Shown here: one piece after another, positions 1 through 64,000 of the stretch | Layout of the letters: the number at the start of each line of letters is the position of its first letter | How positions within the stretch are numbered: position 1 is the stretch's first letter | Origin: Herpetosiphonaceae bacterium | GTDB lineage: Bacteria > Chloroflexota > Chloroflexia > Chloroflexales > Kallotenuaceae | Reading direction: 5' to 3' | Assembly: GCA_036374795.1 (NCBI GenBank) | Contig: DASUTC010000347.1 | Coordinates: forward strand, 62,001-126,000 | Length of the DNA stretch: 64,000 bases | The notes under the pieces: model-generated | The model's database searches: none | What the model saw: only the letters and a program-made list of their open reading frames with translations | What the model was told of the DNA's origin: nothing | Program-made: the position numbers and the translations under genes

Positions 1-2
1 TC

Positions 3-536
3 CGGCAGGCGCACTGCTGGTGCCTGCCCGATGATCAGGCATGGACCGAGGTTCAGTCATGTCATGCGGCCTTCCAAACGGCGCTCACCGCCCTGGCGGA
101 TGGCCTGCGTGACCTCGGCCGCTATGCGGTCACGCTGCAAGCAGCCGGCGGACACAAGCAGCATCCCGACCTGCTCTGCCCGACCGTGATTCATTGTCCC
201 GATCCGGATGCGCCTGCCGGAAACTGGCTGATCACGCACGATCAGCACGCCCTGCCGCGCTGCACCCGACACACGGTCGCGCGGCATACGGCGAAAATGA
301 TCGAGGTCACGAGCGGTACCACCTATGACCTCGGCCTGCGCGATCAAGGCCACTACACGGTCTGTCCGACGGACGACGCCTGGGATCGGATCGCGCGCTT
401 GCATGCGGAGGTCGAAGCAGCGGCCGCGGCCTGGAAGAAGCTCCGCGACCGGCTGGGAACCTACGACGCCGCGCAGGCCGATCGTCGGTATGCTGCGCTT
501 CCCGGCGCGCAGCAGCTTGGGCTGTTTGCGCGCTAG
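3..536 (+). CDS. Hypothetical protein, 5' end outside window
   Basis: The frame is open from base 3 to the stop at 536 and has no stop back to the window edge, so the start lies upstream; a GTG at 186 is only an internal candidate. The visible 177 residues include several Cys and His residues in the first half (for example HCWCLP near the edge and LLCPTVIHCPDP in the middle), which could bind metal, and an alpha-helical, Ala-rich C-terminal third. I do not recognise a family. The unknown gene at 662 follows on the same strand after about 125 bases, so the two may be cotranscribed. Confidence 0.6.
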   Translation, partial: RQAHCWCLPDDQAWTEVQSCHAAFQTALTALADGLRDLGRYAVTLQAAGGHKQHPDLLCPTVIHCPDPDAPAGNWLITHDQHALPRCTRHTVARHTAKMIEVTSGTTYDLGLRDQGHYTVCPTDDAWDRIARLHAEVEAAAAAWKKLRDRLGTYDAAQADRRYAALPGAQQLGLFAR

Positions 537-555
537 CGCAGAAGAGGTGGGGAAC

Positions 556-672
556 ATGAGGACTGTCGGAGCTTGCGCAGGCGCGCTGGTGGGGACGATA
601 GTAGCAGCAGGGCACGTTCGGGATGGCGGCCCCGTATCTCCATCGACCAAGGAGCGATCGCATGTCGTGTGA
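556..672 (+). CDS. Possible 38-residue peptide
   Basis: An ATG at 556 follows a purine-rich stretch (GAGGTGGGG) at good spacing and opens a 38-codon frame that overlaps the start of the next gene by 11 bases. The first half is small and hydrophobic (GALVGTIVAAG), the second half polar. It could be a real small protein translationally coupled to the 662 gene, or chance. No family is recognisable and nothing else supports it. Confidence 0.25.
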   Translation: MRTVGACAGALVGTIVAAGHVRDGGPVSPSTKERSHVV

Positions 673-2452
673 TTCGCGGCGAAAAAAGCTCGTGAAGCAC
701 CTGTTAGGAGCCCGCGCGACTCCGGAAGCCGTGGGTGAACTGGAGCGTGGATATAAGGCCGCCTGCGGCCCGCTCACGGAAAAAGATCGGCCGCGTGAGC
801 AGCTGCTGAAGACCATGGCCATGATGCAGCTGTGCGACCGGTATGGTCTGCCACGACCGGTGCATAGTTCCAGTGGATTGCCGCGGACACGGACACATCG
901 AGCCTATGCGTATCTCTTCGACGAGCTGGCGCGCCGTGGAGCGTTTAGCCTGCCGGTTCCGGAAGACGCTCCCGTCGTCACGGCAACAGATGTGCCGATC
1001 TGGTCCATGGTCCACGAAGCGTGTGGCTGTCGTTCTCTGCGCGTGCCACCACCAGAAAAGTCACCAGACTATCCGTACTTTATGATGCTGAAAAAAGGCG
1101 GTGGCACGGGCTGCGAGCACCGCCAGACCCCGGTTGGCTATATTGGATGGTGCTTCGATCCTGGGTTTCGTGTCGTCGAGGCACCACCTCCTCGGCCTCT
1201 CTCCGGGCCAATCATCGGACCGGTCCCTCCTGGGATCTATGCGGCAGACGTGTATCGCAAACTCGATGCCATTCGTCAGATCGAGGATCGCGTTCAGCGA
1301 GCGAAGGACGTTGGTGATCTGGCCTATGTTGCGCCTTCTGAAAACCGGCAGCCGTTGCTGTGCGAGATGCTCTTCCACCTTGGGGCTGCGGATGCAGATG
1401 GGGTTGATGATTGGAAATGTATTCGTGAGTTGTGCAACATGGCAGACGATCTGGTCGAGGTCGGGGACGTGCCGAATGCACTCTTTCTGGTTCGGTCCAT
1501 CCAACGGACCTATCGCCTGAATGATGGGTTAACGCGACTGGTATGCAAGCTGCCGGCTCCCGATCGCGGACCGTACATTGATGAATGCTTGGATCGAGCA
1601 CGCTCAGACTATGACGGCGACCTGTCCCGCTTGAACATGATACAAACGCTCGTGTATACCGTTCAAGATGGTGAGCAGGCGCTCAAGATTCTCGCAACGT
1701 TCGAGCATCCGGCTCGACAGGCCGAAGCCTTTACGGTCTGTGCCAAACATCTGCCCGACACTGCCATTCCAGACCTGCTTAAAGCTGCGCGCACCATTGG
1801 TCGCCCCGATCGTGACTGGTCTTCTCGTGCAGAGGCCCTGGCTGCGCTGGTCCCACGCCTCACGGGAAGCGAACGCGACGGTGTCGTTGAAGAGGTATTG
1901 GCACTTGTGGAAAAACGCGGGCATCATTACACCCGTCAAAAAGCGCTCTCCGTTGCCGCCGGCGCAATGTCACCTGCCCAGCGCCGGCGAGCACTCACGA
2001 TTCTCGATTCGTTCATTGCGAATCCTGAGGATGTACGGAATGACTCGCGCTATGCGTCTGCCCGGGTCGCGGGATATACCGCTCTCCTTCCGCTGCTCGA
2101 TAGTCCGGATCGTGAGCGCGTCCGAGCTGAAGCACTCCGCAGTGCCTACGCACTGCCAGTCGTTGGCTCCTATGGTATGCTGATGCAGCCGTCCGCACTG
2201 ATTGAGCTGCTTCCCTACCTGGAACAGCCCGAGCGTGCGGCAGCGATCAGGACGATCCTTACTGTGGTACCAACCCTTCGGGATGATCTGGATCGCAGTA
2301 GTACGCTCCAAGATGTTGCGCCGTATCTCGATGCGGATCATCGTGCTTCCGCACGGGCATTGGCTGAAACGATCACGTCTGACCTGAATCGACAATGGGC
2401 GATGAACGCACTGGCTGAGCCGTCGTCTGCGGAGGACGGAGCGATCGCATGA
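662..2452 (+). CDS. Hypothetical alpha-helical repeat protein
   Basis: The start at 662 is chosen because AAGGAG lies seven bases upstream; a longer frame from 623 has no such site. The 596-residue product begins with a polar region containing clustered Cys residues (ACGCRS, then GTGCEHR) around residues 120-160. From about residue 200 onward it consists of paired amphipathic helices rich in Ala, Leu and Arg, with recurring Leu-Pro turns, like HEAT- or TPR-type solenoids. No signal peptide or membrane segment is seen, so it is probably cytoplasmic and may act as a protein-binding scaffold; that role is inference. The family is unknown to me. Confidence 0.75.
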   Translation: MSCDSRRKKLVKHLLGARATPEAVGELERGYKAACGPLTEKDRPREQLLKTMAMMQLCDRYGLPRPVHSSSGLPRTRTHRAYAYLFDELARRGAFSLPVPEDAPVVTATDVPIWSMVHEACGCRSLRVPPPEKSPDYPYFMMLKKGGGTGCEHRQTPVGYIGWCFDPGFRVVEAPPPRPLSGPIIGPVPPGIYAADVYRKLDAIRQIEDRVQRAKDVGDLAYVAPSENRQPLLCEMLFHLGAADADGVDDWKCIRELCNMADDLVEVGDVPNALFLVRSIQRTYRLNDGLTRLVCKLPAPDRGPYIDECLDRARSDYDGDLSRLNMIQTLVYTVQDGEQALKILATFEHPARQAEAFTVCAKHLPDTAIPDLLKAARTIGRPDRDWSSRAEALAALVPRLTGSERDGVVEEVLALVEKRGHHYTRQKALSVAAGAMSPAQRRRALTILDSFIANPEDVRNDSRYASARVAGYTALLPLLDSPDRERVRAEALRSAYALPVVGSYGMLMQPSALIELLPYLEQPERAAAIRTILTVVPTLRDDLDRSSTLQDVAPYLDADHRASARALAETITSDLNRQWAMNALAEPSSAEDGAIA

Positions 2453-2562
2453 TGCAGCGCCGAGCGTTGACGGGTTACATCCGCTCGTCACACCCATGGC
2501 GAGACGGAACGTTCAAGGGAGAACGTTGGTCCCAGAACAGCACATCCAGAAGGTTTGGCATA

Positions 2563-2591
2563 TTGACAACTGTAATCTAGGATGATATATA
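2563..2591 (+). promoter_or_regulatory. Sigma-70-type promoter of the CAP-domain gene
   Basis: TTGACA at 2563-2568 and TATATA at 2586-2591 are separated by 17 bases, a near-consensus housekeeping promoter. Its position decides the start of the next gene: an in-frame ATG at 2582 lies inside the promoter, so the ATG at 2627 must be used. Confidence 0.6.
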
Positions 2592-2626
2592 TATCAGCAG
2601 AGCTACCCGTCAGTAAAGAAACGCCT

Positions 2627-3826
2627 ATGTCAGCATTGCACCACACCCCATGGCCCGTCCGCATCGTCGTTCTCGGTGTCCTCCTCGCGTGTATCGGAAC
2701 ATGCGTCGCAGCCCGTGCGGTCGCCGATTCGGGCGCAGCGGAAACGATCTACTTCCCGCTGATCGTCGCCGGATCTGGGATCAACGCCCCGACCCCCTCG
2801 CCGACGGACCCGATGCCGACCGCGCCGGTGCTTGCGACCCCAACACCGGTTGATGTGGATGCCTACCAGACGGAGCTCATCCGCGTGATCAACACCTATC
2901 GCGTCGAGCAGGGCTGCGCCGCGGCGATCGAACAGCCGATGCTGATGGACGGCACACGGACCTGGAATCGGCACATGGTCGAGACCACGGTCATCGAGCA
3001 CTCGCCGATGGGGTATTACCGCCAGTTTGGCTATGACAGCACCAACCAGCGCCTGGGACCGGTCGAAGTGATCCAGGTGGGGAGTGCTACGCCGGCGGCG
3101 GCGGTGCAGGCATGGATTGACCATGCGCCCCACGAGCGCTTGCTCCGCTGGTGCCCGTTTACGGGTGGCATCTACGAGATGGGCGTGTCCTATATTGAAC
3201 CCGGGTATTGGGTGGCGGCCATCGGGTGGTGGGACGCGCCGGCGGGAACACCAACGGCGACGCCAACCGCCACCGCCACGCCAACACCGTCTCCGTCCGC
3301 GACCCCGACCGCGACACCGACGCTGACCCCGACCGCGACACCGACACCCACCGTGACACCGACGCTCACCCCCACAGCGACTGCGACCCCCACAACGACC
3401 ACACCGACACCACCAACGCCGACGGCGACGCCGGTGGATCGACGGGCCTCCCAGGCGGAGCTCATCCGCCTGATCAACACCTATCGCGTTGAGCAGGGCT
3501 GCGCCGCGGCGATCGAGCACCCCATGCTGGTGGCGGGTGCCACCACCTGGAATCAACAGATGGCCGAATCCGGCGTCGTTGCCCACTCGCCGATGGGCTA
3601 TTACCGCCAGTTTGGGTACGATAGCACCAATGGGCGCCAGGGACCGGTCGAGGTCATTGTTGCCCAGGCCGCCACCCCGCAGGATGCCTACCACACCTGG
3701 CTGCTGTCGTCCGCCGATGCGCGGCTATTGCGCTGGTGCCCCTTTGCCGGCGGCGTTTATGAAATTGGGGCATCGTTTATTGAACCGGGCTACTGGGTCG
3801 CCGCTATCGGCTGGTGGGATCGGTAA
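2627..3826 (+). CDS. Secreted protein with two CAP (SCP-like) domains
   Basis: A signal peptide covers about residues 1-35. It is followed by a short IYFPLIV motif, two CAP/SCP-like domains (about residues 80-205 and 280-399) and a Thr/Pro-rich linker between them (about 207-270). Each domain keeps the helix TELIRVINTYRVEQGC, a His-Ser pair in the middle (EHSPMGYYRQFGYDS) and the end GYWVAAIGWWD, plus two Cys (QGCAA and RWCPF) that could form a disulfide. The two copies are very similar in DNA as well as protein, so the duplication is recent or kept uniform by conversion. CAP proteins are extracellular; the substrate or partner here is unknown. Confidence 0.85.
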   Translation: MSALHHTPWPVRIVVLGVLLACIGTCVAARAVADSGAAETIYFPLIVAGSGINAPTPSPTDPMPTAPVLATPTPVDVDAYQTELIRVINTYRVEQGCAAAIEQPMLMDGTRTWNRHMVETTVIEHSPMGYYRQFGYDSTNQRLGPVEVIQVGSATPAAAVQAWIDHAPHERLLRWCPFTGGIYEMGVSYIEPGYWVAAIGWWDAPAGTPTATPTATATPTPSPSATPTATPTLTPTATPTPTVTPTLTPTATATPTTTTPTPPTPTATPVDRRASQAELIRLINTYRVEQGCAAAIEHPMLVAGATTWNQQMAESGVVAHSPMGYYRQFGYDSTNGRQGPVEVIVAQAATPQDAYHTWLLSSADARLLRWCPFAGGVYEIGASFIEPGYWVAAIGWWDR

Positions 3827-3912
3827 CCCGAGCAGCGTCAGGTCTCGGCTTGATGCATCGACGACCGGTGGATGTCCGCAGACATGCACCGTACCTCGTG
3901 AAGGAGCAGATC

Positions 3913-4848
3913 ATGGCTGACCAGCAGCTTCGTGTACGCTCGCGCCTGCCAGCGCTGATTCAGGCGGCCCAAGACCACTGGGGCCCGCTCCCGACCCGGC
4001 GGGTCTTAACCGCGCTGCAGGTCCAGAAAGGCATTGGGGCGCATCAGACGACGATCAAGGATTACCTTGACGATACGGGCCGCAAGTTTTGGTTCGATAC
4101 GCTGGCGCGGATCTGCTGGTTTTTTGGGTGTTCGGTGGATTCCGTGCTGGCGGTGGAACGCGAGCCGGGCGTGCTCCCGCCGGTTGTGATCGGTCGCACC
4201 ACGATCCCAGCGCAGCTGCCGCCGGCCGGGACGGGTGCGATTCGGGTCCTCAACTTCATTCCCGGCCAGGTCGAACTGCACTATTCCCGGGTGCGGGCGC
4301 AGACCACCTGGTATCGCGAAGCCGTCCTGCAACTGATGGAGGGGGGACGGGCGAGCGTGGAGCGGCAGACGCTGGAAACCTTGCTCGCGGTGCTCGACCT
4401 CGACCGCGTGAGCCAGCTGGTCGAGGTCCAGTGTGATCTCCAGGCCGCCGACCCGCAGGCCACCAAACTCGCCGAGGCGATTCGGATCAGGGAGCCGCGC
4501 CCGGTGTGGCTGGAGCGGTGGGAGGAGACCGTGCAGCACTGGCGGAGCTTGGTCGAGCAGATACCGGCGCCCGGCACGGTGACGGCGACCGACATCGCCG
4601 TGCTGCGCTTCCTCCAGCAGCGGTTTGCCACCACCTTGACCCGCGATTCCCTGGCGGTCGGCTTAGGGATTCGGCGCAGCTTGTTACACGCCATCGCGGA
4701 TCGGACGATCCACCCCGAGATCGGCCCTGACGATGTGCCCGCGTCGCTGCGGCACTATCTGGACGAGATTGCACCGGCGGACTGGCTGACGCACGCTGCC
4801 ATCACGGTGGAGCAAGCATATCAACACCAGCAAGGAACCTCCATCTGA
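3913..4848 (+). CDS. Helix-turn-helix regulator with repeated HTH-like segments
   Basis: The start at 3913 is supported by AAGGAG at 3901-3906. The 311-residue protein is soluble. Its N-terminal 80 residues look like a Cro/C1-type HTH: TTIKDYLDD as recognition helix, then WFDTLARICWFFGCSVDSVL, typical of XRE proteins. Two later segments, around residues 135-175 (ETLLAVLDLDRVSQL) and 235-290 (SLAVGLGIRRSLLHAIADR), look like further, diverged HTH units, so it may contact DNA at several points. It lies just upstream of the first copy of the repeated promoter architecture at 4872, which makes it a candidate, but unproven, regulator of that element. Confidence 0.7.
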   Translation: MADQQLRVRSRLPALIQAAQDHWGPLPTRRVLTALQVQKGIGAHQTTIKDYLDDTGRKFWFDTLARICWFFGCSVDSVLAVEREPGVLPPVVIGRTTIPAQLPPAGTGAIRVLNFIPGQVELHYSRVRAQTTWYREAVLQLMEGGRASVERQTLETLLAVLDLDRVSQLVEVQCDLQAADPQATKLAEAIRIREPRPVWLERWEETVQHWRSLVEQIPAPGTVTATDIAVLRFLQQRFATTLTRDSLAVGLGIRRSLLHAIADRTIHPEIGPDDVPASLRHYLDEIAPADWLTHAAITVEQAYQHQQGTSI

Positions 4849-4871
4849 GGAGGCCGCTGAACCGACCCGAT

Positions 4872-4960
4872 CCCCCAACAGTCCCGCTCGTGGTCTAGTC
4901 CTCAACCGGCACGGATTGGCAGATAACGCGGGATTCCCACGGCCCGTTTCGCGGTATCCT
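4872..4960 (+). promoter_or_regulatory. Repeated promoter-like element, copy A
   Basis: This contains CCCCCAACAGTCCCGCTC at 4872, TTGGCAGATAA at 4916 and TATCCTG at 4955. The same three blocks with identical distances (44 and 39 bases) occur at 38319 and 49640. The flanking inverted repeat present in the other two copies is largely lost here. The next start codon is at 5028. Confidence 0.7.
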
Positions 4961-5027
4961 GGTGCAGCGGGTCAGCATGCACGCGTGCTGGTCCAGCCGC
5001 AGCGGACACAGCACCAGGAATCGACGA

Positions 5028-5453
5028 ATGACCGTACACGCAGATGATCCCCACCCCTCACCAGCGCCTCCGGGAGCACCGGAGGCGCGGCAGATCGATC
5101 TGGTGCTCTTCGGCGATCGCCGCTTGGGCGTGCCGCAGCAGGTGGCCCGGGCCGCGACGCTGTTTCAGCGGCAGTTTGGACGTCCGCCGACGGTCGTGGG
5201 CCTGAGCCCCGCGGCGGTCGAGCCGCCGTACCCGGCGCAGATCGCGGGTGTCCCGGTGCGGGTGCGCGCCCAGATCCCCGCTGGCTACCTGTGGGTCGTG
5301 GGCGCCGGCGCGCCGCGGGCTGAAGCGCCGGCGCCAGCTGCGCCCCGCCCGGAGCCACGGTCCCGTCGCCCTGGGCAGCCGCGGCGGGACCGCGCGGACG
5401 CCGCGCCGGACCGCGATGGCGAGCCCGCCGATCGGGCAGGGGGAGGGAACTAA
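5028..5453 (+). CDS. Hypothetical protein downstream of element A
   Basis: The 141-residue product has a small globular part (about residues 20-95, with LVLFGDRRLGVPQQVARA and AGYLWVVGAG) and a Pro/Arg/Ala-rich, probably disordered tail. The ATG at 5028 is chosen over one at 4962 because the latter falls on the end of the TATCCTG box and its added residues look random. No clear ribosome-binding site precedes it. I recognise no family. It is the only gene between element A and the following non-coding repeat, so it may be the whole transcription unit. Confidence 0.55.
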   Translation: MTVHADDPHPSPAPPGAPEARQIDLVLFGDRRLGVPQQVARAATLFQRQFGRPPTVVGLSPAAVEPPYPAQIAGVPVRVRAQIPAGYLWVVGAGAPRAEAPAPAAPRPEPRSRRPGQPRRDRADAAPDRDGEPADRAGGGN

Positions 5454-5456
5454 CCG

Positions 5457-6025
5457 GGCAATACCGATAATCTACCACAATATTCACCCCTCCTAATCCC
5501 ATCCCGCTTTTCCTCCCTTCCCAACCCTGCTCTGCACTGCGCTGCCGTGCCGTGCCGTGCCTAACACCGCCCACGCACTGCTCTGCAGAGCAACCTAGCA
5601 CCCAGCAGCAATCAACCAGGACCGCGTGTGCCGCCGTGCTGCGCCCATCCCGACAGCGCGCACGACCGCGCAGCCGAGACGGAGCCGATCCCCGTCGTTG
5701 ACCGTGACCACCGCGCCGACGCCATTACCCCCGGCGCGTTCGCGTAGAACCACCACCGGGCCCAGTCAAGATCGTCGAAGCTCGGGTTGGAGCCTGCTGG
5801 TCCCTCTGCCCAGGGCAGGCTCAAGCAACCGGGTAAACCAGGATCTGGGGGGACACAGGGAGGATCACTGCAGGTCTAGAAACCGATGGGATGAATCAGG
5901 TCGTTCATAACGATGAAACACGTTCAATCACCTTGAAATCGAGAGACGAAGAAGCAGGTCGGTCAAAAATTCAGAGAAGAGATACACCCAGGATGGGAGA
6001 AGGTTGAGATTATCGGTATCTTGCC
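5457..6025 (+). mobile_element. MITE-like non-coding element, copy 1
   Basis: The stretch carries no convincing gene. Its ends are imperfect inverted repeats: GGCAATACCGATAATCT at 5457 and, at 6007-6025, AGATTATCGGTATCTTGCC, which reads back as the same sequence with two extra bases. Internal blocks (CTCCCTTCCC, GCCGTGCCGTGC, GCGTGTGCCGC, GAGAGACGAAG, TTCAGAGAA) recur in the same order at 10888-11210. No target-site duplication is obvious. A non-autonomous transposon is the best reading; a conserved RNA or plasmid structural element is the alternative. Confidence 0.45.
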
Positions 6026-6101
6026 GCTCTCTGTTGCACGCCCCGTCCCGCCCCACCTGCATCTCCCCTGCTCGACACGGCGCTGCCCTGCGTTCCACCG
6101 C

Positions 6102-6797
6102 TCACGACGAACCACGTGGAAAGGGCAGCACCCAGACCCAGATCAGCACCAGAAAAGCCGCCCCCGCCGCAACCGTCAACAGGTGGAACACCTCATGAAA
6201 GCCGAACATCCGGGGAAACGGGTTGGGTCGTCGCCGTGCGTACACCAGTCCCCCAATCGAGTACAGCACGCCGCCCAGGACAAGCGTCGCGATGGCTTGC
6301 CAGGGCAGCTGCTCCATCAACTGCGGGAGACTGATGAGTGCGAGCCAGCCCATCCCGATGTATAAGGACACCGCGATGCCGCGCGGCAACCGGAATGTGA
6401 GGACGGTGCCAAGGACACCGGCGATCGCCAGCACCCAGATGAGGCTCAAGAGGACAATGCGGAGTCGACCAGCCAGGACGTTCATGTAGATCGGCGTATA
6501 CGTTCCGGCAATCAACACGAAGATATTGGCGTGATCGATGGCCCGCAGCACGCTGCGGGTGCGCCCGCGCCACGACCCCAGATGATACACGGCACTGCCA
6601 GCATACAACATCAGCATGCTGACGCCAAAGACCAGCACGGACAGCATGCGCGGCAGATCGTCGCGGGTCTGGATGAGCATGCGGCTCACGGCGATGACAG
6701 AGGCCACCGCTGCCAGCGCGTGGAACCACCCGCGCAAGCGCGGTTTTGGCAGTTCGTCAGCGAGCGGCATCGGCGAATGAGGTCCGTTGTTGTTCAT
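6102..6797 (-). CDS. Hemolysin III family membrane protein
   Basis: The 231-residue protein has about seven hydrophobic segments. It carries the hallmark residues of the HlyIII/PAQR family: Ser-Ala-x-Tyr-His in GSAVYHLGSW, an Asp in RAIDHANIFVLIAGTYTPI, and a late His pair in GFHEVFHLL, together a probable zinc site in the membrane. Length fits the family (about 200-230). The ATG at 6797 is chosen because it gives this normal length; the frame continues upstream to 7019, but the added residues are unlike the family. No strong ribosome-binding site is visible. It is transcribed away from the KaiC-like gene. Function of bacterial members is poorly known despite the name. Confidence 0.85.
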   Translation of the reverse strand: MNNNGPHSPMPLADELPKPRLRGWFHALAAVASVIAVSRMLIQTRDDLPRMLSVLVFGVSMLMLYAGSAVYHLGSWRGRTRSVLRAIDHANIFVLIAGTYTPIYMNVLAGRLRIVLLSLIWVLAIAGVLGTVLTFRLPRGIAVSLYIGMGWLALISLPQLMEQLPWQAIATLVLGGVLYSIGGLVYARRRPNPFPRMFGFHEVFHLLTVAAGAAFLVLIWVWVLPFPRGSS

Positions 6798-7610
6798 AGA
6801 AAACACGGCTGGAAACCGCTTCCTTTCGGGAGCGGAGGAAAGCCGTCCTCCCAACGTGGCGTCCTGACCGACAGATGAGGCATTCGTCTCTAGCAGGATC
6901 AGTTCCAGCCGCAGCATGTCCAGCACCAGATCCGCACCCACCGACGGCACGCCATCGAGCAGCAGCGTGCCGATCGCCGTACGGGGAGGTTCCTCTTTAA
7001 CAGCTCGTCCACGAACCACTCCGCTCGCTGCGGCTGCCGGACCACCCAGGAAGAGCGTGGGAAAACGACGGGAATTGGATGCGTGGGAGCGCGACCAGCG
7101 CGACGGCGATTGGGTGCGATCGCGCGACGATCAGTAGGGCACGATCAGGCTGGCGCTGGGATCGCTCGCTCCAGGCGAGGCGAGCCGCCTGCCGATTCCT
7201 CGTTCTCCGCGCCGCGCCCGTGACGACACTGACCCTGGTTTGTGACGATGGCGAGGATCAAGCGAATCCGCTGTTGCTTCAGCTGGGTCAGGAGATCACC
7301 GGGCCGCTTCGGTTAAGCGTCGCTCCGATCGCCGCCGGAATCGAGATTCGGGGACGTGGCTACAAGCCCGGTGAGCGATTGGCGCTCCGCCGCCAGCGTC
7401 CACCTCATCCGGGCGTGGCGTGGCGCCATCCCATACGCTGGACCGCATGGCATGTCCCTTGCACGCTGGGCTGCGATGCCCGACACTGCGGACCGCCCCC
7501 TGCGCCTGCCGCCGTCCCCTCCCGCTGGTGTCGGCTGACGGGCAGCGTTCGGAGGTCCACCACGCGCCGCTGCGCGTCACGCGCCGGCACGATCAAGGAG
7601 GAACCTATCG
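6798..7610. other. About 0.8 kb without a convincing gene
   Basis: The region lies between two divergent genes. A minus-strand frame (6798-7019) continuing into the hemolysin III gene reads EEPPRTAIGTLLLDG and LVLDMLRLELILLE; it might be a relic of another gene. The plus-strand frame 7079-7981 is compositionally unlike neighbouring proteins and runs out of phase into the KaiC-like gene. I see no clear promoter. The only firm feature is AAGGAGG at 7595, the ribosome-binding site of the gene at 7611. Confidence 0.4.
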
Positions 7611-9074
7611 ATGACCACACCAAGAGAGCCGTGGGCAACCGGCGTCACGGGCCTGGATCTCCTGCTCGCGGGCGGCCTGCATCGCCACGCCCTCGTCGTG
7701 ATCGTTGGCCCGCCCGGCGCGGGCAAAACCGTGCTGGCCAGCCAGATCCTGTTTCAGGCCGTCCAGCAGAATCGGCGCGGCCTGCTCTTAACCCTGTATG
7801 CCGAAGACCACACCAGCTTGCTGGGCCACCTGCGGCCCTTCGCGTTCTTTCGCGAGCCAGCGGTCGGCGAGACCCTCACGCTCCTGTCCCTCCCATCCCT
7901 GCTCGGCCTGACCATCGACACCGCGACCGCGGCCCTCATGAAGACGATTCGGGAATCTGGGGCGCAGATGGTCCTGATTGACGGCTTTCAGGGCATTGCC
8001 GACCAGCTCCACGACGTGACGGCGCTGCGGCGGCTCCTGGCCGCACTGGTGACCCAGCTGTCCTACCTCGACGTGACGCTGCTGCTGACCCTGACCGGCA
8101 CGGCGCGGGAGGAACCGATCACCATGGGCCTGACCTCAGCGGATGTGGTCCTCGGCTTGCACTATGGCCTGGACGGGGTGCGGCACACGCGGCGGATCGA
8201 GGTGGTCAAGCAGCGGGGCCAGGCGCATCTCCCCGGCGCCCACACCTACACGATCACGCATACGGGGGTCACGATTACCCCGCAACTAGAGGTTCGAGCA
8301 CCGCAGGACATGCAGCCGCGCCCGACGGGTCGGCTGACGTTTCAGGTGGCGGAGTTGGACCACGTGCTGGGGGGCGGGCTGACGGCGGGGACGACGACGT
8401 TGGTGGTCGGCGCGCCGGGGGTCGGCAAGACCACGCTGGGCCTGACCTGGGCGCTGGCGGCGGAGCCGCCCGGCACGAGCATCATGCTCAGCTTTGCGGA
8501 ACGGCTCCCGGACCTCCAGGTGAAGGCCGACTTCCTGGGGCTGCCGCTGGCGGCCGCGCTGGCGGCGGAGACGTTCACCTTTCTCCAGATCAACCCGGTC
8601 CTGCTCAATCCCGACGCGGTGGCCGAGCGCCTGCTGGCAGCGCTGACGCCCACAACCCAGCGGGTGGTGATTGATAATGCCGGGGTGCTGGTGCAGGTCC
8701 TCGGTGGACGCACCGCCGACTACCTCACGGCGCTCGGGAACCACCTGTATGCGGCGGGGGTGACGACGCTGCTGCTGGTGGAAATCAAAGCGTTTGCCGG
8801 GCTGGACTTTGATGTGGCGGACACGCCATTATCCATCCTGGCCGACAATATTGTGATGGTGCAACAGGTGGTGGCCGACGGGGTGCTGCGCCGGGTGCTG
8901 GCGGTCCTCAAAATGCGCTACAGTGGCTACGATGCAACGCTCCGAGAGCTGGTGATTGACGACCAGGGCGTGCGGGTGCTCACCCCCGCGCAGTCAACCA
9001 CCGGGGTGTTAGCGGACGCAGCGGACGCGAGTGGCTTGACGGCCCCGTCCGGCGATTCGCCGCCAGGTGCCTGA
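7611..9074 (+). CDS. KaiC-like double RecA-fold ATPase
   Basis: The start at 7611 follows AAGGAGG at ideal spacing. The 487-residue protein has two KaiC/RadA-type domains. Domain 1 has Walker A GPPGAGKT (33-40) and Walker B around MVLIDGF (120-126); domain 2 has Walker A GAPGVGKT (267-274) and Walker B RVVIDNA (351-357). Domain 2 opens with LDHVLGGGLTAGT, typical of KaiC, and acidic residues follow each first strand (YAED, SFAER). KaiC itself is the clock ATPase of cyanobacteria, but stand-alone KaiC-like proteins in other phyla usually work in signalling. Two receiver-only genes follow on the same strand, supporting a signalling module. No KaiA or KaiB gene is visible. Confidence 0.85.
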   Translation: MTTPREPWATGVTGLDLLLAGGLHRHALVVIVGPPGAGKTVLASQILFQAVQQNRRGLLLTLYAEDHTSLLGHLRPFAFFREPAVGETLTLLSLPSLLGLTIDTATAALMKTIRESGAQMVLIDGFQGIADQLHDVTALRRLLAALVTQLSYLDVTLLLTLTGTAREEPITMGLTSADVVLGLHYGLDGVRHTRRIEVVKQRGQAHLPGAHTYTITHTGVTITPQLEVRAPQDMQPRPTGRLTFQVAELDHVLGGGLTAGTTTLVVGAPGVGKTTLGLTWALAAEPPGTSIMLSFAERLPDLQVKADFLGLPLAAALAAETFTFLQINPVLLNPDAVAERLLAALTPTTQRVVIDNAGVLVQVLGGRTADYLTALGNHLYAAGVTTLLLVEIKAFAGLDFDVADTPLSILADNIVMVQQVVADGVLRRVLAVLKMRYSGYDATLRELVIDDQGVRVLTPAQSTTGVLADAADASGLTAPSGDSPPGA

Positions 9075-9320
9075 GGCGGCTCGGAACCGGCATCCGATCG
9101 AACCGCGTCTCGGCGCCGTTCGTACCCCCATTAGATCCAGGGTTTCGGGCGATCCCGACCCGGGCAGCAGGGTGCGAGAGGTAGTCACCGTCCGGGGCCG
9201 CGCGGAGGACGCACCGGTCCGCCCCTGCGTCATCCCGGCGCAGGGCATCAAACTTGCTCCCCCTGCATAGCTCCCCCACAAGCAGTGACGGGACGGATGC
9301 GCCAGACGTGGGATCGCGGT

Positions 9321-9671
9321 ATGCCAATGATTTTAGTGGTGGAAGATGAAGTGCCGATCGCCGAACTCGTGCGCGAGGTGTGTGTGGACGAGGGCTACGA
9401 GGTGCTGCTGGCCGCCAATGGGCTGGACGCGCTGGCCGTGTTGGAACGCTCGCCCCCGGATCTGGTCCTGTCCGATGTCATGATGCCAAAGCTCGATGGA
9501 CGGGCGCTGTGCCAGGCGATGCACGCCCATCCGGTCTATCGGACGATCCCGATTATCCTGATGAGCGCCGGACGGGCCACGCTGGTCCACGACGTCCCCC
9601 ACAGCGCCTTTCTGCAGAAGCCGTTTTCGCTGGATCGCCTCCTCACGACGATTGCGCACCATCTGCCCTGA
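9321..9671 (+). CDS. Stand-alone response regulator receiver
   Basis: The product is a single CheY-like receiver domain of 116 residues. It has the acidic pair in VVEDE, the phosphoacceptor Asp in VLSDVMMPKLDG, the Ser/Thr position in LMSAG and the Lys in LQKPFS, so it should be phosphorylatable. There is no output domain. The ATG at 9321 puts the protein directly at strand one; a GTG at 9285 would add 12 unusual residues. About 250 bases separate it from the KaiC-like gene, with no gene between. The receiver at 10056 is a close relative. Confidence 0.85.
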   Translation: MPMILVVEDEVPIAELVREVCVDEGYEVLLAANGLDALAVLERSPPDLVLSDVMMPKLDGRALCQAMHAHPVYRTIPIILMSAGRATLVHDVPHSAFLQKPFSLDRLLTTIAHHLP

Positions 9672-10055
9672 TCCCGCGGAAGACGACCTTCTGGCAGGAT
9701 TCTTTAATGCGGAGCTTATTCGACCAGCACCCTGACCTGGCCTGCGTGGCTGCGCGGACAGTCCCAGCCGGGATGCGCTGCCGGTCGCGCCGCATCAGAC
9801 GGGGATGTCTGGACCAGGCGCGGCATGGAGGCCAGCGTGGGCGCTCCTGCACGCATGGTCCATCAGGCGCACCCAGGGCGTGGTCTGGCCGATGACGACC
9901 CGACGGCGCCATCAGGAACCGCCCGGTCCGAGGACCACTGCGCTGGCCGGGAGCCGTGGGGAGCCAACCGGTGGGGGCATGCGCCACCTGGGACCCCCGG
10001 ATCACTGCCAACCGCCGGAGCGTCCAACCGCCCCATCGAGAGCAGGAGGAGCGCG
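9672..10055. other. Intergenic stretch between two receiver genes
   Basis: No frame here has the composition or ribosome-binding site of a gene. Long frames on the minus strand are antisense shadows of high-GC coding sequence that run across both receiver genes. AGGAGGA at 10044-10050 belongs to the next gene. Confidence 0.5.
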
Positions 10056-10421
10056 ATGACCGCGGAGATCTTGATTGTGGAAGATGATGCTGCGATTCGC
10101 CAGGTGCTGTGCGAGATCCTGGAAGATGAAGGCTATCGGGTCGCGGCGACGGCCCACGGGCAGGAGGCGCTCGCCTATCTCCACGCCGCGCCCGTCCACC
10201 CCTGCCTGATCCTGCTGGATCTGTTGATGCCCGTGATGAACGGCTATGCCTTTCGGACTGCCCAGCAGCAAGAGCCGCGCTTGGCGCAGATTCCGGTCGT
10301 CGTCCTGACCGCCCGGAGTCTCGCGCCCGAAGCGACCGCCACCCTGCAGATCGGGTGCTCCCTCGCCAAGCCGATTGTCTTGCCCGAACTCCTGACGTTG
10401 GTAGCGAGCTATTGCCGGTGA
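10056..10421 (+). CDS. Stand-alone response regulator receiver
   Basis: A 121-residue CheY-like domain with AGGAGGA six bases before the ATG. Conserved positions: acidic cluster in VEDDAA, phosphoacceptor Asp in LILLDLLMPVMNG, Thr in VVLTARS and Lys in LAKPI. No output domain. Together with the receiver at 9321 and the KaiC-like ATPase it forms a three-gene signalling set without an adjacent histidine kinase; the phosphodonor must be encoded elsewhere, possibly a plasmid or chromosomal kinase. The partner is inference from gene order. Confidence 0.85.
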   Translation: MTAEILIVEDDAAIRQVLCEILEDEGYRVAATAHGQEALAYLHAAPVHPCLILLDLLMPVMNGYAFRTAQQQEPRLAQIPVVVLTARSLAPEATATLQIGCSLAKPIVLPELLTLVASYCR

Positions 10422-10746
10422 TCGGTGCGGCGGGCAGGAGCGATCGACGAGCGTCAGCAGCATGGGGAGGTCCACCGGCCTGGCCGCGCTGGCCGCAACC
10501 GGCGCGTGCGGCTGGCGACGGGGATCGTGGGCAATCGCTGAGCGCACCACCACCGGGAGCGCCGTCCGGCACGTGCGTGGTGCCTGGCGTCCGGTGGGGT
10601 CTACCCGCCCCGTGCGGCGCTCCCGGCACTGCGCAAGGATGCCATCACCGCTGCCATCAATGCGTCCCGATCAAGCGTTTGCCCAGAGGATGTGGGTATA
10701 GCGCTGCGCGATCGTGGCGTACCCCTCCCGCAGGTGACGAAGGGGC

Positions 10747-10801
10747 ACCGGCGGTCTTGTCCGGCAATGGAACGCAGCCGCTTGGCAGCGTTGGCCGCTA
10801 G
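10747..10801 (+). pseudogene. Short relic of an FtsK-like translocase gene
   Basis: About 55 bases match, with scattered substitutions, the part of the intact FtsK-like gene near 13290-13350: the relic encodes PAVLSGNGTQPLGSVG and the intact gene PAVLSGDGTQPLCIVG. No further colinear similarity is obvious upstream. It suggests that a second copy of the translocase gene once lay here and was mostly deleted. The rest of 10422-10887 holds no gene I can support. Confidence 0.45.
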
Positions 10802-10887
10802 CAACCTGCCGATCCAAAGGGTAGGTCACCTCAATCCAGGACCAGGGAGCCAGCCTGAGCGACCACCCCTCAGGATCAGACCTCGCG

Positions 10888-11210
10888 TTTCCTCCCTTCC
10901 CCGCACGGCCGTGCCATGCCGTGCATGACACGGCCTACACACGGCAACGCAGGGCCGTCCAATCACCCGCCAGCCGTCAATTTGTGACGGCGTGTGCCGC
11001 TGCACTGAGCACATCCCGCCGCTCCGATCCAGACATCGAGGCCGGGTTATGCTACTCGCCGTCGTTGAACGCGAACAGCTCGCCGAGGACTTAACAACGA
11101 TGAACGAGGCACGAATCTTAAATTCGAGAGACGAAGCAGAAGGTCGGTCAAAATTCAGAGAAAGAGATACGCGCTGGGATCGGGAATAAGCTGGAGATTA
11201 TCGACACAGA
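10888..11210 (+). mobile_element. Diverged second copy of the MITE-like repeat
   Basis: Blocks TTTCCTCCCTTCCC, GCCGTGCCATGCCGTGC, GCGTGTGCCGC, GTCGTTGA, GAGAGACGAAG, GGTCGGTCAAA and TTCAGAGAA occur in the same order and orientation as in 5510-6020. About 180 bases present in copy 1 are missing between GTCGTTGA and GAGAGACGAAG. The left terminal repeat is not clearly preserved; the right end keeps only GAGATTATCG. No protein is encoded. Confidence 0.45.
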
Positions 11211-11245
11211 TTTTAGGTGCAGCCGCACCCAGCGCGGTCGTATAC

Positions 11246-11283
11246 GTTGATCAACTTGCAATCTTGACAGCACAGGCTATACT
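11246..11283 (+). promoter_or_regulatory. Promoter and palindrome before the translocase operon
   Basis: TTGCAA at 11256-11261 and TATACT at 11278-11283 are 16 bases apart. The perfect palindrome GTTGATCAAC at 11246-11255 abuts the -35 box and could bind a dimeric regulator. Transcription would read into the gene at 11551 after a leader of about 260 bases. Confidence 0.4.
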
Positions 11284-11550
11284 GTCCTTAAATGGATCAT
11301 AAAACAGCGCTAGGGGAAGGACAACCGCACGCGAGTCATTGCACGAGCCGGAGTATGTGTCATCGTGCGTGCATCAACCCGACATGTGAAACGGTCACAT
11401 CGCACGACCATTAACGCTGAACCCACCTGTTCGGCTTGGGAACCAAACACAGGTGGGGGCGGCACAGGCGAGCAAGCGCCAGTGCATCGCGATTGTAACA
11501 TACACCGCCGCGCACTGCACCGTTCTCGCCTCCTCACATCAGGAGGCTGT

Positions 11551-12495
11551 ATGACCCAAGCGGGTACTCGCTCATCCAACCATCCAGCACCCCCCACCGG
11601 CGATGCCGCTACAGGCGCGACATCCCATCCGCCACTCTGGCCGATCCGCATCGCTCGTGACATTTACAAGTATGTCGACGGTCATGTCGGCATGACGCTG
11701 ACCATTTGGGCAACCAGTACGATCGGCCTGGTCCTCTCATTCGTCTTATTCAGGAGCTATATCTGGCCGTTATGGCGTCGGAGCTGGCTGACGATCTGGC
11801 CCTCCGACCTCCCAGAATCCGTCATCGCGCTGCCGCTCCTGGCCTTGCTCCTGGGGTCACTCCTCAATCGCGTGTGGCACGGACGGATCTGGGCTGGAGT
11901 AATCTTAACCACCTATGTGGTGCTGCACGCCAATTTATACGTTCCGACTCCTGCCACCGAGCCAGCAACGCACAGAGCTACCGCGCAGGCCGCCGCCGCG
12001 CCACACGACACACCGGCAGCTCTCGTACCGACAACACTCCACATTCGGCAGCTCGGGCCACTGATCGTGAAACAGCCAGAAATCGTCGTTCTGGGGATCG
12101 TAACCGCCATCGCTCCCGTTATGGCAGTTTGGCTCTTTGGAGTTCTGTCACTGAGTTTCCTTTGGCCGAGCATTGTTGCCGTGATCACGATCGGCAATAC
12201 CTATGTGGACGCGCGTGCTGCCCAGCGGCGACTCAACGTACAGCGCAGGCTCCAGGAAGAAGCCTGGCAACACCAGGTGGCACATGAGCAGCAGATGAAC
12301 AAACTCCGCTTGGAGGCATGGCGCGACGAGGAACAACATGTAGCGCTTGAAAATAGCATCGCGCGCCAGCACCAGCGACGGGAGTTGCAGAACTATCAGC
12401 AGCACATCTTGGCGGCAGGACCGGATACCGCTGATCATCCTGCACCAGGGCAATCAACCGACGAGTTATTAGCCCAACTCGTCAACGAGCAATAG
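11551..12495 (+). CDS. Membrane protein with C-terminal coiled coil, translocase partner
   Basis: AGGAGG at 11541-11546 sets the start at 11551. The 314-residue protein has about five hydrophobic stretches between residues 45 and 220 (for example the one around IGLVLSFVLF and the one around SLSFLWPSIVAVI), with a polar Pro/Ala-rich loop between. It then has a long charged, Gln/Glu/Arg-rich helix (about 225-285) that looks like a coiled coil. The FtsK-like gene starts 11 bases after its stop, so the two are probably cotranscribed and may form one membrane complex. No known family is recognised. Confidence 0.75.
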   Translation: MTQAGTRSSNHPAPPTGDAATGATSHPPLWPIRIARDIYKYVDGHVGMTLTIWATSTIGLVLSFVLFRSYIWPLWRRSWLTIWPSDLPESVIALPLLALLLGSLLNRVWHGRIWAGVILTTYVVLHANLYVPTPATEPATHRATAQAAAAPHDTPAALVPTTLHIRQLGPLIVKQPEIVVLGIVTAIAPVMAVWLFGVLSLSFLWPSIVAVITIGNTYVDARAAQRRLNVQRRLQEEAWQHQVAHEQQMNKLRLEAWRDEEQHVALENSIARQHQRRELQNYQQHILAAGPDTADHPAPGQSTDELLAQLVNEQ

Positions 12496-12505
12496 GCAGA
12501 GTGCC

Positions 12506-14881
12506 ATGCGTCGACCTGTTGTAACAGAAATTATCGGCTGGTTCATCTTCCTGGGTTGTGTCTGGGTCTTTATCGGCGGCCCGATACCCGGCTGGAACAG
12601 GTCTGATCCTGTCCCAGCGCCTGGACCAACCAGCGTCGCGATCGCCGAGCCGACCGCCAGCACGGCAGCCGCGGTTATTGAACCGGCTGCCAGCCATGCT
12701 GCCGCGGTCGCGGAGCCTGCCGTCGGCGTAACATCGCAGATCGCTCGTACCGGGGATGGAGGAGACAGTTTGTCGGCTGCACAGCCGGCGGTCGCGCCGC
12801 CATCGCCCTGGGCGAGCATCCCAATCATCGTGCTCTTGATCATCCTCCTGGCTGTCACCGTGTTCTGTATCGGGGTCGGCGTCATCGCCATATTCCTATG
12901 GCGGCATCGTCGCCCACGGCTCGTCACCCCGGAGGGTATTGAGATCGAGGTCGAGGATCGCCGATCCCCTGCTCCAACACCACGACCGTACCAGGCTCCT
13001 GCCGCAGCACCGCAAGTAACTCGTCCGGCGCTTCCAGCACTGCCGTCAGCCAGCACTGTTGTTCACCAACCCTGGCGGTTCCTTGCCGCTCCTGAAACAT
13101 TAGCGGCGCTGCGGGCGCTCGGCCAGACACCAACACCCGACCAGCGTCTCCCAGACCCCGATCGGCGGATTCTGGAACTCCAGGCGCGGTTTCGGGCAAC
13201 GGAAGCCATTATCGCTCCTGACCGCTCGGTCGTTGTGTTCCCCAACGTAGCGCTCCCACTTGAGCGGATCAGGCAGATTGCCTCACCGCAACCGGCGGTG
13301 TTGTCTGGCGATGGAACGCAGCCGCTCTGCATTGTTGGCCTGTGGCACCCAGGAGTGATAGAGATTACGTCAACTCAAACACGTATCGGCGAGCCTGAGC
13401 GGGCGGCCAGCCCGCCTGCCAACATCACGCGCGTTGAGCGAACAACCCAACTCATTCCCGCGATCCCGCGTCAGGTACCGTTTCCTGGAGTCCAACAAAC
13501 GGCGATGCTTCCGCAGGGAACACTCCCAATCCTCCTGGCAATTCAGGAATCACAGCTCACCTGGATCAGCCGCTCCCTCCTTCACAGCGGTCACTGGAGT
13601 ATCGCGGGCAAGTCCCAGCGTGGCAAGGGCAACTTCATCCGCTACGCACTCTTAAGCGTGCTGATGCTGCCGCCTGAGCAGGTTCAAGCCATCATTATCG
13701 ACCTCAAAGGGGGTGCGGATTTCGGATTTGCTTTGAAGCTGGCCCATGCCAGGTTATACACGCCACGAGATACCGACGGTGCGTGCATTGGGGATGGCGA
13801 CCTCGCCGACGGACTGTCCACTGCACTCAAAGAGATGGCTCGGCGAAACCGGCTGTTCATCGAGACAGGCGTGCGGAATATCTGGCAATATAATGAGAAG
13901 TTCCCAGACCAACGGCTCCCGTCGATGGTTGTGGTGGTGGACGAGGCCCATGATCTGCCGCGAGACCTGATGGAGCGACTCCATGCGCTGGTGTCGCGGT
14001 CTCTCTCGGCAGGCATAGTTGTGTTCGTCACGACCCAGCACCCAGCCAACGTGATCCCCACCAACATCAGGGGGAATTACTCAACGTATCTCGCCTTTAA
14101 GGTGGAGGGCGGGCGACATTTCGTAGAAGCCGCCCTGGGGCTGGCGCAAGGTGGCGACAGCCTCTACGATCCATCTGCCATTCCAGATACCCTGCCAGGA
14201 ACCGCCGTCCTTCGGTTCGATGGTCAGGAGCATTTCGGTCGCGTCCCAGAGATAACGGACGATCTCCAACACACCTTGACCCAGCGCCTAATAGAGCGGT
14301 TTCCTCGACCCACGCCAGAGGTTGGGCTGCATACTGAACAACCAGCACCAGTCCTAGCTGCTTCGTCACAGGTGGTCGAAGGCGCCGCGCCCATTGATCT
14401 GACCAAGATGACCGCTGCTGATTTCGTGCAAGCACTCAATGATCCGACCTCGCCCGCCGGCGCAGCAGTCCAGCAATGGCTGTTGAGCATTCAGGCACTC
14501 CCAGCGGGAACGTCGAGGCCAGAGGATACCACAGAGCCGGTGCCACAGCTCCGACCCTATGATCTAATCGCCGACGATAGCCCGCATAAAATATCACTGA
14601 AGCAATGCGTCAGCCATCCCATCGTCGTGAAGACCGTTCTCAGGGTCTATAACGACCTGAAGACCAGGCTGGGCTTCCAAGAGTTAAGCGGTCATAAAAT
14701 CACGGATGCGGTATTCGAGCGTGTTGCTGGGAGCAATGACGGGTGGACAAGCACCCGATGGACCCAGGTTGTTAAGCCGATCCTTGCGACATATGACCTT
14801 CCGTTGCCAACCCGAGACGGTGTTTCCGAAACAGAAACAGGCCCAGGGGAAGGGACTACTTCCGTGCAACTGGCTGCCTAA
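12506..14881 (+). CDS. FtsK/SpoIIIE-like DNA translocase, possible coupling protein
   Basis: Two N-terminal membrane segments (about residues 8-26 and 104-131) are followed by a cytoplasmic FtsK-type motor. The Walker A region is GKSQRGKGN (368-376), an altered form with Gly-Lys-Gly-Asn where most FtsK proteins have GSGKS. The signature DLKGGADFG starts at 399 and Walker B is VVVVDEAHD (about 475-482); VFVTTQHPAN follows as the sensor strand. The C-terminal 250 residues are plasmid-type, without a gamma domain. It could pump DNA for conjugation, acting as the VirD4-like coupling protein for the type IV system at 49.8-61.7 kb, or for plasmid segregation; the choice is inference. Confidence 0.85.
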   Translation: MRRPVVTEIIGWFIFLGCVWVFIGGPIPGWNRSDPVPAPGPTSVAIAEPTASTAAAVIEPAASHAAAVAEPAVGVTSQIARTGDGGDSLSAAQPAVAPPSPWASIPIIVLLIILLAVTVFCIGVGVIAIFLWRHRRPRLVTPEGIEIEVEDRRSPAPTPRPYQAPAAAPQVTRPALPALPSASTVVHQPWRFLAAPETLAALRALGQTPTPDQRLPDPDRRILELQARFRATEAIIAPDRSVVVFPNVALPLERIRQIASPQPAVLSGDGTQPLCIVGLWHPGVIEITSTQTRIGEPERAASPPANITRVERTTQLIPAIPRQVPFPGVQQTAMLPQGTLPILLAIQESQLTWISRSLLHSGHWSIAGKSQRGKGNFIRYALLSVLMLPPEQVQAIIIDLKGGADFGFALKLAHARLYTPRDTDGACIGDGDLADGLSTALKEMARRNRLFIETGVRNIWQYNEKFPDQRLPSMVVVVDEAHDLPRDLMERLHALVSRSLSAGIVVFVTTQHPANVIPTNIRGNYSTYLAFKVEGGRHFVEAALGLAQGGDSLYDPSAIPDTLPGTAVLRFDGQEHFGRVPEITDDLQHTLTQRLIERFPRPTPEVGLHTEQPAPVLAASSQVVEGAAPIDLTKMTAADFVQALNDPTSPAGAAVQQWLLSIQALPAGTSRPEDTTEPVPQLRPYDLIADDSPHKISLKQCVSHPIVVKTVLRVYNDLKTRLGFQELSGHKITDAVFERVAGSNDGWTSTRWTQVVKPILATYDLPLPTRDGVSETETGPGEGTTSVQLAA

Positions 14882-14927
14882 GCGAGGCGTGTTTTCAACA
14901 CACCTTCGATCGTTTCTAAGGCATCAG

Positions 14928-14962
14928 AAAGGGCTAACACGGTGTGTTAGCCCTTTTTCTTT
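14928..14962 (+). terminator. Rho-independent terminator after the translocase gene
   Basis: A perfect 13-base stem (AAAGGGCTAACAC pairing with GTGTTAGCCCTTT) has a three-base loop and runs into a T-rich stretch. It lies about 50 bases after the stop of the FtsK-like gene. Confidence 0.9.
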
Positions 14963-15115
14963 GCATGTTTTCATTGGGGAGAGAAAACGCCTCAAAACAG
15001 GAAAGAAAACGCACCTCCCTGTTGGTTTCGCTGCGTATATAACGCTTGTTCCAGCGACGACCCCAGAGCATTCAGCCATCTCCTTTATTCTCCGGGGAGG
15101 TCCGAATCCAGAACC

Positions 15116-15565
15116 CTAGTCTAAAAATCCTCCGGTACTCTCCTCAATGGATGTCGCAGCACCTGGTTCGATAACATTGCTCAACTCACGCACAGCACTC
15201 GTGTCTGCTGGAGTAGGAGAAGGATGCGGATCGTTCGCTAGGAAAGGTCCGGGCGGCGCGCTCCCAGCATGCCCCACAAGAAGTGTCGGTAGCGCCTGTT
15301 GCTGGGCGAGAAACTCAAACGCAGGGAGGAGATAGTTCCGCAATAATACCGCGAGATCCTTGGGATCGTACCCGCCATATGGTGTCATGGAGGGTCGGGC
15401 AGCCTGGGCTGCCAGAATGAGATGTCCGATCTCCACACTCCGCACGAGGACATCCGTTTCTTTGGTCAAATCTGGCGACAGCCCGATCAGTGCCTGGATA
15501 TGTTCCAAGAGATCATCGCCCAGCCGGATCGTCTTTGCCGCCGTCTTCGCCGTTGATTCTGGCAT
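15116..15565 (-). CDS. parR: ParR-like centromere-binding protein, second gene of ParM locus
   Basis: The 149-residue product starts with a short basic segment and TIRLGDDLLEHIQALIGLS, which fits the strand and first helix of a ribbon-helix-helix fold. The middle is helical, and the tail (from about residue 105) is Pro/Ser-rich and probably disordered, as in ParR proteins, whose C-terminus contacts the ParM filament. It begins eight bases after the actin-like gene, the usual parMR order and coupling. The call rests mainly on this position; the sequence alone is weak. Confidence 0.6.
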   Translation of the reverse strand: MPESTAKTAAKTIRLGDDLLEHIQALIGLSPDLTKETDVLVRSVEIGHLILAAQAARPSMTPYGGYDPKDLAVLLRNYLLPAFEFLAQQQALPTLLVGHAGSAPPGPFLANDPHPSPTPADTSAVRELSNVIEPGAATSIEESTGGFLD

Positions 15566-15573
15566 GTCGCCTC

Positions 15574-16776
15574 CTACCGCCGACGTGCCGCAGCGGCAAA
15601 GAGCACCGCAAATAACGTTCCGACGACATTGGTTATCGGAGCCAGGCCGTGGTTAATCACCAACGCATCGTCCGGCTCACGCTTTGATAAGGCATCCAGA
15701 GCTGCGAGGATTGGTCCGCGGAGCAGGACGGCCAGGCCACCGCTCACGACGACATACCGCCCGGTTTGGCGCAGGACTGGCAGCATTTTCGCCTGCAGCT
15801 CCCGCCCTTGAATCGCCTGGACATCGGCGACCTCCGCACGAATATCCGTCGGTTTCCCATGGATCGTCGCCTTGCCCGTCATCAGTCCAATATGAGCGGC
15901 AATGTCCGTCATATCGCGATGTCGCTCGTGGAGTTTCCGGCGCAGCGCCTGGGCCAGGACGACCGAGCCATCACCAAGTCGCTCACTCGACATCGCAAAA
16001 CTCGGCGTGCGCCCGGTACGATCGACGAAGATCTGCGCTCGTTGCAGATCCCCTCCACCACCATCCAGCACATCCACGGCCTCGACATCAGTGACCAGCC
16101 TCCCCGTCGGCGTGTGGCTCCAGGCAATAAATGTTCCGAGTGTCTGTGCCTGTGGCAAAATACTCTGGATGGTAAGGGTCCACGTGGACCGAGCATCACG
16201 GGCATCGATCCGTTCTACCTCAAACGTTGCCTTGTTGAGGTAGTGCTTCAAGGCAGTCCGCGTGTCTTCACGCGCGCCCATCCCACGCCCTGACACACGC
16301 TCGACCTCAATGTTGGGAATGGCAAACCCTAAGAGGAGGGTATGCGCTCCAGCCGTATAACCACCGGCCAGCAGCAGTTCGATGATCGACGCGAGCAAAA
16401 ATTCGCGCTGTCGTAGATCGGGCAGGCGTTCAGCCGTTGATCCGACCATCAGTGCCGCACCGCCACGAGCAATGGCCGGATGACCAATCGCAAACGTATC
16501 GCCAGCAGTATCGCCACTCTTAACACGATAGCGCACAATGGTCGTTCCAGCTTTGTCGTCGATGTGCGGACAGTAGGCTGTAGGGATGATCACCGTTTTG
16601 AGCTGCCCACGCGAGTCGAGGATAGCACCTTTGAAAAACGTATTGCCGTTGTCGGCGGCAATACAGACAACTGGCTCCGTGTCAATATGGATCGTACTTG
16701 TCAACACGCCGCGATCCGTCCTAAACGGTTGGTCTGTGAGTAGGTGCTGTAGGATAGTCTCCACCGAAGCCCCCAT
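15574..16776 (-). CDS. parM: Actin-like plasmid segregation ATPase (ParM/StbA type)
   Basis: The 400-residue protein has the actin-fold motifs: phosphate 1 AADNGNTFFKGAIL (40-53), phosphate 2 VDVLDGGGGDLQ near the middle and the adenosine motif YVVVSGGLAVLL near residue 345. Length fits the ParM/Alp range. A small ribbon-helix-helix-like gene follows after eight bases and an inverted repeat precedes the start, giving a full ParM-ParR-parC arrangement (type II partition). ParM filaments push plasmid copies apart. No strong ribosome-binding site is seen before the ATG at 16776. Confidence 0.85.
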   Translation of the reverse strand: MGASVETILQHLLTDQPFRTDRGVLTSTIHIDTEPVVCIAADNGNTFFKGAILDSRGQLKTVIIPTAYCPHIDDKAGTTIVRYRVKSGDTAGDTFAIGHPAIARGGAALMVGSTAERLPDLRQREFLLASIIELLLAGGYTAGAHTLLLGFAIPNIEVERVSGRGMGAREDTRTALKHYLNKATFEVERIDARDARSTWTLTIQSILPQAQTLGTFIAWSHTPTGRLVTDVEAVDVLDGGGGDLQRAQIFVDRTGRTPSFAMSSERLGDGSVVLAQALRRKLHERHRDMTDIAAHIGLMTGKATIHGKPTDIRAEVADVQAIQGRELQAKMLPVLRQTGRYVVVSGGLAVLLRGPILAALDALSKREPDDALVINHGLAPITNVVGTLFAVLFAAAARRR

Positions 16777-16785
16777 TGCTTACAG

Positions 16786-16816
16786 ATACTTGCAAAGTGA
16801 TACGATTTGTAAGTAT
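16786..16816. promoter_or_regulatory. Inverted repeat upstream of parM, candidate parC/operator
   Basis: ATACTTGCAAA (16786-16796) and TTTGTAAGTAT (16806-16816) form an 11-base inverted repeat with one mismatch and a nine-base spacer. A third half-site, TTTGCAAG, lies at 16889. The repeat sits ten bases upstream of the ParM start, as expected for a ParR-bound centromere or autorepression site. Confidence 0.55.
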
Positions 16817-16888
16817 ATTCGATGAACTGTTTTCTGACAAGCAGAAAAACACACCAAAATCACTGAGAATGATTACAAAGAGAAGCAA

Positions 16889-16919
16889 TTTGCAAGCAAT
16901 TGTAACTAGGCTGTATAAT
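16889..16919 (+). promoter_or_regulatory. Promoter of the divergent HATPase regulator gene
   Basis: TTGCAA (16890-16895) and TATAAT (16914-16919) are 18 bases apart. The -35 box overlaps a half-site of the parM-side inverted repeat, so one protein could control both directions. Confidence 0.5.
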
Positions 16920-17055
16920 GCTAACGGTGGACGTTCTTCCAGTCACCTGGAAGAAATTTGGTAAACTTGCACTTCAGCTTGGGTTGGCAATGCACAAGGA
17001 ACAACGCACCTGCGAGCTACGAAAGGAGAACCGGGCGTCTTCCTAACCGGATGGC

Positions 17056-18084
17056 ATGTGCCCGTCTCGTATGCACGATTTCCGCGCTTTACGCTTTGAA
17101 GAAACACCCGTGATCGGCGCATCGCTGGATGATCTCGATCTTGATGAGGTCGAGAGTCATATTGATCATGCGGTTCGTGTCACGCGATACACTGGGGATG
17201 CGCATGATCCCATTGAGTTTCTGCTGGAACACCGTTCGGTCGTGCTGGTGGATACCCGCCCCATCCCAACCGTGGCGGGGCTCCTGATGTTTGGGCGGCG
17301 CGCGCAACGCTTTCTGCCGCACGCGACGATTTCACTCGCCCATTACCGGGGGAACCGCATCAATTCAGGAGATGTCCAACATCTCCGCGAGTATAGCGGG
17401 AACCTCCCCAAGCAGATCGATAACGTCGTCGAGTACATGATCGACCATATGCGCCATCGGATTATGCGCGCAGAAACAAGCGCCCAACAGATCGAAAAGA
17501 CGCAGTATCCGGTGTTGGCGCTGCGCGAGCTGACGGTGAATGCCATTGCGCACCGTGACTACAGTATTTCCGAGTCCTCGATTCGCGTCACGATGCTGCG
17601 CAACAGCATTGAATGGAGTAGTCCCGGTCTGTTGCCCCCCACCGTGACGATCGAGACGATCCTCGACCACCAGTTCGCCCGGAATAGCAGCTTGTTGCGG
17701 TTGCTGTTTCAGCGGAACTACGTTGAGAAAATGGGCCAAGGACTCAATACGGTCTTCGAGGAATGCTCCGAGCAAGGGCTGCCGGCGCCAGCCATGCGCG
17801 AAACGACGAATAGCTTTATCATCTCGCTTGAGGGGCACGATTTTACGCCTACGCTCACAGCGACCCAGCAACAAATCGTATCCCTCTTACGGGAACGGGA
17901 GCCGCTGAAAGCGGCCCAAATCACCGAGGAACTGGCGAGGCTTGATGCAGCGAACGCAAAGAGCATGCGCACCGTCCAGAGCGATCTGCAACTCCTCGTC
18001 GAGGAGGGGGTCGTCGTTCAGCAGGGGCGGGCGCGCGCAACCACCTATACGCTGCAACCTGAGTTTCGGCACAGTGCGTCGTAG
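17056..18084 (+). CDS. ATP-binding (AAA_4 / HATPase_c_4-type) transcriptional regulator
   Basis: The 342-residue protein carries the core of the RecG-like/Schlafen-AlbA regulator family: PTVAGLLMFG (about 75-84), the ATP-binding block ALRELTVNAIAHRDYS (about 155-170, Asn as in GHKL ATPases), SPGLLPP and the GQGLNTVFEEC segment, then a winged-helix tail (about 280-342). The usual N-terminal AlbA domain is missing; only about 30 residues precede the core. A stop codon at 17044 in the same frame shows the gene does not extend upstream. Start choice between 17056 and 17071 is uncertain, since no ribosome-binding site is close. It is divergent from parM and may regulate it. Confidence 0.75.
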   Translation: MCPSRMHDFRALRFEETPVIGASLDDLDLDEVESHIDHAVRVTRYTGDAHDPIEFLLEHRSVVLVDTRPIPTVAGLLMFGRRAQRFLPHATISLAHYRGNRINSGDVQHLREYSGNLPKQIDNVVEYMIDHMRHRIMRAETSAQQIEKTQYPVLALRELTVNAIAHRDYSISESSIRVTMLRNSIEWSSPGLLPPTVTIETILDHQFARNSSLLRLLFQRNYVEKMGQGLNTVFEECSEQGLPAPAMRETTNSFIISLEGHDFTPTLTATQQQIVSLLREREPLKAAQITEELARLDAANAKSMRTVQSDLQLLVEEGVVVQQGRARATTYTLQPEFRHSAS

Positions 18085-18118
18085 ATCACGCATCGGTCTC
18101 ATGAGTGCTCTCACGATC

Positions 18119-18151
18119 AGACCCTCAAGCGCATGGCGCGCTTGAGGGTCT
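18119..18151 (+). terminator. Strong stem-loop after the HATPase regulator gene
   Basis: A perfect 14-base stem (AGACCCTCAAGCGC with its complement) and a five-base loop lie 35 bases past the stop at 18084. There is no T tract, so termination may be Rho-assisted, or the hairpin may mark the boundary of the replication region. Confidence 0.6.
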
Positions 18152-18167
18152 CACGTATTGGAAATCA

Positions 18168-18434
18168 TTGCGCGATTCTCTGTTTGGGGGCCGAATTTTG
18201 GTATTACGCAACGCCATAGCACAATCGCGCAGCGCGATTCTGTCGTTTTGCGTGACTTCCTTGAGCGGCTAGGGAGGTGGTTGGCCCTGAGGACTCGATA
18301 CACCAGAATCGAGCGACGAAATTGGCGGTTTTTCGCGCGATTCTCGAATTTCGGTGCGTGATTCAGAAATTTCCTGCGAGATTCGCCGTTTCGCTGCGCA
18401 ATACGCAGAATCTCGCATGATTCTCGCGTAATAC
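18168..18434. repeat. Iteron-like array, candidate replication origin
   Basis: The nine-base word GCGCGATTC and close variants recur. Five lie in phase at 18335, 18356, 18376, 18396 and 18415 (steps of 21, 20, 20 and 19 bases, about two helical turns), with further copies at 18170, 18232 and 18250 and inverted copies near 18305 and 18405. An AT-rich patch follows at 18450-18470. The array is about 600 bases upstream of the initiator-like gene at 19007. This is the classical layout of an iteron plasmid origin. Confidence 0.6.
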
Positions 18435-19006
18435 CCTATTGATCGACCTTCGTAAATTATTTATGCTGAAAGGGAGATACGGGCAGAAGCTTAAGGTCGT
18501 CATCCTAGATGCTCTCTGATGCACTGACGCATTAAGTTGAGCTTCTACGCCACGGGAACGCAGGATGAAGCTGATGACCTAATACGTGAGATTGATCCCA
18601 TCTGAATAGAGATTAAACGAAATGCCGCCAGCCTGGATCGAGGCTGACGACATCCGACACACGTGTGTACGGGTACGCTCACCCTCAGTATAGCAAGTGT
18701 GCGGATGGCATGTCAATACGTTCGCAGCCCAGGCAACGGGGTAGGAGGTTGTTGTGCGCAAAAAGCACCGTGCATCCTGGCAGATGCAGCGGCCGTTGGG
18801 TTGTACCTGGAAAACAGTCCGGAATCTGCATCCGCGCACCCTGATGTTCGCTCACCCCATCCGACAGGACGACAAGCACCCGGGGGTCCACCCGTCTCCA
18901 GCGCCAGGCGCTAGGCGGCGAGCCTGCTTCTGGAGCGGCACGCTTGCTCTTCAATTCATCCCGGCCCACCCCCTTCGATCGCCCATCACCGTGTGGGGAG
19001 GGAACC
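18435..19006. other. Non-coding leader between iterons and initiator gene
   Basis: No convincing gene. The stretch contains an AT-rich patch (18450-18470) that could be the unwinding site, a short palindrome ACACGTGT near 18660 and, just before the next start, GGGGAGGGAA as ribosome-binding site. I see no perfect DnaA box. Confidence 0.4.
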
Positions 19007-20251
19007 ATGTCGACCGCTAGAATCTTCTTGCCGGACATCCGCTACGATCCCCACGAAACCTTTGAGGCGTTTTGTGCACGCCGGCAGCACGCCTTGTCCG
19101 AGGGTCGCCTGGCCGTGCGCGAGCGCCGCATCTCCGGCGATCTCTACCTGTTCTATGAGCATCTCGTGGAGCGTGTTGGTGCCAACCAGTACACCTGGAT
19201 CGGCGAGGACACCCTGGCCGAGACCTTCCGCGTGGATGCCTCGACGATCAAACGCTGGATCGCCAAGCTGGTCCGGGCGAACCTGATCCGGCGGCAGCGC
19301 CAGTTCGCCACCAGTTCACGGACGTATATCACCGCCTACGACCGCAGCAGTGTGGTGATCGACGCCGACCCTGCCGCGTCCGCGCCCACCACCGCCGTGA
19401 TCGAGCTGCGGGAGACCCAGGACGCGATCCGCGCCACCCAGGTCGCTGAGGCCGCACCAATTGACAGCCAGTCGGATCAGGGCACGGCCCCCGCGGCCGT
19501 TTCTCTTTGGCGCAGATCTGCCCCCACGTTCGGCGCAGATCTGCCCCGTGATCCCATTAAGCGTTCACACTTAAACCCTGGTGGTGGTCGGGGATCTCCG
19601 CAGAATCAGGGTCGGGGTACGCCGGAGATCCGCCTGCTGCTGGAGCGGGAAGGCGTGACCACCTTCTACCTGGCCCCACAGCTCCACCAGACACCCGCCG
19701 AGGAGCTGCGCGCGGTCAGTCGCTACCTGGATCACCAGCCCAACGTCCGCGACCGGGCACGACTGTTTGCGGCGCTCGCGGTGCGCGGCTTCGGGGCGAT
19801 GCTGCTCGCAGGCCAGAACGAGCGACGGCCCCAAGGATCAGATCGGAAACGACGACCAGCACCCACGGGAACGGGCGCACGTGATCCGCTGACGTATATT
19901 TCCGGCGCCCTTGCACCCCTGATCATGGGTGGCCAGCGCCCATTCATGGTGGATGCCACCGCACCTGAATCAAGCGAAGTCCCGCAGGCCGAGGCATCGA
20001 ATCCGGACGTGCAGCACACCTGGCGGCAGGTCCTCGGACGCTTACGGCAGGACCTTCCTGCGAGTGAGATCGCCACCTGGTTCACGGATGCAACACTGCT
20101 GGCCCTGGACGGCGCGCAGGCGATCGTGGGCGTGCCGAATATCTTTGCGCGGGAGCAGCTGACGCGCTGCTATCAGGAGCCGATTGCGCAGGCGCTTGCG
20201 ACCGTCAGGGGGTACCCGGTGCAGGTGCAGATTGAGATCGGCGGTCTGTAG
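19007..20251 (+). CDS. Probable plasmid replication initiator with DnaA domain-I-like tail
   Basis: The start at 19007 is preceded by GGGGAGGG. The 414-residue protein begins with a winged-helix-like region (about residues 40-110, with DTLAETFRVDASTIKRWIAKLVRANLI-like spacing; key motif DASTIKRWIAKL). A variable Pro/Gly/Arg-rich middle follows. The last 85 residues (WRQVLGRLRQDLP, then IATWF, AIVGVPNIFAREQL) match the pattern of DnaA domain I (W..VL..L......F..W......L.V.VPN.F...WL). DnaA domain I recruits DnaB helicase and partners, so the fusion suggests an initiator that loads helicase itself. The iteron array upstream fits this. A second such protein is at 30980. Confidence 0.7.
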   Translation: MSTARIFLPDIRYDPHETFEAFCARRQHALSEGRLAVRERRISGDLYLFYEHLVERVGANQYTWIGEDTLAETFRVDASTIKRWIAKLVRANLIRRQRQFATSSRTYITAYDRSSVVIDADPAASAPTTAVIELRETQDAIRATQVAEAAPIDSQSDQGTAPAAVSLWRRSAPTFGADLPRDPIKRSHLNPGGGRGSPQNQGRGTPEIRLLLEREGVTTFYLAPQLHQTPAEELRAVSRYLDHQPNVRDRARLFAALAVRGFGAMLLAGQNERRPQGSDRKRRPAPTGTGARDPLTYISGALAPLIMGGQRPFMVDATAPESSEVPQAEASNPDVQHTWRQVLGRLRQDLPASEIATWFTDATLLALDGAQAIVGVPNIFAREQLTRCYQEPIAQALATVRGYPVQVQIEIGGL

Positions 20252-20369
20252 CGACGGCGGAGCCGACAGTGAACCTGAATCTCCTGGATCACCCCAGGGG
20301 GAGTCCCGACTCCCCGATGTGGTTGCTTCGCAGCGTGCGGCACGCGCAAACAAACGAGAGGAGAGGCTG

Positions 20370-20588
20370 ATGCCGTGGGAACGGACGACGGGGAGCCGCG
20401 TGAGCTACAACCTCGGTGCGTATCGCGGCGTGGTCGAACGAACCGACGACGACCAGGCGTGGACGGCGCGGGTCGAAGCGCCGAATCAGGTGTATCAGTC
20501 GGTGGTTGACTATCCGACGCTAACCGCAGCGCAGGCGTGGGTCGAGCAGCAGATCGAGGCGTTGCTGCGCGCCCCACCAGGACGCTAA
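20370..20588 (+). CDS. Small hypothetical protein
   Basis: GAGAGGAGAGG precedes the ATG at 20370 at good spacing. The 72-residue product is polar, with a beta-rich centre (YRGVVERTDDDQAWTARVE) and a C-terminal helix (AQAWVEQQIEALL). Its gene follows the initiator gene on the same strand after about 120 bases. Small proteins of this shape are common on mobile elements, but I cannot name a family. Longer in-frame starts back to 20184 overlap the initiator gene and lack a ribosome-binding site. Confidence 0.6.
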   Translation: MPWERTTGSRVSYNLGAYRGVVERTDDDQAWTARVEAPNQVYQSVVDYPTLTAAQAWVEQQIEALLRAPPGR

Positions 20589-20827
20589 CCCGACGGCTGC
20601 TAGGGTCGCGAACGCCGTTCTTCCAGCCTGTCTACCACCCGCGTCCACGGAGCAGCCATGCTGAGGACGGCATATCTTCACACGCACCCGATCACTTACT
20701 CGACCAGCACAGGCTGCCGATCACCCGCCGTCCCCGCGACAACCTGAATCTTCCAGAGGAGGTGCGTCGTCTCCAACTGCCCCAGACCCTCACGCAACCC
20801 ACGATGAGCGGTACAGCAAGCAAGGGA

Positions 20828-20902
20828 GCAAGCATTACAGCATACCATACTGCTTGCTTGCAAGCATTACAGCATACCATACTGCTTGCTTGCAAGCATT
20901 AT
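20828..20902. repeat. 32-bp direct repeats downstream of the ParA locus
   Basis: Two perfect 32-base units (20828-20859 and 20860-20891) and a partial third that enters the end of the small parB-like gene. Each contains GCAAGCATTACAG and ends TGCTTGCTT, so GCAAGC and GCTTGC half-sites alternate. Together with the array at 22143 they bracket the ParA locus like the two centromeres of type Ib systems. The rest of 20589-20827 shows no gene. Confidence 0.65.
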
Positions 20903-21333
20903 AGCAAACCTTTACGCTTAAGGTACGCCTGCGCGCCCTGACTACGACCAAACTTACGCGTCTCCGCTTGTTCTAACTCGCGTTGCTCCTGCTCGTAGAG
21001 ATTGAGGATCACCTGATCTGGATCTTCCTCCATCCGTGTGAGCATGGTATCGAGGGCCAGACGTAGCACTTCTGCCGCGCTCATCTTGACTCGCTTCTCC
21101 GCGTTCCAGCGAGCGAGCATGGTGTCGAGCTGGTCAAGTTGGGTACTTCGATAGGTCGCGGTTGCCTTCTTCCAATAGGGCCCCTGCTCCAGTACCGCAC
21201 GTTCCGCAGTCACTGCACCTTCCTCCGTTGCTTCGGGAGGGACTGGTGCAGATGTTGAGCGAGCCTCATTGGTTGATCGACCAATTTGACCGACCACATT
21301 CGCGACATCTGACATACTAGGACGTTTACGCAC
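20899..21333 (-). CDS. Small ribbon-helix-helix ParB-like partition protein
   Basis: The 144-residue product has a flexible N-terminal half and a C-terminal ribbon-helix-helix-like region (about 75-115: ATYRSTQLDQLDTMLARW, then AEVLRLALDTML), as in the centromere-binding proteins of type Ib partition loci. I prefer the GTG at 21333, preceded by AGGAG and overlapping the end of parA by eight bases; the next ATG, at 21315, would drop six residues. Coupling to parA supports a shared operon. It should bind the flanking GCAAGC repeats and repress its own operon; that is inference from the family. Confidence 0.7.
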   Translation of the reverse strand: MRKRPSMSDVANVVGQIGRSTNEARSTSAPVPPEATEEGAVTAERAVLEQGPYWKKATATYRSTQLDQLDTMLARWNAEKRVKMSAAEVLRLALDTMLTRMEEDPDQVILNLYEQEQRELEQAETRKFGRSQGAQAYLKRKGLL

Positions 21334-22087
21334 GAGCAAGGATCTCCTCTGCCAAGGCAGCGTAGGCCGCTGCGCCGGTATTCGTCGGATCGTATTGCGC
21401 AATGGGCTGCTGAGCAAGTGCCGCCTCGGAAAACCGGATGGAGCGGGGAATGATTGTGTCAAACAAGCGGAGATCCGGGCGATTGCGGAGCGCCGTGAGA
21501 ACATCGCGAGCATGGACGGTCCGAAGGTCGGCGAGTGTCGGCAGGACCCCTAACATCTGGGCCGCCTGCGTGTACTCCGCTTGCACCTCCGCCAAGGTCT
21601 CGACAAACAACCCAAGCCCACGCAGAGCCAGCGCATCGAGCAGCGTTGGAACAAGCACCCACTGCGCAGCCACCAGCGCATTGATCGTCAGCATGCCCAG
21701 CGACGGCGGGGCATCAATCAGGATGAGGTCATACCGATCCCGAAGGGGTGCCAGCACACGGGCGAGCTGGTGTTCACGCGATGCGCGGACGACCAGACCC
21801 AACTCCGTCCGGCTTAACAGGATGTCGCCCGGCACCAGATCGAGACGCTGCCCGATGGGGCGAATGATGGCGGCAATCTCTGTCGTCCCCCGCTCGGTAA
21901 TTCCGAGGACATGCGCCAGGTTCGCCTCGAACGCATCGAGGCCCAGCATGGACGTGAGACTCGCTTGGGGATCGAGATCGACGAGCAGCACCCGGCGGTG
22001 CTGTTGCGCCAGCGACCAGCCAGCGTTCAAGACGGACGTGGTTTTGCCAACGCCGCCTTTTTGATTAGCGAATGCGATGATAGGCAT
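21326..22087 (-). CDS. parA: ParA family partition ATPase
   Basis: The 253-residue protein has the deviant Walker A KGGVGKTT near residue 9, Walker A' in VLLVDLDPQAS and Walker B in YDLILIDAPPSLG, which together define ParA/MinD ATPases. It lacks an N-terminal HTH, as in type Ib systems. The ATG at 22087 places the P-loop at the usual distance; a longer frame to 22147 reads into the repeats. The small RHH gene overlaps its end. ParA on the nucleoid moves plasmid-bound partner complexes. The 48-base repeats lie just upstream of the start. Confidence 0.9.
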   Translation of the reverse strand: MPIIAFANQKGGVGKTTSVLNAGWSLAQQHRRVLLVDLDPQASLTSMLGLDAFEANLAHVLGITERGTTEIAAIIRPIGQRLDLVPGDILLSRTELGLVVRASREHQLARVLAPLRDRYDLILIDAPPSLGMLTINALVAAQWVLVPTLLDALALRGLGLFVETLAEVQAEYTQAAQMLGVLPTLADLRTVHARDVLTALRNRPDLRLFDTIIPRSIRFSEAALAQQPIAQYDPTNTGAAAYAALAEEILARA

Positions 22088-22142
22088 ACCAGCTAGTCTA
22101 TATGCAAGTCTGAATGAATGCAAGCATAGTGACACGTTTGCT

Positions 22143-22298
22143 AGCAAGCTTTATAGGAGTATGATAAGCACTAAAGCTTGCTAGTCTTAATGCAAGCTCT
22201 ACAGGAGTATGATAAGCACTAAAGCTTGCTAGCTTTAGTGCAAGCTCTACAGGAGTATGGCAAGCAATAAAGGTTGCGAGCCTTAATGCAAGCTCCAT
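22143..22298. repeat. 48-bp tandem repeats upstream of parA
   Basis: Three units of exactly 48 bases (22143, 22191, 22239) and a partial fourth at 22287. Each starts TGCAAGCT or AGCAAGCT, has AGGAGTATG in the middle, and ends with AGCTTGCTAG-like sequence, so GCAAGCT and AGCTTGC arms face each other. They lie between the parA start and the PHAX gene and probably serve as centromere and operator. Confidence 0.7.
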
Positions 22299-22338
22299 TG
22301 CTTATTCCCAGGCACCCTAAACGTACATGATTAAAGAA

Positions 22339-23043
22339 TTATCCTGCCGCCTCGGTACGCTGTGCTTCGCGCTTGGCCTGCTGCTGCTTCTTTGTGGTCA
22401 CGTTCAAAGCGTATACGGTGATTCCAGCATGGCGCGGCTCGTAGGCGGGGTAGCCCTCGATGATCAGCACGTCCTCGGCATCCTTCACCACCCCGGCGAC
22501 TTTGTTCCACTGCTTCTTTGCCACCAGCACGAGATAGTTGGTCTCCTTCGGCGGCGCGGGCAGTCCTTTCGGGAGTGCAGGCTGTTTGTCATTGAGCAGG
22601 CCGAAGATTACCACGTCGCCCCGCTCGACGACCTGCGAGGGACGGCCGATCACGGTCACTTTCACGGTTGCTGCCTTTCCGTACTGCTGCGAGAGGGATT
22701 GCAAGACGTCCGGCAGCTCCTCGGCCTGGAACGGCGGCGGGGCTGCCTGCTTACTCTGCTGCGGACCGCCAAAGACCTTGCCGCGCTGCTGCTTGGTCAT
22801 CCGGTTGCGGGCCAGGTGGAAGAAGACGCCGCCGGTCGTGCGCCGCCGGTTCTCCCGTTCCAGGAACAGCCCGCCTGCGGCTTCAATCGCCTGCGTCTCG
22901 CGCAGCAACTCCTGAGTGACGTCCGCGCCCAGGATTCGGATGATGCGCCAGATCTGGCCCACAGCCTGTGGTGCGGTCTCGCCCAGCACCTCGGCGATCT
23001 GCGCGACGAGCTGGCGGGTAGTTGGTTGTGGGTGTTCGCTCAT
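22339..23043 (-). CDS. PHAX RNA-binding-domain protein
   Basis: The N-terminal third of this 234-residue protein matches the pattern of the PHAX RNA-binding domain: an alpha-helical stretch with VAQIAEVLGE and IRILG, then AAGGLFLERENRRRTTGG with VFFHLARN. The Gly-Gly, the Arg triplet and the TxGGVF turn are the hallmark of that family, known from the eukaryotic snRNA export adaptor and also present in some bacteria. A Pro-rich linker (about residues 105-120) leads to a C-terminal beta-rich domain (about 130-225) that I do not recognise, followed by a Lys/Gln-rich end. The ATG at 23043 has no clear ribosome-binding site. Role on a plasmid is unknown; RNA binding is likely. Confidence 0.75.
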   Translation of the reverse strand: MSEHPQPTTRQLVAQIAEVLGETAPQAVGQIWRIIRILGADVTQELLRETQAIEAAGGLFLERENRRRTTGGVFFHLARNRMTKQQRGKVFGGPQQSKQAAPPPFQAEELPDVLQSLSQQYGKAATVKVTVIGRPSQVVERGDVVIFGLLNDKQPALPKGLPAPPKETNYLVLVAKKQWNKVAGVVKDAEDVLIIEGYPAYEPRHAGITVYALNVTTKKQQQAKREAQRTEAAG

Positions 23044-23247
23044 AGGGGTATTTTCGCAATGGAGCGGCACGCCGTCAAGCCGATATGCGGTACTCGGCTA
23101 GGGCGTGAACTACCGGTACGGTTGTAATTTGCCGCTACGTGCCGAAGTCATACTCGATCGGCTTGTAACGCTTTTGGCAGCAACCCTGTGTGGTGGCCTG
23201 ACCCTGAAAATCCAGAATATAAGGACGACATACATGTGCGACGGGAT

Positions 23248-24576
23248 TTACGCCTCTAACACAAGCTTCAATTGTCGAAGGTGTAGAGTCGGCGAGTAGG
23301 CTATTGCCAACGACGGGTTCGATACGAGTTGAAAACGGAACTTTTGCAGCAGCATCGCTAAAACCAGTCTCACTTCGAGGAGCGCAAACGTCATTCCGAT
23401 ACACATTCGCTCACCCGCTCCGAACGGAAAGTATGCGAGGGGTTGAGACGGCTCACCGCGCGAAAACCGTTCGGGATCAAACCGTGTAGGTTCGGTCCAG
23501 TAGGTTGGCAGGCGATGTGTTACGTATGGGCTCAACATAACGAGAATCTTCGTCTGAGCAACATTCAGCAAATAGTCTCCGATCCTGAAGGTCTCAGATG
23601 TCCTTTTCGCAATGTGCCACGCTGGTGGGTAGAGGCGCAGCGACTCCTTAATAACATGCTGCAGCAGCGGAATTCGGTCGAGGACATCGTGATCGGGCGG
23701 TTGCGTTCCCGCAACATCCTGGATCTGGTTCCGCAGCGCCTCTTGAATCGACGGATGGCGGGCCAATAGGAAGAGCGTCCATGTCAGGACCGTAGCAATT
23801 GTCTCGTGGCCGGCTAACAAGAGTCCGAGAAGCTGATCGCGAATAGCACGCGTGCTTAAGGACTGATTCTGATCATCAAGTACCTGTGTGAGTTGGGTCA
23901 GCATATCTATGCCGCTTGGCGTTGCCCGTTGCTGAAACTCGATCCGTTCATCGACAGCACGATGAATCGTTGGAATAGCTTGTTGTAGCCGGTGGTATGG
24001 AGTACCCGGCACCCTGAGTGGTAGGTTCTTGATCGCATGGACCCCGATTAGATTAGCGATGTAGCTGAAAATGCCATCAAGCCCTTGACTCAGCGCTAGC
24101 TGCCGATCACGCAGATCAATGTCGCCAAACAGAACGCGTCCGATAATGTATAGAGCAAGGTGATGTGTCGCTCGACTGATCTCTATTTGCTGGCCACTGT
24201 GCCAGTCCTGCATCATTTCGTGGGTTGCACGCTGCATCAACTCCGTATATTTCGCCACCTGCCGTCGGCTAAAGAAGGGTTGTAACAGTCGCCGCTGCTG
24301 ACCATGTGCTTCGCCGTCCACCGTGATCAGGCTTGTCCCGATCACTTGTTTTAATGGGCCATAGACTTGTCGGAATATTCTGGCTTGATCCACCAAAATG
24401 GTCCGAATGCTGGCAGTATCACCAGCAAACACCACGGGCGTCGATCCAAGGCGAAACTGGCATGGTGAGCCAAAGCGATGTTCGAGATCGACGAGGAACG
24501 AGATTGGATGACGTTGAAACGCAAGGAGGCTGCCAATGCCCGGTAATCCAGTCGGACCCGGTAACTGTGTGGTCAT
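23248..24576 (-). CDS. Cytochrome P450
   Basis: The 442-residue protein is of normal bacterial P450 length. It has the I-helix AGHET (255-259), ExxR in ESLRL (E311, R314), the PERF motif near 368 (FDPERF) and the heme-binding FPFGAGERMCIG (383-394) with Cys392 as heme ligand. No membrane anchor is seen. Its ATG overlaps the stop of the upstream prenyl-synthase-like gene by one base (TAATG), so it is the last gene of the diterpene operon and most likely oxidises the diterpene product, using electrons from a ferredoxin system not encoded here. The substrate is inferred from context only. Confidence 0.92.
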   Translation of the reverse strand: MTTQLPGPTGLPGIGSLLAFQRHPISFLVDLEHRFGSPCQFRLGSTPVVFAGDTASIRTILVDQARIFRQVYGPLKQVIGTSLITVDGEAHGQQRRLLQPFFSRRQVAKYTELMQRATHEMMQDWHSGQQIEISRATHHLALYIIGRVLFGDIDLRDRQLALSQGLDGIFSYIANLIGVHAIKNLPLRVPGTPYHRLQQAIPTIHRAVDERIEFQQRATPSGIDMLTQLTQVLDDQNQSLSTRAIRDQLLGLLLAGHETIATVLTWTLFLLARHPSIQEALRNQIQDVAGTQPPDHDVLDRIPLLQHVIKESLRLYPPAWHIAKRTSETFRIGDYLLNVAQTKILVMLSPYVTHRLPTYWTEPTRFDPERFSRGEPSQPLAYFPFGAGERMCIGMTFALLEVRLVLAMLLQKFRFQLVSNPSLAIAYSPTLHLRQLKLVLEA

Positions 24577-25436
24577 TATTCGTTTTCCTCATGGCTTGCT
24601 GGATACCAATGCTCGCCCAGGCGACGGCCTAAGCCTATTACGACATCCTGCATCCACGTATCCCGGTGCATAATCGCCGTTTCGGCACGTCCTTGTTTAT
24701 CTTTACGCCATGTCTTCCGCGTATAAGCGGCATCGTAGAGAATGCGTCGAAGAAGATGCGGTGGCAGATAATAGCCAGGTCGTTGAATCCAGTAACACTG
24801 CAGATCCCCTATCAGTAATGGTGGGACCAGTGCTGGAGTTATCGCAGGCTTGCCCGAAGCAATATACAGATTCGCTAACGGTACAGATTCGCCATAGAGT
24901 TCCTGGATGACAGCCTCTCGCGTTTGACGTTGACTCCGGAGAACCGCATCAAACATCCAGCGAAAGGGTGCGTCCTCGTCAAGCATGACCATCCACCACA
25001 GCGTATGGTGGGTGTCCTGTGTTGTACGGTCCCGAAGAAAATGATTTGTATCGACCAAGGAAGGAAGCTCAGCACCGCCCAATAACCGGACCCGCCAGCC
25101 GAGCTGGCGGTAGTCGGCCATTGCTGATTCGCCAGCAATCACGGAGTGGGCATATGTTGCCAACATCTCTTGGTGCGCGCGATTCTCTGCCCAATTGGTT
25201 GGGACAATCGCCGCTGTGAAGACATGTTGGATGCCATGCTGGAATAGCTGCTCAACTGCCTGAATTAATTGGCGGCGACTCCACTGAACATAGTCGTCGC
25301 TTTCGGGTCTTATTCCTGCTAGCGCCGCTGCCCGACGTGTGCCGCCTGGCATATAAATGACGGTACGCGGTGCGATTGCAGCTACCGTCGCCTGATCGGC
25401 GGCCAGAAAGGTTTTTAGGTCAGGTGGATCTGTCAT
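24576..25436 (-). CDS. Rv3378c-like diterpene synthase (prenyltransferase fold)
   Basis: The 286-residue protein resembles the family of Mycobacterium Rv3378c (tuberculosinol synthase) and the Herpetosiphon kolavelool synthase, which have a cis-prenyltransferase fold but remove or replace the diphosphate of a cyclised C20 precursor. Visible support is IYMPGGTRRAAALAG near residue 30, where undecaprenyl synthases have MDGNRRWA, and overall length. The gene overlaps the class II cyclase gene by four bases (ATGA) and is followed by the P450 with a one-base overlap. Expected reaction: conversion of a halimadienyl-, clerodienyl- or kolavenyl-type diphosphate to an alcohol or ether. The exact product cannot be read from sequence. 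Confidence 0.75.
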   Translation of the reverse strand: MTDPPDLKTFLAADQATVAAIAPRTVIYMPGGTRRAAALAGIRPESDDYVQWSRRQLIQAVEQLFQHGIQHVFTAAIVPTNWAENRAHQEMLATYAHSVIAGESAMADYRQLGWRVRLLGGAELPSLVDTNHFLRDRTTQDTHHTLWWMVMLDEDAPFRWMFDAVLRSQRQTREAVIQELYGESVPLANLYIASGKPAITPALVPPLLIGDLQCYWIQRPGYYLPPHLLRRILYDAAYTRKTWRKDKQGRAETAIMHRDTWMQDVVIGLGRRLGEHWYPASHEENE

Positions 25437-26923
25437 TCGGCTCCCAGGACAGCACGACTGGCTACCAGTGCGGTTAAGGACAGGATACGATCAACCAAAA
25501 TGGGCGAATACAATTGTTTTCCGATCCATGTATCAGGCACCGGATCATCAATGTGTTGATCCAACCAGTGATGAGCTGGGGCAAGCATTGGTTGGATCAC
25601 AGCATCGAACCGCGGTTGAAGCACTAATAATGCCAGCATGGCAAAAGTGGTATCTGGTAGTTGAGATGATGTTGGTCCCCACCCGCCATCGGGGTGTTGC
25701 TGCCTCCGCAGCGCATGCATCGTCGAGTCGAGTGCCTGCTCTACCGCTTCCGATGGAGGTGCGAGGGACAGGGGTAACATCGCATGCCAGGCACTATACA
25801 GCCAGCTGACATTCCACTTATCGCGCGGCCAGGTGCCATCTGGAAGCTGACGGGTACACAACCGTCCAACCTCAACATCTATGTTATAGCCATCAATCGC
25901 TAATTGCTGCAGCATACGACCTTGCACCGAAATGGAGCCATGCATCTCCCCTGGATAAGCAGTGAACCCACTCGACATAAACGGCTGAAATATCTCTATG
26001 GCTTGTGGACCTTGCCGACCGGCCGCTCGCACAATTGCTACCGCGGCCGCGGTCGTATCGCCGTCGGTCTGAAAGGCATCACTCATACCAGTACCCCCCG
26101 CAGTACGGAGTCGTTGCAGGAGGTCGTCGACAATCGGTGCGATGAACAACTGTATTTCCGGCTGCTGAAGCAAGCCGAGCGTCGCGAGACCGTAGAGGCT
26201 AAACGTTTGTTCAAACCGAGAGATAGGCCATACGGTTGGGACAACCCCATAAATATGCACACCAGTCGCTGCTGCCGACTGGTGTATATATCTCAAGGCT
26301 CGGGTTCGTGCTCGCTCAAATGAGGGATGCTGCGCTCGGTGCAGCCACAAAGCGGTCGCTGAGGGACTGTGACCAATGCTGCCTGCTCCATCCAGCAGGT
26401 TCTCATCGGCATCTGCACCCCATATTTCCCAGGAGTGCAACGCAGGCGAACCTGCGGCGATCGCTTGCTGTTTGAGCCTCTCCATTCGCCGCCGACTAAA
26501 CTCCATTAATGCCTGATCGGCAAACGGGGGAACGTCCAGGTGGGCTACCCGCGCTTCGGCGACCAGATTCGGAATGATGATCTCGGCTGCAACCGAAAGA
26601 TCAGGCGGAAGCTCCCGTGGCCAGAGCTGATCGATCTCTTGAAGGAGCTTGAGCGCAGCGGCGATTTCGGGGGTGTGCGGATTGATTATCTGGAGGGCTA
26701 AGATAGCAGAGAGCGTCGGGATGATTCGATGGAGCGGTTCATGCGGGTCTCCCCATCCACCATCGGCATACTGTTGATCAAGGAGCCAGGAGATTGCGGG
26801 CTTGACATTGTGCCAGGTGGCAAAACGAATACACTGGGCAGTGTCATAGATGGATGGGGTTATAGCCCCATCCTGTCCAAGCTGCGTAAGAGCAGATAAC
26901 AGCCGTACAAGGGGGGTGTCCAC
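25433..26923 (-). CDS. Class II diterpene cyclase
   Basis: The 496-residue protein has the alpha-barrel style of terpene cyclases: QW-type motifs YADGGWGDP (52-60) and HPDGGWGP (late), and in the middle DGDTTA (287-292), a DxDTT variant of the DxDD motif that protonates GGPP in class II cyclases. The same variant type is reported for the Rv3377c group. The start is a GTG at 26923 with GCGAGG upstream. It should cyclise geranylgeranyl diphosphate to a bicyclic diphosphate (labdane, halimadane or clerodane skeleton). It overlaps the next gene by four bases and lies 53 bases after a sensor kinase gene on the same strand. Base composition is visibly more AT-rich than the flanking surface-protein genes. 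Confidence 0.82.
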   Translation of the reverse strand: MDTPLVRLLSALTQLGQDGAITPSIYDTAQCIRFATWHNVKPAISWLLDQQYADGGWGDPHEPLHRIIPTLSAILALQIINPHTPEIAAALKLLQEIDQLWPRELPPDLSVAAEIIIPNLVAEARVAHLDVPPFADQALMEFSRRRMERLKQQAIAAGSPALHSWEIWGADADENLLDGAGSIGHSPSATALWLHRAQHPSFERARTRALRYIHQSAAATGVHIYGVVPTVWPISRFEQTFSLYGLATLGLLQQPEIQLFIAPIVDDLLQRLRTAGGTGMSDAFQTDGDTTAAAVAIVRAAGRQGPQAIEIFQPFMSSGFTAYPGEMHGSISVQGRMLQQLAIDGYNIDVEVGRLCTRQLPDGTWPRDKWNVSWLYSAWHAMLPLSLAPPSEAVEQALDSTMHALRRQQHPDGGWGPTSSQLPDTTFAMLALLVLQPRFDAVIQPMLAPAHHWLDQHIDDPVPDTWIGKQLYSPILVDRILSLTALVASRAVLGAE

Positions 26924-26976
26924 GATCGGCCTCGCTTTATAGCATGGGTTTATCTCGCCATTACATCAGGTACTTC

Positions 26977-28230
26977 CTATGGTAATGGTAAGAATATATT
27001 AACCCATGCGCCCCCTTTATTACTACCCCCATTATTACCAATTTTAACCGAGCCATGATGCCAAAGTACGATTGCTCGAAGCAGGTTCAGACCCAGCCCA
27101 CCTATCCCTTTGGCACTTGGCACAAGCATGCTGAGATCCCCACGTTCAGCACTATTAATTTGACGAATAACGGCGGGCGGAAATCCGGGGCCGTCGTCCT
27201 GGATGCAGAGCAGCACAGAATGACCGTCTACGGAGGTCGAGATTGATATATCGACCCTTGCTTTGCCACTACGACTGCCGGCTTCTATCGCATTACGTAC
27301 AACGGTGTCGAGTGCCATGAGCAAATATGCAGGTATGCAGCGAATGACTGCGTCTTCAGCGATTTCGTCACGAATCGTAACGGGTATTTGATATTGCCAA
27401 ACGCTGCTTTCCTTCACAAGATCAGAAATCAATCCACGCAGTGAAACAAGTTGGAATTCTTCAGGCAACTTACCTTGCGCAATAACTAGCAGATGCTGCA
27501 TCATCGTATCCAGACGTTGCGCTCGGCCTTCGAGTCCTCCAAGGACGACGCCATCCCAGGATTCCGTTAAATTCACGGAGCCGTCGGCGACACCCCGAGC
27601 GAGGGCGACCAAGCCACGGACCCCGTTCGCCTGAGCCTGCAGTTCATGTTGAAGGCTCCGGATCAGCATACGAAAATTGCGCTCTATTTGTAGTTGTTGC
27701 TCGGTATCAACAAGCCGGTTTGCGTCTTTCAAGGCACGTTCCAGAGAATGCATAATGATACCGACGATCAGCCCCGTCATCACTATGGTGAACAGCGCCG
27801 TGGACGAGTTGATTGTCCACATACTATAGGCGATCCCAAGTGACACAAACAGCACGACCGCAGTACCTAACAAAATCCAGATACCTCGCGCGCCGCCCGT
27901 AATACCGCCAATTGCAATGGCGATGATATACGTGGTGCCGAGCGGGGAATCCATCAGATCGGGGCCTGGGAGTGTCGAGATGCAATAAATTAAAGCCCCT
28001 GCAAGACCATACCCTCCTATCAGGAGCGACTTTTGATTGCGAGCGGTAAAGGCAACGATCGAAAAAATCATGAGGATGCAGCAATTCACCAGGTTAAGAC
28101 GAGTCATGAGTGGATTTAATAACACGATTGGCAGCGCGATTATTGATGCGATGCCGAGCATCAAGGCCGCCGTGCGTAGTAACCACAAACGTTCCCGCAT
28201 ATCCACAGGATGCTGAATACGAGCGTTCAC
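26977..28230 (-). CDS. Membrane sensor histidine kinase
   Basis: The 417-residue protein has about six N-terminal membrane segments (residues 15-175) with hardly any periplasmic loop, then a coiled helix and a kinase core. The phosphoacceptor His is in LIRSLQHELQ (about residue 195), the N box is VVRNAIEAG, and ATP-binding boxes are IQDDGPGFP and GIGGLGLNL. The GTG start at 28230 has GAGGAAC upstream. It sits directly before the diterpene genes on the same strand and is divergent from a response regulator 60 bases away, so it probably forms a pair with that regulator and may sense a membrane-related cue that controls the operon. Confidence 0.85.
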   Translation of the reverse strand: MNARIQHPVDMRERLWLLRTAALMLGIASIIALPIVLLNPLMTRLNLVNCCILMIFSIVAFTARNQKSLLIGGYGLAGALIYCISTLPGPDLMDSPLGTTYIIAIAIGGITGGARGIWILLGTAVVLFVSLGIAYSMWTINSSTALFTIVMTGLIVGIIMHSLERALKDANRLVDTEQQLQIERNFRMLIRSLQHELQAQANGVRGLVALARGVADGSVNLTESWDGVVLGGLEGRAQRLDTMMQHLLVIAQGKLPEEFQLVSLRGLISDLVKESSVWQYQIPVTIRDEIAEDAVIRCIPAYLLMALDTVVRNAIEAGSRSGKARVDISISTSVDGHSVLLCIQDDGPGFPPAVIRQINSAERGDLSMLVPSAKGIGGLGLNLLRAIVLWHHGSVKIGNNGGSNKGGAWVNIFLPLP

Positions 28231-28290
28231 TTAGTTCCTCGCTTTGTCCCGGCCCACTATACTATAGTCTAAGCATAGGGAGCCTACCGC

Positions 28291-29142
28291 ATGATAGACG
28301 GAACTCTAGATCTTTTGCTGATTGAAGACGATCCGATGGACGCTACAGTTCAAACGCTAATTCTTCGGTCAGTTGGCTGTCGAGTCTCCCTCGCCTCGTC
28401 GGTTGTGGAAGGCGAGGACCTGGCAATGGCGATGCTTGCCACAACGAACACGCAACCTGTCGGCATCGTCACAGATCTTAAGCTCCGCGACCTGATACTT
28501 TCGCGGATCGAAGGATCTGCACTTGCGGCTGTTCTTGCCGGTCGGATGCTGGACGGATTGATTCGTCCAGCACCAATCATTGCGATTACGAGTGACATGA
28601 CGGATGAACGACGCAACGAGGCGTTAAGTGCTGGGTGTACCCTCGTGCTTTCAAAACCGCTCCGTATTGATCAGGCATCCCAGATTTACGATCTTACGAT
28701 GCACTATACGACTCCAACCGTTGATCCAGTTCGTGCGCACGGCATCCAACTCCTACGCGGCTTTATGGAAAAAGTCCTAAGCAGCTTGCGGGAAAATCGC
28801 CCTCCAACGGTTTGGACAGCCGAGGCTATTTTCCAGATCCTATGTGCCGTGACCTCGTACTCCCCGCCCCGGACGGCGGCATTTGCTCTAGATCCGCACA
28901 AGCAAGCCGTGCTTGTGCGATCGATGGGAGGTTCCCAGCTTGCTAGGGAATTACTCGAAAGATACGCGCTGATGGCACGAGAAACTCCTGCTGGCCGAAT
29001 GATCGCGCTGTATTTGGAGGGCTATCCAACTAATCGAGTGATCCACATCCTGATTGATCGAGGATACGCCAAGAGCTACCTCTACCGCGTCAACGAGCAC
29101 TTGCCAGAATTGATTAGTAAATGGATCGCCGCTCAGATGTAA
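28291..29142 (+). CDS. Response regulator with unrecognised C-terminal output domain
   Basis: Residues 1-135 form a receiver with acidic pair in LLIEDDPMD, phosphoacceptor Asp in GIVTDLKLRD, Thr/Ser in AITSD and Lys in VLSKPLR. The receiver has a longer alpha-2/beta-3 region than usual. The remaining 145 residues are mostly helical and end with MIALYLEGYPTNRVIHILIDRGYAKSYLYR-like spacing (key motif NRVIHILIDRGY), which fits a helix-turn-helix output. It is divergent from the sensor kinase gene, with the 60-base gap holding TATACT and TATAGT boxes on opposite strands. Probably the transcription factor for the diterpene operon; that is inference. Confidence 0.75.
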   Translation: MIDGTLDLLLIEDDPMDATVQTLILRSVGCRVSLASSVVEGEDLAMAMLATTNTQPVGIVTDLKLRDLILSRIEGSALAAVLAGRMLDGLIRPAPIIAITSDMTDERRNEALSAGCTLVLSKPLRIDQASQIYDLTMHYTTPTVDPVRAHGIQLLRGFMEKVLSSLRENRPPTVWTAEAIFQILCAVTSYSPPRTAAFALDPHKQAVLVRSMGGSQLARELLERYALMARETPAGRMIALYLEGYPTNRVIHILIDRGYAKSYLYRVNEHLPELISKWIAAQM

Positions 29143-29302
29143 GCACGTAGCACCGTTCGGACTGAACGGAGCTTACGCTCCACGATACGCTATACCTGTC
29201 CCCTGCAACAATCCTCCAGCTAAATAGGGGACAAAAAGGGGACTTTTATAGACTGTATCAGGCGAATGCACTGTTAGACTACTGTGGCATGCGCCACTGG
29301 TA

Positions 29303-29346
29303 TATAATGTGCTGTATTTTACAGCGAACTTACTGTAAAATACAGC
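29303..29346 (+). promoter_or_regulatory. Promoter -10 box with palindromic operator of four half-sites
   Basis: TATAAT at 29303-29308 is followed directly by GCTGTATTTTACAG (29311-29324), an eight-base spacer and its perfect reverse complement at 29333-29346. Each 14-base arm is itself an inverted pair CTGTA-TTT-TACAG, giving four half-sites across the probable transcription start. The tandem ribbon-helix-helix protein encoded at 29394 is the obvious candidate to bind and autoregulate here. The 250 bases between 29142 and 29394 otherwise hold no gene. Confidence 0.7.
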
Positions 29347-29393
29347 ACGATTGCCCTGGATTACAGATTAGACAGTTAACGAGGGCAGACAGT

Positions 29394-29792
29394 ATGCGGA
29401 GAGAGTTTCAATTGACGGTTGATCGGCAACTCTACGATCGCGTAGCTGCTATTGGCCGGGATGACCATCGTAGCTCTGTTCCCGAACAGATGGTTGCCAT
29501 GCTGTCGAAGGCGGCTGCACAGTGGAGGAAGTTGGCGGTTCAGGCCGTCATAACGCCGCTACCTGCTCCAGTCGCCATCGAGTCAGTGCCGGTTCGCCTA
29601 AACTTTAGCCAAGAGGAGTTCCAACAGATCGAGCGCCTTGCCCGGCAAGATCGTCGATCTCCAACGAAACAAATTGTGTTTATGCTTGAGTTGGCGGTGG
29701 AACACTGGCCGGAGCTGTCAGGCCACAAGAAGTGGCCTGATCCACCGTTGACAGATATAAGACGAGCGCCTGCGATGGTTCCTACCGCATAA
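29394..29792 (+). CDS. Tandem ribbon-helix-helix DNA-binding protein
   Basis: GAGGG lies before the ATG at 29394; the longer frame from 29289 crosses the operator and is not used. The 132-residue protein contains two similar units: residues 1-45 (REFQLTVDRQLYDRVAAIG then EQMVAMLSKAAAQW) and 66-105 (VPVRLNFSQEEFQQIERLA then KQIVFMLELAVEHW). Each fits a strand followed by two helices of the Arc/MetJ ribbon-helix-helix fold. These proteins normally dimerise; here both halves are in one chain, so the monomer may act like a dimer. The four half-sites upstream fit two such molecules. Confidence 0.75.
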   Translation: MRREFQLTVDRQLYDRVAAIGRDDHRSSVPEQMVAMLSKAAAQWRKLAVQAVITPLPAPVAIESVPVRLNFSQEEFQQIERLARQDRRSPTKQIVFMLELAVEHWPELSGHKKWPDPPLTDIRRAPAMVPTA

Positions 29793-29860
29793 ATAGGATC
29801 TTAACCAACGCAGGCGCTCAGTGGTGCGTGATTTGTTTTAGGGAGCGAATCGCGCACCAC
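29764..29860 (+). other. Two nested/adjacent long inverted repeats at the gene end
   Basis: The first pairs 29764-29780 (GAGCGCCTGCGATGGTT) with 29803-29819, 17 bases with one mismatch, and straddles the stop codon of the ribbon-helix-helix gene; its loop contains CCTA and TAGG. The second pairs 29821-29833 (GTGGTGCGTGATT) with 29848-29860, one mismatch. There is no T tract. They may terminate transcription, or be a recombination or replication structure resembling an integron attC hairpin. Confidence 0.5.
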
Positions 29861-29926
29861 CACCCCCCGCTGGCATAAGAATCAACAGAGGTGGCGGATT
29901 CATTGTAGCATAACGATATTGACTTT

Positions 29927-29959
29927 TATCTACTTTGATATGCCGTATCAAGGTAGATA
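29927..29959. repeat. Isolated 14-bp inverted repeat
   Basis: TATCTACTTTGATA (29927-29940), five bases, then TATCAAGGTAGATA (29946-29959): one mismatch in 14. It lies in AT-rich non-coding DNA between convergent small genes and could bind a dimeric regulator. No gene starts immediately next to it. Confidence 0.5.
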
Positions 29960-29996
29960 GAGACGTTTCCTATTCTTAGCACACGGGACATACTCG

Positions 29997-30077
29997 CTAG
30001 ACGTGCTGATTGCTACACTGATGCCGAGCTACTGAAGATGCGATGTCATCTTCTTCCTCTTTGATCTGCGCCATCAT
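29997..30077 (-). CDS. Possible 26-residue acidic peptide
   Basis: GGGAG stands six bases before an ATGATG pair at 30077. The short product is acidic (KEEEDDIASSVARHQCSNQH). In the same frame upstream, residues EDDVASSYNATR resemble EDDIASSVARHQ, so the segment seems to have been duplicated, in DNA as well as in peptide sequence. A precursor peptide is conceivable, but no maturation enzyme is nearby. Coding status is uncertain. Confidence 0.3.
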   Translation of the reverse strand: MMAQIKEEEDDIASSVARHQCSNQHV

Positions 30078-30268
30078 TGATACTCCCTTTCGATTTAACC
30101 TAGTCGCATTGTAGGAAGATGCAACATCGTCCTCGATGTTCCCCCCTGATTCTGTTCCGGTATGGTGGGTGTTAGAAACCGCCCACATGCTTGGCAATTA
30201 TGAACAATTGCAACACGAATTGTTCAGCATACAGGCACTTCGCGCCAGGATATAGAAACGGGGAGTAC

Positions 30269-30760
30269 ATGGGAGCCCAGATTGTTGACTCACTCGCGCG
30301 TCTCAGGGTTGACGACCCTACCGATTCAACGACCCGGGTCGTTGTGCTTGAGGATCGAGCTGGTCCTGACGACGACGTTTTTAATACTCGGGTCGCTGAT
30401 GCAATGGCCGTTGCGCGCCTTCGCAGCAATGTGGCGAACGTCACGGCTCCTGCTCTTGATGATTGCGCTAGGGTTCTCCGCATCGTCGATGAGCTGAACA
30501 CCACAATCCACCTGGGTCGAATGGAGGTGGAGCTAGCACGTGTTCTGGAAGAAGCCTTTGCCCAAACGGCTGCCCGCTTGAACGACTTGGTTTGTGCGCT
30601 TAATCGTCTTGGACTCTTCCTCGTTCCGTCTGGCTCAGACCATTGGGGTTTTCGCTGGAACTTTGAGGGGGAGGTGAAAGGACCGTATCCTGACTTAATA
30701 GAGACTGTTATTGCTGCGTTTCAAGTCCCTGGTAGCTCGCCCAATATCAGGGATGCCTAA
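30269..30760 (+). CDS. Hypothetical protein upstream of the second initiator
   Basis: The ATG at 30269 follows GGGGAG closely; in-frame alternatives at 30191 (TTG) and 30200 would add a Cys/Asn-rich stretch unlike the rest. The 163-residue product is helical and acidic, with VRVDD- and VVLEDRAGPDDDVF-type loops and a C-terminal part rich in aromatics (SDHWGFRWNFEGE). No family is recognised. It reads toward the initiator gene at 30980, separated from it by a stem-loop and a palindrome. Confidence 0.6.
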   Translation: MGAQIVDSLARLRVDDPTDSTTRVVVLEDRAGPDDDVFNTRVADAMAVARLRSNVANVTAPALDDCARVLRIVDELNTTIHLGRMEVELARVLEEAFAQTAARLNDLVCALNRLGLFLVPSGSDHWGFRWNFEGEVKGPYPDLIETVIAAFQVPGSSPNIRDA

Positions 30761-30776
30761 CAAGTAAAAAATAGAG

Positions 30777-30806
30777 CAATGGCTCTGTGCGAGAACAGAG
30801 CCGTTG
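30777..30806. terminator. Stem-loop between two genes, possible terminator
   Basis: CAATGGCTCTGT pairs with ACAGAGCCGTTG around a six-base loop, one G-T wobble. On the plus strand no T tract follows; on the minus strand the hairpin is followed by a run of six T. It may act in either direction. Confidence 0.45.
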
Positions 30807-30824
30807 CCCCCCAATGATGGCCTT

Positions 30825-30845
30825 ATCATGTTGCTGCAACATGAT
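30825..30845. promoter_or_regulatory. Perfect palindrome upstream of the second initiator gene
   Basis: ATCATGTTGC and its exact reverse complement are separated by one base. It lies 135 bases before the start of the initiator-like gene and is a likely operator for copy-number control. The remaining 30846-30979 shows no gene; AAGGAG at 30964 is the ribosome-binding site. Confidence 0.55.
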
Positions 30846-30979
30846 GATAACAATCCGATCCAGGGCTGTCAATGGAGGGAATGCAAGAGGAGATCCTCCA
30901 TGTCGTATTTGTATGTACTCTCTTGCCGGGCGGAGCATGATCAGCAGCCCAGGAACCAATCACGGAAGGAGTCGCGGTA

Positions 30980-33166
30980 ATGCCTCCTTCTCCTGGCTTG
31001 TACCGTTCTGGGGACATCGGGGTTTCTGCCGAATGGCGAGCGATCAGCTATGACTGGCCGTTCGTATTAACGCCGCTAGGCGTGGCGATGTATGCCTACC
31101 TCCGCGATACCTATGAGCAGCAGCGGGCCATGTTCCCGTTACTGGTGAAGCCGGAGGGGCCGACAAAGCAACAGATGCAGCGAAAGCTGGGGAAACGCTC
31201 AGCGTGGGCGATCCAAGGGCCGGAATATCTCCTGCGCGTCACGGGATTGGCAGATGTTGTCGTGGACTACGGCCAAAGCTCCGATCCAGCGCATCCCCAG
31301 AGAACGCGAGTCGCCTACTACACGATTGGTCGTCTCGATCAACCTGTCCTTAATTGGGCCATGCTCAGTCACGTTCTCGATGCGTTGGTGATTGGCCTTG
31401 ATTCATCGTCCGGTCACGCTGATGATCAGAAGGCTCAGTCGGCAATCCAGGCGCTGAAGCAAGGAGGTTTTCTCCAGGAAGGAGAACCTGGGGATCTCTT
31501 CTGGGAACTTGGTGCCTGGCCGCATCTCCTGCCTGCCTTAATCAACGATCCCCGTTGGGAAGCGATCTACAGCTCACTGCACACAGCTGGTGCTATTCGT
31601 CCCTATCGTGAGCAAGCACGGCGCTGGGTGGAGTACGCGCTGCAGAAAGCGGCGCGGTTAGCCCACGAGAACCAGGCGATGGCCGACATGCTGCAAGCTG
31701 CGCAGCGACGCGGACCCCACGGCGCTCATCCCACCCGCCCAGCAGTTGACACGTCCCGTGTATCAGTTCCGTATCAGATTCCAGCGACACAAGCTCATCA
31801 AGTGACTTCCATAGCTTGTGTCGCTGACGAGTCGCTAGATTGTCGCGAAGCTGTTGAAGTCACTTCCATAGCTTCAGCGACTCTTCTTCGCGGATCGCAT
31901 AGCAATACGATCAATCCGCTATCAGATCATAGCGACTCGGAGTCGCTGGCGCGCGATCAATTAACGTTAACGAGTCTGTCTGTTAACAAGAGAGACTCCA
32001 GAGACTCCTTTTCTGGAGCGACATCACCTGGCGACAGCACGCTCAACATTCAGCCCCACATCCGCCAAGAGGAACTCCATACGACAAAGCTCGATACGGT
32101 GTTTTGGGCGACTGTTAATCAAATTCTCAACGGTACCTTGGGTCGCTACCCGCATTCGGCTGGAGAGAAAAAAGCCGCAGAGAGGCAATTTTCGCAGCGC
32201 AACATTCCATCAGGTGTCGCGCTGGCCGCCCTCCGCCTGGTTATGACGCTCCCGGTCGAGCTTCGTCCTCGTACCTTCGGGGAGGCCCTCAAGCTCGATA
32301 CATTCCAACGCGCTGTTCAGCAAGGATTGCTCTTGCTACCGGCACGACCACACGTTGCGCCAACGTGGGAATCGTTTCTCTGGACCTACCGAACGGTTGG
32401 CCTCACTGATCGGCTTCGAGACGTTGGGCACGCCGACTATATGGTTCTGCGTTCCCTCTATGAACGCAACCCGGACGAATGCTGGGAGGTCTTGAGTCGC
32501 TGCCAACATGCCCAGTCGCCAGCGAAACTTACGCCCCAATATCTGCGGAGAGCTATCGCCAATAACCAGCGCGCGGCGGCCGAACAGATCCTATCACCTG
32601 GATCAAGTCAGGAGTTGCGGCATCCAGTTGTGGTTGATCCACGGTATGCGTTACTCACTGCCGAAGGGCTGGCTGGTGTCGCGCTGTCGGACGACATCAC
32701 GGAGGAGTACATCCGAGCCTGGATCATGGAGGCTGATCATCGAGCGTCGGGTATCAAAACGCGACCTGGTTGGCTACGGTGGGGTATTCTCTCTGGCTAT
32801 TGGCCGCATGAGCATCCGCAACTTCCACCCCGGCCCGGACAGCCCGTGAGCATCCCACCTGCGCACGATCTGGCACAGATCCCTGATGCTCAGCCCGAGT
32901 CTGAATGGGCACGGCTCTGGGGGGATGTACTCATGCGCGTTCGGGACGCGGTATCTCCGAGCGACTATGCAACCTGGATTCAATCGACGCACCTTGTCGA
33001 TATGAGCGATGAGGTGCTGGTGATTGCCGTGCCACATGTGTTGGCACGGGACGGTCTACTTAGCACGCCCCAGTTGCTGCAGACCCTGACCGCGTGTGCA
33101 GCAGCGGTCATTCCAACCTGTACCGACATCACCATCGTGATTGATTCAGGGGTGCCATTATGCTAA
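30980..33166 (+). CDS. Second initiator-like protein with DnaA domain-I-like tail
   Basis: AAGGAG precedes the ATG at 30980. Of 728 residues, the first 250 look like a replication-initiator wing-helix region (TPLGVAMYAYLRD, KQQMQRKLGKRSAWAIQGPEY-type spacing). A low-complexity Ser/Thr-rich linker (about 270-365) and a helical middle follow. The last 90 residues (LWGDVLMRVRDAV, YATWIQSTHLV, LVIAVPHVLARDGL) fit DnaA domain I, as in the protein at 19007. The next gene overlaps its end by seven bases. It is probably the initiator of a second replicon; the iteron region at 18.2 kb is not adjacent, so its origin may lie nearby, for example around the palindromes at 29.3-30.8 kb. The initiator role is inferred. 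Confidence 0.65.
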   Translation: MPPSPGLYRSGDIGVSAEWRAISYDWPFVLTPLGVAMYAYLRDTYEQQRAMFPLLVKPEGPTKQQMQRKLGKRSAWAIQGPEYLLRVTGLADVVVDYGQSSDPAHPQRTRVAYYTIGRLDQPVLNWAMLSHVLDALVIGLDSSSGHADDQKAQSAIQALKQGGFLQEGEPGDLFWELGAWPHLLPALINDPRWEAIYSSLHTAGAIRPYREQARRWVEYALQKAARLAHENQAMADMLQAAQRRGPHGAHPTRPAVDTSRVSVPYQIPATQAHQVTSIACVADESLDCREAVEVTSIASATLLRGSHSNTINPLSDHSDSESLARDQLTLTSLSVNKRDSRDSFSGATSPGDSTLNIQPHIRQEELHTTKLDTVFWATVNQILNGTLGRYPHSAGEKKAAERQFSQRNIPSGVALAALRLVMTLPVELRPRTFGEALKLDTFQRAVQQGLLLLPARPHVAPTWESFLWTYRTVGLTDRLRDVGHADYMVLRSLYERNPDECWEVLSRCQHAQSPAKLTPQYLRRAIANNQRAAAEQILSPGSSQELRHPVVVDPRYALLTAEGLAGVALSDDITEEYIRAWIMEADHRASGIKTRPGWLRWGILSGYWPHEHPQLPPRPGQPVSIPPAHDLAQIPDAQPESEWARLWGDVLMRVRDAVSPSDYATWIQSTHLVDMSDEVLVIAVPHVLARDGLLSTPQLLQTLTACAAAVIPTCTDITIVIDSGVPLC

Positions 33167-33750
33167 CCCTCCCCGTCGATAGCCTCCTGGACCAAGCGGA
33201 AATCATCGCCGATCGGGAGCGCGATCCTGCCCGAGCGGCAATGGACCTCGCTCGACAAATCTTGGATCTGAAGGACGTCGTGGTGATTGCCACCACGACG
33301 TCAGGACCGCGGGGAGAATTGATTGAGTTTGCTGCGCTGGCCAGTGACGGTTCCATCCTGTTTCACACACTGATCCGGCCTCAGTCGTCGATCTCAGCGC
33401 GTGCGACCGCTCTTCATGGTCTGACGGATGCGGACGTGGAGGATGCGCCCCATCTCGCGCAGGTCTGGACCTCCATTACGACCGTGCTCACCGACCGTCC
33501 GGTCGCCGGCTACCAGATTGTGGTGTCGCAGCGCGACCTGCGACGGTGTGCAGACCAACTCGCAGTTCCCTATCGGGACAGCCACTGGCTGTCGATTGCC
33601 GATCTGTATGCTCGCTATGCCCAGCGAACCCAGTGGTGCTCGCTGACGACGGCCTGCGCCAATCTCGGCATTGACACGCTTCCACGAGGAGCATTGAAGC
33701 AGTCCCGCGCCTGCCTGGCCCTCTTAAGAGGCATGGCTGAGCGGGTGTGA
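33160..33750 (+). CDS. Catalytically degraded DnaQ-like 3'-5' exonuclease
   Basis: The 196-residue protein aligns by pattern with DEDDh exonucleases: strand one VVVIATTTSG (40-49), the HGLTDADVEDAP helix (86-97), AGYQIVVSQRDL (117-127) and a C-terminal WLSIADLYARY and LKQSRACLALL. However, the catalytic positions are gone: Exo I normally reads D-x-E-TTG and here A44 and T46 stand in place of Asp and Glu; Exo II normally has HN..FD and here has QIVVS; Exo III lacks the His and Asp. It should not cleave DNA. Its ATG lies inside the end of the initiator gene (seven-base overlap), so the two are made together and may form a complex. Confidence 0.7.
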   Translation: MLTLPVDSLLDQAEIIADRERDPARAAMDLARQILDLKDVVVIATTTSGPRGELIEFAALASDGSILFHTLIRPQSSISARATALHGLTDADVEDAPHLAQVWTSITTVLTDRPVAGYQIVVSQRDLRRCADQLAVPYRDSHWLSIADLYARYAQRTQWCSLTTACANLGIDTLPRGALKQSRACLALLRGMAERV

Positions 33751-33911
33751 TCCTGCCACTGAGCGCACCTTGGACACAGACGACCAGCAGCGTATTCGAG
33801 CGCGACCTGCAGCAGCAGGTCCTCATACGACATCGTTCTAGCTTTGCTATTAGCCTGCTTTCGCGGTGATGGGCTGCGCGAGCAACCAGTTTCAATCAGA
33901 CGGAGCCGACC

Positions 33912-34742
33912 ATGACCACCCTATTTCCTGCAGACGCAGCCGTCTCCCTCTTCGAGGAAACACCGTGGAGACCGGGTCTCCTTCAGGCGTTTCTTGCCGC
34001 GATGGAAGGGGGATTCCTGATTGTCGATCCAAGCAGCCAGGCGGTGTGCAACAAACGGTTTTTAGAGATCTGGAACATCCCTCCGGCGCTCGCAGGGAAC
34101 TGCCCGTCCATGCTGCGGCATATCGTCGACCAGCTGGTCGATCCCGATCAGTTCGAGCACCAGTTGCACGCAGTCAGCAGCGATCCAACGACCATCGTTC
34201 GTGATGAAGTTGTCCTGAACGATGGTCGCGTGATCGCCCGGTGTTCCCAGCCAAGCAGGGACGGGCGGGGCGACCCGTACCGGGTCTGGTTTTTTTATGA
34301 TGTGACCCATCAAAAGCAGGCAGCAGAACGGCTTCGGCAGCAACAAGCGCAAATTATTCAGCAGCAACAAGCGGCATTGGCGGAGCTGTCAACGCCGCTT
34401 ATTCCCATTTCCGATGATGTTCTCGTGATGCCACTCATCGGCGCAGTTGATACGAATCGCGCTCAGCAGATCCTCGAAACGCTCCTCGAAGGCGTGAGTC
34501 AGCGGCGGCCACGCGTCGTGATCCTTGACATCACCGGCGTCGCAATCGTTGACACGCAAGTCGCCAACGCCCTCGTGCAGGCCGCGCAAGCGGTACAGCT
34601 GTTGGGTTCCCAGGTCAGACTCACCGGCATCCGACCCAATATCGCGGAAACGCTGGTCACACTAGGGGTGTCGTTCCGGGGGATTACCACCCACGGAACA
34701 CTGCAGGACGCTATTTCCGCTACCCTCGCAGCGGGTAGATAA
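33912..34742 (+). CDS. PAS-STAS protein (RsbR-like stressosome type)
   Basis: The 276-residue protein has an N-terminal PAS-like sensor domain (about 20-135, with AMEGGFLIVDPSSQAVCNKRF-type start; key motif GGFLIVD), a Gln-rich coiled helix (about 140-155) and a C-terminal STAS domain (about 160-270). The STAS core VVILDITGVAIVDTQVANAL keeps the Thr and Asp-Thr positions that are phosphorylated in RsbR. RsbR proteins build stressosomes with RsbS and RsbT, but neither is encoded next to it. It may join a chromosomal complex. The ATG at 33912 has only a weak CGGAG upstream. Confidence 0.8.
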   Translation: MTTLFPADAAVSLFEETPWRPGLLQAFLAAMEGGFLIVDPSSQAVCNKRFLEIWNIPPALAGNCPSMLRHIVDQLVDPDQFEHQLHAVSSDPTTIVRDEVVLNDGRVIARCSQPSRDGRGDPYRVWFFYDVTHQKQAAERLRQQQAQIIQQQQAALAELSTPLIPISDDVLVMPLIGAVDTNRAQQILETLLEGVSQRRPRVVILDITGVAIVDTQVANALVQAAQAVQLLGSQVRLTGIRPNIAETLVTLGVSFRGITTHGTLQDAISATLAAGR

Positions 34743-34809
34743 GCTTGTTTTATTGACCCTATGCCACGGCTCGGTCCAACCAGATCGAGTTCACAACCCA
34801 GGATACGCC

Positions 34810-35352
34810 ATGAGTACGTTAAGCGGCACACCCAATCAGAACGGTACGTTACCCGCCCCCCATCATGCCCTCCCATTAACGCACGCCGATCAGGTGGTCT
34901 ATAGCGAGGCGGCACAACGCGCCACCACAAGCGGCGATGATCTCGTTGCGCGCGCGTTGGACCACGCATCGCGTGGTGGGAGCGCGATCGTGGATCTGTT
35001 ACGGCAAATGAATACGCAGCTGGAGAGCGGAGACGTCGACGCGGTCGCCGCCCGGGTGCGCGCCCTGCTCCAACCAATTGATGATCTTGATCGTAACGAA
35101 CCGATTCTTACCACGGCGGTCGCGGACTTGGCAGGGCCCGTCCAAACCTTCTTGGATCGGTACCCAGGGTACCAGCTGCCCGCCGTCCTCTTGACCGATG
35201 ACGCCGCGCTCGCCGCGCTCGACGAGCAGCTGCTCGCGATCGAAGACCAAGTCCAGGAAGTGCGCCGGCGTGTCGAAGAGCGGCGGCGCCTGCTCGCAGG
35301 ACGTGATCTCGCCGGCACGGGTATCCCCAGTGCCGCGCTGTCAGGACGGTAG
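34810..35352 (+). CDS. Hypothetical coiled-coil protein
   Basis: The 180-residue product starts at the ATG at 34810; no strong ribosome-binding site is seen. The N-terminal 40 residues are polar and Pro/His-rich. The rest is helical, ending with a clear coiled coil (LDEQLLAIEDQVQEVRRRVE) and an Arg-rich segment. No signal peptide or known domain is visible. It lies 67 bases after the PAS-STAS gene and 13 bases before the C25-like peptidase gene, so it may be part of either unit. Confidence 0.65.
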   Translation: MSTLSGTPNQNGTLPAPHHALPLTHADQVVYSEAAQRATTSGDDLVARALDHASRGGSAIVDLLRQMNTQLESGDVDAVAARVRALLQPIDDLDRNEPILTTAVADLAGPVQTFLDRYPGYQLPAVLLTDDAALAALDEQLLAIEDQVQEVRRRVEERRRLLAGRDLAGTGIPSAALSGR

Positions 35353-35365
35353 CAGGAGCGTGCAG

Positions 35366-37474
35366 ATGCGGCAGAGTTTCTGGATTCTTCTTTTCATCAT
35401 CCTCGCCACATCCGGCCTCGCGCCATCGGCGATCGCAGACGCAGGATTCGCGTCGAATCCGCTGATCGACCGTGCCGGTGCCCTGCGTATCCAGGTGCTG
35501 CAGTCGGGCCTCCAGCAGCTTAATGGCGCGCAGCTGCAGGCGGCTGGATGGGATCTCAGCACGGTTAATCCTCGCACGATTCAGCTGTGGCGGACGGGCC
35601 AGGAGGTGCCGATCGATCTGAACGGAGTCGCCGATGGGCGGCTCGATCCGTCGGATACGATCCGGTTTGTCAGCCCACGCACAACCAGCCGCTGGAGCAC
35701 CGTCGCCACGTATTGGCTGGCCTCGGACACGGTAGATGGGCTGCGCGGCACCCCACAGCTTGCGCCGGGCGATCCCATCCGCTGGGAAGAGGATGCGCTG
35801 TACCAGACGCGCTGGCCATCGCTGAACGGCGACCGCTGGTATGGGCGGGAGTTGGTCAGCGTCCCGGAACGGGATCGGACCAGGATCGACCTGTCCCTCC
35901 CCGTCTCCGCGCCGGCTGGCACGCGCCTGCAGCTGGCCGTCGTCGGCACGACGCCGCAGCCCCATACGCTGACCCTGGCCGCAAATGGTCGCGCGCTCGA
36001 CCCGCTGCGTTGGAGCGGCACCGCGCCGTATCTTGGCAGCGTACTCCTCCCGTTCACGGTCCTGCCGGGTGTCCTCCAGCTTGACGTCACGCTAGCAGGT
36101 AGCCAGGCAGATCGGGTGCTGCTGGACTGGGTGGCGCTGCCGGACGTGCGCCCGGCCTATCCCGCGACACCCACCACGCCGCGCGTCGAGCGTGGTCCCG
36201 GGTTCGATCCGACCTTCGGACCCGCGCCCGGTCAGCCTGGCGCGACCTTTCTCATCATTACGCACGCGTCGCTGCGCCCGGCCCTCGATCCGCTGATTGC
36301 GGCACACCGGCAGCGCGGCGACACGGTCGGCGTGGTCGACGTGCAGACGGCCTATGATGCCTGGTCCTGGGGCGATCGCACTCCTGAGGCGATTCGGAGC
36401 CTGATTCGGACCGCCGTCACGCAGTGGCAGCCGGCTCCCCGCGCGATCTTGCTGGTTGGTGCGGGCACGGTCCGGATGCGGGTGGAGCCCGGTGCCACTG
36501 ACCCCACCCTGATCCCCCCGTATCTGGTTGCGGCCGACCCGATCCGCGGCGAGATCGCCTGCGATACCTGTTACACCCGCCTGGACGCGGCTGATCCACT
36601 CCAGGATCTGCTGCCCAATCTGCCGATTGGCCGGTTTCCGGCGCGCACGCTCGCCGAAGCCCAGACCCTGGTGCGGAAAACCGTCACCGCGCTCACCGCC
36701 CCGCCCAGCGGCGCGTGGCAGACCCGCGCGCTGCTGCTGACCGACAACGATCGCGAGCCGGATGGCCGGGTCGATCCCGCCGGGAGCTTTGTGGCAACGG
36801 CGGAGACGATGATGTCCGTGCTGCCGCGCGGGATACACGGCGAGCGGTTCTACTTTGCGCCGGATCGCCCAACTGGGCAGGGCTTCTACCAGGAGGCCGC
36901 GGAGCTGCGCTGCCGCCTGTTCCGGGCCCTGGATGGCGGTTCGCCGCATGACCGTGCCTGCCCGCCGCTCGCCGTTGGCACCGAGCCCGGCGCGGCGCTC
37001 TGGATCTATGTCGGGCACGGCTCACCCTGGCAGTGGGCGGCGACAACGCCCACCTCGCCGACGCCCTATCTGTGGTACCTCTATGACGCCGACGCACGGA
37101 CGAACGGGGCGCGTCTGCCGATCCTGCTCAGCCTGACCTGTCTCAGCGGCGACTGGGCCAACCCGACCCTGATGACCACGGATGAACGGATGGTTCTGCA
37201 CACGCAGGGTGGCGCCATCGCCAGCCTGTCGGCCACCGGCGAAGGGGTGAATACGGCGCATACCGATCTCGCCCGCGGCGTGCTTCCGACGCTCTTCGCC
37301 ACCCATGGCGATCGGACGCTGGGCGCGGCGCATCTCGCCGGACTGCGCCGCGTGGTGGCCAGCGGGACGCACGTTGAGTTGGCGTTTAGTTTTGGCATTC
37401 TGGGCGATCCGGACGTGGCGCTGCCGTTTGTGCCGACCTCGACCGCCTGGGTGCCGCTGGTGGGGCGCTCATGA
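35366..37474 (+). CDS. Secreted C25 (gingipain-like) cysteine peptidase
   Basis: The ATG at 35366, just after AGCAGGAGCG, opens with a signal peptide (about residues 1-25). The N-terminal region (LRIQVLQSGLQQLNG, RTIQLWRTGQEVPI) resembles the propeptide-like domain before gingipain-type catalytic domains. The catalytic His is H551 in YVGHGSPWQW and Cys C592 in LSLTCLSGDW, the clan CD order. The 702-residue length is normal for the family. It ends without a known sorting domain. Its stop overlaps the next start by four bases. Substrate preference cannot be inferred. Confidence 0.8.
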   Translation: MRQSFWILLFIILATSGLAPSAIADAGFASNPLIDRAGALRIQVLQSGLQQLNGAQLQAAGWDLSTVNPRTIQLWRTGQEVPIDLNGVADGRLDPSDTIRFVSPRTTSRWSTVATYWLASDTVDGLRGTPQLAPGDPIRWEEDALYQTRWPSLNGDRWYGRELVSVPERDRTRIDLSLPVSAPAGTRLQLAVVGTTPQPHTLTLAANGRALDPLRWSGTAPYLGSVLLPFTVLPGVLQLDVTLAGSQADRVLLDWVALPDVRPAYPATPTTPRVERGPGFDPTFGPAPGQPGATFLIITHASLRPALDPLIAAHRQRGDTVGVVDVQTAYDAWSWGDRTPEAIRSLIRTAVTQWQPAPRAILLVGAGTVRMRVEPGATDPTLIPPYLVAADPIRGEIACDTCYTRLDAADPLQDLLPNLPIGRFPARTLAEAQTLVRKTVTALTAPPSGAWQTRALLLTDNDREPDGRVDPAGSFVATAETMMSVLPRGIHGERFYFAPDRPTGQGFYQEAAELRCRLFRALDGGSPHDRACPPLAVGTEPGAALWIYVGHGSPWQWAATTPTSPTPYLWYLYDADARTNGARLPILLSLTCLSGDWANPTLMTTDERMVLHTQGGAIASLSATGEGVNTAHTDLARGVLPTLFATHGDRTLGAAHLAGLRRVVASGTHVELAFSFGILGDPDVALPFVPTSTAWVPLVGRS

Positions 37475-38184
37475 CCCTGTATGCATGCGACCAGATGCCG
37501 GTGCGTGAGTACCGACCCAGCGTCTCCGTGTCGCTGATCTCGACGACGGACTGTCGTCGTTCGCTGATCTGCCGCCTGGCGGAGGGCGGCATTGGCTGCC
37601 ATGTCCTCCTGCTCCAGTGCGATCACGAGGACGCGCCACCACCGCCCGGGACGCGCGTGCTGCCACCGATCCAGGGGCCGCTGCTCCTGGATACCCGGGG
37701 CTTGCGTCCGGTCATGCAAATCACGGTGCTCCATGAGCTGACTACGCGGTATCCGCACGTGCCCACGTTGATCCTGACCCGGCCAACCGATTGGTTGCTG
37801 CACCGCCTGGCGGCGAGCTGTCCGGCAGTCTATGCCGTGGCATCGGACCACGTCAGTCCGGGAGAGTTGGGGCTGTGGCTGCAGCACTGTGGCATCGTTG
37901 GTCCCGCCCGTGCGCCGCACGTCCGGCCTGCATATGTGGGCGTGGCCGCCCCGTCGTTTACGGTGGTCGATCCCAGGTTCCTGGCGATCCTGGTTGCCCT
38001 GGCGCAGGCCCCGAGCATTGAGCTGGCGGCCGCGAGCTCACCGCTGCCGGGGCGCACGTTCTATCGGAAACTGCGCCAGTTGCGGATGACCGTAAACGTG
38101 CCGGCCCGGATGTATCGGGGCCGGGCGTCCGCGCTGCTGCAGTCCCTGTTGGACGCCCTGGCAGCGCCAGCGGCGCACGGGTAG
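37471..38184 (+). CDS. Degenerate receiver-like protein
   Basis: The start ATGA at 37471 overlaps the peptidase stop. The 237-residue protein alternates hydrophobic strands and helices as in a receiver (SLISTTDCRR, HVLLLQCD, LILTRPTDW, AVYAVASDHVS), but the acidic pair, phosphoacceptor Asp and Lys are not conserved. The C-terminal 70 residues (FLAILVALAQAPSIEL then TFYRKLRQLRMTV) look like a helix-turn-helix. It may be a phosphorylation-independent regulator. No family is assigned with confidence. Confidence 0.55.
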   Translation: MTLYACDQMPVREYRPSVSVSLISTTDCRRSLICRLAEGGIGCHVLLLQCDHEDAPPPPGTRVLPPIQGPLLLDTRGLRPVMQITVLHELTTRYPHVPTLILTRPTDWLLHRLAASCPAVYAVASDHVSPGELGLWLQHCGIVGPARAPHVRPAYVGVAAPSFTVVDPRFLAILVALAQAPSIELAAASSPLPGRTFYRKLRQLRMTVNVPARMYRGRASALLQSLLDALAAPAAHG

Positions 38185-38318
38185 GTCCCAGAACGGACCC
38201 GATCCCCGGCATCGGTGCCACCCCCGACCGGTGATCCGGCGCCCTCCCGTTCGGCCTGCCTGGGACGCATCCTCGGCACGCGGTCACGCCGCGCTGCTCC
38301 TCACCAGCGCGCGCCTAT

Positions 38319-38407
38319 CCCCCAACAGTCCCGCTCAGCGGATAGGCCATCATCGGCTCATCTTGGCAGATAACCGGCACCGCACGCCGCGATTTGTTCG
38401 CTATCCT
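38319..38407 (+). promoter_or_regulatory. Repeated promoter-like element, copy B
   Basis: The blocks lie at 38319 (CCCCCAACAGTCCCGCTC), 38363 (TTGGCAGATAA) and 38402 (TATCCTG), with the same spacing as copies A and C. The first block is enclosed by the perfect eight-base inverted repeat GCCTATCC / GGATAGGC. The next start, GTG at 38438, is 30 bases downstream of the TATCCT box. Confidence 0.75.
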
Positions 38408-38437
38408 GACAGGAGAGCGCTATCGAAGGGGGCGAAC

Positions 38438-38857
38438 GTGCACGCGTCGTATGTTGGGATCGCCGTGACCGATCCGAGGGTCCAACCGGAGTGGCTTGCG
38501 CTGATCGCGGGCGCCGGCTGGCGGCCCTATCCGTTGGACCTGGAGCAGGTGCCGCCGCGCGCGGTGCCGCTGGCGGCCCTGGTGGTCGTCCTGGATCTTG
38601 GGCACCCGCCCGCGCCGCATGGTTTCTGGCTCGGCCACGTGGCTGCGCCGGTCGTGCTCATCACCCCCCATATCACCGCCGCCCAAACGCTGTGTCCCCA
38701 CGTGCCGCGGCTCGCGGCCATTGTCGATCCGGTGCAGGCCCTGCGGCATGCTGGGGATCTGCTCACGATGGTGCAGCGCATGACGGCCGGCACGCTGATT
38801 TTGCCCGACGTCAGCGCACCGGTCCAGCGGTGGCATTGGCAAGGAGTTTCTGTATGA
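38438..38857 (+). CDS. Small receiver-like protein without phosphorylation site
   Basis: The GTG at 38438 follows GAAGGGGG; the open frame to 38231 runs through element B and is not coding. The 139-residue product has the strand-helix rhythm of a receiver (SYVGIAVTDPRV, ALVVVLDLGHPP, VVLITPHITAA, AAIVDPVQALRHAG), with an Asp near the usual position in VVLDLG but without the acidic pair and Lys. It overlaps the next gene by four bases (ATGA). First gene of the unit driven by element B. Function unknown. Confidence 0.6.
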   Translation: MHASYVGIAVTDPRVQPEWLALIAGAGWRPYPLDLEQVPPRAVPLAALVVVLDLGHPPAPHGFWLGHVAAPVVLITPHITAAQTLCPHVPRLAAIVDPVQALRHAGDLLTMVQRMTAGTLILPDVSAPVQRWHWQGVSV

Positions 38858-39492
38858 CCCATCCCCCCGCGGTTCCGCCGTCGTCCGAGCGACCCTGGCC
38901 GCTCGCCGCCGCTCTCGCCTATGCGCTGTTTTGCCGCGCCGCCCAGTTTCGTCGCACCGCGCTCAGCCTGGACGTCGACGAGGCCGACGGGCTGCGGCCC
39001 CAGCTGTACGCCAATGCCGAGGCCAGTGTGCTGGTGCTGGAGACGATCCTGACCGGGGTCATCGCCGAGCGCGGGCCGGACCAGCGGGTGGCGCTCACCG
39101 AGCAGGCGACGCGGCTGCTCGACGCGCTGACCACCACCTTCCAGTCGATGGCGCCGCCCGAAGCCGGCGTGGTCACGATTGCCAAGCAACTGCAGCGGCA
39201 GTGCTGGCTGCCGCACCGCCCGGCCGTGACGCTGCTCCAGGCGCTGCTGGTGGTCGTGCTGACCGCCGTCAACGACGGCGCGTTCCAGGTCGTGGTCACG
39301 CTGCCCCGCGAGCCGGCTGCCACGCTGGAGCTGATTGTCGACGCCGATGTGGCCGGCCTGACCCATCCCGCCCACGCCGAGACCGTCGCCCGCGTCCGCG
39401 AGGAGCTGGCCGCGATCGGCGGCGCGCTCACCCTTGAGCTACGGCCCCATTGCTGGCGGGTCCGCGTCGCGGTGCCCGACGATACCCCGTAG
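38854..39492 (+). CDS. Degenerate histidine-kinase-like ATPase-fold protein
   Basis: AAGGAG precedes the ATG at 38854. The 212-residue product has a helical front half (residues 15-110) reminiscent of a dimerisation domain and a back half with the order of a GHKL fold: LLQALLVVVLTAVNDG in the place of the N box, then a strand, a Val-Asp-Ala-Asp turn, and a C-terminal GGALTLELRPHCWRVRVAVP that matches the last two strands of histidine kinases. The phosphoacceptor His and glycine-rich boxes are lost. It may bind the receiver-like protein encoded before it without phosphotransfer. Confidence 0.55.
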   Translation: MTHPPAVPPSSERPWPLAAALAYALFCRAAQFRRTALSLDVDEADGLRPQLYANAEASVLVLETILTGVIAERGPDQRVALTEQATRLLDALTTTFQSMAPPEAGVVTIAKQLQRQCWLPHRPAVTLLQALLVVVLTAVNDGAFQVVVTLPREPAATLELIVDADVAGLTHPAHAETVARVREELAAIGGALTLELRPHCWRVRVAVPDDTP

Positions 39493-39511
39493 CCGATCCT
39501 GGAGGCGTTCA

Positions 39512-40303
39512 ATGCTCCCGACCCCGCTGAATGGGCACGCCCGGCGTGCCTCGCTGTTCACGCTGATCCACCCCCGGCGGCGGACCCGTCCGCTGCTGCT
39601 GGCCCTGATGGGGGGCTTCGTCCTCGGCGGCGTGCTGATGATCACCGCCGGCATGCCCCTCTCCGGCGCGACGATGCTCACGCTGGGGCTCTTGGCCTAC
39701 CCCGCGCTCCAGAAGTGGCGGGATGACTTCGCCCGCTGGGGCGCGCCGCTCACCGCGCTGTCGGTCTTGCTGGCGCTGCAGGGCTTCCATACCTTCGAGC
39801 ATATCGCGCAGTACGTGCAGTTTCATTACCTGAAGTGGCCCGGCAAAGCCGCCGGTGGCTTGCTGGCCGCGGCGAACGTCGAGACCGTTCACTTCCTGTG
39901 GAACTGGGCAGTCTGCCTCACGGTGCTGTGGATTCTCAAGCAGGGCCTGCGCCATCCGTGGGGCTATCTGCTGGCCGCCTGGTCGCTGACCCACTCGCTG
40001 GAGCATACCTATCTGTTCATTAAGTATCTGGATGCGGTGCTGGTCTTATGGTCCCAGGACGTGTCGCTGGCGTTTGCGCAGGGCCTGCCCGGCATCCTGG
40101 GACGCCACGGCTGGCTGGAGACCAGCGGCTGGCAATACGCCCCAACGGCGTTTCTGTGCCGGCTCGCGCCGCCGCTCGTGACCGCGCCGCGGATTAGTGT
40201 CCACTTCTGGTGGAACATCGGCGAGGTCGTCCTGTTGCTCCCGTTTGCCCACGCCGTCATGCGCCGCCAGGTGGCGCCGCTGACCGCCGACGTTACCCCC
40301 TAA
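39512..40303 (+). CDS. His-rich integral membrane protein
   Basis: GGAGG at 39501 sets the start at 39512. The 263-residue protein has about six hydrophobic segments. Several His pairs sit in or next to them: FHTFEHIAQYVQFH, ETVHFLWNW, LTHSLEHTYLF and VHFWWN. Such spacing suggests a metal centre in the membrane, as in desaturase- or oxidase-type enzymes, but I cannot match a known His-box set. It is followed after 12 bases by the large surface-protein gene. Confidence 0.7.
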   Translation: MLPTPLNGHARRASLFTLIHPRRRTRPLLLALMGGFVLGGVLMITAGMPLSGATMLTLGLLAYPALQKWRDDFARWGAPLTALSVLLALQGFHTFEHIAQYVQFHYLKWPGKAAGGLLAAANVETVHFLWNWAVCLTVLWILKQGLRHPWGYLLAAWSLTHSLEHTYLFIKYLDAVLVLWSQDVSLAFAQGLPGILGRHGWLETSGWQYAPTAFLCRLAPPLVTAPRISVHFWWNIGEVVLLLPFAHAVMRRQVAPLTADVTP

Positions 40304-40315
40304 AAGGAGACTCTT

Positions 40316-43300
40316 GTGCCACGTTTTCGCCTTCGTCGTTCCCCCACCCGCACGCTGCTCCTGCTGGGGCTCCTGGGAACGGTCCTGCTTGGGCTGAGCG
40401 GCTACCCGCTCACGGCCGTCCAGGCGCAGCTCGACCCGAACCAGCCGGCCCTGGCCTATGCGTCCACGGTGGACTGCATCCGTGCTGGCGCCGACCGCGG
40501 GCTGGCGTCCCACGCCTCGCCGCGCTTTGCCACCACCTGCTTTGGCTCCCGCTGGTCGCCCGGCGGCTATACCGATCCGAGCGTCTCGAACCAGGGCGAC
40601 GCGATCCCCGGCGACCCGGCGATCCTGGAGTTCGGCGACGGGAAACCGGATGCGCCGGGCGAGCCCGGTCATCTCACGCTCTCCACGCTCGGCGAGGCCG
40701 GCGCGGTCTATGGGATTGCGTCGAGCAGCGGCACCAATCCCGCCGCGCCCGCGGGCGCCGCGCGGCAGGCGCGGCTGTTTGTCGGCGCGTTTACCAAGCG
40801 GATCACGCGCTTCGGCCCATCCGGTCCGGGCGGCATCTCTGTGGTCAACCGGGCGAGTGGCGCGACCACGCCGTTTGTGGTGGTGCCGGATGTGGTGCCG
40901 GGTCCCAATGGGCTGCCGGGCGATCCCGGCGACGGCAGCGCGGCGACCTTTCCGAACGGGCTGGCCTACACGCCCCAGAACGGCGGGCTGCACACCCAGT
41001 TCGAGGATCAGGTGGTGCTGCCCTACACCAGCAAGACCAGCCTCGGCGATGTCGAGATCGACGCCGACGAGCGGTTTCTGTATGCGGTCAACCTCAACAC
41101 CCGGCGGATCTATCGCTTCGACACCTGGAGCGCCAGTCCGCAAAGCAGCATGAGCGTGCTGCCGCAGGTCCCGAACCCGGCGATCTGCGCGAGCGGGGCG
41201 GGGGATTTCCGCCCATTCGCGCTGCACCTGACCCGGATCTCGCTCTATCTCGGCTACACCTGCTCGGCGGAGAGCAGCGGCGATCGCAGCCACCTGTCCG
41301 CCGGCGTGTGGCGGTATGACCTCACGACCGGGTCCTGGAGTGGCGCACCGGCGGTCGCGTTCAACCTGCGCGACTATGACGCGCAGCGTGGCAGCTTCGC
41401 GGGCCTCCCGCTGGCGTGGCTGCCCTGGGACACGCAGTTCGCGAGCGTCCACCCGCTGCCGCTGCTCACCGACCTGGTCTTCGACGAAAGCGGCGCCATG
41501 CTCATCGGCCTCCGCGACCGCTACGGCGATAACGGGACCTCGTATCTGATTCCGAGCCAGCAAGGGCGCGGCTTTGGCGATCTGCTGCGGGCGGAGCCGA
41601 GCGGCTTCGGGCAGTGGAGCGCGCCGACCACCGGCGCCGAGGTGTATGCCGACGACGATCCGGCGACCCATAACGAGCGGACCTGGGGCGGCCTGGCCTA
41701 TGTGCCGGGTCGGCATGACGGCAGCTACGGCGGCGAGGTAATCACCACCTTCCTCACCCCGTATCAACTCAATGCGGCGGGCGCGGCCTGGTATGACGCC
41801 GCGGGGGGTGCGCCGACCGCGCGCGAGGAGCTGTACAACGCCACCAACGACGCCTCGTTTGCGAAAACGGCGGGCCTCGGCGATGTCGAGCTGCTCTGCC
41901 CCTGGCGGGCGGTGGGCGACCGGGTCTGGCTGGATACGAACGCCAACGGCATCCAGGACGCGGGCGAGGCGGACATTCAGGGCGTGCGCGTCCAGCTCTT
42001 CGCCGCGAGCGACACAGCGTTCGCGACGCCGCTGGCGACGATTACGACCGGCAGCGTCGCAGGGATGTCCGGCAACTGGCGGATCTACGTCGATCCTTGG
42101 CAGAGCTACGTGGCGCGGATCGATCCCCAGATGTTTGCGCCCGGACAGCCGCTGGCGGGCCTGCGTCTGACGGTCGCGGATCGGGGCGCCAATGACGGCC
42201 TGGACAGCGATGCCTCGCCCGCGGGGGTGATCCCGATTCCGAGCGGCGCGAACGGCGATCTGAACACCAGCTTTGACGCCGGACTGACCAGCGTGCCGCT
42301 GATCGGCGACCGGGTGTGGCGCGACGCCGACGGCGACGGCGTCCAGGATGCCGGCGAAAGCGGGATTGCGGGCGTGACCGTCGAGCTGCTGTCCGCGAGT
42401 GGCGCGATCGTCGGCTCGACGACGACCGACGCGAGCGGCCTCTATTTCTTCGACGTGCAGCCGAACACCACCTATACCGTGCGCCTGGCTGTGGGTAACT
42501 TCGCCGCGGGCGGACCACTGGCGGACCTGATCCTGTCACCACAGAATCGCGGGGGTAATGACGCGACCGACAGCGATGCCGATCAGATTAACCGCTCGAT
42601 CGGCGTGCCGGGCCAGCCGGCGGGCGGATCGAACCTGACCTTCGACGTCGGCCTGATGGCGACGACGTTCGCCAACGGCACGGTCGGGAACTACGTCTGG
42701 AACGACGACGGCGATGGCCGGCAGGAAACTGGGGAGCCCGGCGTGGAAGGCGTCACGGTGCGGCTGATCGACACCGCGACCGGGGCGGTGGTGGCGACCA
42801 CGACGACGAGCGCCTCGGGCGTGTATCAGTTTCCCAACGTCGTGCCGGGCACCTACGTGGTCGAGTTTGTTCCGCCTGCGGGCGCGCAACCAACTCCGCG
42901 CGATGCGAGCGGCGTGCCCGATGATCTGGACAGCGACGCGGATGCCGGCACGAGCTGGCGGACCGCGAGCTTCACGGTCATCGCCGACACCGACAACCAG
43001 ACGCTCGACCTGGGCCTGATCCTGCCGGTCAACGTGCGACTGACGAAGAGCGCGCCGGCAACCGTGGTGGTCGGCCAGACGCTGACCTACACGCTGACCT
43101 ACACCAATACGGGTCCGGGGCTGGCGCAGAGCGTCACCATCACCGACACGCTGCCGAGCGGCCTGACCTTCGTGTCGGCGACGCCGGCCCCAGCCAGTCA
43201 GACCGGCCAGAATCTGAGCTGGAATCTCGGCACGCTGGCGCCGGGGCAGTCGGGCACGATCGCCGTGCAGACGACGGTGGCGGCGACGGCTCCGGCCACG

Positions 43301-44077
43301 CTGACCAACACGGCGCGGATCGCGACCACGTCATCGGGCGACGATCCGAGCGATAACACCGGGACCGCGACCACGACGGTGCTGCGCGTGAACGTGCGGA
43401 TTCAGAAGTCCGGTCCGGCGACGGCGGTCGCGGGCGACCAGTTCAGCTACACGCTCGACTATGCCAATACCAGCGCGGTCGACGCCGCCGGCGTGGTGGT
43501 CAGCGATACACTGCCAAGCGGCCTGACCTTCGTCTCGGCGACGCCCGCGCCGTCCAGTCAAGCGGGCCAGGTGCTGACCTGGGCCATCGGGGATGTGCCG
43601 GCCAACGCCTCCGGCCGGATTGCGCTGGTCGTCCGCAGCGACCCGGCGACGCCCACCGGGACGCAGGTGACCAATACCGCTCGCGTCTCGACCACGACGC
43701 CCGGCGACGATCCCGGCGATAACACATCGAGCGCGACCACGACGGTGAGCAGCCCTACGGCGGTGCAGCTCGCCTATTTCCGGGCCGAGCGGCAGGCGGG
43801 CGGGGTGTTGGTGCGCTGGGGGACGCTCGCCGAGCAGGACACGCAGGCGTTCCGCATTCTGCGCGGCACCGGCCCCGATCGCACGCAGGCGACGGTCGTC
43901 AGCACGGTGCTGGCGCAGGGCAGCCAGGGTGGCGACTATGCCTGGACGGATACGACCGCGCCCGCTGTGGGCCTGCTGTATTACTGGCTGGTCGAGGTGG
44001 AAGTGAGCGGGGCGGAGCAGCCCTACGGCCCGGCCACCGCCGGCACCACTCACGTCTTTCTGCCGATCGTTCGCTAA
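40316..44077 (+). CDS. Large secreted surface protein with SdrD-B-like and DUF11 repeats
   Basis: AAAAGGAGA precedes the GTG at 40316. The 1253-residue product has a signal peptide (1-42), a long beta-propeller-like N-terminal region (about 45-530), three SdrD/CnaB-type beta-sandwich units (about 535-900; motifs such as VWLDTNANGIQDAGE, VWRDADGDGVQDAGE and VWNDDGDGRQETGE), two DUF11 units (about 905-1140; both contain LPSGLTFVSATPAP), a fibronectin-like segment and the tail HVFLPIVR. This tail occurs on exported Chloroflexia proteins and may be a sorting signal. It is probably an adhesin or sheath component. Confidence 0.85.
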   Translation: MPRFRLRRSPTRTLLLLGLLGTVLLGLSGYPLTAVQAQLDPNQPALAYASTVDCIRAGADRGLASHASPRFATTCFGSRWSPGGYTDPSVSNQGDAIPGDPAILEFGDGKPDAPGEPGHLTLSTLGEAGAVYGIASSSGTNPAAPAGAARQARLFVGAFTKRITRFGPSGPGGISVVNRASGATTPFVVVPDVVPGPNGLPGDPGDGSAATFPNGLAYTPQNGGLHTQFEDQVVLPYTSKTSLGDVEIDADERFLYAVNLNTRRIYRFDTWSASPQSSMSVLPQVPNPAICASGAGDFRPFALHLTRISLYLGYTCSAESSGDRSHLSAGVWRYDLTTGSWSGAPAVAFNLRDYDAQRGSFAGLPLAWLPWDTQFASVHPLPLLTDLVFDESGAMLIGLRDRYGDNGTSYLIPSQQGRGFGDLLRAEPSGFGQWSAPTTGAEVYADDDPATHNERTWGGLAYVPGRHDGSYGGEVITTFLTPYQLNAAGAAWYDAAGGAPTAREELYNATNDASFAKTAGLGDVELLCPWRAVGDRVWLDTNANGIQDAGEADIQGVRVQLFAASDTAFATPLATITTGSVAGMSGNWRIYVDPWQSYVARIDPQMFAPGQPLAGLRLTVADRGANDGLDSDASPAGVIPIPSGANGDLNTSFDAGLTSVPLIGDRVWRDADGDGVQDAGESGIAGVTVELLSASGAIVGSTTTDASGLYFFDVQPNTTYTVRLAVGNFAAGGPLADLILSPQNRGGNDATDSDADQINRSIGVPGQPAGGSNLTFDVGLMATTFANGTVGNYVWNDDGDGRQETGEPGVEGVTVRLIDTATGAVVATTTTSASGVYQFPNVVPGTYVVEFVPPAGAQPTPRDASGVPDDLDSDADAGTSWRTASFTVIADTDNQTLDLGLILPVNVRLTKSAPATVVVGQTLTYTLTYTNTGPGLAQSVTITDTLPSGLTFVSATPAPASQTGQNLSWNLGTLAPGQSGTIAVQTTVAATAPATLTNTARIATTSSGDDPSDNTGTATTTVLRVNVRIQKSGPATAVAGDQFSYTLDYANTSAVDAAGVVVSDTLPSGLTFVSATPAPSSQAGQVLTWAIGDVPANASGRIALVVRSDPATPTGTQVTNTARVSTTTPGDDPGDNTSSATTTVSSPTAVQLAYFRAERQAGGVLVRWGTLAEQDTQAFRILRGTGPDRTQATVVSTVLAQGSQGGDYAWTDTTAPAVGLLYYWLVEVEVSGAEQPYGPATAGTTHVFLPIVR

Positions 44078-44095
44078 CCCAACCAATCCCGCCGG

Positions 44096-44117
44096 CGGGG
44101 TACGGAAACGTGCCCCG
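44096..44117 (+). terminator. Short GC-rich hairpin after the surface-protein gene
   Basis: CGGGGTACG pairs with CGTGCCCCG around a GAAA tetraloop with one T-G pair. No T tract follows. It lies 19 bases after the stop at 44077. Confidence 0.45.
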
Positions 44118-44190
44118 TTCGGTCCATCCAACCATGGGCGAGCTGTGAACCCCCCACGGGTCGTCTGCCCTGACCAGAGGAGTTCCGATT

Positions 44191-45399
44191 GTGTCTATCG
44201 TGAAGTTTCGAGGCGTCCCATGTCAGCTGCTCGTGAGCGGCGTGCTTGCGATCCTGGGCGTCCTCGCGGTATTAACCAGTGGCGTACCCGCGGCAGCAGC
44301 GCCAAGCCGGCCGCTGTCGATTTCGCCGACGGCCACGCCGCCCGCGCCCACCGCGGTGCCGACGGCGGTGCCGACGCCTGAGCCGACGCCTGAGCCGACG
44401 CCGACGCCCGACCCATCGCCGACGCCCGACCCATCGCCGACACCCATGCCACCCGTGCCGACGGCGGTGCCGCCCCGCCCCGATCCGCCCGCGGACCGCG
44501 ATCGCGATCCGCCGCCCGTGCCAACGCCGGAACCCCCCGCGCCGACACCCGTGCCGCCGGCGCCAACGCCCGTGGCGCCCGTCGCCGACGTGACCATCAT
44601 CAAGCAGGCCGATCGCGCGAGCGTGAAGCCCGGCGAGACGGTGCGATATACGCTGCTGGTGCGCAATGTCGGGAATGCCGTCGCGCGCGATGTGATGGTG
44701 ACCGATACCGTTCCGGACGCATTGGAGGTGATCGATCTCCACAGCACCAAGGGCGAGGTGGTTGTCAGCGGGCAGACCGTGACGGCCTATCCGTCGGTGC
44801 TGGAACCGGGTGAAACGGTTACGATCACCATTACCGCCCGCGTCCGCGCGCAGGCGGCCGCCGGCACGGTCACGAACGTGGCGCTGGTGACGAGTAGCTC
44901 CGAAGGCGATGGCGACAGCGGCAATAATCGGAGCAGCGTCAGCACGGAGATTGTGCCCCCGGCGTCGGCGCAGGTGCCGCCGCAGCGCCCGGCGCAGCCG
45001 ACGCCGCAACCCAAGCCCAGAGCGCCGCGGACCCAGCCCGCGCCGGTCACGCAGCCCCAGGAACCGCGGTCGGTGCTGCCGGCAACCGGCGATCCGCTCG
45101 CCGCTCCGTCCTGGATGATGCAGGTGGCGCCCTGGGCGCTCCTGGCCGTCGTCGTCTTCGCGTGCACCGGCACATGGGTCTGGCGACGGCGCGGGGGTGA
45201 TCCGCGCCGGACCATTGTCCCCCAGATCGCTGGCCTGCCGCACGCGACCGACGCGCCCGCGCCGACTGTGCTGGCCCTCCGCGCTGAGGGTTCGCCTGGT
45301 CCCGGTCCGGACCTTGGCCCACCGTTGCCCGCGCCGCTGGCGCCGGGCGCGCTGCCGCCGCCGGCCGATCTGGAGCGCGACCGCGCGCTGACGGCGTAA
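44191..45399 (+). CDS. DUF11 surface protein with LPATG sortase signal
   Basis: AGAGGAG precedes the GTG at 44191. The 402-residue product has a signal peptide (1-37), a Pro/Thr-rich stalk (about 45-130), one DUF11 domain (about 132-252, KPGETVRYTLLVRNVGNA), a second Pro-rich stalk and a classical sortase signal: LPATG at 296-300, a hydrophobic helix and RRRGGDPRR. Unusually, about 65 more residues follow the basic stop-transfer, whereas sortase signals normally end the protein. No sortase gene is in the window, so anchoring would need a chromosomal enzyme. Confidence 0.8.
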   Translation: MSIVKFRGVPCQLLVSGVLAILGVLAVLTSGVPAAAAPSRPLSISPTATPPAPTAVPTAVPTPEPTPEPTPTPDPSPTPDPSPTPMPPVPTAVPPRPDPPADRDRDPPPVPTPEPPAPTPVPPAPTPVAPVADVTIIKQADRASVKPGETVRYTLLVRNVGNAVARDVMVTDTVPDALEVIDLHSTKGEVVVSGQTVTAYPSVLEPGETVTITITARVRAQAAAGTVTNVALVTSSSEGDGDSGNNRSSVSTEIVPPASAQVPPQRPAQPTPQPKPRAPRTQPAPVTQPQEPRSVLPATGDPLAAPSWMMQVAPWALLAVVVFACTGTWVWRRRGGDPRRTIVPQIAGLPHATDAPAPTVLALRAEGSPGPGPDLGPPLPAPLAPGALPPPADLERDRALTA

Positions 45400-45411
45400 C
45401 GGGGCGTCCCG

Positions 45412-45729
45412 ATGCCGGATCATCCGTTCCCCAGCACGCCCTGGCTGTTCCACCTGGGCGTGCTTGTGGCCGGCGTGGTGGGCGCCTGGATCTTCGCTCC
45501 GGGCGATGCGCTTGCCTGGCGGTTGCTCCCCTGGTGGCTGCTGGCCGTCGCCTGCCTGCTCGCGGGCCGGTGGCTGCACGCCCAGATCGGGTGGTCGTCC
45601 GGTGTGGTCGTGGCACCCCCCACCGCGGCGGACGACCTGACCATCCCCCTGGTGTCCTGGGCACCGGAGTCCCGCGCCCTCCGCGATCCGCTCGACGATT
45701 TGACCATCCCCGCTTCGTTCACGCTGTGA
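45412..45729 (+). CDS. Small membrane protein
   Basis: The 105-residue product has two hydrophobic helices in its first 55 residues (LFHLGVLVAGVVGAW and RLLPWWLLAVACLLAGRW) and a polar tail in which DDLTIP occurs twice. It starts 13 bases after the LPATG gene and ends 11 bases before the lipoprotein gene, so the three form one operon. No family is recognised. Confidence 0.65.
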   Translation: MPDHPFPSTPWLFHLGVLVAGVVGAWIFAPGDALAWRLLPWWLLAVACLLAGRWLHAQIGWSSGVVVAPPTAADDLTIPLVSWAPESRALRDPLDDLTIPASFTL

Positions 45730-45739
45730 GGTACTGACG

Positions 45740-47335
45740 ATGTCCCTGCGCTTGATCTCCCTCCTCCTGCTGCTGGCGGGGCTGCTCGCCGGCTGTCAAC
45801 GCCCACTCACGGAAGGCGAGGCCCGCGCCACCGCCGTCGCGAGCGGGTGCTGGCCCTACGGCGTGCCGCAGCCCCAGCCCACGCCGACGCTGGCCGGCCT
45901 TCCCACCCCGACGACCCTGCCAGGCGCCGCGCCCACCGTGACGCCGACCGCTGCGATCTATCCGACGTGTCTCCCGATTCCCGGCACGCCGACGGTCACG
46001 CCGGTCCCCACGCTGCCGCCGACGCCGATTCCCGCGGCCACGCCCCAGGTCCCGGCGGCGATCGGCGGCCCACAGGAGATTGGCGATGTAGGCGGGCTGG
46101 TGACCGCCTGGGGCCGGATGATCTGGAATCCCGTGCTGGCGGCGCATCCACAGGAGCCGACGGCGGCGATCGGCTGGATCAGCTATGGCAGCACGCCCGA
46201 CGCGCTGGACGGGCAGATCTGGGTGCGCGTGCAACAGCCGAGCGGCGTCTGGGCCAGCGCGCAGACCGTGAATCGTGAACCCGTCGCGAAGTTCTATGGT
46301 GGACTCGGCCTCGCGTTCACCCCGGATGGGACGCTCCACGTGATCTACGGCGGTGGCGGCAACGGCGAGGAAGGCGATGATCAGATCTTCGTTGCGCAGA
46401 GTCCGGATCTGGGCGCGACCTGGAGCGAGCCGGTGGCGCTGCCGACGCGGGGCAGCGTCCGCTCGCTGACCAGCGACGAGTCCGGCGGCCTGCATCTGCT
46501 GCTGGTCATGCCCGAGCGCGACGGCGGCGACGCGGCGTATGCGTATCTGCCATCGCTGGACAACGACTGGCAGGTCACGCCGTACCTCGGCGGGATGCGC
46601 CAGGTCAACGGCTGGCTGAGTCTGCTGGAGCAGCCGGATGGCACGCTGCGCCGCGTCGTGTTGCTCAATGGGCGAGATGATCATGATTTCACGCATCTCA
46701 GCATCCTGTGGAGCGATGATGGGCAGCGCTGGGCGCGCCAGCCGCTGGAGATGGGTCGATTCTTCGCCGACGAGCAGATCGTGGCGACGAGCCTGCTGGT
46801 GGTGCCACGTGGCGCGGGGCTGATTGCGGCGGCCTGGGCCCAGACGCCCGGTCCCGGTCACGCGCGGGGTGGGGCGTTCGCGGTCCTGAGCACCGACGGC
46901 GGCACGACCTGGAGCCGGCAGGAGATCATCGCGCAGCACTACGACGATGGGCGGCTCTTCGACGACGATGGGCGCGGGCTGCCGGGCGGCTTCGAGCCGG
47001 CGCTGGTCTATGACGCGACGACCGATCGGGTGGTGGCAAGCTGGGTCGAAGAAGACATTGCGCGGCGCGGGGCGCAGTACGGCGCGCATCTGCGGACCTT
47101 TCTGGCATCCCGGCCGCTTGATGCGGATGCGACCTGGCAGGACGCGATCACGCCGGATCGAACCACCGAGATGCCGCCGCCGCTGCTGGCCGACTGGGGC
47201 CTGCGCGGAGCCTTGTGGGGCATGCCGAGTGGCCGGCGGCACTGGCTCGTCACGGTTGATGAGCGCAATGATCAGCACCGCGTGGATGTCCGCCCACTCC
47301 GTCTGTCGGCGCTCCTCGATGCGGGCCAATCTTAA
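45740..47335 (+). CDS. Lipoprotein with BNR/sialidase-like propeller
   Basis: The signal peptide ends in the lipobox LLAGC with Cys19 as lipidation site. A Thr/Pro-rich linker (about 40-110) leads to a domain of six-bladed-propeller type, with repeated Ser/Thr-x-Asp-x-Gly-x-Thr-Trp motifs (SPDLGATWSE, STDGGTTWSR) known as BNR or Asp boxes. The 531-residue protein would sit on the outer side of the membrane. Asp boxes alone do not prove sialidase activity; the catalytic Arg triad is not evident by eye. Last gene of the surface-protein operon. Confidence 0.75.
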   Translation: MSLRLISLLLLLAGLLAGCQRPLTEGEARATAVASGCWPYGVPQPQPTPTLAGLPTPTTLPGAAPTVTPTAAIYPTCLPIPGTPTVTPVPTLPPTPIPAATPQVPAAIGGPQEIGDVGGLVTAWGRMIWNPVLAAHPQEPTAAIGWISYGSTPDALDGQIWVRVQQPSGVWASAQTVNREPVAKFYGGLGLAFTPDGTLHVIYGGGGNGEEGDDQIFVAQSPDLGATWSEPVALPTRGSVRSLTSDESGGLHLLLVMPERDGGDAAYAYLPSLDNDWQVTPYLGGMRQVNGWLSLLEQPDGTLRRVVLLNGRDDHDFTHLSILWSDDGQRWARQPLEMGRFFADEQIVATSLLVVPRGAGLIAAAWAQTPGPGHARGGAFAVLSTDGGTTWSRQEIIAQHYDDGRLFDDDGRGLPGGFEPALVYDATTDRVVASWVEEDIARRGAQYGAHLRTFLASRPLDADATWQDAITPDRTTEMPPPLLADWGLRGALWGMPSGRRHWLVTVDERNDQHRVDVRPLRLSALLDAGQS

Positions 47336-47419
47336 GGCCGCACGTGTCCTGGTACAGTCCAGGGAGCTAACTCCACGCGGCGAAGCGTGGTGGTCATGAA
47401 CTGGGACGTCCGTGCGTGC

Positions 47420-47454
47420 GGCGGCGGGTCGAGATTACCACTCGACCCGCCGCC
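47420..47454. terminator. Perfect 14-bp stem-loop between convergent genes
   Basis: GGCGGCGGGTCGAG pairs perfectly with its complement across a seven-base loop. It is placed between the convergent lipoprotein and tailspike-like genes. No T tract follows on the plus strand. It may stop transcription from either side. Confidence 0.65.
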
Positions 47455-47529
47455 AGGGCATGTTCATCCTTTCTATATACTAACCAGAAAATGATTTGTC
47501 CTATGCGAATTTCTGCTCCTCGCTCGCAC

Positions 47530-49044
47530 CTAATCACGACCGACATTGTCGCGTAGCACGGTACCAGTCCCTTGGTTGAAATATGGATAGATCGTATCAG
47601 TTACATTTTCGGTAATCACGCATTTCGTCGCTCCTGTTTCGATGACGATTGGGAGGTCATTTGCGTCCTCCGAATTATAAATCGAACATCCCCTCACTTT
47701 TGTCTTAACTGTCAATTTCCCCGTCAACTTGATGACCCCGCCTCCATTCCGAGTCTTGTTGCAGCTGAACATGGTAACAGAATTCATCGCGCAGTGATGT
47801 GAATTGTCGAAGACAACTGCTTGATAATTCACGCTCGAAATCTTTCCGTTTGTGATCGAGGCACCGTGTACATGCTCAAAATAGATTCCATGATCGCAAG
47901 CATTGAGCCATATATTAGATATTTGGATAACTCCGGAGCCGACAACGTGATTGTGAGATCCTTTAAAATGCATCAACCATCCTTCGTTGGGACCATCCAC
48001 TGCCACGTTATGAAGGAAGAAGTCATTTATCACGGATAGATTATTATCGCAAATCGCGTGGAGCCCTAATCCGTAAATCACGCAGTCAGAGACGTGAATT
48101 CCCGCCACTGTAGCGCCGTTTCCGGTACTGGACACATAAATGCCAATTCCCCTTTCGACCTCAATTTGACAGGATCGTATCCAGCAATCGCCAGTAAAAT
48201 TGCTGCACGCCTTGATGTGCAATCCGTATTTCCCAGCGGTGATCTGGCAGTTATCGAAGGTGATCATTCTGCTCCCAGGACTCAACTCGACGCCGACCTT
48301 GAAAAAGTAGATCCTGCAGTCTCTCAGGGTAGAGAGGGTTCCCCCTTGATAGGTAGAGTCGATGGTTATCCCCACCTCCACATTCCTCAAGTCATTGCAA
48401 TCGCCTTCGATTGCCAAACCAAAGATATGAAATAGCCTGAGCTTTGGTGCTTCCGGGTGATTCGCGTTGAACACCCTCAGAACGGGATTCAGACTGGCAT
48501 CCGCAGCCTTTAAAATAGCATCATAGCCATAAATGATCACACCTTGAGGCAAATTGATTGTCTGCGAGACTAGATACACTCCTTTAGGAAACTTAACGAC
48601 GGTCGGCGTGGTTGCATTTGAGTATGCAGATTTAATAGTGCGACGGATCGCAGCGCTGTCATCAGTCGTCCCATCTCCTTGGGCCCCGAACCATTGTGGA
48701 TAATAACATTCCACACGGGGTGTCCCCCTGACCGCTCCGCTTCCGGAAAAAATCTGCCAAAGTCCCGCGAGAATACACCCCTTGATCGCAATCTCGACTC
48801 CCTCGATAACATCAAACATCGCGCCTTTTGCAAATAACAACGTTATATTATTCGGGAAAATGAGGTCTGATGCAAAGTGATACACTCCAGTCGGATAGTA
48901 CAGGGTCATCTCCTGTGTTCCGATTGCACTCACGGCTGCTGCAGAGTCGGCATATTCTGTGATGCAGATTATAGATGTACTTTGTTGAGAGCAAGCTTCG
49001 AGCATCGTGGCCGTGATGGCACTTTCAGTGGGTTGTGTCGACAT
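47530..49044 (-). CDS. Tailspike / pectate-lyase-like beta-helix protein
   Basis: The ATG at 49044 follows GGGAGGTGA. The 504-residue product contains the Pectate_lyase_3-type entry WFGAQGDGTTDDSAAIRRTI (residues about 118-137), VKFPKGVYLVSQTINLPQG and then many short strands with Asn/Ser/Gly turns, a right-handed beta-helix as in phage tailspikes and polysaccharide lyases. No signal peptide is seen, which fits a phage-derived protein better than a secreted enzyme. The gene is visibly more AT-rich than the surrounding genes and stands alone on its strand, so it was probably acquired separately. The substrate would be a polysaccharide. Confidence 0.75.
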   Translation of the reverse strand: MSTQPTESAITATMLEACSQQSTSIICITEYADSAAAVSAIGTQEMTLYYPTGVYHFASDLIFPNNITLLFAKGAMFDVIEGVEIAIKGCILAGLWQIFSGSGAVRGTPRVECYYPQWFGAQGDGTTDDSAAIRRTIKSAYSNATTPTVVKFPKGVYLVSQTINLPQGVIIYGYDAILKAADASLNPVLRVFNANHPEAPKLRLFHIFGLAIEGDCNDLRNVEVGITIDSTYQGGTLSTLRDCRIYFFKVGVELSPGSRMITFDNCQITAGKYGLHIKACSNFTGDCWIRSCQIEVERGIGIYVSSTGNGATVAGIHVSDCVIYGLGLHAICDNNLSVINDFFLHNVAVDGPNEGWLMHFKGSHNHVVGSGVIQISNIWLNACDHGIYFEHVHGASITNGKISSVNYQAVVFDNSHHCAMNSVTMFSCNKTRNGGGVIKLTGKLTVKTKVRGCSIYNSEDANDLPIVIETGATKCVITENVTDTIYPYFNQGTGTVLRDNVGRD

Positions 49045-49107
49045 AATGGTCACCTCCCACAAGCAGGTTGCCTACCATAGGAGCAGTAGGCGGCCAGCTT
49101 CTTAAAC

Positions 49108-49220
49108 GGCACTGGGCGATCTGCCTCTCCTAAATACGTCGATGGAGCCATTATCTAGCCCAGTGCCTATCCGCTGTTTCCGACCCCAATATACCATAGG
49201 CGATCACCTGTCCGCCTATG
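49108..49220. promoter_or_regulatory. Two inverted repeats upstream of the tailspike-like gene
   Basis: GGCACTGGGC (49108-49117) pairs perfectly with 49157-49166, and CATAGGCG (49195-49202) pairs with CGCCTATG (49213-49220). Both lie in the 800-base gap between the tailspike-like gene and the type IV secretion operon. They could be operators. The rest of 49221-49639 has no gene I can support. Confidence 0.45.
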
Positions 49221-49639
49221 ATACTCCGATACTCACTGGAAAAGGGGTGGCTTGTTTGTCACATACGCTTCCCGATACGAAACCGCAAGCGGCCTCGCGC
49301 ATGGACGAACCCTTTTCCGTTCAGTATACATCTTGCCTGCTGATTACCACGCTGGCAATGGATTTGTGAGATGTCACACGCATTGCGGCAATCGCTGCTC
49401 AAAACCAGCCCTATCCCCTACGAACTGAGCGACTTACACCAGATGGGTTAAGCTCGTCCCTACGCATTCCTGCATCCGGTGAGGCAGCCCAACAGGCACG
49501 ATCCGAGCGGTTCTCGCTATGAGTGAACTGGATCTGATGTTGGAACAGCGCGATACCCGTAGCTCATGTGACAGGAGGCGCAGGTCGTGCGACATCCCAC
49601 ACCTTCACGCGCTCCAGATGCGCCCCGTGGGTGCTCTAT

Positions 49640-49728
49640 CCCCCAACAGTCCCGCTCCTGGGATAGGCCATCACCGGCTCATCTTGGCAGATAAGCGCCC
49701 GTCTCACCCGGCTCGGCTGGGGTATGCT
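49640..49728 (+). promoter_or_regulatory. Repeated promoter-like element, copy C
   Basis: The blocks lie at 49640 (CCCCCAACAGTCCCGCTC), 49684 (TTGGCAGATAA) and 49723 (TATGCTG). The first is enclosed by CTATCCC / GGGATAG. Spacing is identical to copies A and B. It lies about 120 bases upstream of the first gene of the type IV secretion operon. Confidence 0.75.
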
Positions 49729-49846
49729 GCCCGTGTCATGCTGGTTGTGGGCGCGGAGATCCCCCTGGTGAGACCGCACGGCTCATCCAGATCCGCCGCC
49801 CGCAGCGGTGCCGGCACCATCTCGCGCACGGGACGAGGAGTCATCC

Positions 49847-51151
49847 ATGCTGCCATCATCCTTGCGGCCGCCGCGCCGAACGACGATCTGGACCGCCGTG
49901 GGGATCAGTGTCCTCCTGCTGCCCCTGCTGGGGTGCATTGGGACGGCCAACGTGACCCCGACGGCCGGTGGCCTGCCGCGCTGGGCCTGCCCCACGCCAA
50001 CCGCCCTGCCACCGATTCAGGTGGAGGACGGCAGCGACCTGAATCCGGAGGGCACGCCGGTCCCCCACTATCGCGATACCCTGCCCTACGAGCGCGAGCC
50101 GTACAACGAGATCGGACGCGAGCCGATTCTGCGGCCCACGCCCCAGACCAAAACCGGCACGAGCTTCTATCTGGGCCAGATCATCAACCTGCAGCCGGCG
50201 TTGGATGTGCAGCTCACCGTCGAAACCCGCGGTGAGCCGATCATCCGCGATGCCGGGGTGGTGCAGCTGTTCATCGTCCGGGCGACCTGGCACAATCGGG
50301 GCGATCCATTCCCGTTCGACCCGGCCCGGCAGCTGGTGATCAGCAGCATCCGGCGTCCGGATGGCCGGCTGCTCGCCGGGCCGTGGCGCTGGGATCTCGC
50401 CGCGGCCGAGGCGGCCTGGCTCACGCCCACCGATGCCGCGCTGCATACGGAGATCCCCACGGGCGAGAGCACGCTGCAGGTGCCGATCCTGGCGCCGACG
50501 GGAAGCGTGGCGGTCCTCGATCTGCAGCTCGATCCGCCCGATGCCACCGAGGCGAGCGCCGGCAGTCTCCGCGTGCAGTTCACCGCCGCCGAGGAGCCGG
50601 ACTGTGAGCATGCCGGAACGGTCGCCGCCGTGTATGACGAGGAGGGCCGGGAGGCGGTGCCGCCACCCGTGCCGGGCGGGAGCGCGACGCTGATCGCCTT
50701 TGCCCGGCAGCAGCTGGGCCGGCAATACTGCTGGGGCGGCAAAGGCTGGTCGCCCTGCAGCGGCTACACGCCGCAGGATGGACAGGTCACGCCGCCCTGC
50801 GCGTCGTATCCCTGCTGGGATTGTAGTGGCCTCACCTGGGGCGCGTACAACGCCGCCGGGATCGTCATCGGCCACGGCACCAGCAATCAGAAGAACTACC
50901 CGGCGGTCCCCATCGATCAGATTCAACCCGGCGATCTGCTGCTCTTTGGCGGGATTAATCAGGTCGGGCGCGGCGCGCGGATTACCCATGTGGGCCTGTA
51001 CGCCGGTGACCTCGACGGCGACGGCACGGGCGATATGATCCACGCGGCCAGCTACCCGACCGGCGTGGTGATCGCCAAGAACATCCTGGGCAATCGCTAC
51101 TATCTGCAGCGGCTGGCGATCATTACCCGCCCGCCGCGGGGAGGTGCCTGA
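49847..51151 (+). CDS. NlpC/P60 lipoprotein, type IV secretion peptidoglycan hydrolase
   Basis: CGAGGAG precedes the ATG at 49847. The signal ends in the lipobox LLGC with Cys30. A region of unknown fold (about 70-270) is followed by an NlpC/P60 domain (about 280-425) with catalytic Cys326 in WDCSGLTWG, His381 in THVGLYAG and IHAAS. The Cys-rich insert before the catalytic Cys (CWGGKGWSPCSGY) is unusual. The enzyme would cut peptide links in peptidoglycan so that the secretion channel can be built, taking the role of VirB1. First gene of the operon; its stop shares one base with the next start. Confidence 0.88.
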   Translation: MLPSSLRPPRRTTIWTAVGISVLLLPLLGCIGTANVTPTAGGLPRWACPTPTALPPIQVEDGSDLNPEGTPVPHYRDTLPYEREPYNEIGREPILRPTPQTKTGTSFYLGQIINLQPALDVQLTVETRGEPIIRDAGVVQLFIVRATWHNRGDPFPFDPARQLVISSIRRPDGRLLAGPWRWDLAAAEAAWLTPTDAALHTEIPTGESTLQVPILAPTGSVAVLDLQLDPPDATEASAGSLRVQFTAAEEPDCEHAGTVAAVYDEEGREAVPPPVPGGSATLIAFARQQLGRQYCWGGKGWSPCSGYTPQDGQVTPPCASYPCWDCSGLTWGAYNAAGIVIGHGTSNQKNYPAVPIDQIQPGDLLLFGGINQVGRGARITHVGLYAGDLDGDGTGDMIHAASYPTGVVIAKNILGNRYYLQRLAIITRPPRGGA

Positions 51152-51747
51152 TGCCGCTGTGGACCCTCCTGCTCCTCGTTCTGACGACGCTCGTTCCGCA
51201 GCAGGCAACCGAGGGTGGCCTGCGCGTGTGGGTGCGCGACCTTGACGATCGCGGCGTCGCGGACGTGCGGCTCCAGATCGTGGACGCCGCCGAGCAGCGC
51301 CACGACGCGCGGACGGACGCGCAGGGGGTGGCCCTGATCACCCCCCTGCCCGGCGGCTTCGCGCGCATCCTGGGGGCCACCGCGCCCGACGGTCAGCCGC
51401 TGCTGATGGACGAGAACGACCCGGCGGGCGGCCTGCGCATCCCGCTGCAGCCTGGGGTGATCCAGGATCTGGATCTCCGCCTGAGCGATGGGCTGCTCTT
51501 TGTCGAGCCGGTTGCCGAGCCGGAAACGCCGCCGAGTCCGCTCCCGGCGATCACGACACCCAGCGCGACCACGGCTGCAACTGATCCGCGCGACGCCGAT
51601 CCCTCCGGTCCCGCGCCTGCCGACCGGGCCGCGCGCAGCAGCTACGCCTGGGTTCGCTCCCTCGTCCTCCTCGTCGTGATCCTCATCGCCGTGGTGGCGC
51701 TCCTCTGGCAGGCGGTCGGGATTCTGCGCGCCCGGAGGGCAGCATGA
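51151..51747 (+). CDS. Secreted or membrane-anchored operon protein
   Basis: The ATG shares a base with the previous stop (TGATG). The 198-residue product has an N-terminal signal (1-20), a carboxypeptidase-regulatory or CnaB-like beta domain (about 25-110, LRVWVRDLDDRGVADVRL and TDAQGVALI), a Thr/Pro-rich linker and a C-terminal membrane helix (SLVLLVVILIAVVALLWQAV) with Arg-rich end. It would be anchored facing outward, probably as an accessory of the secretion system. It overlaps the VirB6-like gene by four bases. Confidence 0.7.
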   Translation: MPLWTLLLLVLTTLVPQQATEGGLRVWVRDLDDRGVADVRLQIVDAAEQRHDARTDAQGVALITPLPGGFARILGATAPDGQPLLMDENDPAGGLRIPLQPGVIQDLDLRLSDGLLFVEPVAEPETPPSPLPAITTPSATTAATDPRDADPSGPAPADRAARSSYAWVRSLVLLVVILIAVVALLWQAVGILRARRAA

Positions 51748-54700
51748 TGGGGCAGATCCGGGCCAGCCTTCACCGGGCCAGCCGCTCGCTCCGCGCTACG
51801 CCCCGCCACTGGGTGCTGCGCCTGGCGGGCCTCGTCCTCGTGTGGTGGCTGCTCTTCCCGCCGCGGGCCTGGGCCGGCTGTGGCGCGACCGATCCCGGCG
51901 CGTGCATGGATAACGCGCTCTACCAGGGCGAGCTGATGTTGATGGCCTTGCTGTGGGACATCAATCAGACGCTGCTGCTGGTCGCGCGCAATGTCGAGGC
52001 GCTGCGCGAGTGGCTCATCGCCGAGGTCCTCGGCACGGCCTTCGACGCGATCATCGCCGGGATTCAGTTTCCGTTCTGGATCGCCGCGGCGATCGCCTGG
52101 CTGGTGTTTGTCGTCGGCTACTTCCTGCAGGCGCTGGTCGACGGGCTGCAGTGGGTCAGTTTGAAGCGGCTGATCCAGTATGGCGGCCTGGCGCTGTTCC
52201 TGTTTCAGGTCGGCAGCCAGGCGGTCAGCGCCACGGAGCAGATCCGGGTCTCGGCCGGACGCGGCTTTGCCCAGATTGCCGGGACGAGCATCAACCAGGT
52301 GACCGAGGATCTCGATTTCTACGCGGCCGATGACAGCTCGATGGATGCGCCGCACACGATCTACGGCGGCGATGTGTGTCCCGGCCTCTCGACCCAGCGG
52401 TCGACGCCCGGGCTGTATCTCAACGATCTGGCGGCGAATTACCTGTGGGCCGACGCGAAGGACATTCACTGCCCGGATCAGGCGGAGGGCCGGGCCGATG
52501 TCCCCGTGGAGTTCGGCAACCGCTATGCGCCGCCGCCGATGCAGATCGACGACGAGGAGCCGGAAGTACGCCAGCGCAAGATGAAGCTGGCCTGGGACGG
52601 GGTCTCGCGCCTGGGCTGGGGGCTGCCGCTGGCGACCGCCGGCCTGATCGAGCAGATCATGCACCTGCTGTTTGCGCTGGCGCTGGCCTCGACCTGGATC
52701 GGCTTGCTGATCGGGCTGCTGTTTGCCCTGTTTGTGGCGACCGAGGGGATGTTCAAGGCGCATCTCCAGGGGATCATCACGACCTGGAAGACCGCGTGGC
52801 TGGGCTCGTTCTGGATGGCGCTGGTGCTGGGCGTGCTGTATCTGGCGGCGCTGAGCGGCAGCGGGGTGATCGTCGGGGGCCTGGGCGTGCTGGCCTGCGG
52901 GGTGGCGGGATGGCAGACGAAAACCGCGGCGCAGAGCTTTCTGACCGCGGCGCAGGGCGTGAGTGGGGTGATGAGCCATGCGCCGTCGGCGATCGGCGGC
53001 GCGCTCAAAGGGATGCTCGGACCGGCCGGGATGCTGGCCGGGGCGGCACTCGGCGCGGGTGGGGCGCTGCTCGGTGCGAAGGACGCGGTCAGCACCTATC
53101 GGGAAGGCCGGGAACTGGGCCTGGAACGCTGGCAGGCGGCGGATCACGCGCAGACGGCCTGGGGGCAGCGCACCGCCAATCCGCTCACACGCTGGCGCAA
53201 TCAGCAGCGGCTGACGCGGCAGATGGTCCGCGAGAAACTCGGCGACGAGCGGCTGCTGGGCCAGGTCGAGGAATTGCGCGCGCGGGGCCTCGGCGGGGAC
53301 GATCTCGGCGACCGGTTGGCGCACGCGGCGGCTGACGACTCGTGGGCCGAGACCCGCGCCTACGCCCAGCCGACGGGTGATCCGCCCGGGGGCACCGGCT
53401 CAGGACCAGCGACGCCGGTGATCCGCACCCGCCCCGCGCGGGCAGCTGATCCCGCTCCCGGGGCGGTCGATCCCTACACGGGGGAAGCGGTCAGCGCCTG
53501 TCCCGGCTGTGGGCAGCTGCTCACGGCCCAGGCGCTGCGGGCGCATGTCTGTCCGCAGCGCGCAGCGTCCGCATCGATTCACGCGGCGGACACGCAGCGG
53601 CTCACACCGAAGGTCGCGGGGGCACCCCTTCCCCCGTTACGCGCCGCGCCACAGCGGCGGGCCAGGGGCGGCCGGCTGCAGCGTCGCCGGACCAAACTGG
53701 CGCTTGGTCCGGCAGGAACCCAGATGGTGGTCGACACGGATGGCGCACCCGTCGCTCCCGATCTGCGGCTGGCGCTGGACGGCGATCGGGATCAGCCAGG
53801 CGTGACCCCGGTGTCGCCGCCGCTCGACGGTCGCGCCGAATCGCCAGGATCAGGGGTGACCAGCACCGCAGCATCCACGCAGCCGATCCCCGCCGACGCG
53901 CGGTCGAGCCAGTGGCATCTCGCGCCAGGTGACCAGCGGACGGTGCCCGGTCATGCCACCGGGTCCGGCACGGCGTCCAGCACTGCGTCTGGGCTGGGGA
54001 CGGCGACGACCACGGATCACCTGCGCCTGGTGGCCCTGCCCGACCAGCCGGCGCGTCCTACTGGACGGATCGCGTCCGAGTCGCCCGGGCTGCAGCTGAC
54101 GCCACCGGCGCGTTCTGCCGGAACCGCAGCGGGATCGGTCCCGGCGGATGCGCTGGCGCCGCGCAGTCGGAGTATGAGCGGGCAGCGGACGATCGTCCAT
54201 CCCTCCGGTACCGGTCGTCCGTCGATCACCATCAATAGCCTCCCGGTTGGCGGTCTCGCGGTGCCGGTCAGACCCGCTGCGCCGCCAACTCCGGGCCTGG
54301 TGCCCGCGTCAGCCCCGGCAGCGCCCCACCCATCGGGTGATGGACCGCCGCCCGTGGAGCCGGCACCCGTCGCGGTTCTGCCGGTACCGGGAGCGGACCC
54401 GGGTGTTGCTGTGGCCGCGCCAAGCGTTCCGCTGACTCCTGAACCCGCGCCAGCGCAGACCCCGGTACCCGTCGCGCCAGTGGTGAGCGCTGCCGCGGCG
54501 CCGAGTCGATCACCCAGCGTGTCGCCGCACACCGTCGCCCATCCCCCAGCGGGCGATCCCCGCGTGATTCCCGGCGTGCCAGTGGGCAGCCCGTCGTCAG
54601 CCATGCCCTCCGGTGGAGCAGGGCTGACCGGCTCCCCGATCCCGCCCGTCGATCGCGCCATGCGGCCCTGGCAACGCGCGCATCAGCGGCGGCTGACCAC

Positions 54701-54755
54701 CCTCGGACCCCGGCCCACGCCGCGCGGGTCGCAGACGAAAGGACAAGGACGCTAA
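51744..54755 (+). CDS. VirB6/TrbL-like polytopic membrane protein with long tail
   Basis: The 1003-residue protein has a signal-like first helix and about six further membrane helices up to residue 400 (for example FWIAAAIAWLVFVVGYFL and LLFALALASTWIGLLIGLLF), then a Gly/Ala-rich segment, as in VirB6/TrbL inner-membrane channel components. After residue 500 comes a very long Pro/Ala/Ser-rich, probably disordered tail. Within it lies a compact Cys2-His-Cys motif, CPGCGQLLTAQALRAHVC (about 578-595), a likely zinc finger, not usual in this family. The tail may reach into the cytoplasm and contact DNA or other subunits. Confidence 0.75.
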   Translation: MMGQIRASLHRASRSLRATPRHWVLRLAGLVLVWWLLFPPRAWAGCGATDPGACMDNALYQGELMLMALLWDINQTLLLVARNVEALREWLIAEVLGTAFDAIIAGIQFPFWIAAAIAWLVFVVGYFLQALVDGLQWVSLKRLIQYGGLALFLFQVGSQAVSATEQIRVSAGRGFAQIAGTSINQVTEDLDFYAADDSSMDAPHTIYGGDVCPGLSTQRSTPGLYLNDLAANYLWADAKDIHCPDQAEGRADVPVEFGNRYAPPPMQIDDEEPEVRQRKMKLAWDGVSRLGWGLPLATAGLIEQIMHLLFALALASTWIGLLIGLLFALFVATEGMFKAHLQGIITTWKTAWLGSFWMALVLGVLYLAALSGSGVIVGGLGVLACGVAGWQTKTAAQSFLTAAQGVSGVMSHAPSAIGGALKGMLGPAGMLAGAALGAGGALLGAKDAVSTYREGRELGLERWQAADHAQTAWGQRTANPLTRWRNQQRLTRQMVREKLGDERLLGQVEELRARGLGGDDLGDRLAHAAADDSWAETRAYAQPTGDPPGGTGSGPATPVIRTRPARAADPAPGAVDPYTGEAVSACPGCGQLLTAQALRAHVCPQRAASASIHAADTQRLTPKVAGAPLPPLRAAPQRRARGGRLQRRRTKLALGPAGTQMVVDTDGAPVAPDLRLALDGDRDQPGVTPVSPPLDGRAESPGSGVTSTAASTQPIPADARSSQWHLAPGDQRTVPGHATGSGTASSTASGLGTATTTDHLRLVALPDQPARPTGRIASESPGLQLTPPARSAGTAAGSVPADALAPRSRSMSGQRTIVHPSGTGRPSITINSLPVGGLAVPVRPAAPPTPGLVPASAPAAPHPSGDGPPPVEPAPVAVLPVPGADPGVAVAAPSVPLTPEPAPAQTPVPVAPVVSAAAAPSRSPSVSPHTVAHPPAGDPRVIPGVPVGSPSSAMPSGGAGLTGSPIPPVDRAMRPWQRAHQRRLTTLGPRPTPRGSQTKGQGR

Positions 54756-56831
54756 ATGCTCGTGCGTATTCCGCTGCGCTGGCTGATCGCCGGCCTGCTC
54801 CTGGCGCTCTTGGGCGGGGTGGTGGCAGCGCCGTGGCTGCGGCCCGCCGTCGTCGATCCCCGCCTGGTCGCGGCGCAGGCCGCGCCCTGGACGCCGACGC
54901 CCACGCCGACGGATCTGCCGACGGCGACCGCGACCGTCACGCCCACCGCGACGCCGACCGATGTCCCTACGCCCACGCCGACGGCAACGGATCTCCCCAC
55001 GCCGACGACCGCGCCGACGGTGACGCCGACGCCGACCCCCACCGCGCTGCCGCCGGGGTATGGGCCGGACGCCTGCGAGCCGAACAATACGCTCGTGCAG
55101 CCCTGCGCGATCCCGACCGAGGTCGAGGTGCCGAACCTGAGCTTCGTGGATGGCACGCCGGATGTGTACAGCGTGCTGCTGAAGGCCCAGCGCCGCTACA
55201 CCATCCGCGCCAGCAGCGCGACGGGCATCGATCCGGTGCTGAAGCTCTATCTGGCGGCGGACACGAGCCGGATCGTCGCCGAGAACGACGACCTGGCGCC
55301 CGGCTCGGGCGATGCCCAGGTCGAGATCGTGATCACCACCGATGCCTGGTATCTCGTCGCGGTGCAGAATCAGGCACCGGGCGAGATGCGCGGGCGGATC
55401 TATAGCGTGAGCGTTCGCTCCAGCGCGCTGGCGGGAACCCCCGCGCCGGGCACGCCCACGGCAACGCCGGTGCCGACGCCGTCAAGTGGTGATCTCTTAG
55501 AAAACAACTACGATGGGGACCACGCGGCCCGCATCGGCTGGGCCGTGCCGTATGACCTGAGCCTCGTCTGCCCGGACCCGCAGCCAGCCGCCTGTCCGGC
55601 GGGCGATCATGACTTCCTGCGCGTGCCGGTCAAAGCCGGCGTGCCGTTCGTCGCGCTGACCTATGACCTCGGACCGGGCGCGGACACCTATCTGTCGCTC
55701 TACCGGCCCGACGCGGCCCAAACCATCGTCGGCGCGGGCCGGCTGCCGGGCTGGCGGCTGCTGGCCGTCAACGACGATGTCGCGCCCGGCTGGACGCTGC
55801 GCAGCCTGGTGGCGCTGACGCCGGACTGGGATGGCGAGGCGCTGCTGGTCGTCGCGTCCTCGGCGCGGGCGAATCCGCCGGTTGTGCCGGACGCAGATGG
55901 TCCCGCCGGGCGCTACCGGCTGATCGTGGGCAGTCCGGATCACGCGGCGCTCCGCGAGGTGCTCGCGGCCCAGCGCGATCTCCCGCCCACGCCGACCCCC
56001 GCGCCGACCAGCGATCCGACGCCGGTGCCAACGCCACGCCCGGACCCAACCGCGCTGCCGCTGCCGACGCATGTGCCCACCCCGGTCCCAACGCGCGCGC
56101 CGACGAGCGCACCGCTGCCACCTGCCGTGGGGACTGCCCCGGCGCAGGATCACCGCGAGGTGGTCCGCGAGCCGTCGAGTACCGGCCTGGCCGTGGTGGT
56201 CAAGGATGGCACCCGCCTGTATGGGGCGGCCCCGCCGGCGGATGGGGATGAACTCGCGAGCTATGCCGAAGGCGCGCGGGTGCGGCTGCTCGGCATGAGC
56301 TACCGCGGCTGGGTCAAGGTCCAGCCCGACGATAGCGTGACCCCCGGCTGGATGTGGGGACCCGATCTCCGCCCCGTGGAGACCGCGCCCGCGCCGGATG
56401 CCCCGACAAGCCCCACGCCCGACGGCACGACCACGCCCCGACCCGGTGGACCTGCCGCGCCGACGCCGACGATTCCAGCGACGGGTGAGCGTCCCGCCGT
56501 GGTCGAGGATCTCGCACCCCGGCCGCTGCCGACCGCCGTGCCGCAGCGCCCGGTGGGGCGGACGCTGACCATCGAGGTGTGTGGCGCGGCGACCAAGCCA
56601 GGCACCTGCGGGACACCCCTGCGCGGCGTGCGCGTGGAGATCGTCCAGGTGGCGACGGGACGGGTGCTGACGCAGGGCCTGACCGATAGCTCCGGCACGG
56701 TGCGCCTGTCGCTCAGCGTCCCCGCGGGCAGCAAGCTGCTGCTCCGCATCCCGGTGCTGGGCGTCGAGGCGGCAATCGGCGAGACCGATACGCAGATCCC
56801 GGTGCGCGTGCCGGGCACGAGTGGAGGTTAA
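54756..56831 (+). CDS. Secreted protein with PPC-like, SH3-like and Cna-B-like domains
   Basis: The start directly abuts the previous stop. The 691-residue product has a signal or anchor helix (1-25), a Thr/Pro linker, two domains of bacterial pre-peptidase C-terminal (PPC) type (about 105-220 with DACEPNNTL, and 245-400), a second linker, an SH3-like domain (about 470-545, VVVKDGTRLYG and MSYRGWVKVQ) and a final beta domain (about 605-685). SH3-like domains often bind peptidoglycan. It is placed inside the type IV secretion operon and may form an outer part of the apparatus or a contact protein; no known component matches. Confidence 0.7.
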   Translation: MLVRIPLRWLIAGLLLALLGGVVAAPWLRPAVVDPRLVAAQAAPWTPTPTPTDLPTATATVTPTATPTDVPTPTPTATDLPTPTTAPTVTPTPTPTALPPGYGPDACEPNNTLVQPCAIPTEVEVPNLSFVDGTPDVYSVLLKAQRRYTIRASSATGIDPVLKLYLAADTSRIVAENDDLAPGSGDAQVEIVITTDAWYLVAVQNQAPGEMRGRIYSVSVRSSALAGTPAPGTPTATPVPTPSSGDLLENNYDGDHAARIGWAVPYDLSLVCPDPQPAACPAGDHDFLRVPVKAGVPFVALTYDLGPGADTYLSLYRPDAAQTIVGAGRLPGWRLLAVNDDVAPGWTLRSLVALTPDWDGEALLVVASSARANPPVVPDADGPAGRYRLIVGSPDHAALREVLAAQRDLPPTPTPAPTSDPTPVPTPRPDPTALPLPTHVPTPVPTRAPTSAPLPPAVGTAPAQDHREVVREPSSTGLAVVVKDGTRLYGAAPPADGDELASYAEGARVRLLGMSYRGWVKVQPDDSVTPGWMWGPDLRPVETAPAPDAPTSPTPDGTTTPRPGGPAAPTPTIPATGERPAVVEDLAPRPLPTAVPQRPVGRTLTIEVCGAATKPGTCGTPLRGVRVEIVQVATGRVLTQGLTDSSGTVRLSLSVPAGSKLLLRIPVLGVEAAIGETDTQIPVRVPGTSGG

Positions 56832-56834
56832 GCG

Positions 56835-58379
56835 ATGGCGTTTGCACGATCCCCGCGCGCCAAAACCACCCAGCTCTCGCGGCAGCAGCTGATCGCCGAG
56901 AGCGAGGCGACCTGGCGCAAATGGCGCGCCTTTCTGCGCGAAAAACAGGCCGAGCACCAGCGCCGCCAGGCCGAGCGGGCGGGCCTGGATGATCTGACGC
57001 AGACAGACGGCGCGGCGACGCAGGTGGTCCGCGCGCGGCTGAGTGCCGCCGAGCGGCAGGAGCTGAGCGCGATCCTGGAGTATCGCCGCCGCGTAGCCCA
57101 GGCGCAGGCCGAAGCGCAGGCCCGCCAGCTGGGGCAGCCCATCCCGGAGAGCGAGGTCGTCTTCGGTCAGCTCCTCGACCAGATCCAGGCGGAGCTGGAG
57201 GGCCGGGTGGCGAAGAGCGGGATGGCGCTGCTGCCGGAGAGCGCGCAGCATCCAGAGCGGATGAACGAGTTCAACCACCGCGCGGTCGCCAGCCGGACCA
57301 GCGACGACGACTACCTGCTGCTCGGCACGGCGGCGGCGCGCATCGAGCGCCGGCGCCTCGGTGTGATCGGCGGGACCGTCCTGATCCTTGCGATCCTCCT
57401 CGTCCTGATCCTGCGGCCGTTCGCGGCGGACGGGACGGCCGCCCCGGCAGCGGCAGCCGTAGCGCAGGTGGGCCAGCAATCCACCCAGCTCTGGCAGGTC
57501 CGCACCGTGACCGTGGGCGATGTAGAGCGCCCGATCAGCGGTGCCGCGCTGGGCTATCCGCTCCTGATCTGCCTGTCCGAGGAGCAGCAGGCGGTCGCGA
57601 CCGCGGGCACCGAGGTCCACGTCGCGGGACCGGACAGCCGGCGGACCTACCGGCTCCATGCCGATCTCGCGGGCACGCCGCGCGATCTGGTGGTCGCGGA
57701 CTGCGACGTATCTCCCCCCAGGCTGCTGCGGGCGGCGGCGCTGGTCGCGACGGAGACCAGCCAGCCGCTCGATCCGTCGCTGATCACTCGGGTCGCCGTC
57801 TGGGGGCCGGATACGGACCCGGCGACGATCCCGGCCGAGCGCATGCGGGTGGATCTCCAGGTGCGCGACGCGGAGATCGGACGAACCACCTTGATTCTGA
57901 CCGATGGCACGGAATGGTCGCCGACGGCCACCACGCCGATCAGCGAGGGGGTTGAGCTGAGCTATCTCGTCCCACTTGCGAGTGGTCCCCAGGATGCCGG
58001 GTGGGAGGTCGCGCTGGATGGCGGCCTGCCGGGGCGTCTGGCCCTCAGCCTGCCCGCGCCCGTCAGCCGCGCGCAGCTGCTCCGCGAGCGCCTGACGGTG
58101 CGTCCGGGCGGCGCCCGAGTCGTAAGCCGGGATGGCCGGCAGCAGGTGGAGGTCACGCTGACGCTCGCCCTCGCCGACGGCGCGCCGGATCTGACGCTGC
58201 TGCCGGGCGATCTGGTGGTGAGCCGGGAAGGCGGCGCGGCGATCGCCACGGTCGAGTGGGCGCCGCCGACCGTGACGGCGGGTCAGCCAGCCACCGTGAC
58301 GATCGGGATTCCGCTGGATCGCGCGCGGGGATCGGTCGAGATCGTGCTGGCCGGGTACCGCGCCCGCATTGGCTGGTAA
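56835..58379 (+). CDS. Single-pass membrane protein of the secretion operon
   Basis: GGAGG in the end of the previous gene serves the ATG at 56835. The 514-residue product has a long charged helical N-terminal half (1-170), one membrane helix (about 176-196, VIGGTVLILAILLVLILRPF) and an outside part of about 310 residues rich in beta strands. This topology resembles VirB8 or VirB10-type subunits, but the long cytoplasmic helix is unusual and no family motif is evident. Probable structural subunit of the channel. Confidence 0.65.
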   Translation: MAFARSPRAKTTQLSRQQLIAESEATWRKWRAFLREKQAEHQRRQAERAGLDDLTQTDGAATQVVRARLSAAERQELSAILEYRRRVAQAQAEAQARQLGQPIPESEVVFGQLLDQIQAELEGRVAKSGMALLPESAQHPERMNEFNHRAVASRTSDDDYLLLGTAAARIERRRLGVIGGTVLILAILLVLILRPFAADGTAAPAAAAVAQVGQQSTQLWQVRTVTVGDVERPISGAALGYPLLICLSEEQQAVATAGTEVHVAGPDSRRTYRLHADLAGTPRDLVVADCDVSPPRLLRAAALVATETSQPLDPSLITRVAVWGPDTDPATIPAERMRVDLQVRDAEIGRTTLILTDGTEWSPTATTPISEGVELSYLVPLASGPQDAGWEVALDGGLPGRLALSLPAPVSRAQLLRERLTVRPGGARVVSRDGRQQVEVTLTLALADGAPDLTLLPGDLVVSREGGAAIATVEWAPPTVTAGQPATVTIGIPLDRARGSVEIVLAGYRARIGW

Positions 58380-58499
58380 GCGGAGGTGAATGTGCTGATC
58401 ATTCGGGTCCGCCGTCCCGCGCGCAGCCCGCCGGGGCACCCACGGTGGGTGATGTTCGTGTCGTCGTCGTCGTTTCATCGCATATGGGAGAACCATTGT

Positions 58500-58919
58500 A
58501 TGTCTGCTCTGCTTCGTCGTCATCCGGGACCGGTACTCCGCCTGGCCGGGTTCGTCCTGCTGTTCGGTCTCCTGCTCATGCCGCGCCTGGCGTTTGCTCA
58601 GGATGGTGGTCCGGGCAATCCCTTCGCCGATGCCGGGGCGCAGGACGCCGCCCTCGGCTTTGTCCGCTCGCTGGTGTTCTGGGTCTGGATCGCCTGCGGC
58701 ATCGGCGCGCTGGTCTGGGCCGCCGCCTACTGGTTCCAGAGCGTCATCCCCGACGTGTATAACCAGATGCGCGGCATGCTCCGCAACGGCGTGCTGATCA
58801 TGGCCGGCCTCAACCTGGTGGTCAGCTTCATCATCTCGCAGGCCGAGGCCGCGCGCGATTCGGGCAGCAGCAATCCGGAGCGTCCGGCGCTGGCGGTCGT
58901 CGTCCGGCGGTCGATCTAA
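58500..58919 (+). CDS. VirB2/TrbC-like pilin-type protein
   Basis: GGGAG precedes the ATG at 58500; the longer frame to 58386 adds an Arg-rich stretch without a ribosome-binding site. The 139-residue product has a signal peptide ending at AFA (residue about 32) and two hydrophobic helices (SLVFWVWIACGIGALVWAAA and GVLIMAGLNLVVSFII), the typical VirB2/TrbC pilin layout. It should form the conjugative pilus or channel lining. Position before PrgI-like and VirB4-like genes agrees. Confidence 0.7.
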   Translation: MSALLRRHPGPVLRLAGFVLLFGLLLMPRLAFAQDGGPGNPFADAGAQDAALGFVRSLVFWVWIACGIGALVWAAAYWFQSVIPDVYNQMRGMLRNGVLIMAGLNLVVSFIISQAEAARDSGSSNPERPALAVVVRRSI

Positions 58920-58974
58920 TGGCTGGGGCGCGTCGGAACAGATGCGCCCCAGCTTCTGGGAGAGGACTCCACCC

Positions 58975-59388
58975 ATGCCCTACACCCATCAGGAAGAACT
59001 GAATGCCCGCGGCCAGAGCCGGCAGCTCGGCATCTTCACCACCGCCAACGCCGCGGGCGCGGGCGTGCTCGGCCTGGTTGTCTGGCAGCTGACCCGCATG
59101 CTCGGCGTCACGGGCGATTTCTGGGACGCGCGCTTCTGGGTCCAGGCCGCGCTGGTGCTGGCCGGCGCTGCCCTGGGCGTCGCCGTGACCTTCCGCTGGA
59201 GCGGGCTGTCGCTGCTGGACCGGCTGCTGCTCTGGATCGGCTTTCAGCAGCGCCGCCTGGCCCGCCACACCCGGCTCCGCCCCCAGGCGGCGGTGGTCGG
59301 CGACGCCGACGGCGGCATGCCGGCGGTGTACCGGGACGGCGAGGTGCTGCTGCGCCCGTATCGTCCGGAGGAGGACGCCGATGCCTGA
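58975..59388 (+). CDS. PrgI/VirB3-like membrane protein
   Basis: GAGAGGA precedes the ATG at 58975. The 137-residue product has two membrane helices (about 25-45 and 60-80) with short basic ends, the layout of VirB3 or PrgI-family proteins, which always precede VirB4. Its end overlaps the VirB4-like gene by eight bases, which supports tight coupling. It would anchor the ATPase to the membrane. Confidence 0.7.
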   Translation: MPYTHQEELNARGQSRQLGIFTTANAAGAGVLGLVVWQLTRMLGVTGDFWDARFWVQAALVLAGAALGVAVTFRWSGLSLLDRLLLWIGFQQRRLARHTRLRPQAAVVGDADGGMPAVYRDGEVLLRPYRPEEDADA

Positions 59389-61744
59389 GCCGGTGGTGTT
59401 CGCGGTCCAGTCCTTCGACCAGGGCATGCGCGAGGACGAATGGTCGCTCGACGAGCAGTGGACCCCGTTTTTCGCCGGCCAGGAAGGCCCCCTGCGGATC
59501 ATCTCGATGACGCGGCGCTTCGACCTGCGCGCGCCCCAGGAGCGGATCGACGCACGGCTGCAGCCGCTGGACCTCCGCGCCAAACGCCTGGCGCCGATCG
59601 CGCAGCTGGTCGGGCGCTGGGAGGGGCCGACGACGCCGACGAGCCTGGAGCAGGCGGTCGCCGCGCTGCCCGGCCCTGTGCGGCAGGATCTGGAGGAGGC
59701 GCTCGGCGGGCGCTCCCCGCAGGAGCGCGCGACCTGGGAACAGGCGCTGGACCGGCTGGGCCAGCCGCTGAGCTGGCGGCGCTGGCTCAAAGACTACCAC
59801 CAGCTGTATGACCTGCTGATGCACCAGGTCGCGCTGCGGGGCCTCCACCACTATCTGCTGGCCTGGCTGCCGGAGGGCATGCGCCCCGACGACCAGGCCG
59901 ATCTGGTCGCCCACGCCTTCGATACGGCGGTACAGGTCGCCGATCTGCCCCCGCTGCTGCCGGGCGAGTATACCGAGCAGGCGCAGTGGTTGGAGCCGGT
60001 CGAGCTGCACCACCCGTTTGTGGCGCTGCTGTGCAGCTATGACCTGGCCGGCACCTGGGATGTGCGGACCCTGCACCGCCTGCTCGGCCTCGACCTGGAC
60101 CTCGCCATCTGCGTCGACAGCGCCCCGGTCTCCCGCCTGAAAAGCGAATGGCAGGCGGAACATACCGCCGCCGTGACCGAGAACACGCTCATGCGCGAGG
60201 GCACGCGCGATCATAAGGTGCTGAAGCGCTACCGCGCCGCGAAGGAGATCCAGGAGCTGCTCGACACCCAGCAGCTGCATGATGTGCGGATCGTCGTCGC
60301 CGTGCAGGGCCGGGATCTCGACGAACTGCAGCACCACGTCCGCCAGGTGATCGCCGCGGGCGGCTCGCGCCTGAAGCTGCTCCGCCCGCCGTATGGGCAG
60401 GGGCCGCTGCTCCAGTTCTTCGGTCCCACGCCGACCAACCGGATCGAGTCGGTGGCCCGGCCGCGGCGCATCCCCAGCCAGGGCGTGGCGGTGACGGTGC
60501 CGTTCGGGCTGCGCAAGCCGGATCGGACCGACGGCATCCTGTGGCTGCTCCAGGGCGATACCCCGATCCTGTTCGATCCGTTCCCGCCGGGTCGAGCGGG
60601 GCATACGGTGATCCTGGGCAAGCCAGGGTATGGCAAGACCTTTAGCTTGAATACCTGGTCCACCCGGCTGGCGGCGCTCGGCTGCCAGGTCGTGGTCTAC
60701 GAGCCGCAGGGCCACTCCCGGCGCCTGGTGGAAGCGGCCGGGCGCTGTGGGGCGCGCTACGTGCTGGATCTGCGGCAGCAGGTCAACGTGCTGGATGTGG
60801 TGGCGACCCGCGACGCGCAGGGCCGGCCGCCGTCGCTCGGCGAGCAGATCGCGCACGTGACGGCGCAACTCAGCGTGCTGCTCGGCACCAGCCGCCCCGG
60901 TGGCGATGGCAAGGTCGTCTTTCTGGCCCGGGAGTGGACGAGCCTGGAGCGGGGCATCCTGGATCTCGCGCTGCAGCAGCTCTACGCGGACGTGGACCTG
61001 GAAACGGTGACGGTGGCGGAGACGCCGATCCTGGGCGACCTGTGCGACGCGCTCGCGACGGTGGCGGAGCAGCTGCGAGCGGAAGGGGAAGGGGAAGGGG
61101 CGACGATTGCGCAGCGGGTGGTGACCGAGATCAATCTACGGCTGGTGCGCGGCTCGCTGGGCGCGACCTTCAACGCGCACACGACGGTGGACTGGAACGT
61201 TACCCACGATGTGACCGCGTATGACTTCAGCGCGATCCCCGACGGCGAGTTGCGGACGTTCTTCTACGGGCAGGCATTCGCGGCGCTGAACCGGGTAATC
61301 CGCTCGCCGCTGCGCGACCGGTCCCGCCCCCTGGTCGCGGCGATCGACGAGTTCCAGTACATGCGCCGGGTGCCCTGGCTGGCGACGTTCGCGGCGGAAG
61401 CCACGAAGACCTGGCGGACGTTCAATGGGCATTTCTGGACCATCGATCAGGATGCGCATACGTATCTGGGTGCCGAAGGCGGGGTGGCGGACGAGGCGAT
61501 GCTGTCGATCTTCCAGAACGCGACGATCAAGATCATCTTCCGGCAGGATGCCGAGCCGGCCAAGCGGCTGGGGCATGTGGTCGATGGGCTGCGCGTGGCG
61601 CATATGCAGCAGATCAAGCAGCTCGGCCAGGGGGAATGTGTGCTGGTCTGGGAGGCGGATGATGACGCCCATCGCCAGAACGAGGTGTTTGTGGGCCGGG
61701 TCGAGCCGACGGATGCCGAGCTGCGGGTGTTTACCGGCACGTAG
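59381..61744 (+). CDS. VirB4/TraC-like conjugation ATPase
   Basis: The 787-residue protein has an N-terminal domain (1-390) and a motor domain with Walker A GKPGYGKT (413-420) and Walker B LVAAIDEFQYM (Asp656), followed by the sensor region IDQDAHTYLG and Gln-rich FQNATIKIIFRQD. This is the conserved energy source of type IV secretion. The start overlaps the PrgI-like gene by eight bases. It is the last gene of the operon visible; no VirB11, VirD4 or relaxase gene follows within the window. The FtsK-like protein at 12506 is the only coupling-protein candidate here. Confidence 0.88.
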   Translation: MPEPVVFAVQSFDQGMREDEWSLDEQWTPFFAGQEGPLRIISMTRRFDLRAPQERIDARLQPLDLRAKRLAPIAQLVGRWEGPTTPTSLEQAVAALPGPVRQDLEEALGGRSPQERATWEQALDRLGQPLSWRRWLKDYHQLYDLLMHQVALRGLHHYLLAWLPEGMRPDDQADLVAHAFDTAVQVADLPPLLPGEYTEQAQWLEPVELHHPFVALLCSYDLAGTWDVRTLHRLLGLDLDLAICVDSAPVSRLKSEWQAEHTAAVTENTLMREGTRDHKVLKRYRAAKEIQELLDTQQLHDVRIVVAVQGRDLDELQHHVRQVIAAGGSRLKLLRPPYGQGPLLQFFGPTPTNRIESVARPRRIPSQGVAVTVPFGLRKPDRTDGILWLLQGDTPILFDPFPPGRAGHTVILGKPGYGKTFSLNTWSTRLAALGCQVVVYEPQGHSRRLVEAAGRCGARYVLDLRQQVNVLDVVATRDAQGRPPSLGEQIAHVTAQLSVLLGTSRPGGDGKVVFLAREWTSLERGILDLALQQLYADVDLETVTVAETPILGDLCDALATVAEQLRAEGEGEGATIAQRVVTEINLRLVRGSLGATFNAHTTVDWNVTHDVTAYDFSAIPDGELRTFFYGQAFAALNRVIRSPLRDRSRPLVAAIDEFQYMRRVPWLATFAAEATKTWRTFNGHFWTIDQDAHTYLGAEGGVADEAMLSIFQNATIKIIFRQDAEPAKRLGHVVDGLRVAHMQQIKQLGQGECVLVWEADDDAHRQNEVFVGRVEPTDAELRVFTGT

Positions 61745-62552
61745 TGTGGAAGATCTGCTTTCTGGCAGAGGGCTATCAGCGCGTTTACCATTAGTAAGCG
61801 GGCATCGTCGAGATAGAGGATCTCTCAACGTTGAGCTTCATCGGCTATTTCAGCCTGCTTTGGTGTTCAACGGATCGATTGGTCGGGGAATCGCTGCGCG
61901 TTCCAACGATTCTCGGCGTTCAATTAGAGGAAACACAAAAGATCGTCAAACAGCGCCTCTGCATCAACATGTCGCAGCTTCTCGGCTCCGCCATTGGTCC
62001 GCCGGCGCCCCCGCGCACGCTATGATAGGGATCGGCACGAACCGCGCTGTGCCACCGTCCGCAATCGCAGGCGCTGCTGTGGTGGGCGTGTTCGGCGCCC
62101 AGTCGTTGGGCGTCGCGTTGACCAAATGCCAGCAACCATCGGTGTTATGCGAGACATTTTGGACGTGCATGGTTGGCGACAGTGGCAGCCCCAGTCACTG
62201 GGGCTGATCCGACGACCGCAGCCAGCGGGTGCGTTTCTCGATCATCGTCAGCATCTAATCGACGTGGGCGCGATCATGCTCGTGCGCCAAGGAGCCGATC
62301 CCCGGGATCGGCTCCACCCACGTAAATGTTCTACCGCCATCTGACGATTGAACAAACGGCGTGCGTGACGCGCCGGGCAGTCTGACGATCAACGCTGACC
62401 CGCCGGAGAGCGCCAGGTCTGCCCGACGGACACCGCTTCTGGAGCCGTGATTGTGCCACGAACCCGCTCGCCGACGGCGTCAGTTCACTGAGCATAACTA
62501 TTCCCGGCGACCAGCGTAGGAGCAGAATCTCCACTTGACCTCCTCCGCTGCA
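61745..62552. other. About 0.8 kb without a firm gene, with two perfect hairpins
   Basis: CAGCCCCAGT / ACTGGGGCTG (62186-62206, one-base gap) and GGAGCCGATCC / GGATCGGCTCC (62291-62315, three-base loop) are perfect inverted repeats between the convergent VirB4-like and RHS genes and may terminate either. A possible broken gene on the minus strand is listed separately. A plus-strand frame at 61994-62344 has no ribosome-binding site and is not called. Confidence 0.45.
62331..62534 (-). pseudogene. Possible truncated RHS immunity gene
   Basis: AGGAGG lies five bases before a GTG at 62534, only 19 bases downstream of the RHS stop, where immunity genes usually start. The first residues (EILLLRWSPGIVMLSEL) look protein-like, but the frame becomes Arg-rich and stops after 67 codons. 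It may be a frameshifted remnant of the cognate immunity gene, or chance. Confidence 0.3.
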
Positions 62553-64000
62553 TTATAGCCCGAAACAATTCGCCAGTCTGTCAGCGGCTTTGCGGACGTA
62601 CCGGTCTCCTAATATTGCGCCGACACCGCCCCCAGCAACGCTGCCGACAGCCGCGCCGGCAAGTCCACCATGGGGTCCAGCGATCGCTGTGCCAATGGTA
62701 CCAAGACCCACCGCGCCGGCTTTGGCTCCTGCTAAGCCCCCGGCAAGCGCCCCACTAAACCCCCCTGCTTCCTGCAACGCGACCCGTCCACGCTGGCCTT
62801 CCGGTGCATTGATCACGTTACCGATGGCAATCCCAGCATCTGCACCCAGCAATACAGCGCCTCCTTTTTTGAAGCCCTCAGCCAAGAGATCAGCCCCAGC
62901 ATTCGCGCGCGTCGCGCTTTCCAACATGTCCTTGACTGTCTTGCCCCGCACGTCGCGCTGGTACTCATACGATGGCATATCGGCTGGGCCGCGCTCTACT
63001 TGATTGTACAAATCGATGATAGGTTCGCCCTTGTTCCGAATGTCTTGCCGGAGTTGGTTGCGCTTATCGACCACCTCACGCGCGAATTCTTCATTGATTG
63101 GACGCCCGTTCTCCACTTGGCGACGGATGTCATTTGCCAGTTCCGCCTTGCCCTTATGATACTGATCGCGCAGTCGTCCCTCATTGATGAGGCTGTGACC
63201 AGCCCGCTTCCGTGCCGAGCCATCGTTAGCGCGGCCACCGCCGCCTCTGCCACAATCGCACCAATGTCCAGTCGGATCGGTGAAGGTAACTGGGTTATTC
63301 TCGGTGTAGGTGTAGCGGTTGAGCGACTGCGGACGGTCCACAAAACCCGCGAACGTATCCCGCTGGAGGAAGCGCCCTAGCTCAGGGGCGTAGTGTCGTG
63401 CGCGCAGATACACCAGGCTGTCCGCCGTCCCCGTCCGCTCGCCCGTGAAGCCAAGCGTCGTGGTGGCGGAGCCGATCTGGTGCCGGATGCTGCCGAAGGC
63501 ATCGTAGCTGCTGGTTCGCACGCTCGCGCCCGTGCTATCTGTGAGCCGCCGCACGCTGCCCAGGCCATCCAGCAGCGGAAACGCGACGGGCTGCGCGCTG
63601 CCACTCGCGCGCTGTTGCTGCGCCGCTACGCCGTCCGGTCCGTAGGCGTAGCGGAGTTCGGTTCCATCAGCGCGGACTTCGCCCAGGACGGTTGGTAACG
63701 GCGCTGCTTCATCCACGAGCAGGTCCATGGCAACGCCGTCGACCGTCTCGCGAATAAGGTTGCCCCAGCCGTCGTAGTCGTAGCTGGTCGTCGTGCCACC
63801 GCGCACGGTTTGGATCAGCCGGTTGGCCGCGTCGAAGGTGTAGGCGGTCGTGCCGTCGCTGAGCAGGTTGCCGTTCGTGTCGTAGCTGAATCCGGGATTG
63901 GTGATCCGGCCACTTGCGTCGTAGCTGTAGGTCGGGACACCGTTGATCGTCGTCCGATTACCCACTGCATCGTAGCCATACGCCACACTGCTCGCGCCAG
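62553..64000 (-). CDS. RHS/YD-repeat protein, 3' part with polymorphic toxin tail
   Basis: The frame is open to the window edge, so the N-terminal part is missing; a GTG at 63986 is internal. YD repeats (YGYDAVGNRTT, YSYDASGRIT, YTFDAANRLIQ) lead to the RHS core (PLLDGLGSVRRLTD and the RARHYAPELGRFLQRDTF region, ending NRYTYTENNPVTFTDPTGHW). The roughly 240 residues after DPTGHW form the variable toxin: a charged helical part and then a Gly/Ala-rich hydrophobic segment (GGLAGAKAGAVGLGTIGTA, SVAGGGVGAILGD) with glycine-zipper pattern, suggesting membrane insertion. No nuclease motif is seen. Confidence 0.88.
   Translation of the reverse strand, partial: GASSVAYGYDAVGNRTTINGVPTYSYDASGRITNPGFSYDTNGNLLSDGTTAYTFDAANRLIQTVRGGTTTSYDYDGWGNLIRETVDGVAMDLLVDEAAPLPTVLGEVRADGTELRYAYGPDGVAAQQQRASGSAQPVAFPLLDGLGSVRRLTDSTGASVRTSSYDAFGSIRHQIGSATTTLGFTGERTGTADSLVYLRARHYAPELGRFLQRDTFAGFVDRPQSLNRYTYTENNPVTFTDPTGHWCDCGRGGGGRANDGSARKRAGHSLINEGRLRDQYHKGKAELANDIRRQVENGRPINEEFAREVVDKRNQLRQDIRNKGEPIIDLYNQVERGPADMPSYEYQRDVRGKTVKDMLESATRANAGADLLAEGFKKGGAVLLGADAGIAIGNVINAPEGQRGRVALQEAGGFSGALAGGLAGAKAGAVGLGTIGTAIAGPHGGLAGAAVGSVAGGGVGAILGDRYVRKAADRLANCFGL

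Follow-up and report, generated by a model that had tools for sequence, protein, structure and literature searches.

Two proteins encoded in the window (the whole 64,000-nucleotide stretch of DNA analysed here) raise the question of why a domain of the replication initiator DnaA should stand at the C-terminal end of proteins that are not DnaA. Their open reading frames, both on the forward strand, are found at positions 19007–20251 (P0001, a type A initiator of 414 aa) and 30980–33166 (P0002, a type B initiator-like protein of 728 aa), where an earlier note on this DNA had placed them, and the motifs which it had pointed out are present as well: W339..VL..L, ATWF and VGVPN in P0001, W647..VL..V, ATWI and IAVPH in P0002. 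The assignment of DnaA domain I to the C-terminal end of both, also made in that note, was borne out by Pfam, since residues 336–398 of P0001 and 645–691 of P0002 match DnaA_N (PF11638) with 42.2 bits (E = 6.9e-11) and 27.2 bits (E = 3.2e-6), respectively, both above the curated cut-off of 24.6 bits. The complete modules extend over residues 336–414 (20012–20248, forward strand) and 645–728 (32912–33163, forward strand). Structure prediction of the C-terminal ends, which the note had proposed as a check, led to the same result. In both models the last ∼80 residues are arranged as H-H-E-E-H-H-E (pLDDT ∼90; ∼92 for the P0002 module), and the best PDB match of both predicted folds is the solved DnaA domain I 4tps (TM-score by target 0.82–0.90), the folds not being independent of the sequence match because their input alignments included three DnaA domain I sequences. 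A chance match of motifs is ruled out by Pfam, PDB and fold taken together. The P0001 module shares 53% identity with domain I of the host DnaA.

The resemblance of the two proteins to DnaA comprises domain I, its fold and its interface residues. In contrast to DnaA, they carry this module at the opposite end and have no Pfam match to Bac_DnaA, that is, neither the AAA+ domain III nor the DnaA-box-binding domain IV; degenerate DnaA paralogues are ruled out by the missing AAA+ domain. The NCBIfam DnaA model scored 24.5 bits against P0001, compared with a cut-off of 343.9, and did not match P0002. The winged-helix N-terminus attributed earlier to both proteins was recovered in P0001, where a weak winged helix-turn-helix-like region (residues ∼36–121) is followed by a linker, but not in P0002, in which none was recognised by sequence. 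Among the PHROGs, P0001 matched phrog_270 (replication initiation protein, E = 6.7e-5) and phrog_345 (E = 1.9e-3), so that its DNA-binding body may be related to phage O-like initiators; P0002 gave no match. Pfam detected no RepA_N domain at E ≤ 1 and no Rep_3 or RPA domain in either protein, and tblastn of the whole P0001 and P0002 against plasmids returned no match.

The genome, a draft with 4.9% contamination, contains 13 DnaA_N matches, one of which is DnaA itself; the other 12 proteins, namely P0001, P0002 and ten further members, carry the module at the C-terminus. No other of 400 genomes sampled from the phylum exceeded three. These 12 proteins belong to three unrelated N-terminal types (A, B and C), the N-terminal HMMs of which have no mutual matches at 1e-2, ruling out a single protein family; a relationship of type B to the T. 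roseum protein found no support. At least two DnaA_N matches were counted by eye in 52 genomes, 44 of which entered the follow-up locus set, with G000, G013, G036 and G038 treated separately and G205, G213, G382 and G401 left out. The set comprised 93 places, of which 13 were left out, and 79 of the remaining 80 were classified, the masked L120 being omitted. A tblastn search of 50,697 phage records with the module gave only eight weak matches (two annotated as DnaA and six in unannotated records), scans of IMG/VR produced one short weak match for type A and none for type B, and a type A scan of the genome contigs led to three loci, all of them DnaA genes.

The surroundings of P0001 resemble those of a plasmid replication gene. 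It is preceded by an AlbA/RecG-C-like HATPase_c_4 gene (17056–18084, forward strand), a homologue of which occurs at 8 of the 11 rep loci (11 for 12 proteins, as P0001 and P0002 share the window), and lies beside a gene for a ParA partition ATPase (21326–22147, reverse strand; AAA_31, 156 bits), with homologues at seven of the 11. A 204-aa gene after parA (20899–21513, reverse strand) has no Pfam match above the cut-off and probably encodes its DNA-binding partner, ribbon-helix-helix-like as judged by eye only; a ParB_N match was verified at the loci L019, L024 and L025. Two sets of repeats flank these genes: 32-bp tandem repeats with a dyad (20828–20923; two identical copies and one of 69%), a candidate parS or second iteron set, and, preceding parA, a CAAGCTTTA-like repeat that occurs seven times (22145–22277) and is a candidate partition operator.

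Between the HATPase_c_4 gene and P0001 lies an iteron array (18163–18441), a candidate origin, with 11 sites of the core GAATCgCGC on both strands and up to seven sites per 300 bp, as against 4–5 in six shuffles of the region. When regions of 11–20 kb around each locus were scanned for clusters of 9-mers, with six shuffles each, the densest cluster was located just upstream of the gene at all seven type A and C loci (tied with other scanning windows in three) and within the gene at all five type B loci (tied in two). In 11 of the 12 regions the top cluster exceeded all six shuffles; in L028 it equalled the largest one. The iteron consensus varies from locus to locus. The intragenic clusters of type B occupy codons ∼241–429, in the part coding for the linker; in P0002 five CAGCGACAC-type sites are found within 246 bp (31703–31948), which tie for the densest cluster in the 20 kb scanned around it.

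A related build is found on complete circular plasmids, where a Rep gene has DnaA_N within it or beside it: of RPA type in R. tropicus, of Rep_3 type in Hymenobacter, and as two split genes in R. marinus. In G359, which is assembled into two contigs, the GC-skew minimum of the second replicon (1.25 Mb) and the rep gene are 2.1 kb apart; less favourably for an initiator, the distance is 15 kb within 205 kb in R. tropicus and 170 kb on the 918-kb plasmid of T. roseum. R. marinus gave no usable skew, and the contig of the window (206.5 kb) shows neither an end overlap nor a clear skew signal. The note had proposed a family of plasmid initiators: par linkage and iterons uphold plasmid initiators, while the supposed family turned out to be several unrelated bodies with one add-on module.

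It is highly improbable that these proteins are plasmid-encoded decoys or regulators instead, which would bind the partners of domain I to delay initiation by the host or set its timing, much as SirA blocks DnaA–DnaD in B. subtilis. Such a role would agree with the description of domain I partners as regulatory hot spots in the available parts of PMC5448010 and PMC10201431, and with the three type B loci out of five (L020, L021 and L023) that have no parA within the stretch examined, P0002 itself being 9 kb from one. However, iteron arrays accompany all 12 genes, the rep–par order prevails at most loci, and the Rubrobacter and Hymenobacter plasmids join the module to known Rep domains.

A narrower alternative concerns type B, which may consist of integrated non-autonomous relics, or of accessory genes linked to a cassette for an exonuclease and a surface protein, leaving P0001 as the working initiator; we regard this as a serious possibility, if not quite an even one. 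The P0002 module is the most divergent of the 12, sits on a very long branch of the module tree and has lost the equivalent of Phe46, and its five intragenic sites compare with 13–17 in L020, L021 and L023 (under different scoring). The conserved neighbours of type B are RNase_T and Peptidase_C25 rather than par genes: an RNase_T-type exonuclease gene (33160–33750, forward strand) overlaps the end of P0002, and the same partner is present at L020, L021 and L023. On the other hand, the open reading frames are intact, as is the predicted fold of the P0002 domain I, and the type B locus L019 adjoins ParA, ParB and HATPase_c_4. P0002 may thus be a decaying or a specialised type B copy.

The modules resemble domain I of their own host's DnaA (mean z 1.715 over 20 genomes, reached in none of 5000 permutations, shared descent not being removed). 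This comparison covered 40 of 43 modules, L114, L115 and L196 having no host DnaA to compare; the own host ranked first, ties included, for 15 of the 40, and the lowest ranks were 29 of 44 (L161), 28 (L187), 15 (L174) and 14 (L189). Vertical inheritance of one old fusion, with neither selection nor recapture, would produce such likeness too, and many modules of one family do cluster together, those of f5 form one clade separate from the f5 DnaAs, and the f1 Rep modules taken together are compatible with a single clade (p-AU 0.158). That explanation is nevertheless rather improbable. A single clade is rejected for type A modules (p-AU 0.015) and marginally for type C (0.046), though not for type B (0.12); host-like modules are borne by unrelated bodies; and in G215, G217 and G384 starred clades of the module tree join the module with the own DnaA. 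Moreover, an FVRQE signature is common to all five G004 modules, which are of different types, and to the G004 DnaA, and is absent from the 18 other f1 modules. Over 235 aa, the body of L177 shares 44% identity with the T. roseum protein, yet its module groups with the DnaA of its own host. Recapture of the host domain I in some lineages is what these trees and signatures point to.

The reading we favour, with a probability of about 0.62, is that of replicon initiators which bind iterons and use a domain I matched to the host to bring in its helicase machinery. The N-terminal body would bind an iteron array of its own, which precedes the gene in types A and C and lies in the linker-coding part in type B. 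The C-terminal domain I would act at the plasmid origin as that of DnaA does at oriC, engaging DnaB, the replicative helicase of the host, or the host loader. Since domain I itself would recruit them, DnaA boxes would be unnecessary and initiation would be independent of DnaA, and because the recruitment partner would belong to the host, the module would be kept matched to the host DnaA or replaced from it, the DNA-binding body remaining exchangeable. The DnaA box (TTATCCACA, up to one mismatch) is absent from all seven type A and C upstream regions, which is weak evidence as chance would yield only 0.1–0.24 per region; the same search revealed a cluster at the host dnaA locus.

The lack of boxes would also suit a module that docks host DnaA and not the helicase, a domain I–domain I dimer bringing DnaA to the box-less origin, where DnaA opens the DNA and loads DnaB. 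No position is conserved better than that of Trp6 (43 of 43 modules), the dimerisation residue of E. coli domain I according to the accessible text of PMC5448010; its conservation above that of the helicase residue Phe46 suits DnaA docking (in P0001 the equivalents of Trp6 and Phe46 are W339 and F380), and a heterodimer face would likewise be expected to match the host DnaA. We consider this unlikely, though, as the helicase/DnaD face is mostly kept too, with the position of B. subtilis Trp27 retained in 35 of 43 modules (12 of 12 in this genome) and that of Phe46/49 in 29 of 43 (11 of 12), and the FVRQE signature of G004 maps to this face on helix 3, not to helix 1. Helicase recruitment is plausible from the conserved residues and the host match, with candidates for the host DnaB in L277 and L278. 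As to other partners, DciA was not found in the genome. DnaD_N matches occur in five of 21 genomes and, among those inspected (G004:C101, G000:C278 and G014:C49 were left out), belong to Rep-type or phage-like genes, which argues against host DnaD.

The note had seen in this arrangement a possible new replication strategy, a suggestion weakened by the DnaA-like proteins (DALP) of Rickettsia plasmids, which the available passages describe as combining a body that varies and a C-terminal DnaA_N (PMC4316617, PMC9098888); the architecture is hence not wholly new. P0001, beside parA, has the same build. The Rickettsia proteins, likened here by domain layout, differ in belonging to another phylum, and here the bodies are of several unrelated kinds and a single genome carries 12 copies; iterons, host matching and module capture do not figure in the passages on DALP. 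In the portions of the literature searched, DnaA_N on plasmids is published for Rickettsia only. The Rickettsia parA and dnaA-like region is reported in part of PMC3244465 to sustain autonomous replication. In pRAM32, according to the same excerpt, a 2 kb transposase sequence splits off the dnaA-like C-terminal part and vectors with the region still replicate, an observation that counts against the recruitment model.

In RepA_N plasmids such as pSK41 and pPR9, a winged-helix, exchangeable body (a pfam13730 HTH in pPR9) is combined with a host-matched, DnaD-like C-terminal domain which binds DnaG, and the origin lies in the rep linker (PMC5703833, as excerpted). Host matching, with exceptions, is shared with the present proteins, as is, for type B only, a candidate origin in the linker, while their C-terminal domain is DnaA domain I. 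Iteron-type theta plasmids (RK2 TrfA, pSC101, Rep_3, RPA) are similar in having iterons at the rep gene and a par module, and the Rubrobacter RPA and Hymenobacter Rep_3 relatives bear the same DnaA_N module; classic iteron plasmids, however, bring in host DnaA via DnaA boxes (PMC4980987, in the text available). Host matching, repeated capture, the iteron anatomy and origin build, and the multiplicity appear to be new.

The module on plasmid-type initiators thus probably lets a plasmid call in the host copying machinery by itself. More tentatively, and at somewhat less than even odds, domain I would be a portable host-address tag, repeatedly bolted onto unrelated iteron-binding bodies of plasmids, megaplasmids and phage-like replicons in several phyla, giving initiators that bypass DnaA and whose host range is reset by replacing the tag. 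The contacts of DnaA domain I have been worked out in few bacteria, and it is difficult to foresee the host range of a plasmid. Natural fusions that share only domain I, often host-matched, isolate the surface which calls in the replisome and make it possible to test directly if that surface alone is enough when the rest of DnaA is missing. The 80-residue tag may predict plasmid hosts, and for this bacterial group, which to our knowledge has few genetic tools, replication modules are on offer.

The earlier note had claimed that the 414-residue protein P0001 (19007-20251, + strand) and the 728-residue protein P0002 (30980-33166, + strand) each finish with a module resembling DnaA domain I. The positions are correct, and the Pfam profile DnaA_N (PF11638) confirmed this C-terminal module in both proteins, with scores of 42.2 and 27.2 bits, respectively (cut-off 24.6). 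Fold prediction of the last ~80 residues of each, aided by an input alignment with three DnaA domain I sequences, reached a pLDDT of ~90, with the solved DnaA domain I 4tps as the top match. In addition, a profile built from 16 sequences, namely domain I of the host DnaA together with 15 modules, matched the solved structures 4tps (E 1.6e-21) and E. coli 2e0g (E 1.3e-14).

The genome of the window contains 13 DnaA_N matches, one of which is DnaA itself (locus L022). The module is terminal in all 12 remaining proteins, with 77-106 residues from its start to the stop, and is carried by three types of N-terminal body: type A (about 400-470 aa, weak HTH_36; P0001, L018, L024, L026, L027), type B (about 730-820 aa; P0002, L019, L020, L021, L023) and type C (about 515-545 aa; L025 contains DnaD_N). 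No cross-matches were found between the module-free body HMMs of the three types. None of the other genomes among 400 sampled from the phylum has more than three DnaA_N matches; two near relatives outside this sample have five and six, and the module is C-terminal in 15/15 further non-DnaA proteins of near relatives. Another 80 places fetched across the phylum comprised 50 DnaA, 16 C-terminal modules, 13 N-terminal modules on non-DnaA proteins (L123, L124, L126, L127, L138, L147, L151, L157, L163, L165, L166, L168, L181) and one unclassified case. The N-terminal arrangement occurs on proteins of ~500-720 aa in families f13 and f45; since three genomes with it (G045, G140 and G350, one having two copies) are single contigs, these copies are chromosomal or integrated. 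Several members of the phylum harbour two true DnaA genes per genome (L134/L135, L144/L145, L194/L195 and others; families f43 and f21).

The module was also detected on complete circular plasmids. In R. tropicus it forms a fusion with an RPA-type Rep, in R. marinus it is encoded by a separate 146-aa gene after RPA, and in Hymenobacter BRD128 it comes after the second half of Rep_3. A search with the R. tropicus Rep returned seven Rubrobacter records including itself, with coverage to near the C-terminus; among 30 records matching the Hymenobacter gene, one was the gene itself, 27 covered the Rep part only and two the DnaA part only. As for position, contig 1 of the two-contig genome G359 begins at dnaA, and the only other DnaA_N protein is encoded on the 1.25 Mb contig 2, where the cumulative skew, sampled in 31 stretches of 20 kb, has its minimum 2.1 kb away. 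The distance is 15 kb in R. tropicus (replicon 205 kb) and 170 kb in T. roseum (replicon 918 kb), where strong positive skew starts at the gene and where the published base 1 was chosen by skew (PMC2615216). The skew of R. marinus is too weak for such a test, which leaves one clear hit, one weak hit, one miss and one uninformative case.

Rickettsia plasmids encode DALP, a protein variable apart from its C-terminal DnaA_N (PMC4316617), and parA together with dnaA-like DNA supports autonomous replication (PMC3244465). These precedents support the reading of the module proteins as replicon initiators and reduce its novelty. Literature searches outside subscription journals listed no prior report of host matching, module capture or iteron anatomy.

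The 12 module proteins occupy 11 loci, P0001 and P0002 both being in the window. Homologues of HATPase_c_4 are present at eight and ParA at seven of these; three loci (L019, L024 and L025) have a confirmed ParB_N. In a scan for clustered 9-mers, the densest cluster lies immediately upstream of the gene in 7/7 type A/C cases, where the upstream 1.5 kb makes up 7-13% of each region scanned, and inside the gene in 5/5 type B cases; top clusters were tied at three A/C and two B loci. The repeat differs between arrays (GAATCgCGC for P0001, AGTGCAA for L018, CGGCA-type for L025, CCCGCA for L026, CAGCGACA for type B). The type B arrays span codons about 241-429, i.e. the linker, and resemble RepA_N plasmids, in which the origin lies within the linker-coding part of rep (PMC5703833). 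No DnaA box was found in the seven type A/C upstream regions; several are present at the host dnaA locus and at those of four relatives. The short-repeat clusters that tied for top at L026, L019 and in the P0001 region lie upstream of parA; distinct in sequence at each place (window 22145-22277; L026 4059-4282; L019 13627-13731), they may be partition sites.

Adjoining parA in the window is a gene for a PHAX RNA-binding domain protein (22342-23070, - strand; 63.1 bits, cut-off 25), a domain otherwise known from eukaryotic RNA export. Between the P0001 and P0002 genes lie those for a cytochrome P450, a protein that matched no Pfam family, a squalene-hopene-cyclase-like protein and a histidine-kinase-like ATPase (23248-28230, - strand), possibly a terpenoid cluster carried on the element. 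The type B rep forms a repeated cassette with an RNase_T exonuclease and a Peptidase_C25 (window 33160-44077, L020, L021, L023), present in at least four copies in the genome; the L023 copy also shares the SdrD_B/DUF11 surface protein. The contig of the window further encodes a KaiC-type ATPase and an FtsK/SpoIIIE-type protein (window 7611-9074 and 12506-14881). Locus L003 (G000:C367:32105-35479) is a phage-like run of a DnaD_N protein, a helicase-loader-like ATPase and a DnaB helicase.

The modules tend to resemble the DnaA of their own host. For 40 modules from 20 genomes compared with 44 DnaAs, the mean own-host z was 1.715, equalled in none of 5000 permutations; the own host ranked first (ties counted) for 15/40, and 14th or worse for four (L161, L187, L174, L189). 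In genome G004, the motif FVRQE is common to DnaA and all five modules, which sit on different bodies and all rank their own DnaA top. It occurs in 0/18 other modules of family f1, of which the 12 in the window's genome read [FL]AR[ED]. Most modules of G003 and G002, however, lack the FARE of their own DnaA, which counts against host matching. A tree from few columns placed module and own DnaA in starred clades for G215, G217 and G384. A single clade of modules was rejected for type A (p-AU 0.015), marginally rejected for type C (0.046) and not rejected for type B (0.12). Six genomes were examined from family f5, which is placed in the window's class: in five of them the best local alignment with the T. 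roseum protein showed 55-73% identity, and in the sixth the match was confined to the module. On this basis the phylum would be Chloroflexota as defined by GTDB. The clearest module swap is L177, whose body resembles the T. roseum protein and whose module resembles its own host's DnaA.

In E. coli domain I, Glu21 and Phe46 bind DnaB and Trp6 dimerises (PMC5448010), and the equivalent face in B. subtilis (Thr26, Trp27, Phe49) binds DnaD (PMC10201431). Among 43 modules, Trp6 is kept in all, Trp27 in 35 and Phe46/49 in 29, and the Glu21 position is E or D in 24. Helicase recruitment by the module is therefore the favoured reading, and docking to host DnaA instead of the helicase is its main rival. 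The proteins would act as replicon initiators, in which the body would bind iterons and the module would recruit the helicase machinery of the host.

Follow-up and report, generated by a model that had tools for sequence, protein, structure and literature searches.

A known pair of diterpene enzymes, a class II cyclase and a synthase of the Rv3378c/HaKS type, occurs in a new and recurrent association with membrane sensing. In the window (the whole 64,000-nucleotide stretch of DNA analysed here) the pair lies in an operon that begins with the gene of a membrane sensor histidine kinase (HK), and signalling genes of this kind recur at related loci. Among 48 loci, drawn from 400 Chloroflexota genomes and named genomes and dereplicated at 75% identity, the gene directly adjoining on the same strand within 350 bp encodes an HK or STAS protein at 26, against 2.7% for other genes of these regions (P 2e-28); within 2 kb on the same strand such a gene occurs at 34, against 6 of 126 background genes (P 6e-19). 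The P values are indicative, since the loci are related to one another and share their contigs with the background genes. At phytoene/squalene synthase loci of the same genomes no HK or STAS gene was found within ~1.5 kb (0 of 16). Reading 31 dereplicated synthase loci, mostly from Chloroflexota, by hand one by one, we found a same-strand sensor-type gene (HK, PAS-kinase, STAS or GAF) at 27: an HK in the window, L031, L033, L042, L044-L048, L094, L099, L104, L109, L126 and L137-L139, a STAS protein at L032, L035, L043, L096, L101, L107, L108 and L093 (where the contig stops inside a protein that shares the membrane and coiled-coil part of the STAS group), and a membrane GAF protein at L098 and L110. 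The sensor is on the opposite strand at L037 and L111, GGDEF/EAL proteins begin at a distance of 164 bp in the cyanobacterial locus L112, and only L049, a distant paralogue, is without a signalling gene. At L112 (Chroococcidiopsidaceae, 3692-9983) the enzyme pair is divergent from a PAS-GAF-GGDEF-nitroreductase protein and a GGDEF-EAL protein. The type of partner changes nine times on the cyclase tree and eight times on the synthase tree, and the trees force several separate changes of partner. By this count the kinase is no oddity, and one is also present upstream of the published Herpetosiphon cluster. The statement of the preliminary description that a leading kinase and a divergent regulator are undescribed for such clusters holds in part: both genes are real and we found no paper on diterpene genes linked to a membrane sensor, but a sensor turns out to be the rule.

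The operon of the window consists of four minus-strand genes in the order HK, cyclase, synthase and P450, with a gap of 53 bp between the first two, an overlap of 4 bp between cyclase and synthase and one of 1 bp between synthase and P450, so that the one-strand unit described earlier is borne out by the open reading frame coordinates. Each gene is preceded by a purine-rich ribosome-binding site, and catalytic or signature motifs are intact in all four and in the divergent regulator. Chance adjacency is excluded because the arrangement recurs in relatives, and from the layout we infer that the kinase is co-transcribed with the biosynthetic genes. The window occupies positions 62001-126000 of a 206.5 kb contig in a 7.75 Mb genome that belongs to the same order as Herpetosiphon. 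The contig carries genes for ParA, ParM/ParB-like and DnaA_N-containing rep-like proteins, transposases and one doubtful tRNA, several of the plasmid-type names having been given by eye from the sequences, and a comparison of its ends revealed no terminal overlap. It is plasmid-like, and the earlier description of the operon as 'plasmid-borne' is likely to hold. Adjoining parA, the stretch 22339-23070 has a strong match to the PHAX RNA-binding domain (PF10258, E 2e-17). This domain is best known from eukaryotic RNA export.

The cyclase (25433..26923, minus strand) belongs, as judged by homology, tree position and motif, to the bacterial class II diterpene cyclases and not to the hopanoid enzymes. 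It matches Pfam SQHop_cyclase_C (E 2e-11), and its top solved structure is 6vpt, labelled 'Cyclase', which we take to be Rv3377c (E 5e-26, as against 1e-4 for squalene-hopene cyclase); clustering with hopanoid enzymes is thus disfavoured by the structure matches, the cyclase tree itself containing no squalene-hopene cyclase. The DXDD-type acid motif reads DGDTT at residue 287, and DCDTT in Rv3377c. In the tree the protein falls, with support of 99/98, inside a clade of 19 sequences that also holds the Herpetosiphon and other Chloroflexales enzymes, while Rv3377c is placed elsewhere. It is nevertheless divergent, with an end branch of 1.08 and ~29% identity to Rv3377c. The genome encodes a second class II cyclase, 42% identical to this one, beside purK on another contig (L041, G000:C24, 12592-14187), with neither a synthase nor a sensor gene adjoining.

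The synthase (24576..25436, minus strand) has no Pfam model, and by its match to Rv3378c structures (3wqk, E 4e-14) and its motif GGTRR at residue 31 it is assigned to the Rv3378c/HaKS family, without the Asp of Rv3378c proper. The GxRR core is conserved, G32, R34 and R35 being invariant in the alignment, but the Asp of the FDGTRR motif of Rv3378c is absent both from the window (PGGTRR) and from Herpetosiphon (GGSRR). On the tree the window synthase has the L032 synthase as its sister (95/94), the two loci differing in output domain (HK and STAS, respectively), and Rv3378c lies elsewhere. Structure matches and trees together agree with the earlier assignment of the pair to the type found in M. 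tuberculosis and Herpetosiphon. A tblastn search of a plasmid collection returned cyclases at ~35% identity only, most of them rhizobial and of what appears to be the gibberellin type, and no synthase homologue.

The last gene encodes a cytochrome P450 (23248..24576, minus strand; PF00067, E 2e-78; heme motif FGAGERMCIG at 385, ESLR, AGHET). A P450 homologue is nearby at only 1 of the 48 loci, and we rejected the P450 as a conserved partner of the enzyme pair. Other accessory genes recur more often. A nucleoside hydrolase that apparently has an N-terminal signal sequence adjoins the cyclase at 6 of the 48 loci, compared with 1 of 126 background genes (P 2e-3): L032 (5310-6551), L093 (6488-7660), L101 (7212-8372), L107 (2538-3707), L110 (8713-9891) and L111 (7120-8346); in two genomes (G070 and G359) it is the sole gene of its kind. 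A HAD phosphatase-like gene is near four of the 48 loci and none of the 126 background genes, and Rv3376, which adjoins the tuberculosis pair, is likewise a HAD protein (PMC11476799). These two genes hint at terpenyl nucleosides at some loci. Both are missing from the window, which has the P450 instead.

The first gene (26977..28230, minus strand) encodes a protein that fits a two-component histidine kinase in sequence, with the H-box LQHELQ at 193, N, G1 and G2 boxes and HATPase_c at residues 304-416 (E 4e-11); Pfam HisKA stays below threshold, and the DHp domain was recognised by its H-box. Residues 1-172 form a six-TM input domain, which the AlphaFold2 model presents as six long membrane helices plus a short connecting helix (mean pLDDT 91), without an extracytoplasmic domain. 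A fold search of this domain against the PDB returned no matching solved structure, so that no binding pocket can be derived for it.

When the N-terminal 213 residues of the kinase, mostly transmembrane, were compared with the 400 Chloroflexota genomes, the top outside match was the STAS protein of L032 (E 1e-12), whose gene overlaps the synthase gene there, followed by STAS proteins that flank a polyprenyl-synthase-like gene at G309:C3. At this latter locus (L058, 7270-11815) three six-TM STAS genes surround the divergent polyprenyl-synthase-like gene, possibly another pairing of terpenoid and sensor. In HHalign comparisons against a profile of 31 transmembrane sequences, probabilities were 95-97 for the Herpetosiphon kinases, 89-97 for TM-GAF proteins (97 for those of L098, L102 and L103, encoded directly after the synthase) and 99.9 for the HK of L109, whose gene is 3 bp from the synthase gene; the kinases of family f13, described below, are also joined to the input-domain family in this way. 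The short STAS input domains are weakly related singly and reach 92.9 as a group, and membrane proteins from outside diterpene loci score at most about 32. Related input domains are joined to HK, PAS-HK, HK with receivers, STAS and GAF outputs. The domain is enriched at diterpene loci but not exclusive to them: exclusivity was rejected, as it is also found alone, e.g. in HK-REC proteins of G046 and G392, and close sensor relatives have no diterpene genes nearby in G046, G392, G150 and G232. Many profile seeds were picked beside diterpene genes, which makes the whole-genome profile search partly circular.

Divergently from the operon lies a response regulator gene (28291..29142, plus strand). 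Its receiver is a borderline Pfam match to Response_reg (E 6e-7) with the receiver D, T and K present, and is followed by an all-helical C-terminal domain, the structure matches resting on the receiver part. This regulator family, with an undescribed all-helical C-terminal domain, has nine matches in the genome (L223-L232). The 60 bp between the kinase and regulator genes (28231..28290), a putative divergent promoter region, contain the palindrome ACTATAGT at 28262-28269; a sigma-70 promoter scan gave fewer matches than in shuffled sequences and none at the operon start.

What does the sensor read? We propose, with a probability of about 0.45, that the unit couples diterpenoid synthesis to a dedicated membrane sensor for that same diterpenoid. 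The class II cyclase, to judge by its homologues, would convert GGPP into a bicyclic diphosphate, the Rv3378c/HaKS-type enzyme would exchange the diphosphate for water or another acceptor, and the P450 would then oxidise the product; whether the skeleton is halimadane or clerodane is not readable from the sequence, and the product of the window cannot be named. Being hydrophobic, the product would enter the membrane and there be sensed by the six-helix input domain, upon which the kinase would phosphorylate the divergent response regulator and so alter gene expression. As outputs vary among the relatives, selection probably keeps the link between enzymes and input domain and not any one output. 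We favour product sensing because this conserved link joins the enzymes to the input domain, while the outputs differ from locus to locus and are often unable to bind DNA: a DNA-binding domain is absent from many of them (STAS, GAF, single-domain receivers), which would suit a receptor more than a local switch of transcription. The sensor relatives away from diterpene genes and the L041 cyclase without a sensor speak against it, as do the weak single relationships of the short STAS input domains and the partial circularity of the profile search.

The main rival, quite possible in our opinion, is ordinary two-component control by the environment, where an external cue (redox, light, nutrient or prey) acts on the kinase, the regulator switches the operon on, and the product serves in defence or in the membrane without being sensed itself. 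The layout of the window, with the kinase in the operon and the regulator divergent across a 60-bp promoter region with a palindrome, is the classical one for such control, and kinases are plentiful in these bacteria (41-129 HATPase_c genes per genome). However, no transcription factor is conserved in the relatives, whose outputs are STAS, GAF or receiver-only, and the linkage tracks the enzyme across many output types. DesK reads the thickness or order of the membrane, and a third, unlikely explanation is that the diterpenoid orders the membrane and the sensor reads thickness or order instead of the molecule. A six-helix input without an extracytoplasmic domain and a product expected to be hydrophobic would suit this, as STAS and GAF outputs would suit stress signalling, but no conserved output towards lipid metabolism was seen at the loci, and the P450, nucleoside hydrolase and methyltransferase found at some of them point to a decorated metabolite. 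Mere hitch-hiking, in which neighbourhoods in signalling-rich genomes reflect chance or ancestral synteny without function, draws on the part of the association that is shared descent inside clades and is already disfavoured to the point of being very improbable by the 20-fold excess over background, the absence at control terpene loci and the several partner changes forced on the trees.

Returning to product sensing, the almost constant presence of a membrane sensor beside one terpene-synthase family opens a direct, testable way towards a diterpenoid signal in bacteria, and only if product sensing is true would the association form a new category. To our knowledge, the roles usually assigned to bacterial terpenes are those of weapon, scent or membrane component, and a receptor for them has rarely been proposed. 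A wider and rather doubtful extension is that diterpenoids of Chloroflexota are dedicated signals, read by co-encoded six-helix receptors with exchangeable outputs, and that the M. tuberculosis genes derive from such units with the receptor lost; the signals would at some loci perhaps be diterpenyl nucleosides, given the nucleoside hydrolase and HAD genes.

Near-orthologues of Rv3377c/Rv3378c are found in the Chloroflexota family f13 (L042, L044-L048, L126, L129, L137 and L138), where the usual operon order is synthase, cyclase, PAS kinase and single-domain receiver. The f13 synthase is 48% identical to Rv3378c (E 6e-85) and the cyclase up to 51.5% identical to Rv3377c (E 2e-150), both far closer than other sequences in the sample. 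Rv3377c is nested in the f13 clade (100/100) as sister to G018 (97/98), and Rv3378c is likewise nested (98/96), next to genus g30 (87/85), the same genus as for Rv3377c; the sample comprised Chloroflexota together with a single cyanobacterium and a rhizobial outgroup, and this placement does not establish the donor. A 2024 study reported that the M. tuberculosis 1-TbAd genes have no orthologues beyond the mycobacteria, and proposed a plant-associated plasmid as their origin (PMC11476799). Family f13 is a possible source of these genes and may represent the original context of the 1-TbAd locus.

The M. tuberculosis pair, which makes 1-tuberculosinyladenosine (PMC11476799), shares with the window both enzyme families and a DXDTT-type cyclase motif, and differs in the low cyclase identity given above and in the Asp of FDGTRR, which is Gly in the window. 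RsbR-like proteins resemble the window's relatives in their STAS output (PF01740), but have a soluble sensor in contrast to the six-helix membrane input of these relatives, and the output in the window is a kinase. The CqsA/CqsS and LqsA/LqsS systems also link the gene of a small-molecule synthase to that of a multi-helix membrane kinase, the CqsA and CqsS genes being usually adjacent and the membrane domain of the kinase being the ligand-sensing part (PMC3285556); the chemistry of these synthases is unrelated. Under product sensing the unit of the window would be a functional counterpart of CqsA/CqsS, with the synthase gene adjoining that of its own receptor. Another close system is the O-methylkolavelool cluster of Herpetosiphon aurantiacus, with Haur_2145 and the kolavelool synthase HaKS (Nakano 2015, as cited in PMC9440906 and PMC5704754), for which the open literature on Herpetosiphon terpenes that we found names no kinase. 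Its gene order (L114, CP000875) is HK-REC-REC, REC, cyclase, synthase and methyltransferase, so that a methyltransferase takes the place of the P450 and the kinase is a hybrid with two receivers, accompanied by a separate receiver gene. In common with the window it has a 4 bp overlap of cyclase and synthase, enzymes of the same families in the same half of the tree, and a histidine kinase encoded upstream.

Follow-up and report, generated by a model that had tools for sequence, protein, structure and literature searches.

What use could a replicon have for the fold of a proofreading exonuclease in a protein that can no longer proofread? The question is made testable by a locus in the window, by which we mean the whole 64-kb stretch analysed (G000:C347:62001-126000, from the 7.75-Mb draft genome of a Chloroflexota bacterium). 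The first-pass annotation had described here a DnaQ-like exonuclease, stripped of its catalytic residues, whose gene starts inside that of a putative replication initiator, and had proposed a structural role for it, perhaps in binding single strands or the polymerase clamp at the origin. The features of the locus are collected in Table 1.

Table 1. Features of the DnaQ-like locus and its surroundings (window coordinates)
Feature	Position	Strand	Basis and remarks
Receiver-like gene, 283 aa, first conserved gene of the module	28291..29142	+	Response_reg E 5.7e-7, slightly below cut-off; relatives in the same place in 3/3 other cassettes
Replication-initiator-like gene, 728 aa	30980..33166	+	Sole Pfam match is a C-terminal DnaA_N
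Iteron-like GTCGCT/AGCGAC cluster (31704, 31783, 31820, 31831, 31876, 31931, 31942, 32017)	31704..32022	+	Inside initiator gene; repeat count
A+T-rich stretch with GTTAAC next to the cluster, possible unwinding site	31956..31990	+	Sequence
DnaA_N domain, initiator residues 645-691	32912..33052	+	PF11638 E 3.2e-6, exceeds cut-off
Shine-Dalgarno-like AGGGG, 7 nt ahead of the DnaQ-like ATG	33148..33152	+	Sequence
Catalytically dead DnaQ-like protein, 196 aa	33160..33750	+	ORF list, Pfam, alignment, structure model
Exo I codons (Asp to A44, Glu to T46)	33289..33297	+	Alignment to intact relatives
Exo II codon (Asp to S123)	33526..33528	+	Alignment to intact relatives
Exo III codons (His to R176, Asp to Q181)	33685..33702	+	Alignment to intact relatives
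PAS-STAS protein, between DnaQ-like and helical-protein genes	33912..34742	+	STAS E 3.1e-17
Helical-protein gene, start uncertain (ATG at 34810), last of the co-diverging module	34753..35352	+	Cassette comparison, dN
C25 peptidase gene, true start probably near 35366, past the module boundary	35198..37474	+	Peptidase_C25 E 5.6e-68
Regulator-like gene accompanying the C25 gene	37471..38184	+	Cassette comparison
VirB4-like conjugation ATPase, conjugation context downstream	59381..61744	+	NCBIfam NF045971 E 5.7e-17, under cut-off

The DnaQ-like gene does begin within the initiator gene, the two overlapping by 7 nt (33160-33166), and no sigma-70-like promoter site was found between them in a search of 32500-34500. 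No RNA family reached its gathering score within 28000-38500. The encoded protein matches Pfam RNase_T over residues 49-174 (E 1.6e-9, exceeding the cut-off) and PHROG 192, 'DNA polymerase exonuclease subunit' (9.8e-16). Both segments named earlier as fold-defining, HGLTDADVEDAP and WLSIADLY, are retained, and the alignment to intact relatives bears out the catalytic loss at Exo I, Exo II and Exo III: all five residues of the DEDDh set (D, E, D, H, D) are replaced.

A structure prediction superposed on DnaQ, the check suggested with the annotation, was run with AlphaFold2 on the protein and 21 rows from related loci (alignment A5); as these rows are DnaQ relatives, the input itself favours a DnaQ fold. 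The model (mean pLDDT 91.3, pTM 0.84) has as its best structural matches in the PDB the exonuclease domains of E. coli Pol III epsilon (Z 21.2, rmsd 1.9 A over 157 residues), and Foldseek matched it to a Streptococcus DnaQ domain at E 5.9e-9. The protein is thus predicted to have the DnaQ/epsilon (DnaQ/RNase H-like) fold. A regular-expression scan with canonical clamp-binding patterns found no such motif in this protein or in its three paralogs described below, and the suggested binding of the clamp is not supported.

The same arrangement occurs three more times in the genome, at 12.1-15.0 kb of the same contig (C347b) and on contigs C56 and C184, which gives four cassettes on three contigs. 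Their common gene order is receiver-like, initiator, DnaQ-like, helical protein, C25 peptidase and regulator. The PAS-STAS gene is confined to the window copy, no relative being found in the other three cassettes at E 1e-4. In blastp searches from the window cassette at that same limit, the initiator, receiver-like, C25 and regulator proteins matched in all three others, and the DnaQ-like and helical proteins in two; the C184 copies of the latter pair fall under the limit but are present in place, the C184 DnaQ-like protein being 82% identical to that of C56. The C25 peptidase of the window is about 72% identical to its three counterparts.

The four DnaQ-like copies have intact open frames at 34-82% identity and form one clade (support 96/93) in a tree built without the catalytic columns. 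Viral contigs yielded no close relatives of this dead clade. All four copies overlap the initiator gene, the overlap being 7 nt long in the window copy and 4 nt, of the ATGA type, in each of the other three. At Exo I the sequences are IATTT, LATEV, LATEP and LATEA, so that the change from Asp to Ala is common to all four. To the earlier question whether the same residues are lost in every homolog the answer is divided: the three other copies retain Glu at Exo I and Asp at Exo II and are not fully dead; their Exo III pairs are PD, HE and HE. They have also lost a portion of the fold, the PIPxxATxxHGITD segment, and none reaches the RNase_T model at E 0.05. A C-terminal FWRYL tail, possibly an interaction peptide, is common to these three and absent from the window copy.

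The agreement of the four copies rules out a sequencing error or a single pseudogene. Open frames, overlapping starts and the Exo I Ala on three contigs indicate that the degenerate gene is more than a product of chance. No homolog with intact residues in the same coupled context, and no evidence of sequencing error, was found. The coupling was found only in the four copies of one genome, so that it is not widely conserved. Among 400 genomes drawn from the phylum, searched at E <= 1e-10, the initiator matched in its own genome only.

The upstream gene is probably a replication initiator. Its DnaA_N domain is not accompanied by an AAA+ core, a C-terminal DNA-binding domain or RepA_N in Pfam searches at E up to 1, and a single-sequence structure of the N-terminal 260 aa was too poor for use (pLDDT 40). 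The central, linker-coding part of the gene carries the iteron-like cluster. The hexamer GTCGCT/AGCGAC occurs 11 times in the window gene, where 1.9 copies are expected, and 16, 18 and 15 times in the C347b, C56 and C184 genes (expected values for the four, 1.9 to 4.0). In none of 1000 synonymous-codon shuffles, which preserve the protein sequence, was the total or the local density as high in any of the four genes. When the 206.5-kb contig was ranked by 400-nt intervals, the highest repeat densities fell on its two initiator genes, C347b first and the window gene second. GTTAACG repeats adjoin the cluster in C56 and C184 as well. These internal repeats may act as the origin.

The cluster is present in all four initiator genes that have a dead DnaQ-like gene. 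Among the seven initiator relatives compared, three (C36, G001 and G004) have no DnaQ-like gene downstream, so initiators of this kind can do without the DnaQ-like protein. C36 and G001 lack the GTCGCT/AGCGAC cluster and have instead 11 and 9 copies of CAGNGACA (mostly CAGGGACA; 0/500 shuffles as high), of which the window gene has just 2; G004 has neither cluster. Genes that we take from their sequences to be ParA/ParB-like adjoin relatives of the initiator. No initiator relatives were found in PLSDB plasmids and phages at the limits used, nor in viral contigs. With its internal repeats and DnaA_N tail, the protein looks like a little-described type of plasmid initiator.

The carrier contig encodes ParA, ParB_N, Replic_Relax, TraG-like and VirB4-like proteins and ends without terminal overlap; its GC skew does not clearly mark an origin at the initiator. 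A second DnaA_N protein (18944-20251, 435 aa, E 7.8e-11), encoded near ParA, has an N-terminal match to O-like replication-initiation PHROGs, and its gene contains two 19-nt direct repeats (19506 and 19529, 23 nt apart) that include CAGATCTG. Together with the two cassette initiators, it brings the contig to at least three initiator-like genes. Several other loci were observed on the contig. A protein with a PHAX RNA-binding domain (22339-23070, E 2.3e-17), a domain named for a eukaryotic RNA-export adapter, is encoded next to a ParA gene. Genes for a cytochrome P450, a 286-aa protein without a Pfam match and a squalene-hopene-cyclase-like protein (23248-26923) likely form a terpene gene cluster. 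Outside the window lie a pPIWI_RE defence island with domains Y, REase and Z across two neighbouring genes (L033, G000:C347:181241-188920), and a TGT-domain gene with a weak DpdA match adjoining a DEAD-box helicase gene (L024, G000:C347:3143-6573), possibly a DNA-modification system.

Divergence among the cassettes indicates with which genes the DnaQ-like gene belongs. Between the window copy and the others, dN is 0.64-0.96 for the receiver-like, initiator, DnaQ-like and helical genes (the C184 helical gene being excluded), as against 0.18-0.34 for the C25 and regulator genes. The first four genes thus share a history unlike that of the last two, the boundary lying between the helical-protein and C25 genes; the DnaQ-like gene accordingly goes together with the initiator gene, and its product belongs to the replication module. 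The DnaQ-like gene has a pairwise dN/dS of 0.39-0.55 across the six cassette pairs, and the initiator gene one of 0.37-0.40. For two DnaQ-like pairs the 95% bootstrap limits, 0.28-0.73 and 0.25-0.58, both exclude 1, so that selection on the gene is purifying. Values in the cassette clade exceed those of the other lineages, dead or intact, and selection may therefore be partly relaxed.

To place the protein in its family, a profile of 15 relatives (A4) was run against 82 genomes from the order and 400 from the phylum. Among the matches listed, 83 domains were sampled, including four weaker chromosomal rows as outgroup; at E <= about 6e-22 the sample lacks three rows listed in the phylum search (G371:C2:281522, G280:C851 and G070:C138), and most weaker rows also lie outside it. 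After a fragment (G003_C249) was dropped, 82 of these listed matches were scored, with 53 intact (DEDHD) and 29 degenerate, a share biased upward since the profile included dead members. On a tree of these domains without the catalytic columns, explaining the degenerate label takes 9 changes (8-9 across bootstraps, with 4 forced by the starred branches). Removal of two doubtful rows, G299_C801 (frame cut short) and G036_C117 (only Asp to Glu), leaves 27 of 80 listed matches degenerate, with 7 changes. By stricter definitions and among the same 80, the Exo I Asp is replaced by a non-acid in 16, and at least three of the five catalytic residues are lost in 22, with 6 changes in either case. Parsimony changes give no proof of direction; catalytic loss is far likelier than regain. 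Clear separate losses beside an intact sister are those of G021/G006 against G018 (support 100/99) and of the G350 group against G311/G377 (100/98).

Outside the cassettes, dN/dS is 0.07-0.32 for dead pairs and 0.09-0.27 for intact pairs (five of six pairs estimable in each), so that the dead lineages tested are as constrained as intact ones. Some dead members have replication neighbours: in G073 (L204) the gene overlaps one for ParA and is followed by a Replic_Relax gene whose match falls slightly short of its cut-off, and in G437 (L203) it follows a DnaB helicase gene after two intervening genes. G021:C2 corresponds to plasmid pHAU01 of Herpetosiphon aurantiacus DSM 785 (CP000876.1; 99.7%), on which the dead gene is Haur_5104, with C25 peptidase and VirB4-like genes nearby. 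Among the members inspected by eye, those dead ones on multi-megabase contigs showed no replication neighbours. Intact members also occur near replication genes, G437:C932 after ParA/ParB-like genes and G038/G047 near a DnaB-like gene (names by sequence look).

Three further observations concern the family and its neighbours. The gingipain-type C25 peptidase gene accompanies all four cassettes and is also found on pHAU01 (L211), there beside conjugation genes. A dead clade of 12 rows (L185, L186, L188-L197) occurs in large Chloroflexota genomes in several copies per genome; in one part of it the Exo I acids have traded places, D and E becoming E and D, and in the other they have become H and T. 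Finally, two further genomes of the order encode dead DnaQ-like proteins whose N-terminal part is rich in cysteine and resembles a zinc finger (L087 and L081, 67% mutual identity).

The dead exonuclease is real, is conserved within its element family and is part of a replication module. As to its function, we give about even chances to its being a non-catalytic pseudo-exonuclease of DnaQ fold, kept as a subunit or adaptor of a plasmid-type replication module. Of what was first proposed, clamp binding is not supported and binding of single strands would be a candidate activity; a retained, non-catalytic role tied to the initiator is supported by the Exo I loss and overlap in all four copies, by purifying selection, by divergence in parallel with the initiator but not C25, and by the internal iteron-like cluster. 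Dead copies of replication enzymes often prove to be adaptors. In the mechanism that we envisage, the initiator would bind the iterons within its own gene, and its C-terminal DnaA_N would recruit the replicative helicase. The overlap of the genes would match production of the DnaQ-fold protein to that of the initiator. At the opened origin this protein would serve as a non-catalytic adaptor, most likely tethering the initiator complex either to single strands of DNA or to the host polymerase as it arrives. The two proteins would presumably touch each other.

An accessory exonuclease that lost its function in an ancestor could instead be eroding here, its frame open for as long as it is coupled to its neighbours. 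The raised dN/dS of the cassette copies relative to other members, the segment missing from three of them and the initiator relatives that manage without the gene would all suit such decay. We nevertheless consider it unlikely, since all four frames stay open at such divergence, the limits on dN/dS exclude 1 in both pairs tested, the fold residues are retained, and other dead lineages are selected as strongly as intact ones. A negative regulator is improbable to a further degree: the dead protein would compete with host DnaQ/epsilon or sequester the initiator, and so limit copy number or set the incompatibility of co-resident elements. Such a role accords with the presence of several related modules in one genome, two of them on one contig, with replication-module genes that diverge much faster than those for the peptidase and the regulator, a pattern to be expected where specificities have to differ, and with the divergence of the DnaQ-like protein alongside the initiator; the overlap and coupling, however, fit a partner just as well as an inhibitor. 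That the protein cuts by means of other residues, through an active-site switch of the kind proposed for Maelstrom, a DnaQ-fold family (PMC2628886), is very improbable, because, although the polar H69 and D95, possible metal ligands, belong to the 38 alignment columns that do not vary among the four copies, the five usual catalytic residues are all gone from the window protein, two scattered conserved residues make no site, and D95 lies within a stretch (xAP) common to intact relatives.

If the protein is indeed a non-catalytic adaptor, such a pseudo-proofreader would be an initiation accessory of a new kind. The cutting site was lost more than once, with 6 to 7 changes among the 80 listed relatives depending on the strictness of the definition, and repeated loss under maintained selection points to a second, non-cutting job. 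More generally, and only tentatively, Chloroflexota plasmid-type replicons may have repeatedly converted a carried DnaQ proofreader to a non-catalytic replication subunit, which in this genome would have become a dedicated, translationally coupled partner of an initiator with the origin inside its own gene; we lean somewhat against this wider statement.

Among the papers listed by searches of the open PMC library, which has few subscription papers, none dealt in its title or the start of its abstract with a dead DnaQ that stands alone and is linked to the initiator of a plasmid; nor did any paper there bring together Chloroflexota, DnaQ and exonuclease. The protein resembles the exonuclease domain of Pol III epsilon in its predicted fold and RNase_T match, and differs from it in the five replaced catalytic residues and in the clamp-binding motif, which was not found. 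A DnaQ-like fold retained in evolution despite a disrupted active site is likewise found in pExoDinG (PMC11981726), in the inactivated DnaQ-like domains of Pol I, PolB2 and PolA2 (PMC12926913) and in Maelstrom (PMC2628886); in Pol III alpha subunits it is the PHP domain that is inactivated, not a DnaQ proofreader (PMC12926913). These pseudo-exonucleases are domains of larger proteins or eukaryotic, whereas here a stand-alone gene overlaps that of a plasmid-type initiator. ImuA and ImuB, catalytically inactive relatives of RecA and of a Y-family polymerase (PMC3919608), are likewise dead replication or repair enzymes retained in a multigene cassette, but have other folds and act in a mutagenic process. 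The initiator shares DnaA_N with DnaA, whose AAA+ core and C-terminal DNA-binding domain are not matched in it. Its layout is similar to that of RepA_N initiators such as pSK41 Rep, where the origin repeats (Rep boxes) lie centrally in rep and encode the linker between the N-terminal part and the host-contacting C-terminal domain (PMC5703833). Unlike those initiators, it has no RepA_N domain, its C-terminal domain is DnaA_N, and the overlapping DnaQ-like gene is an addition.
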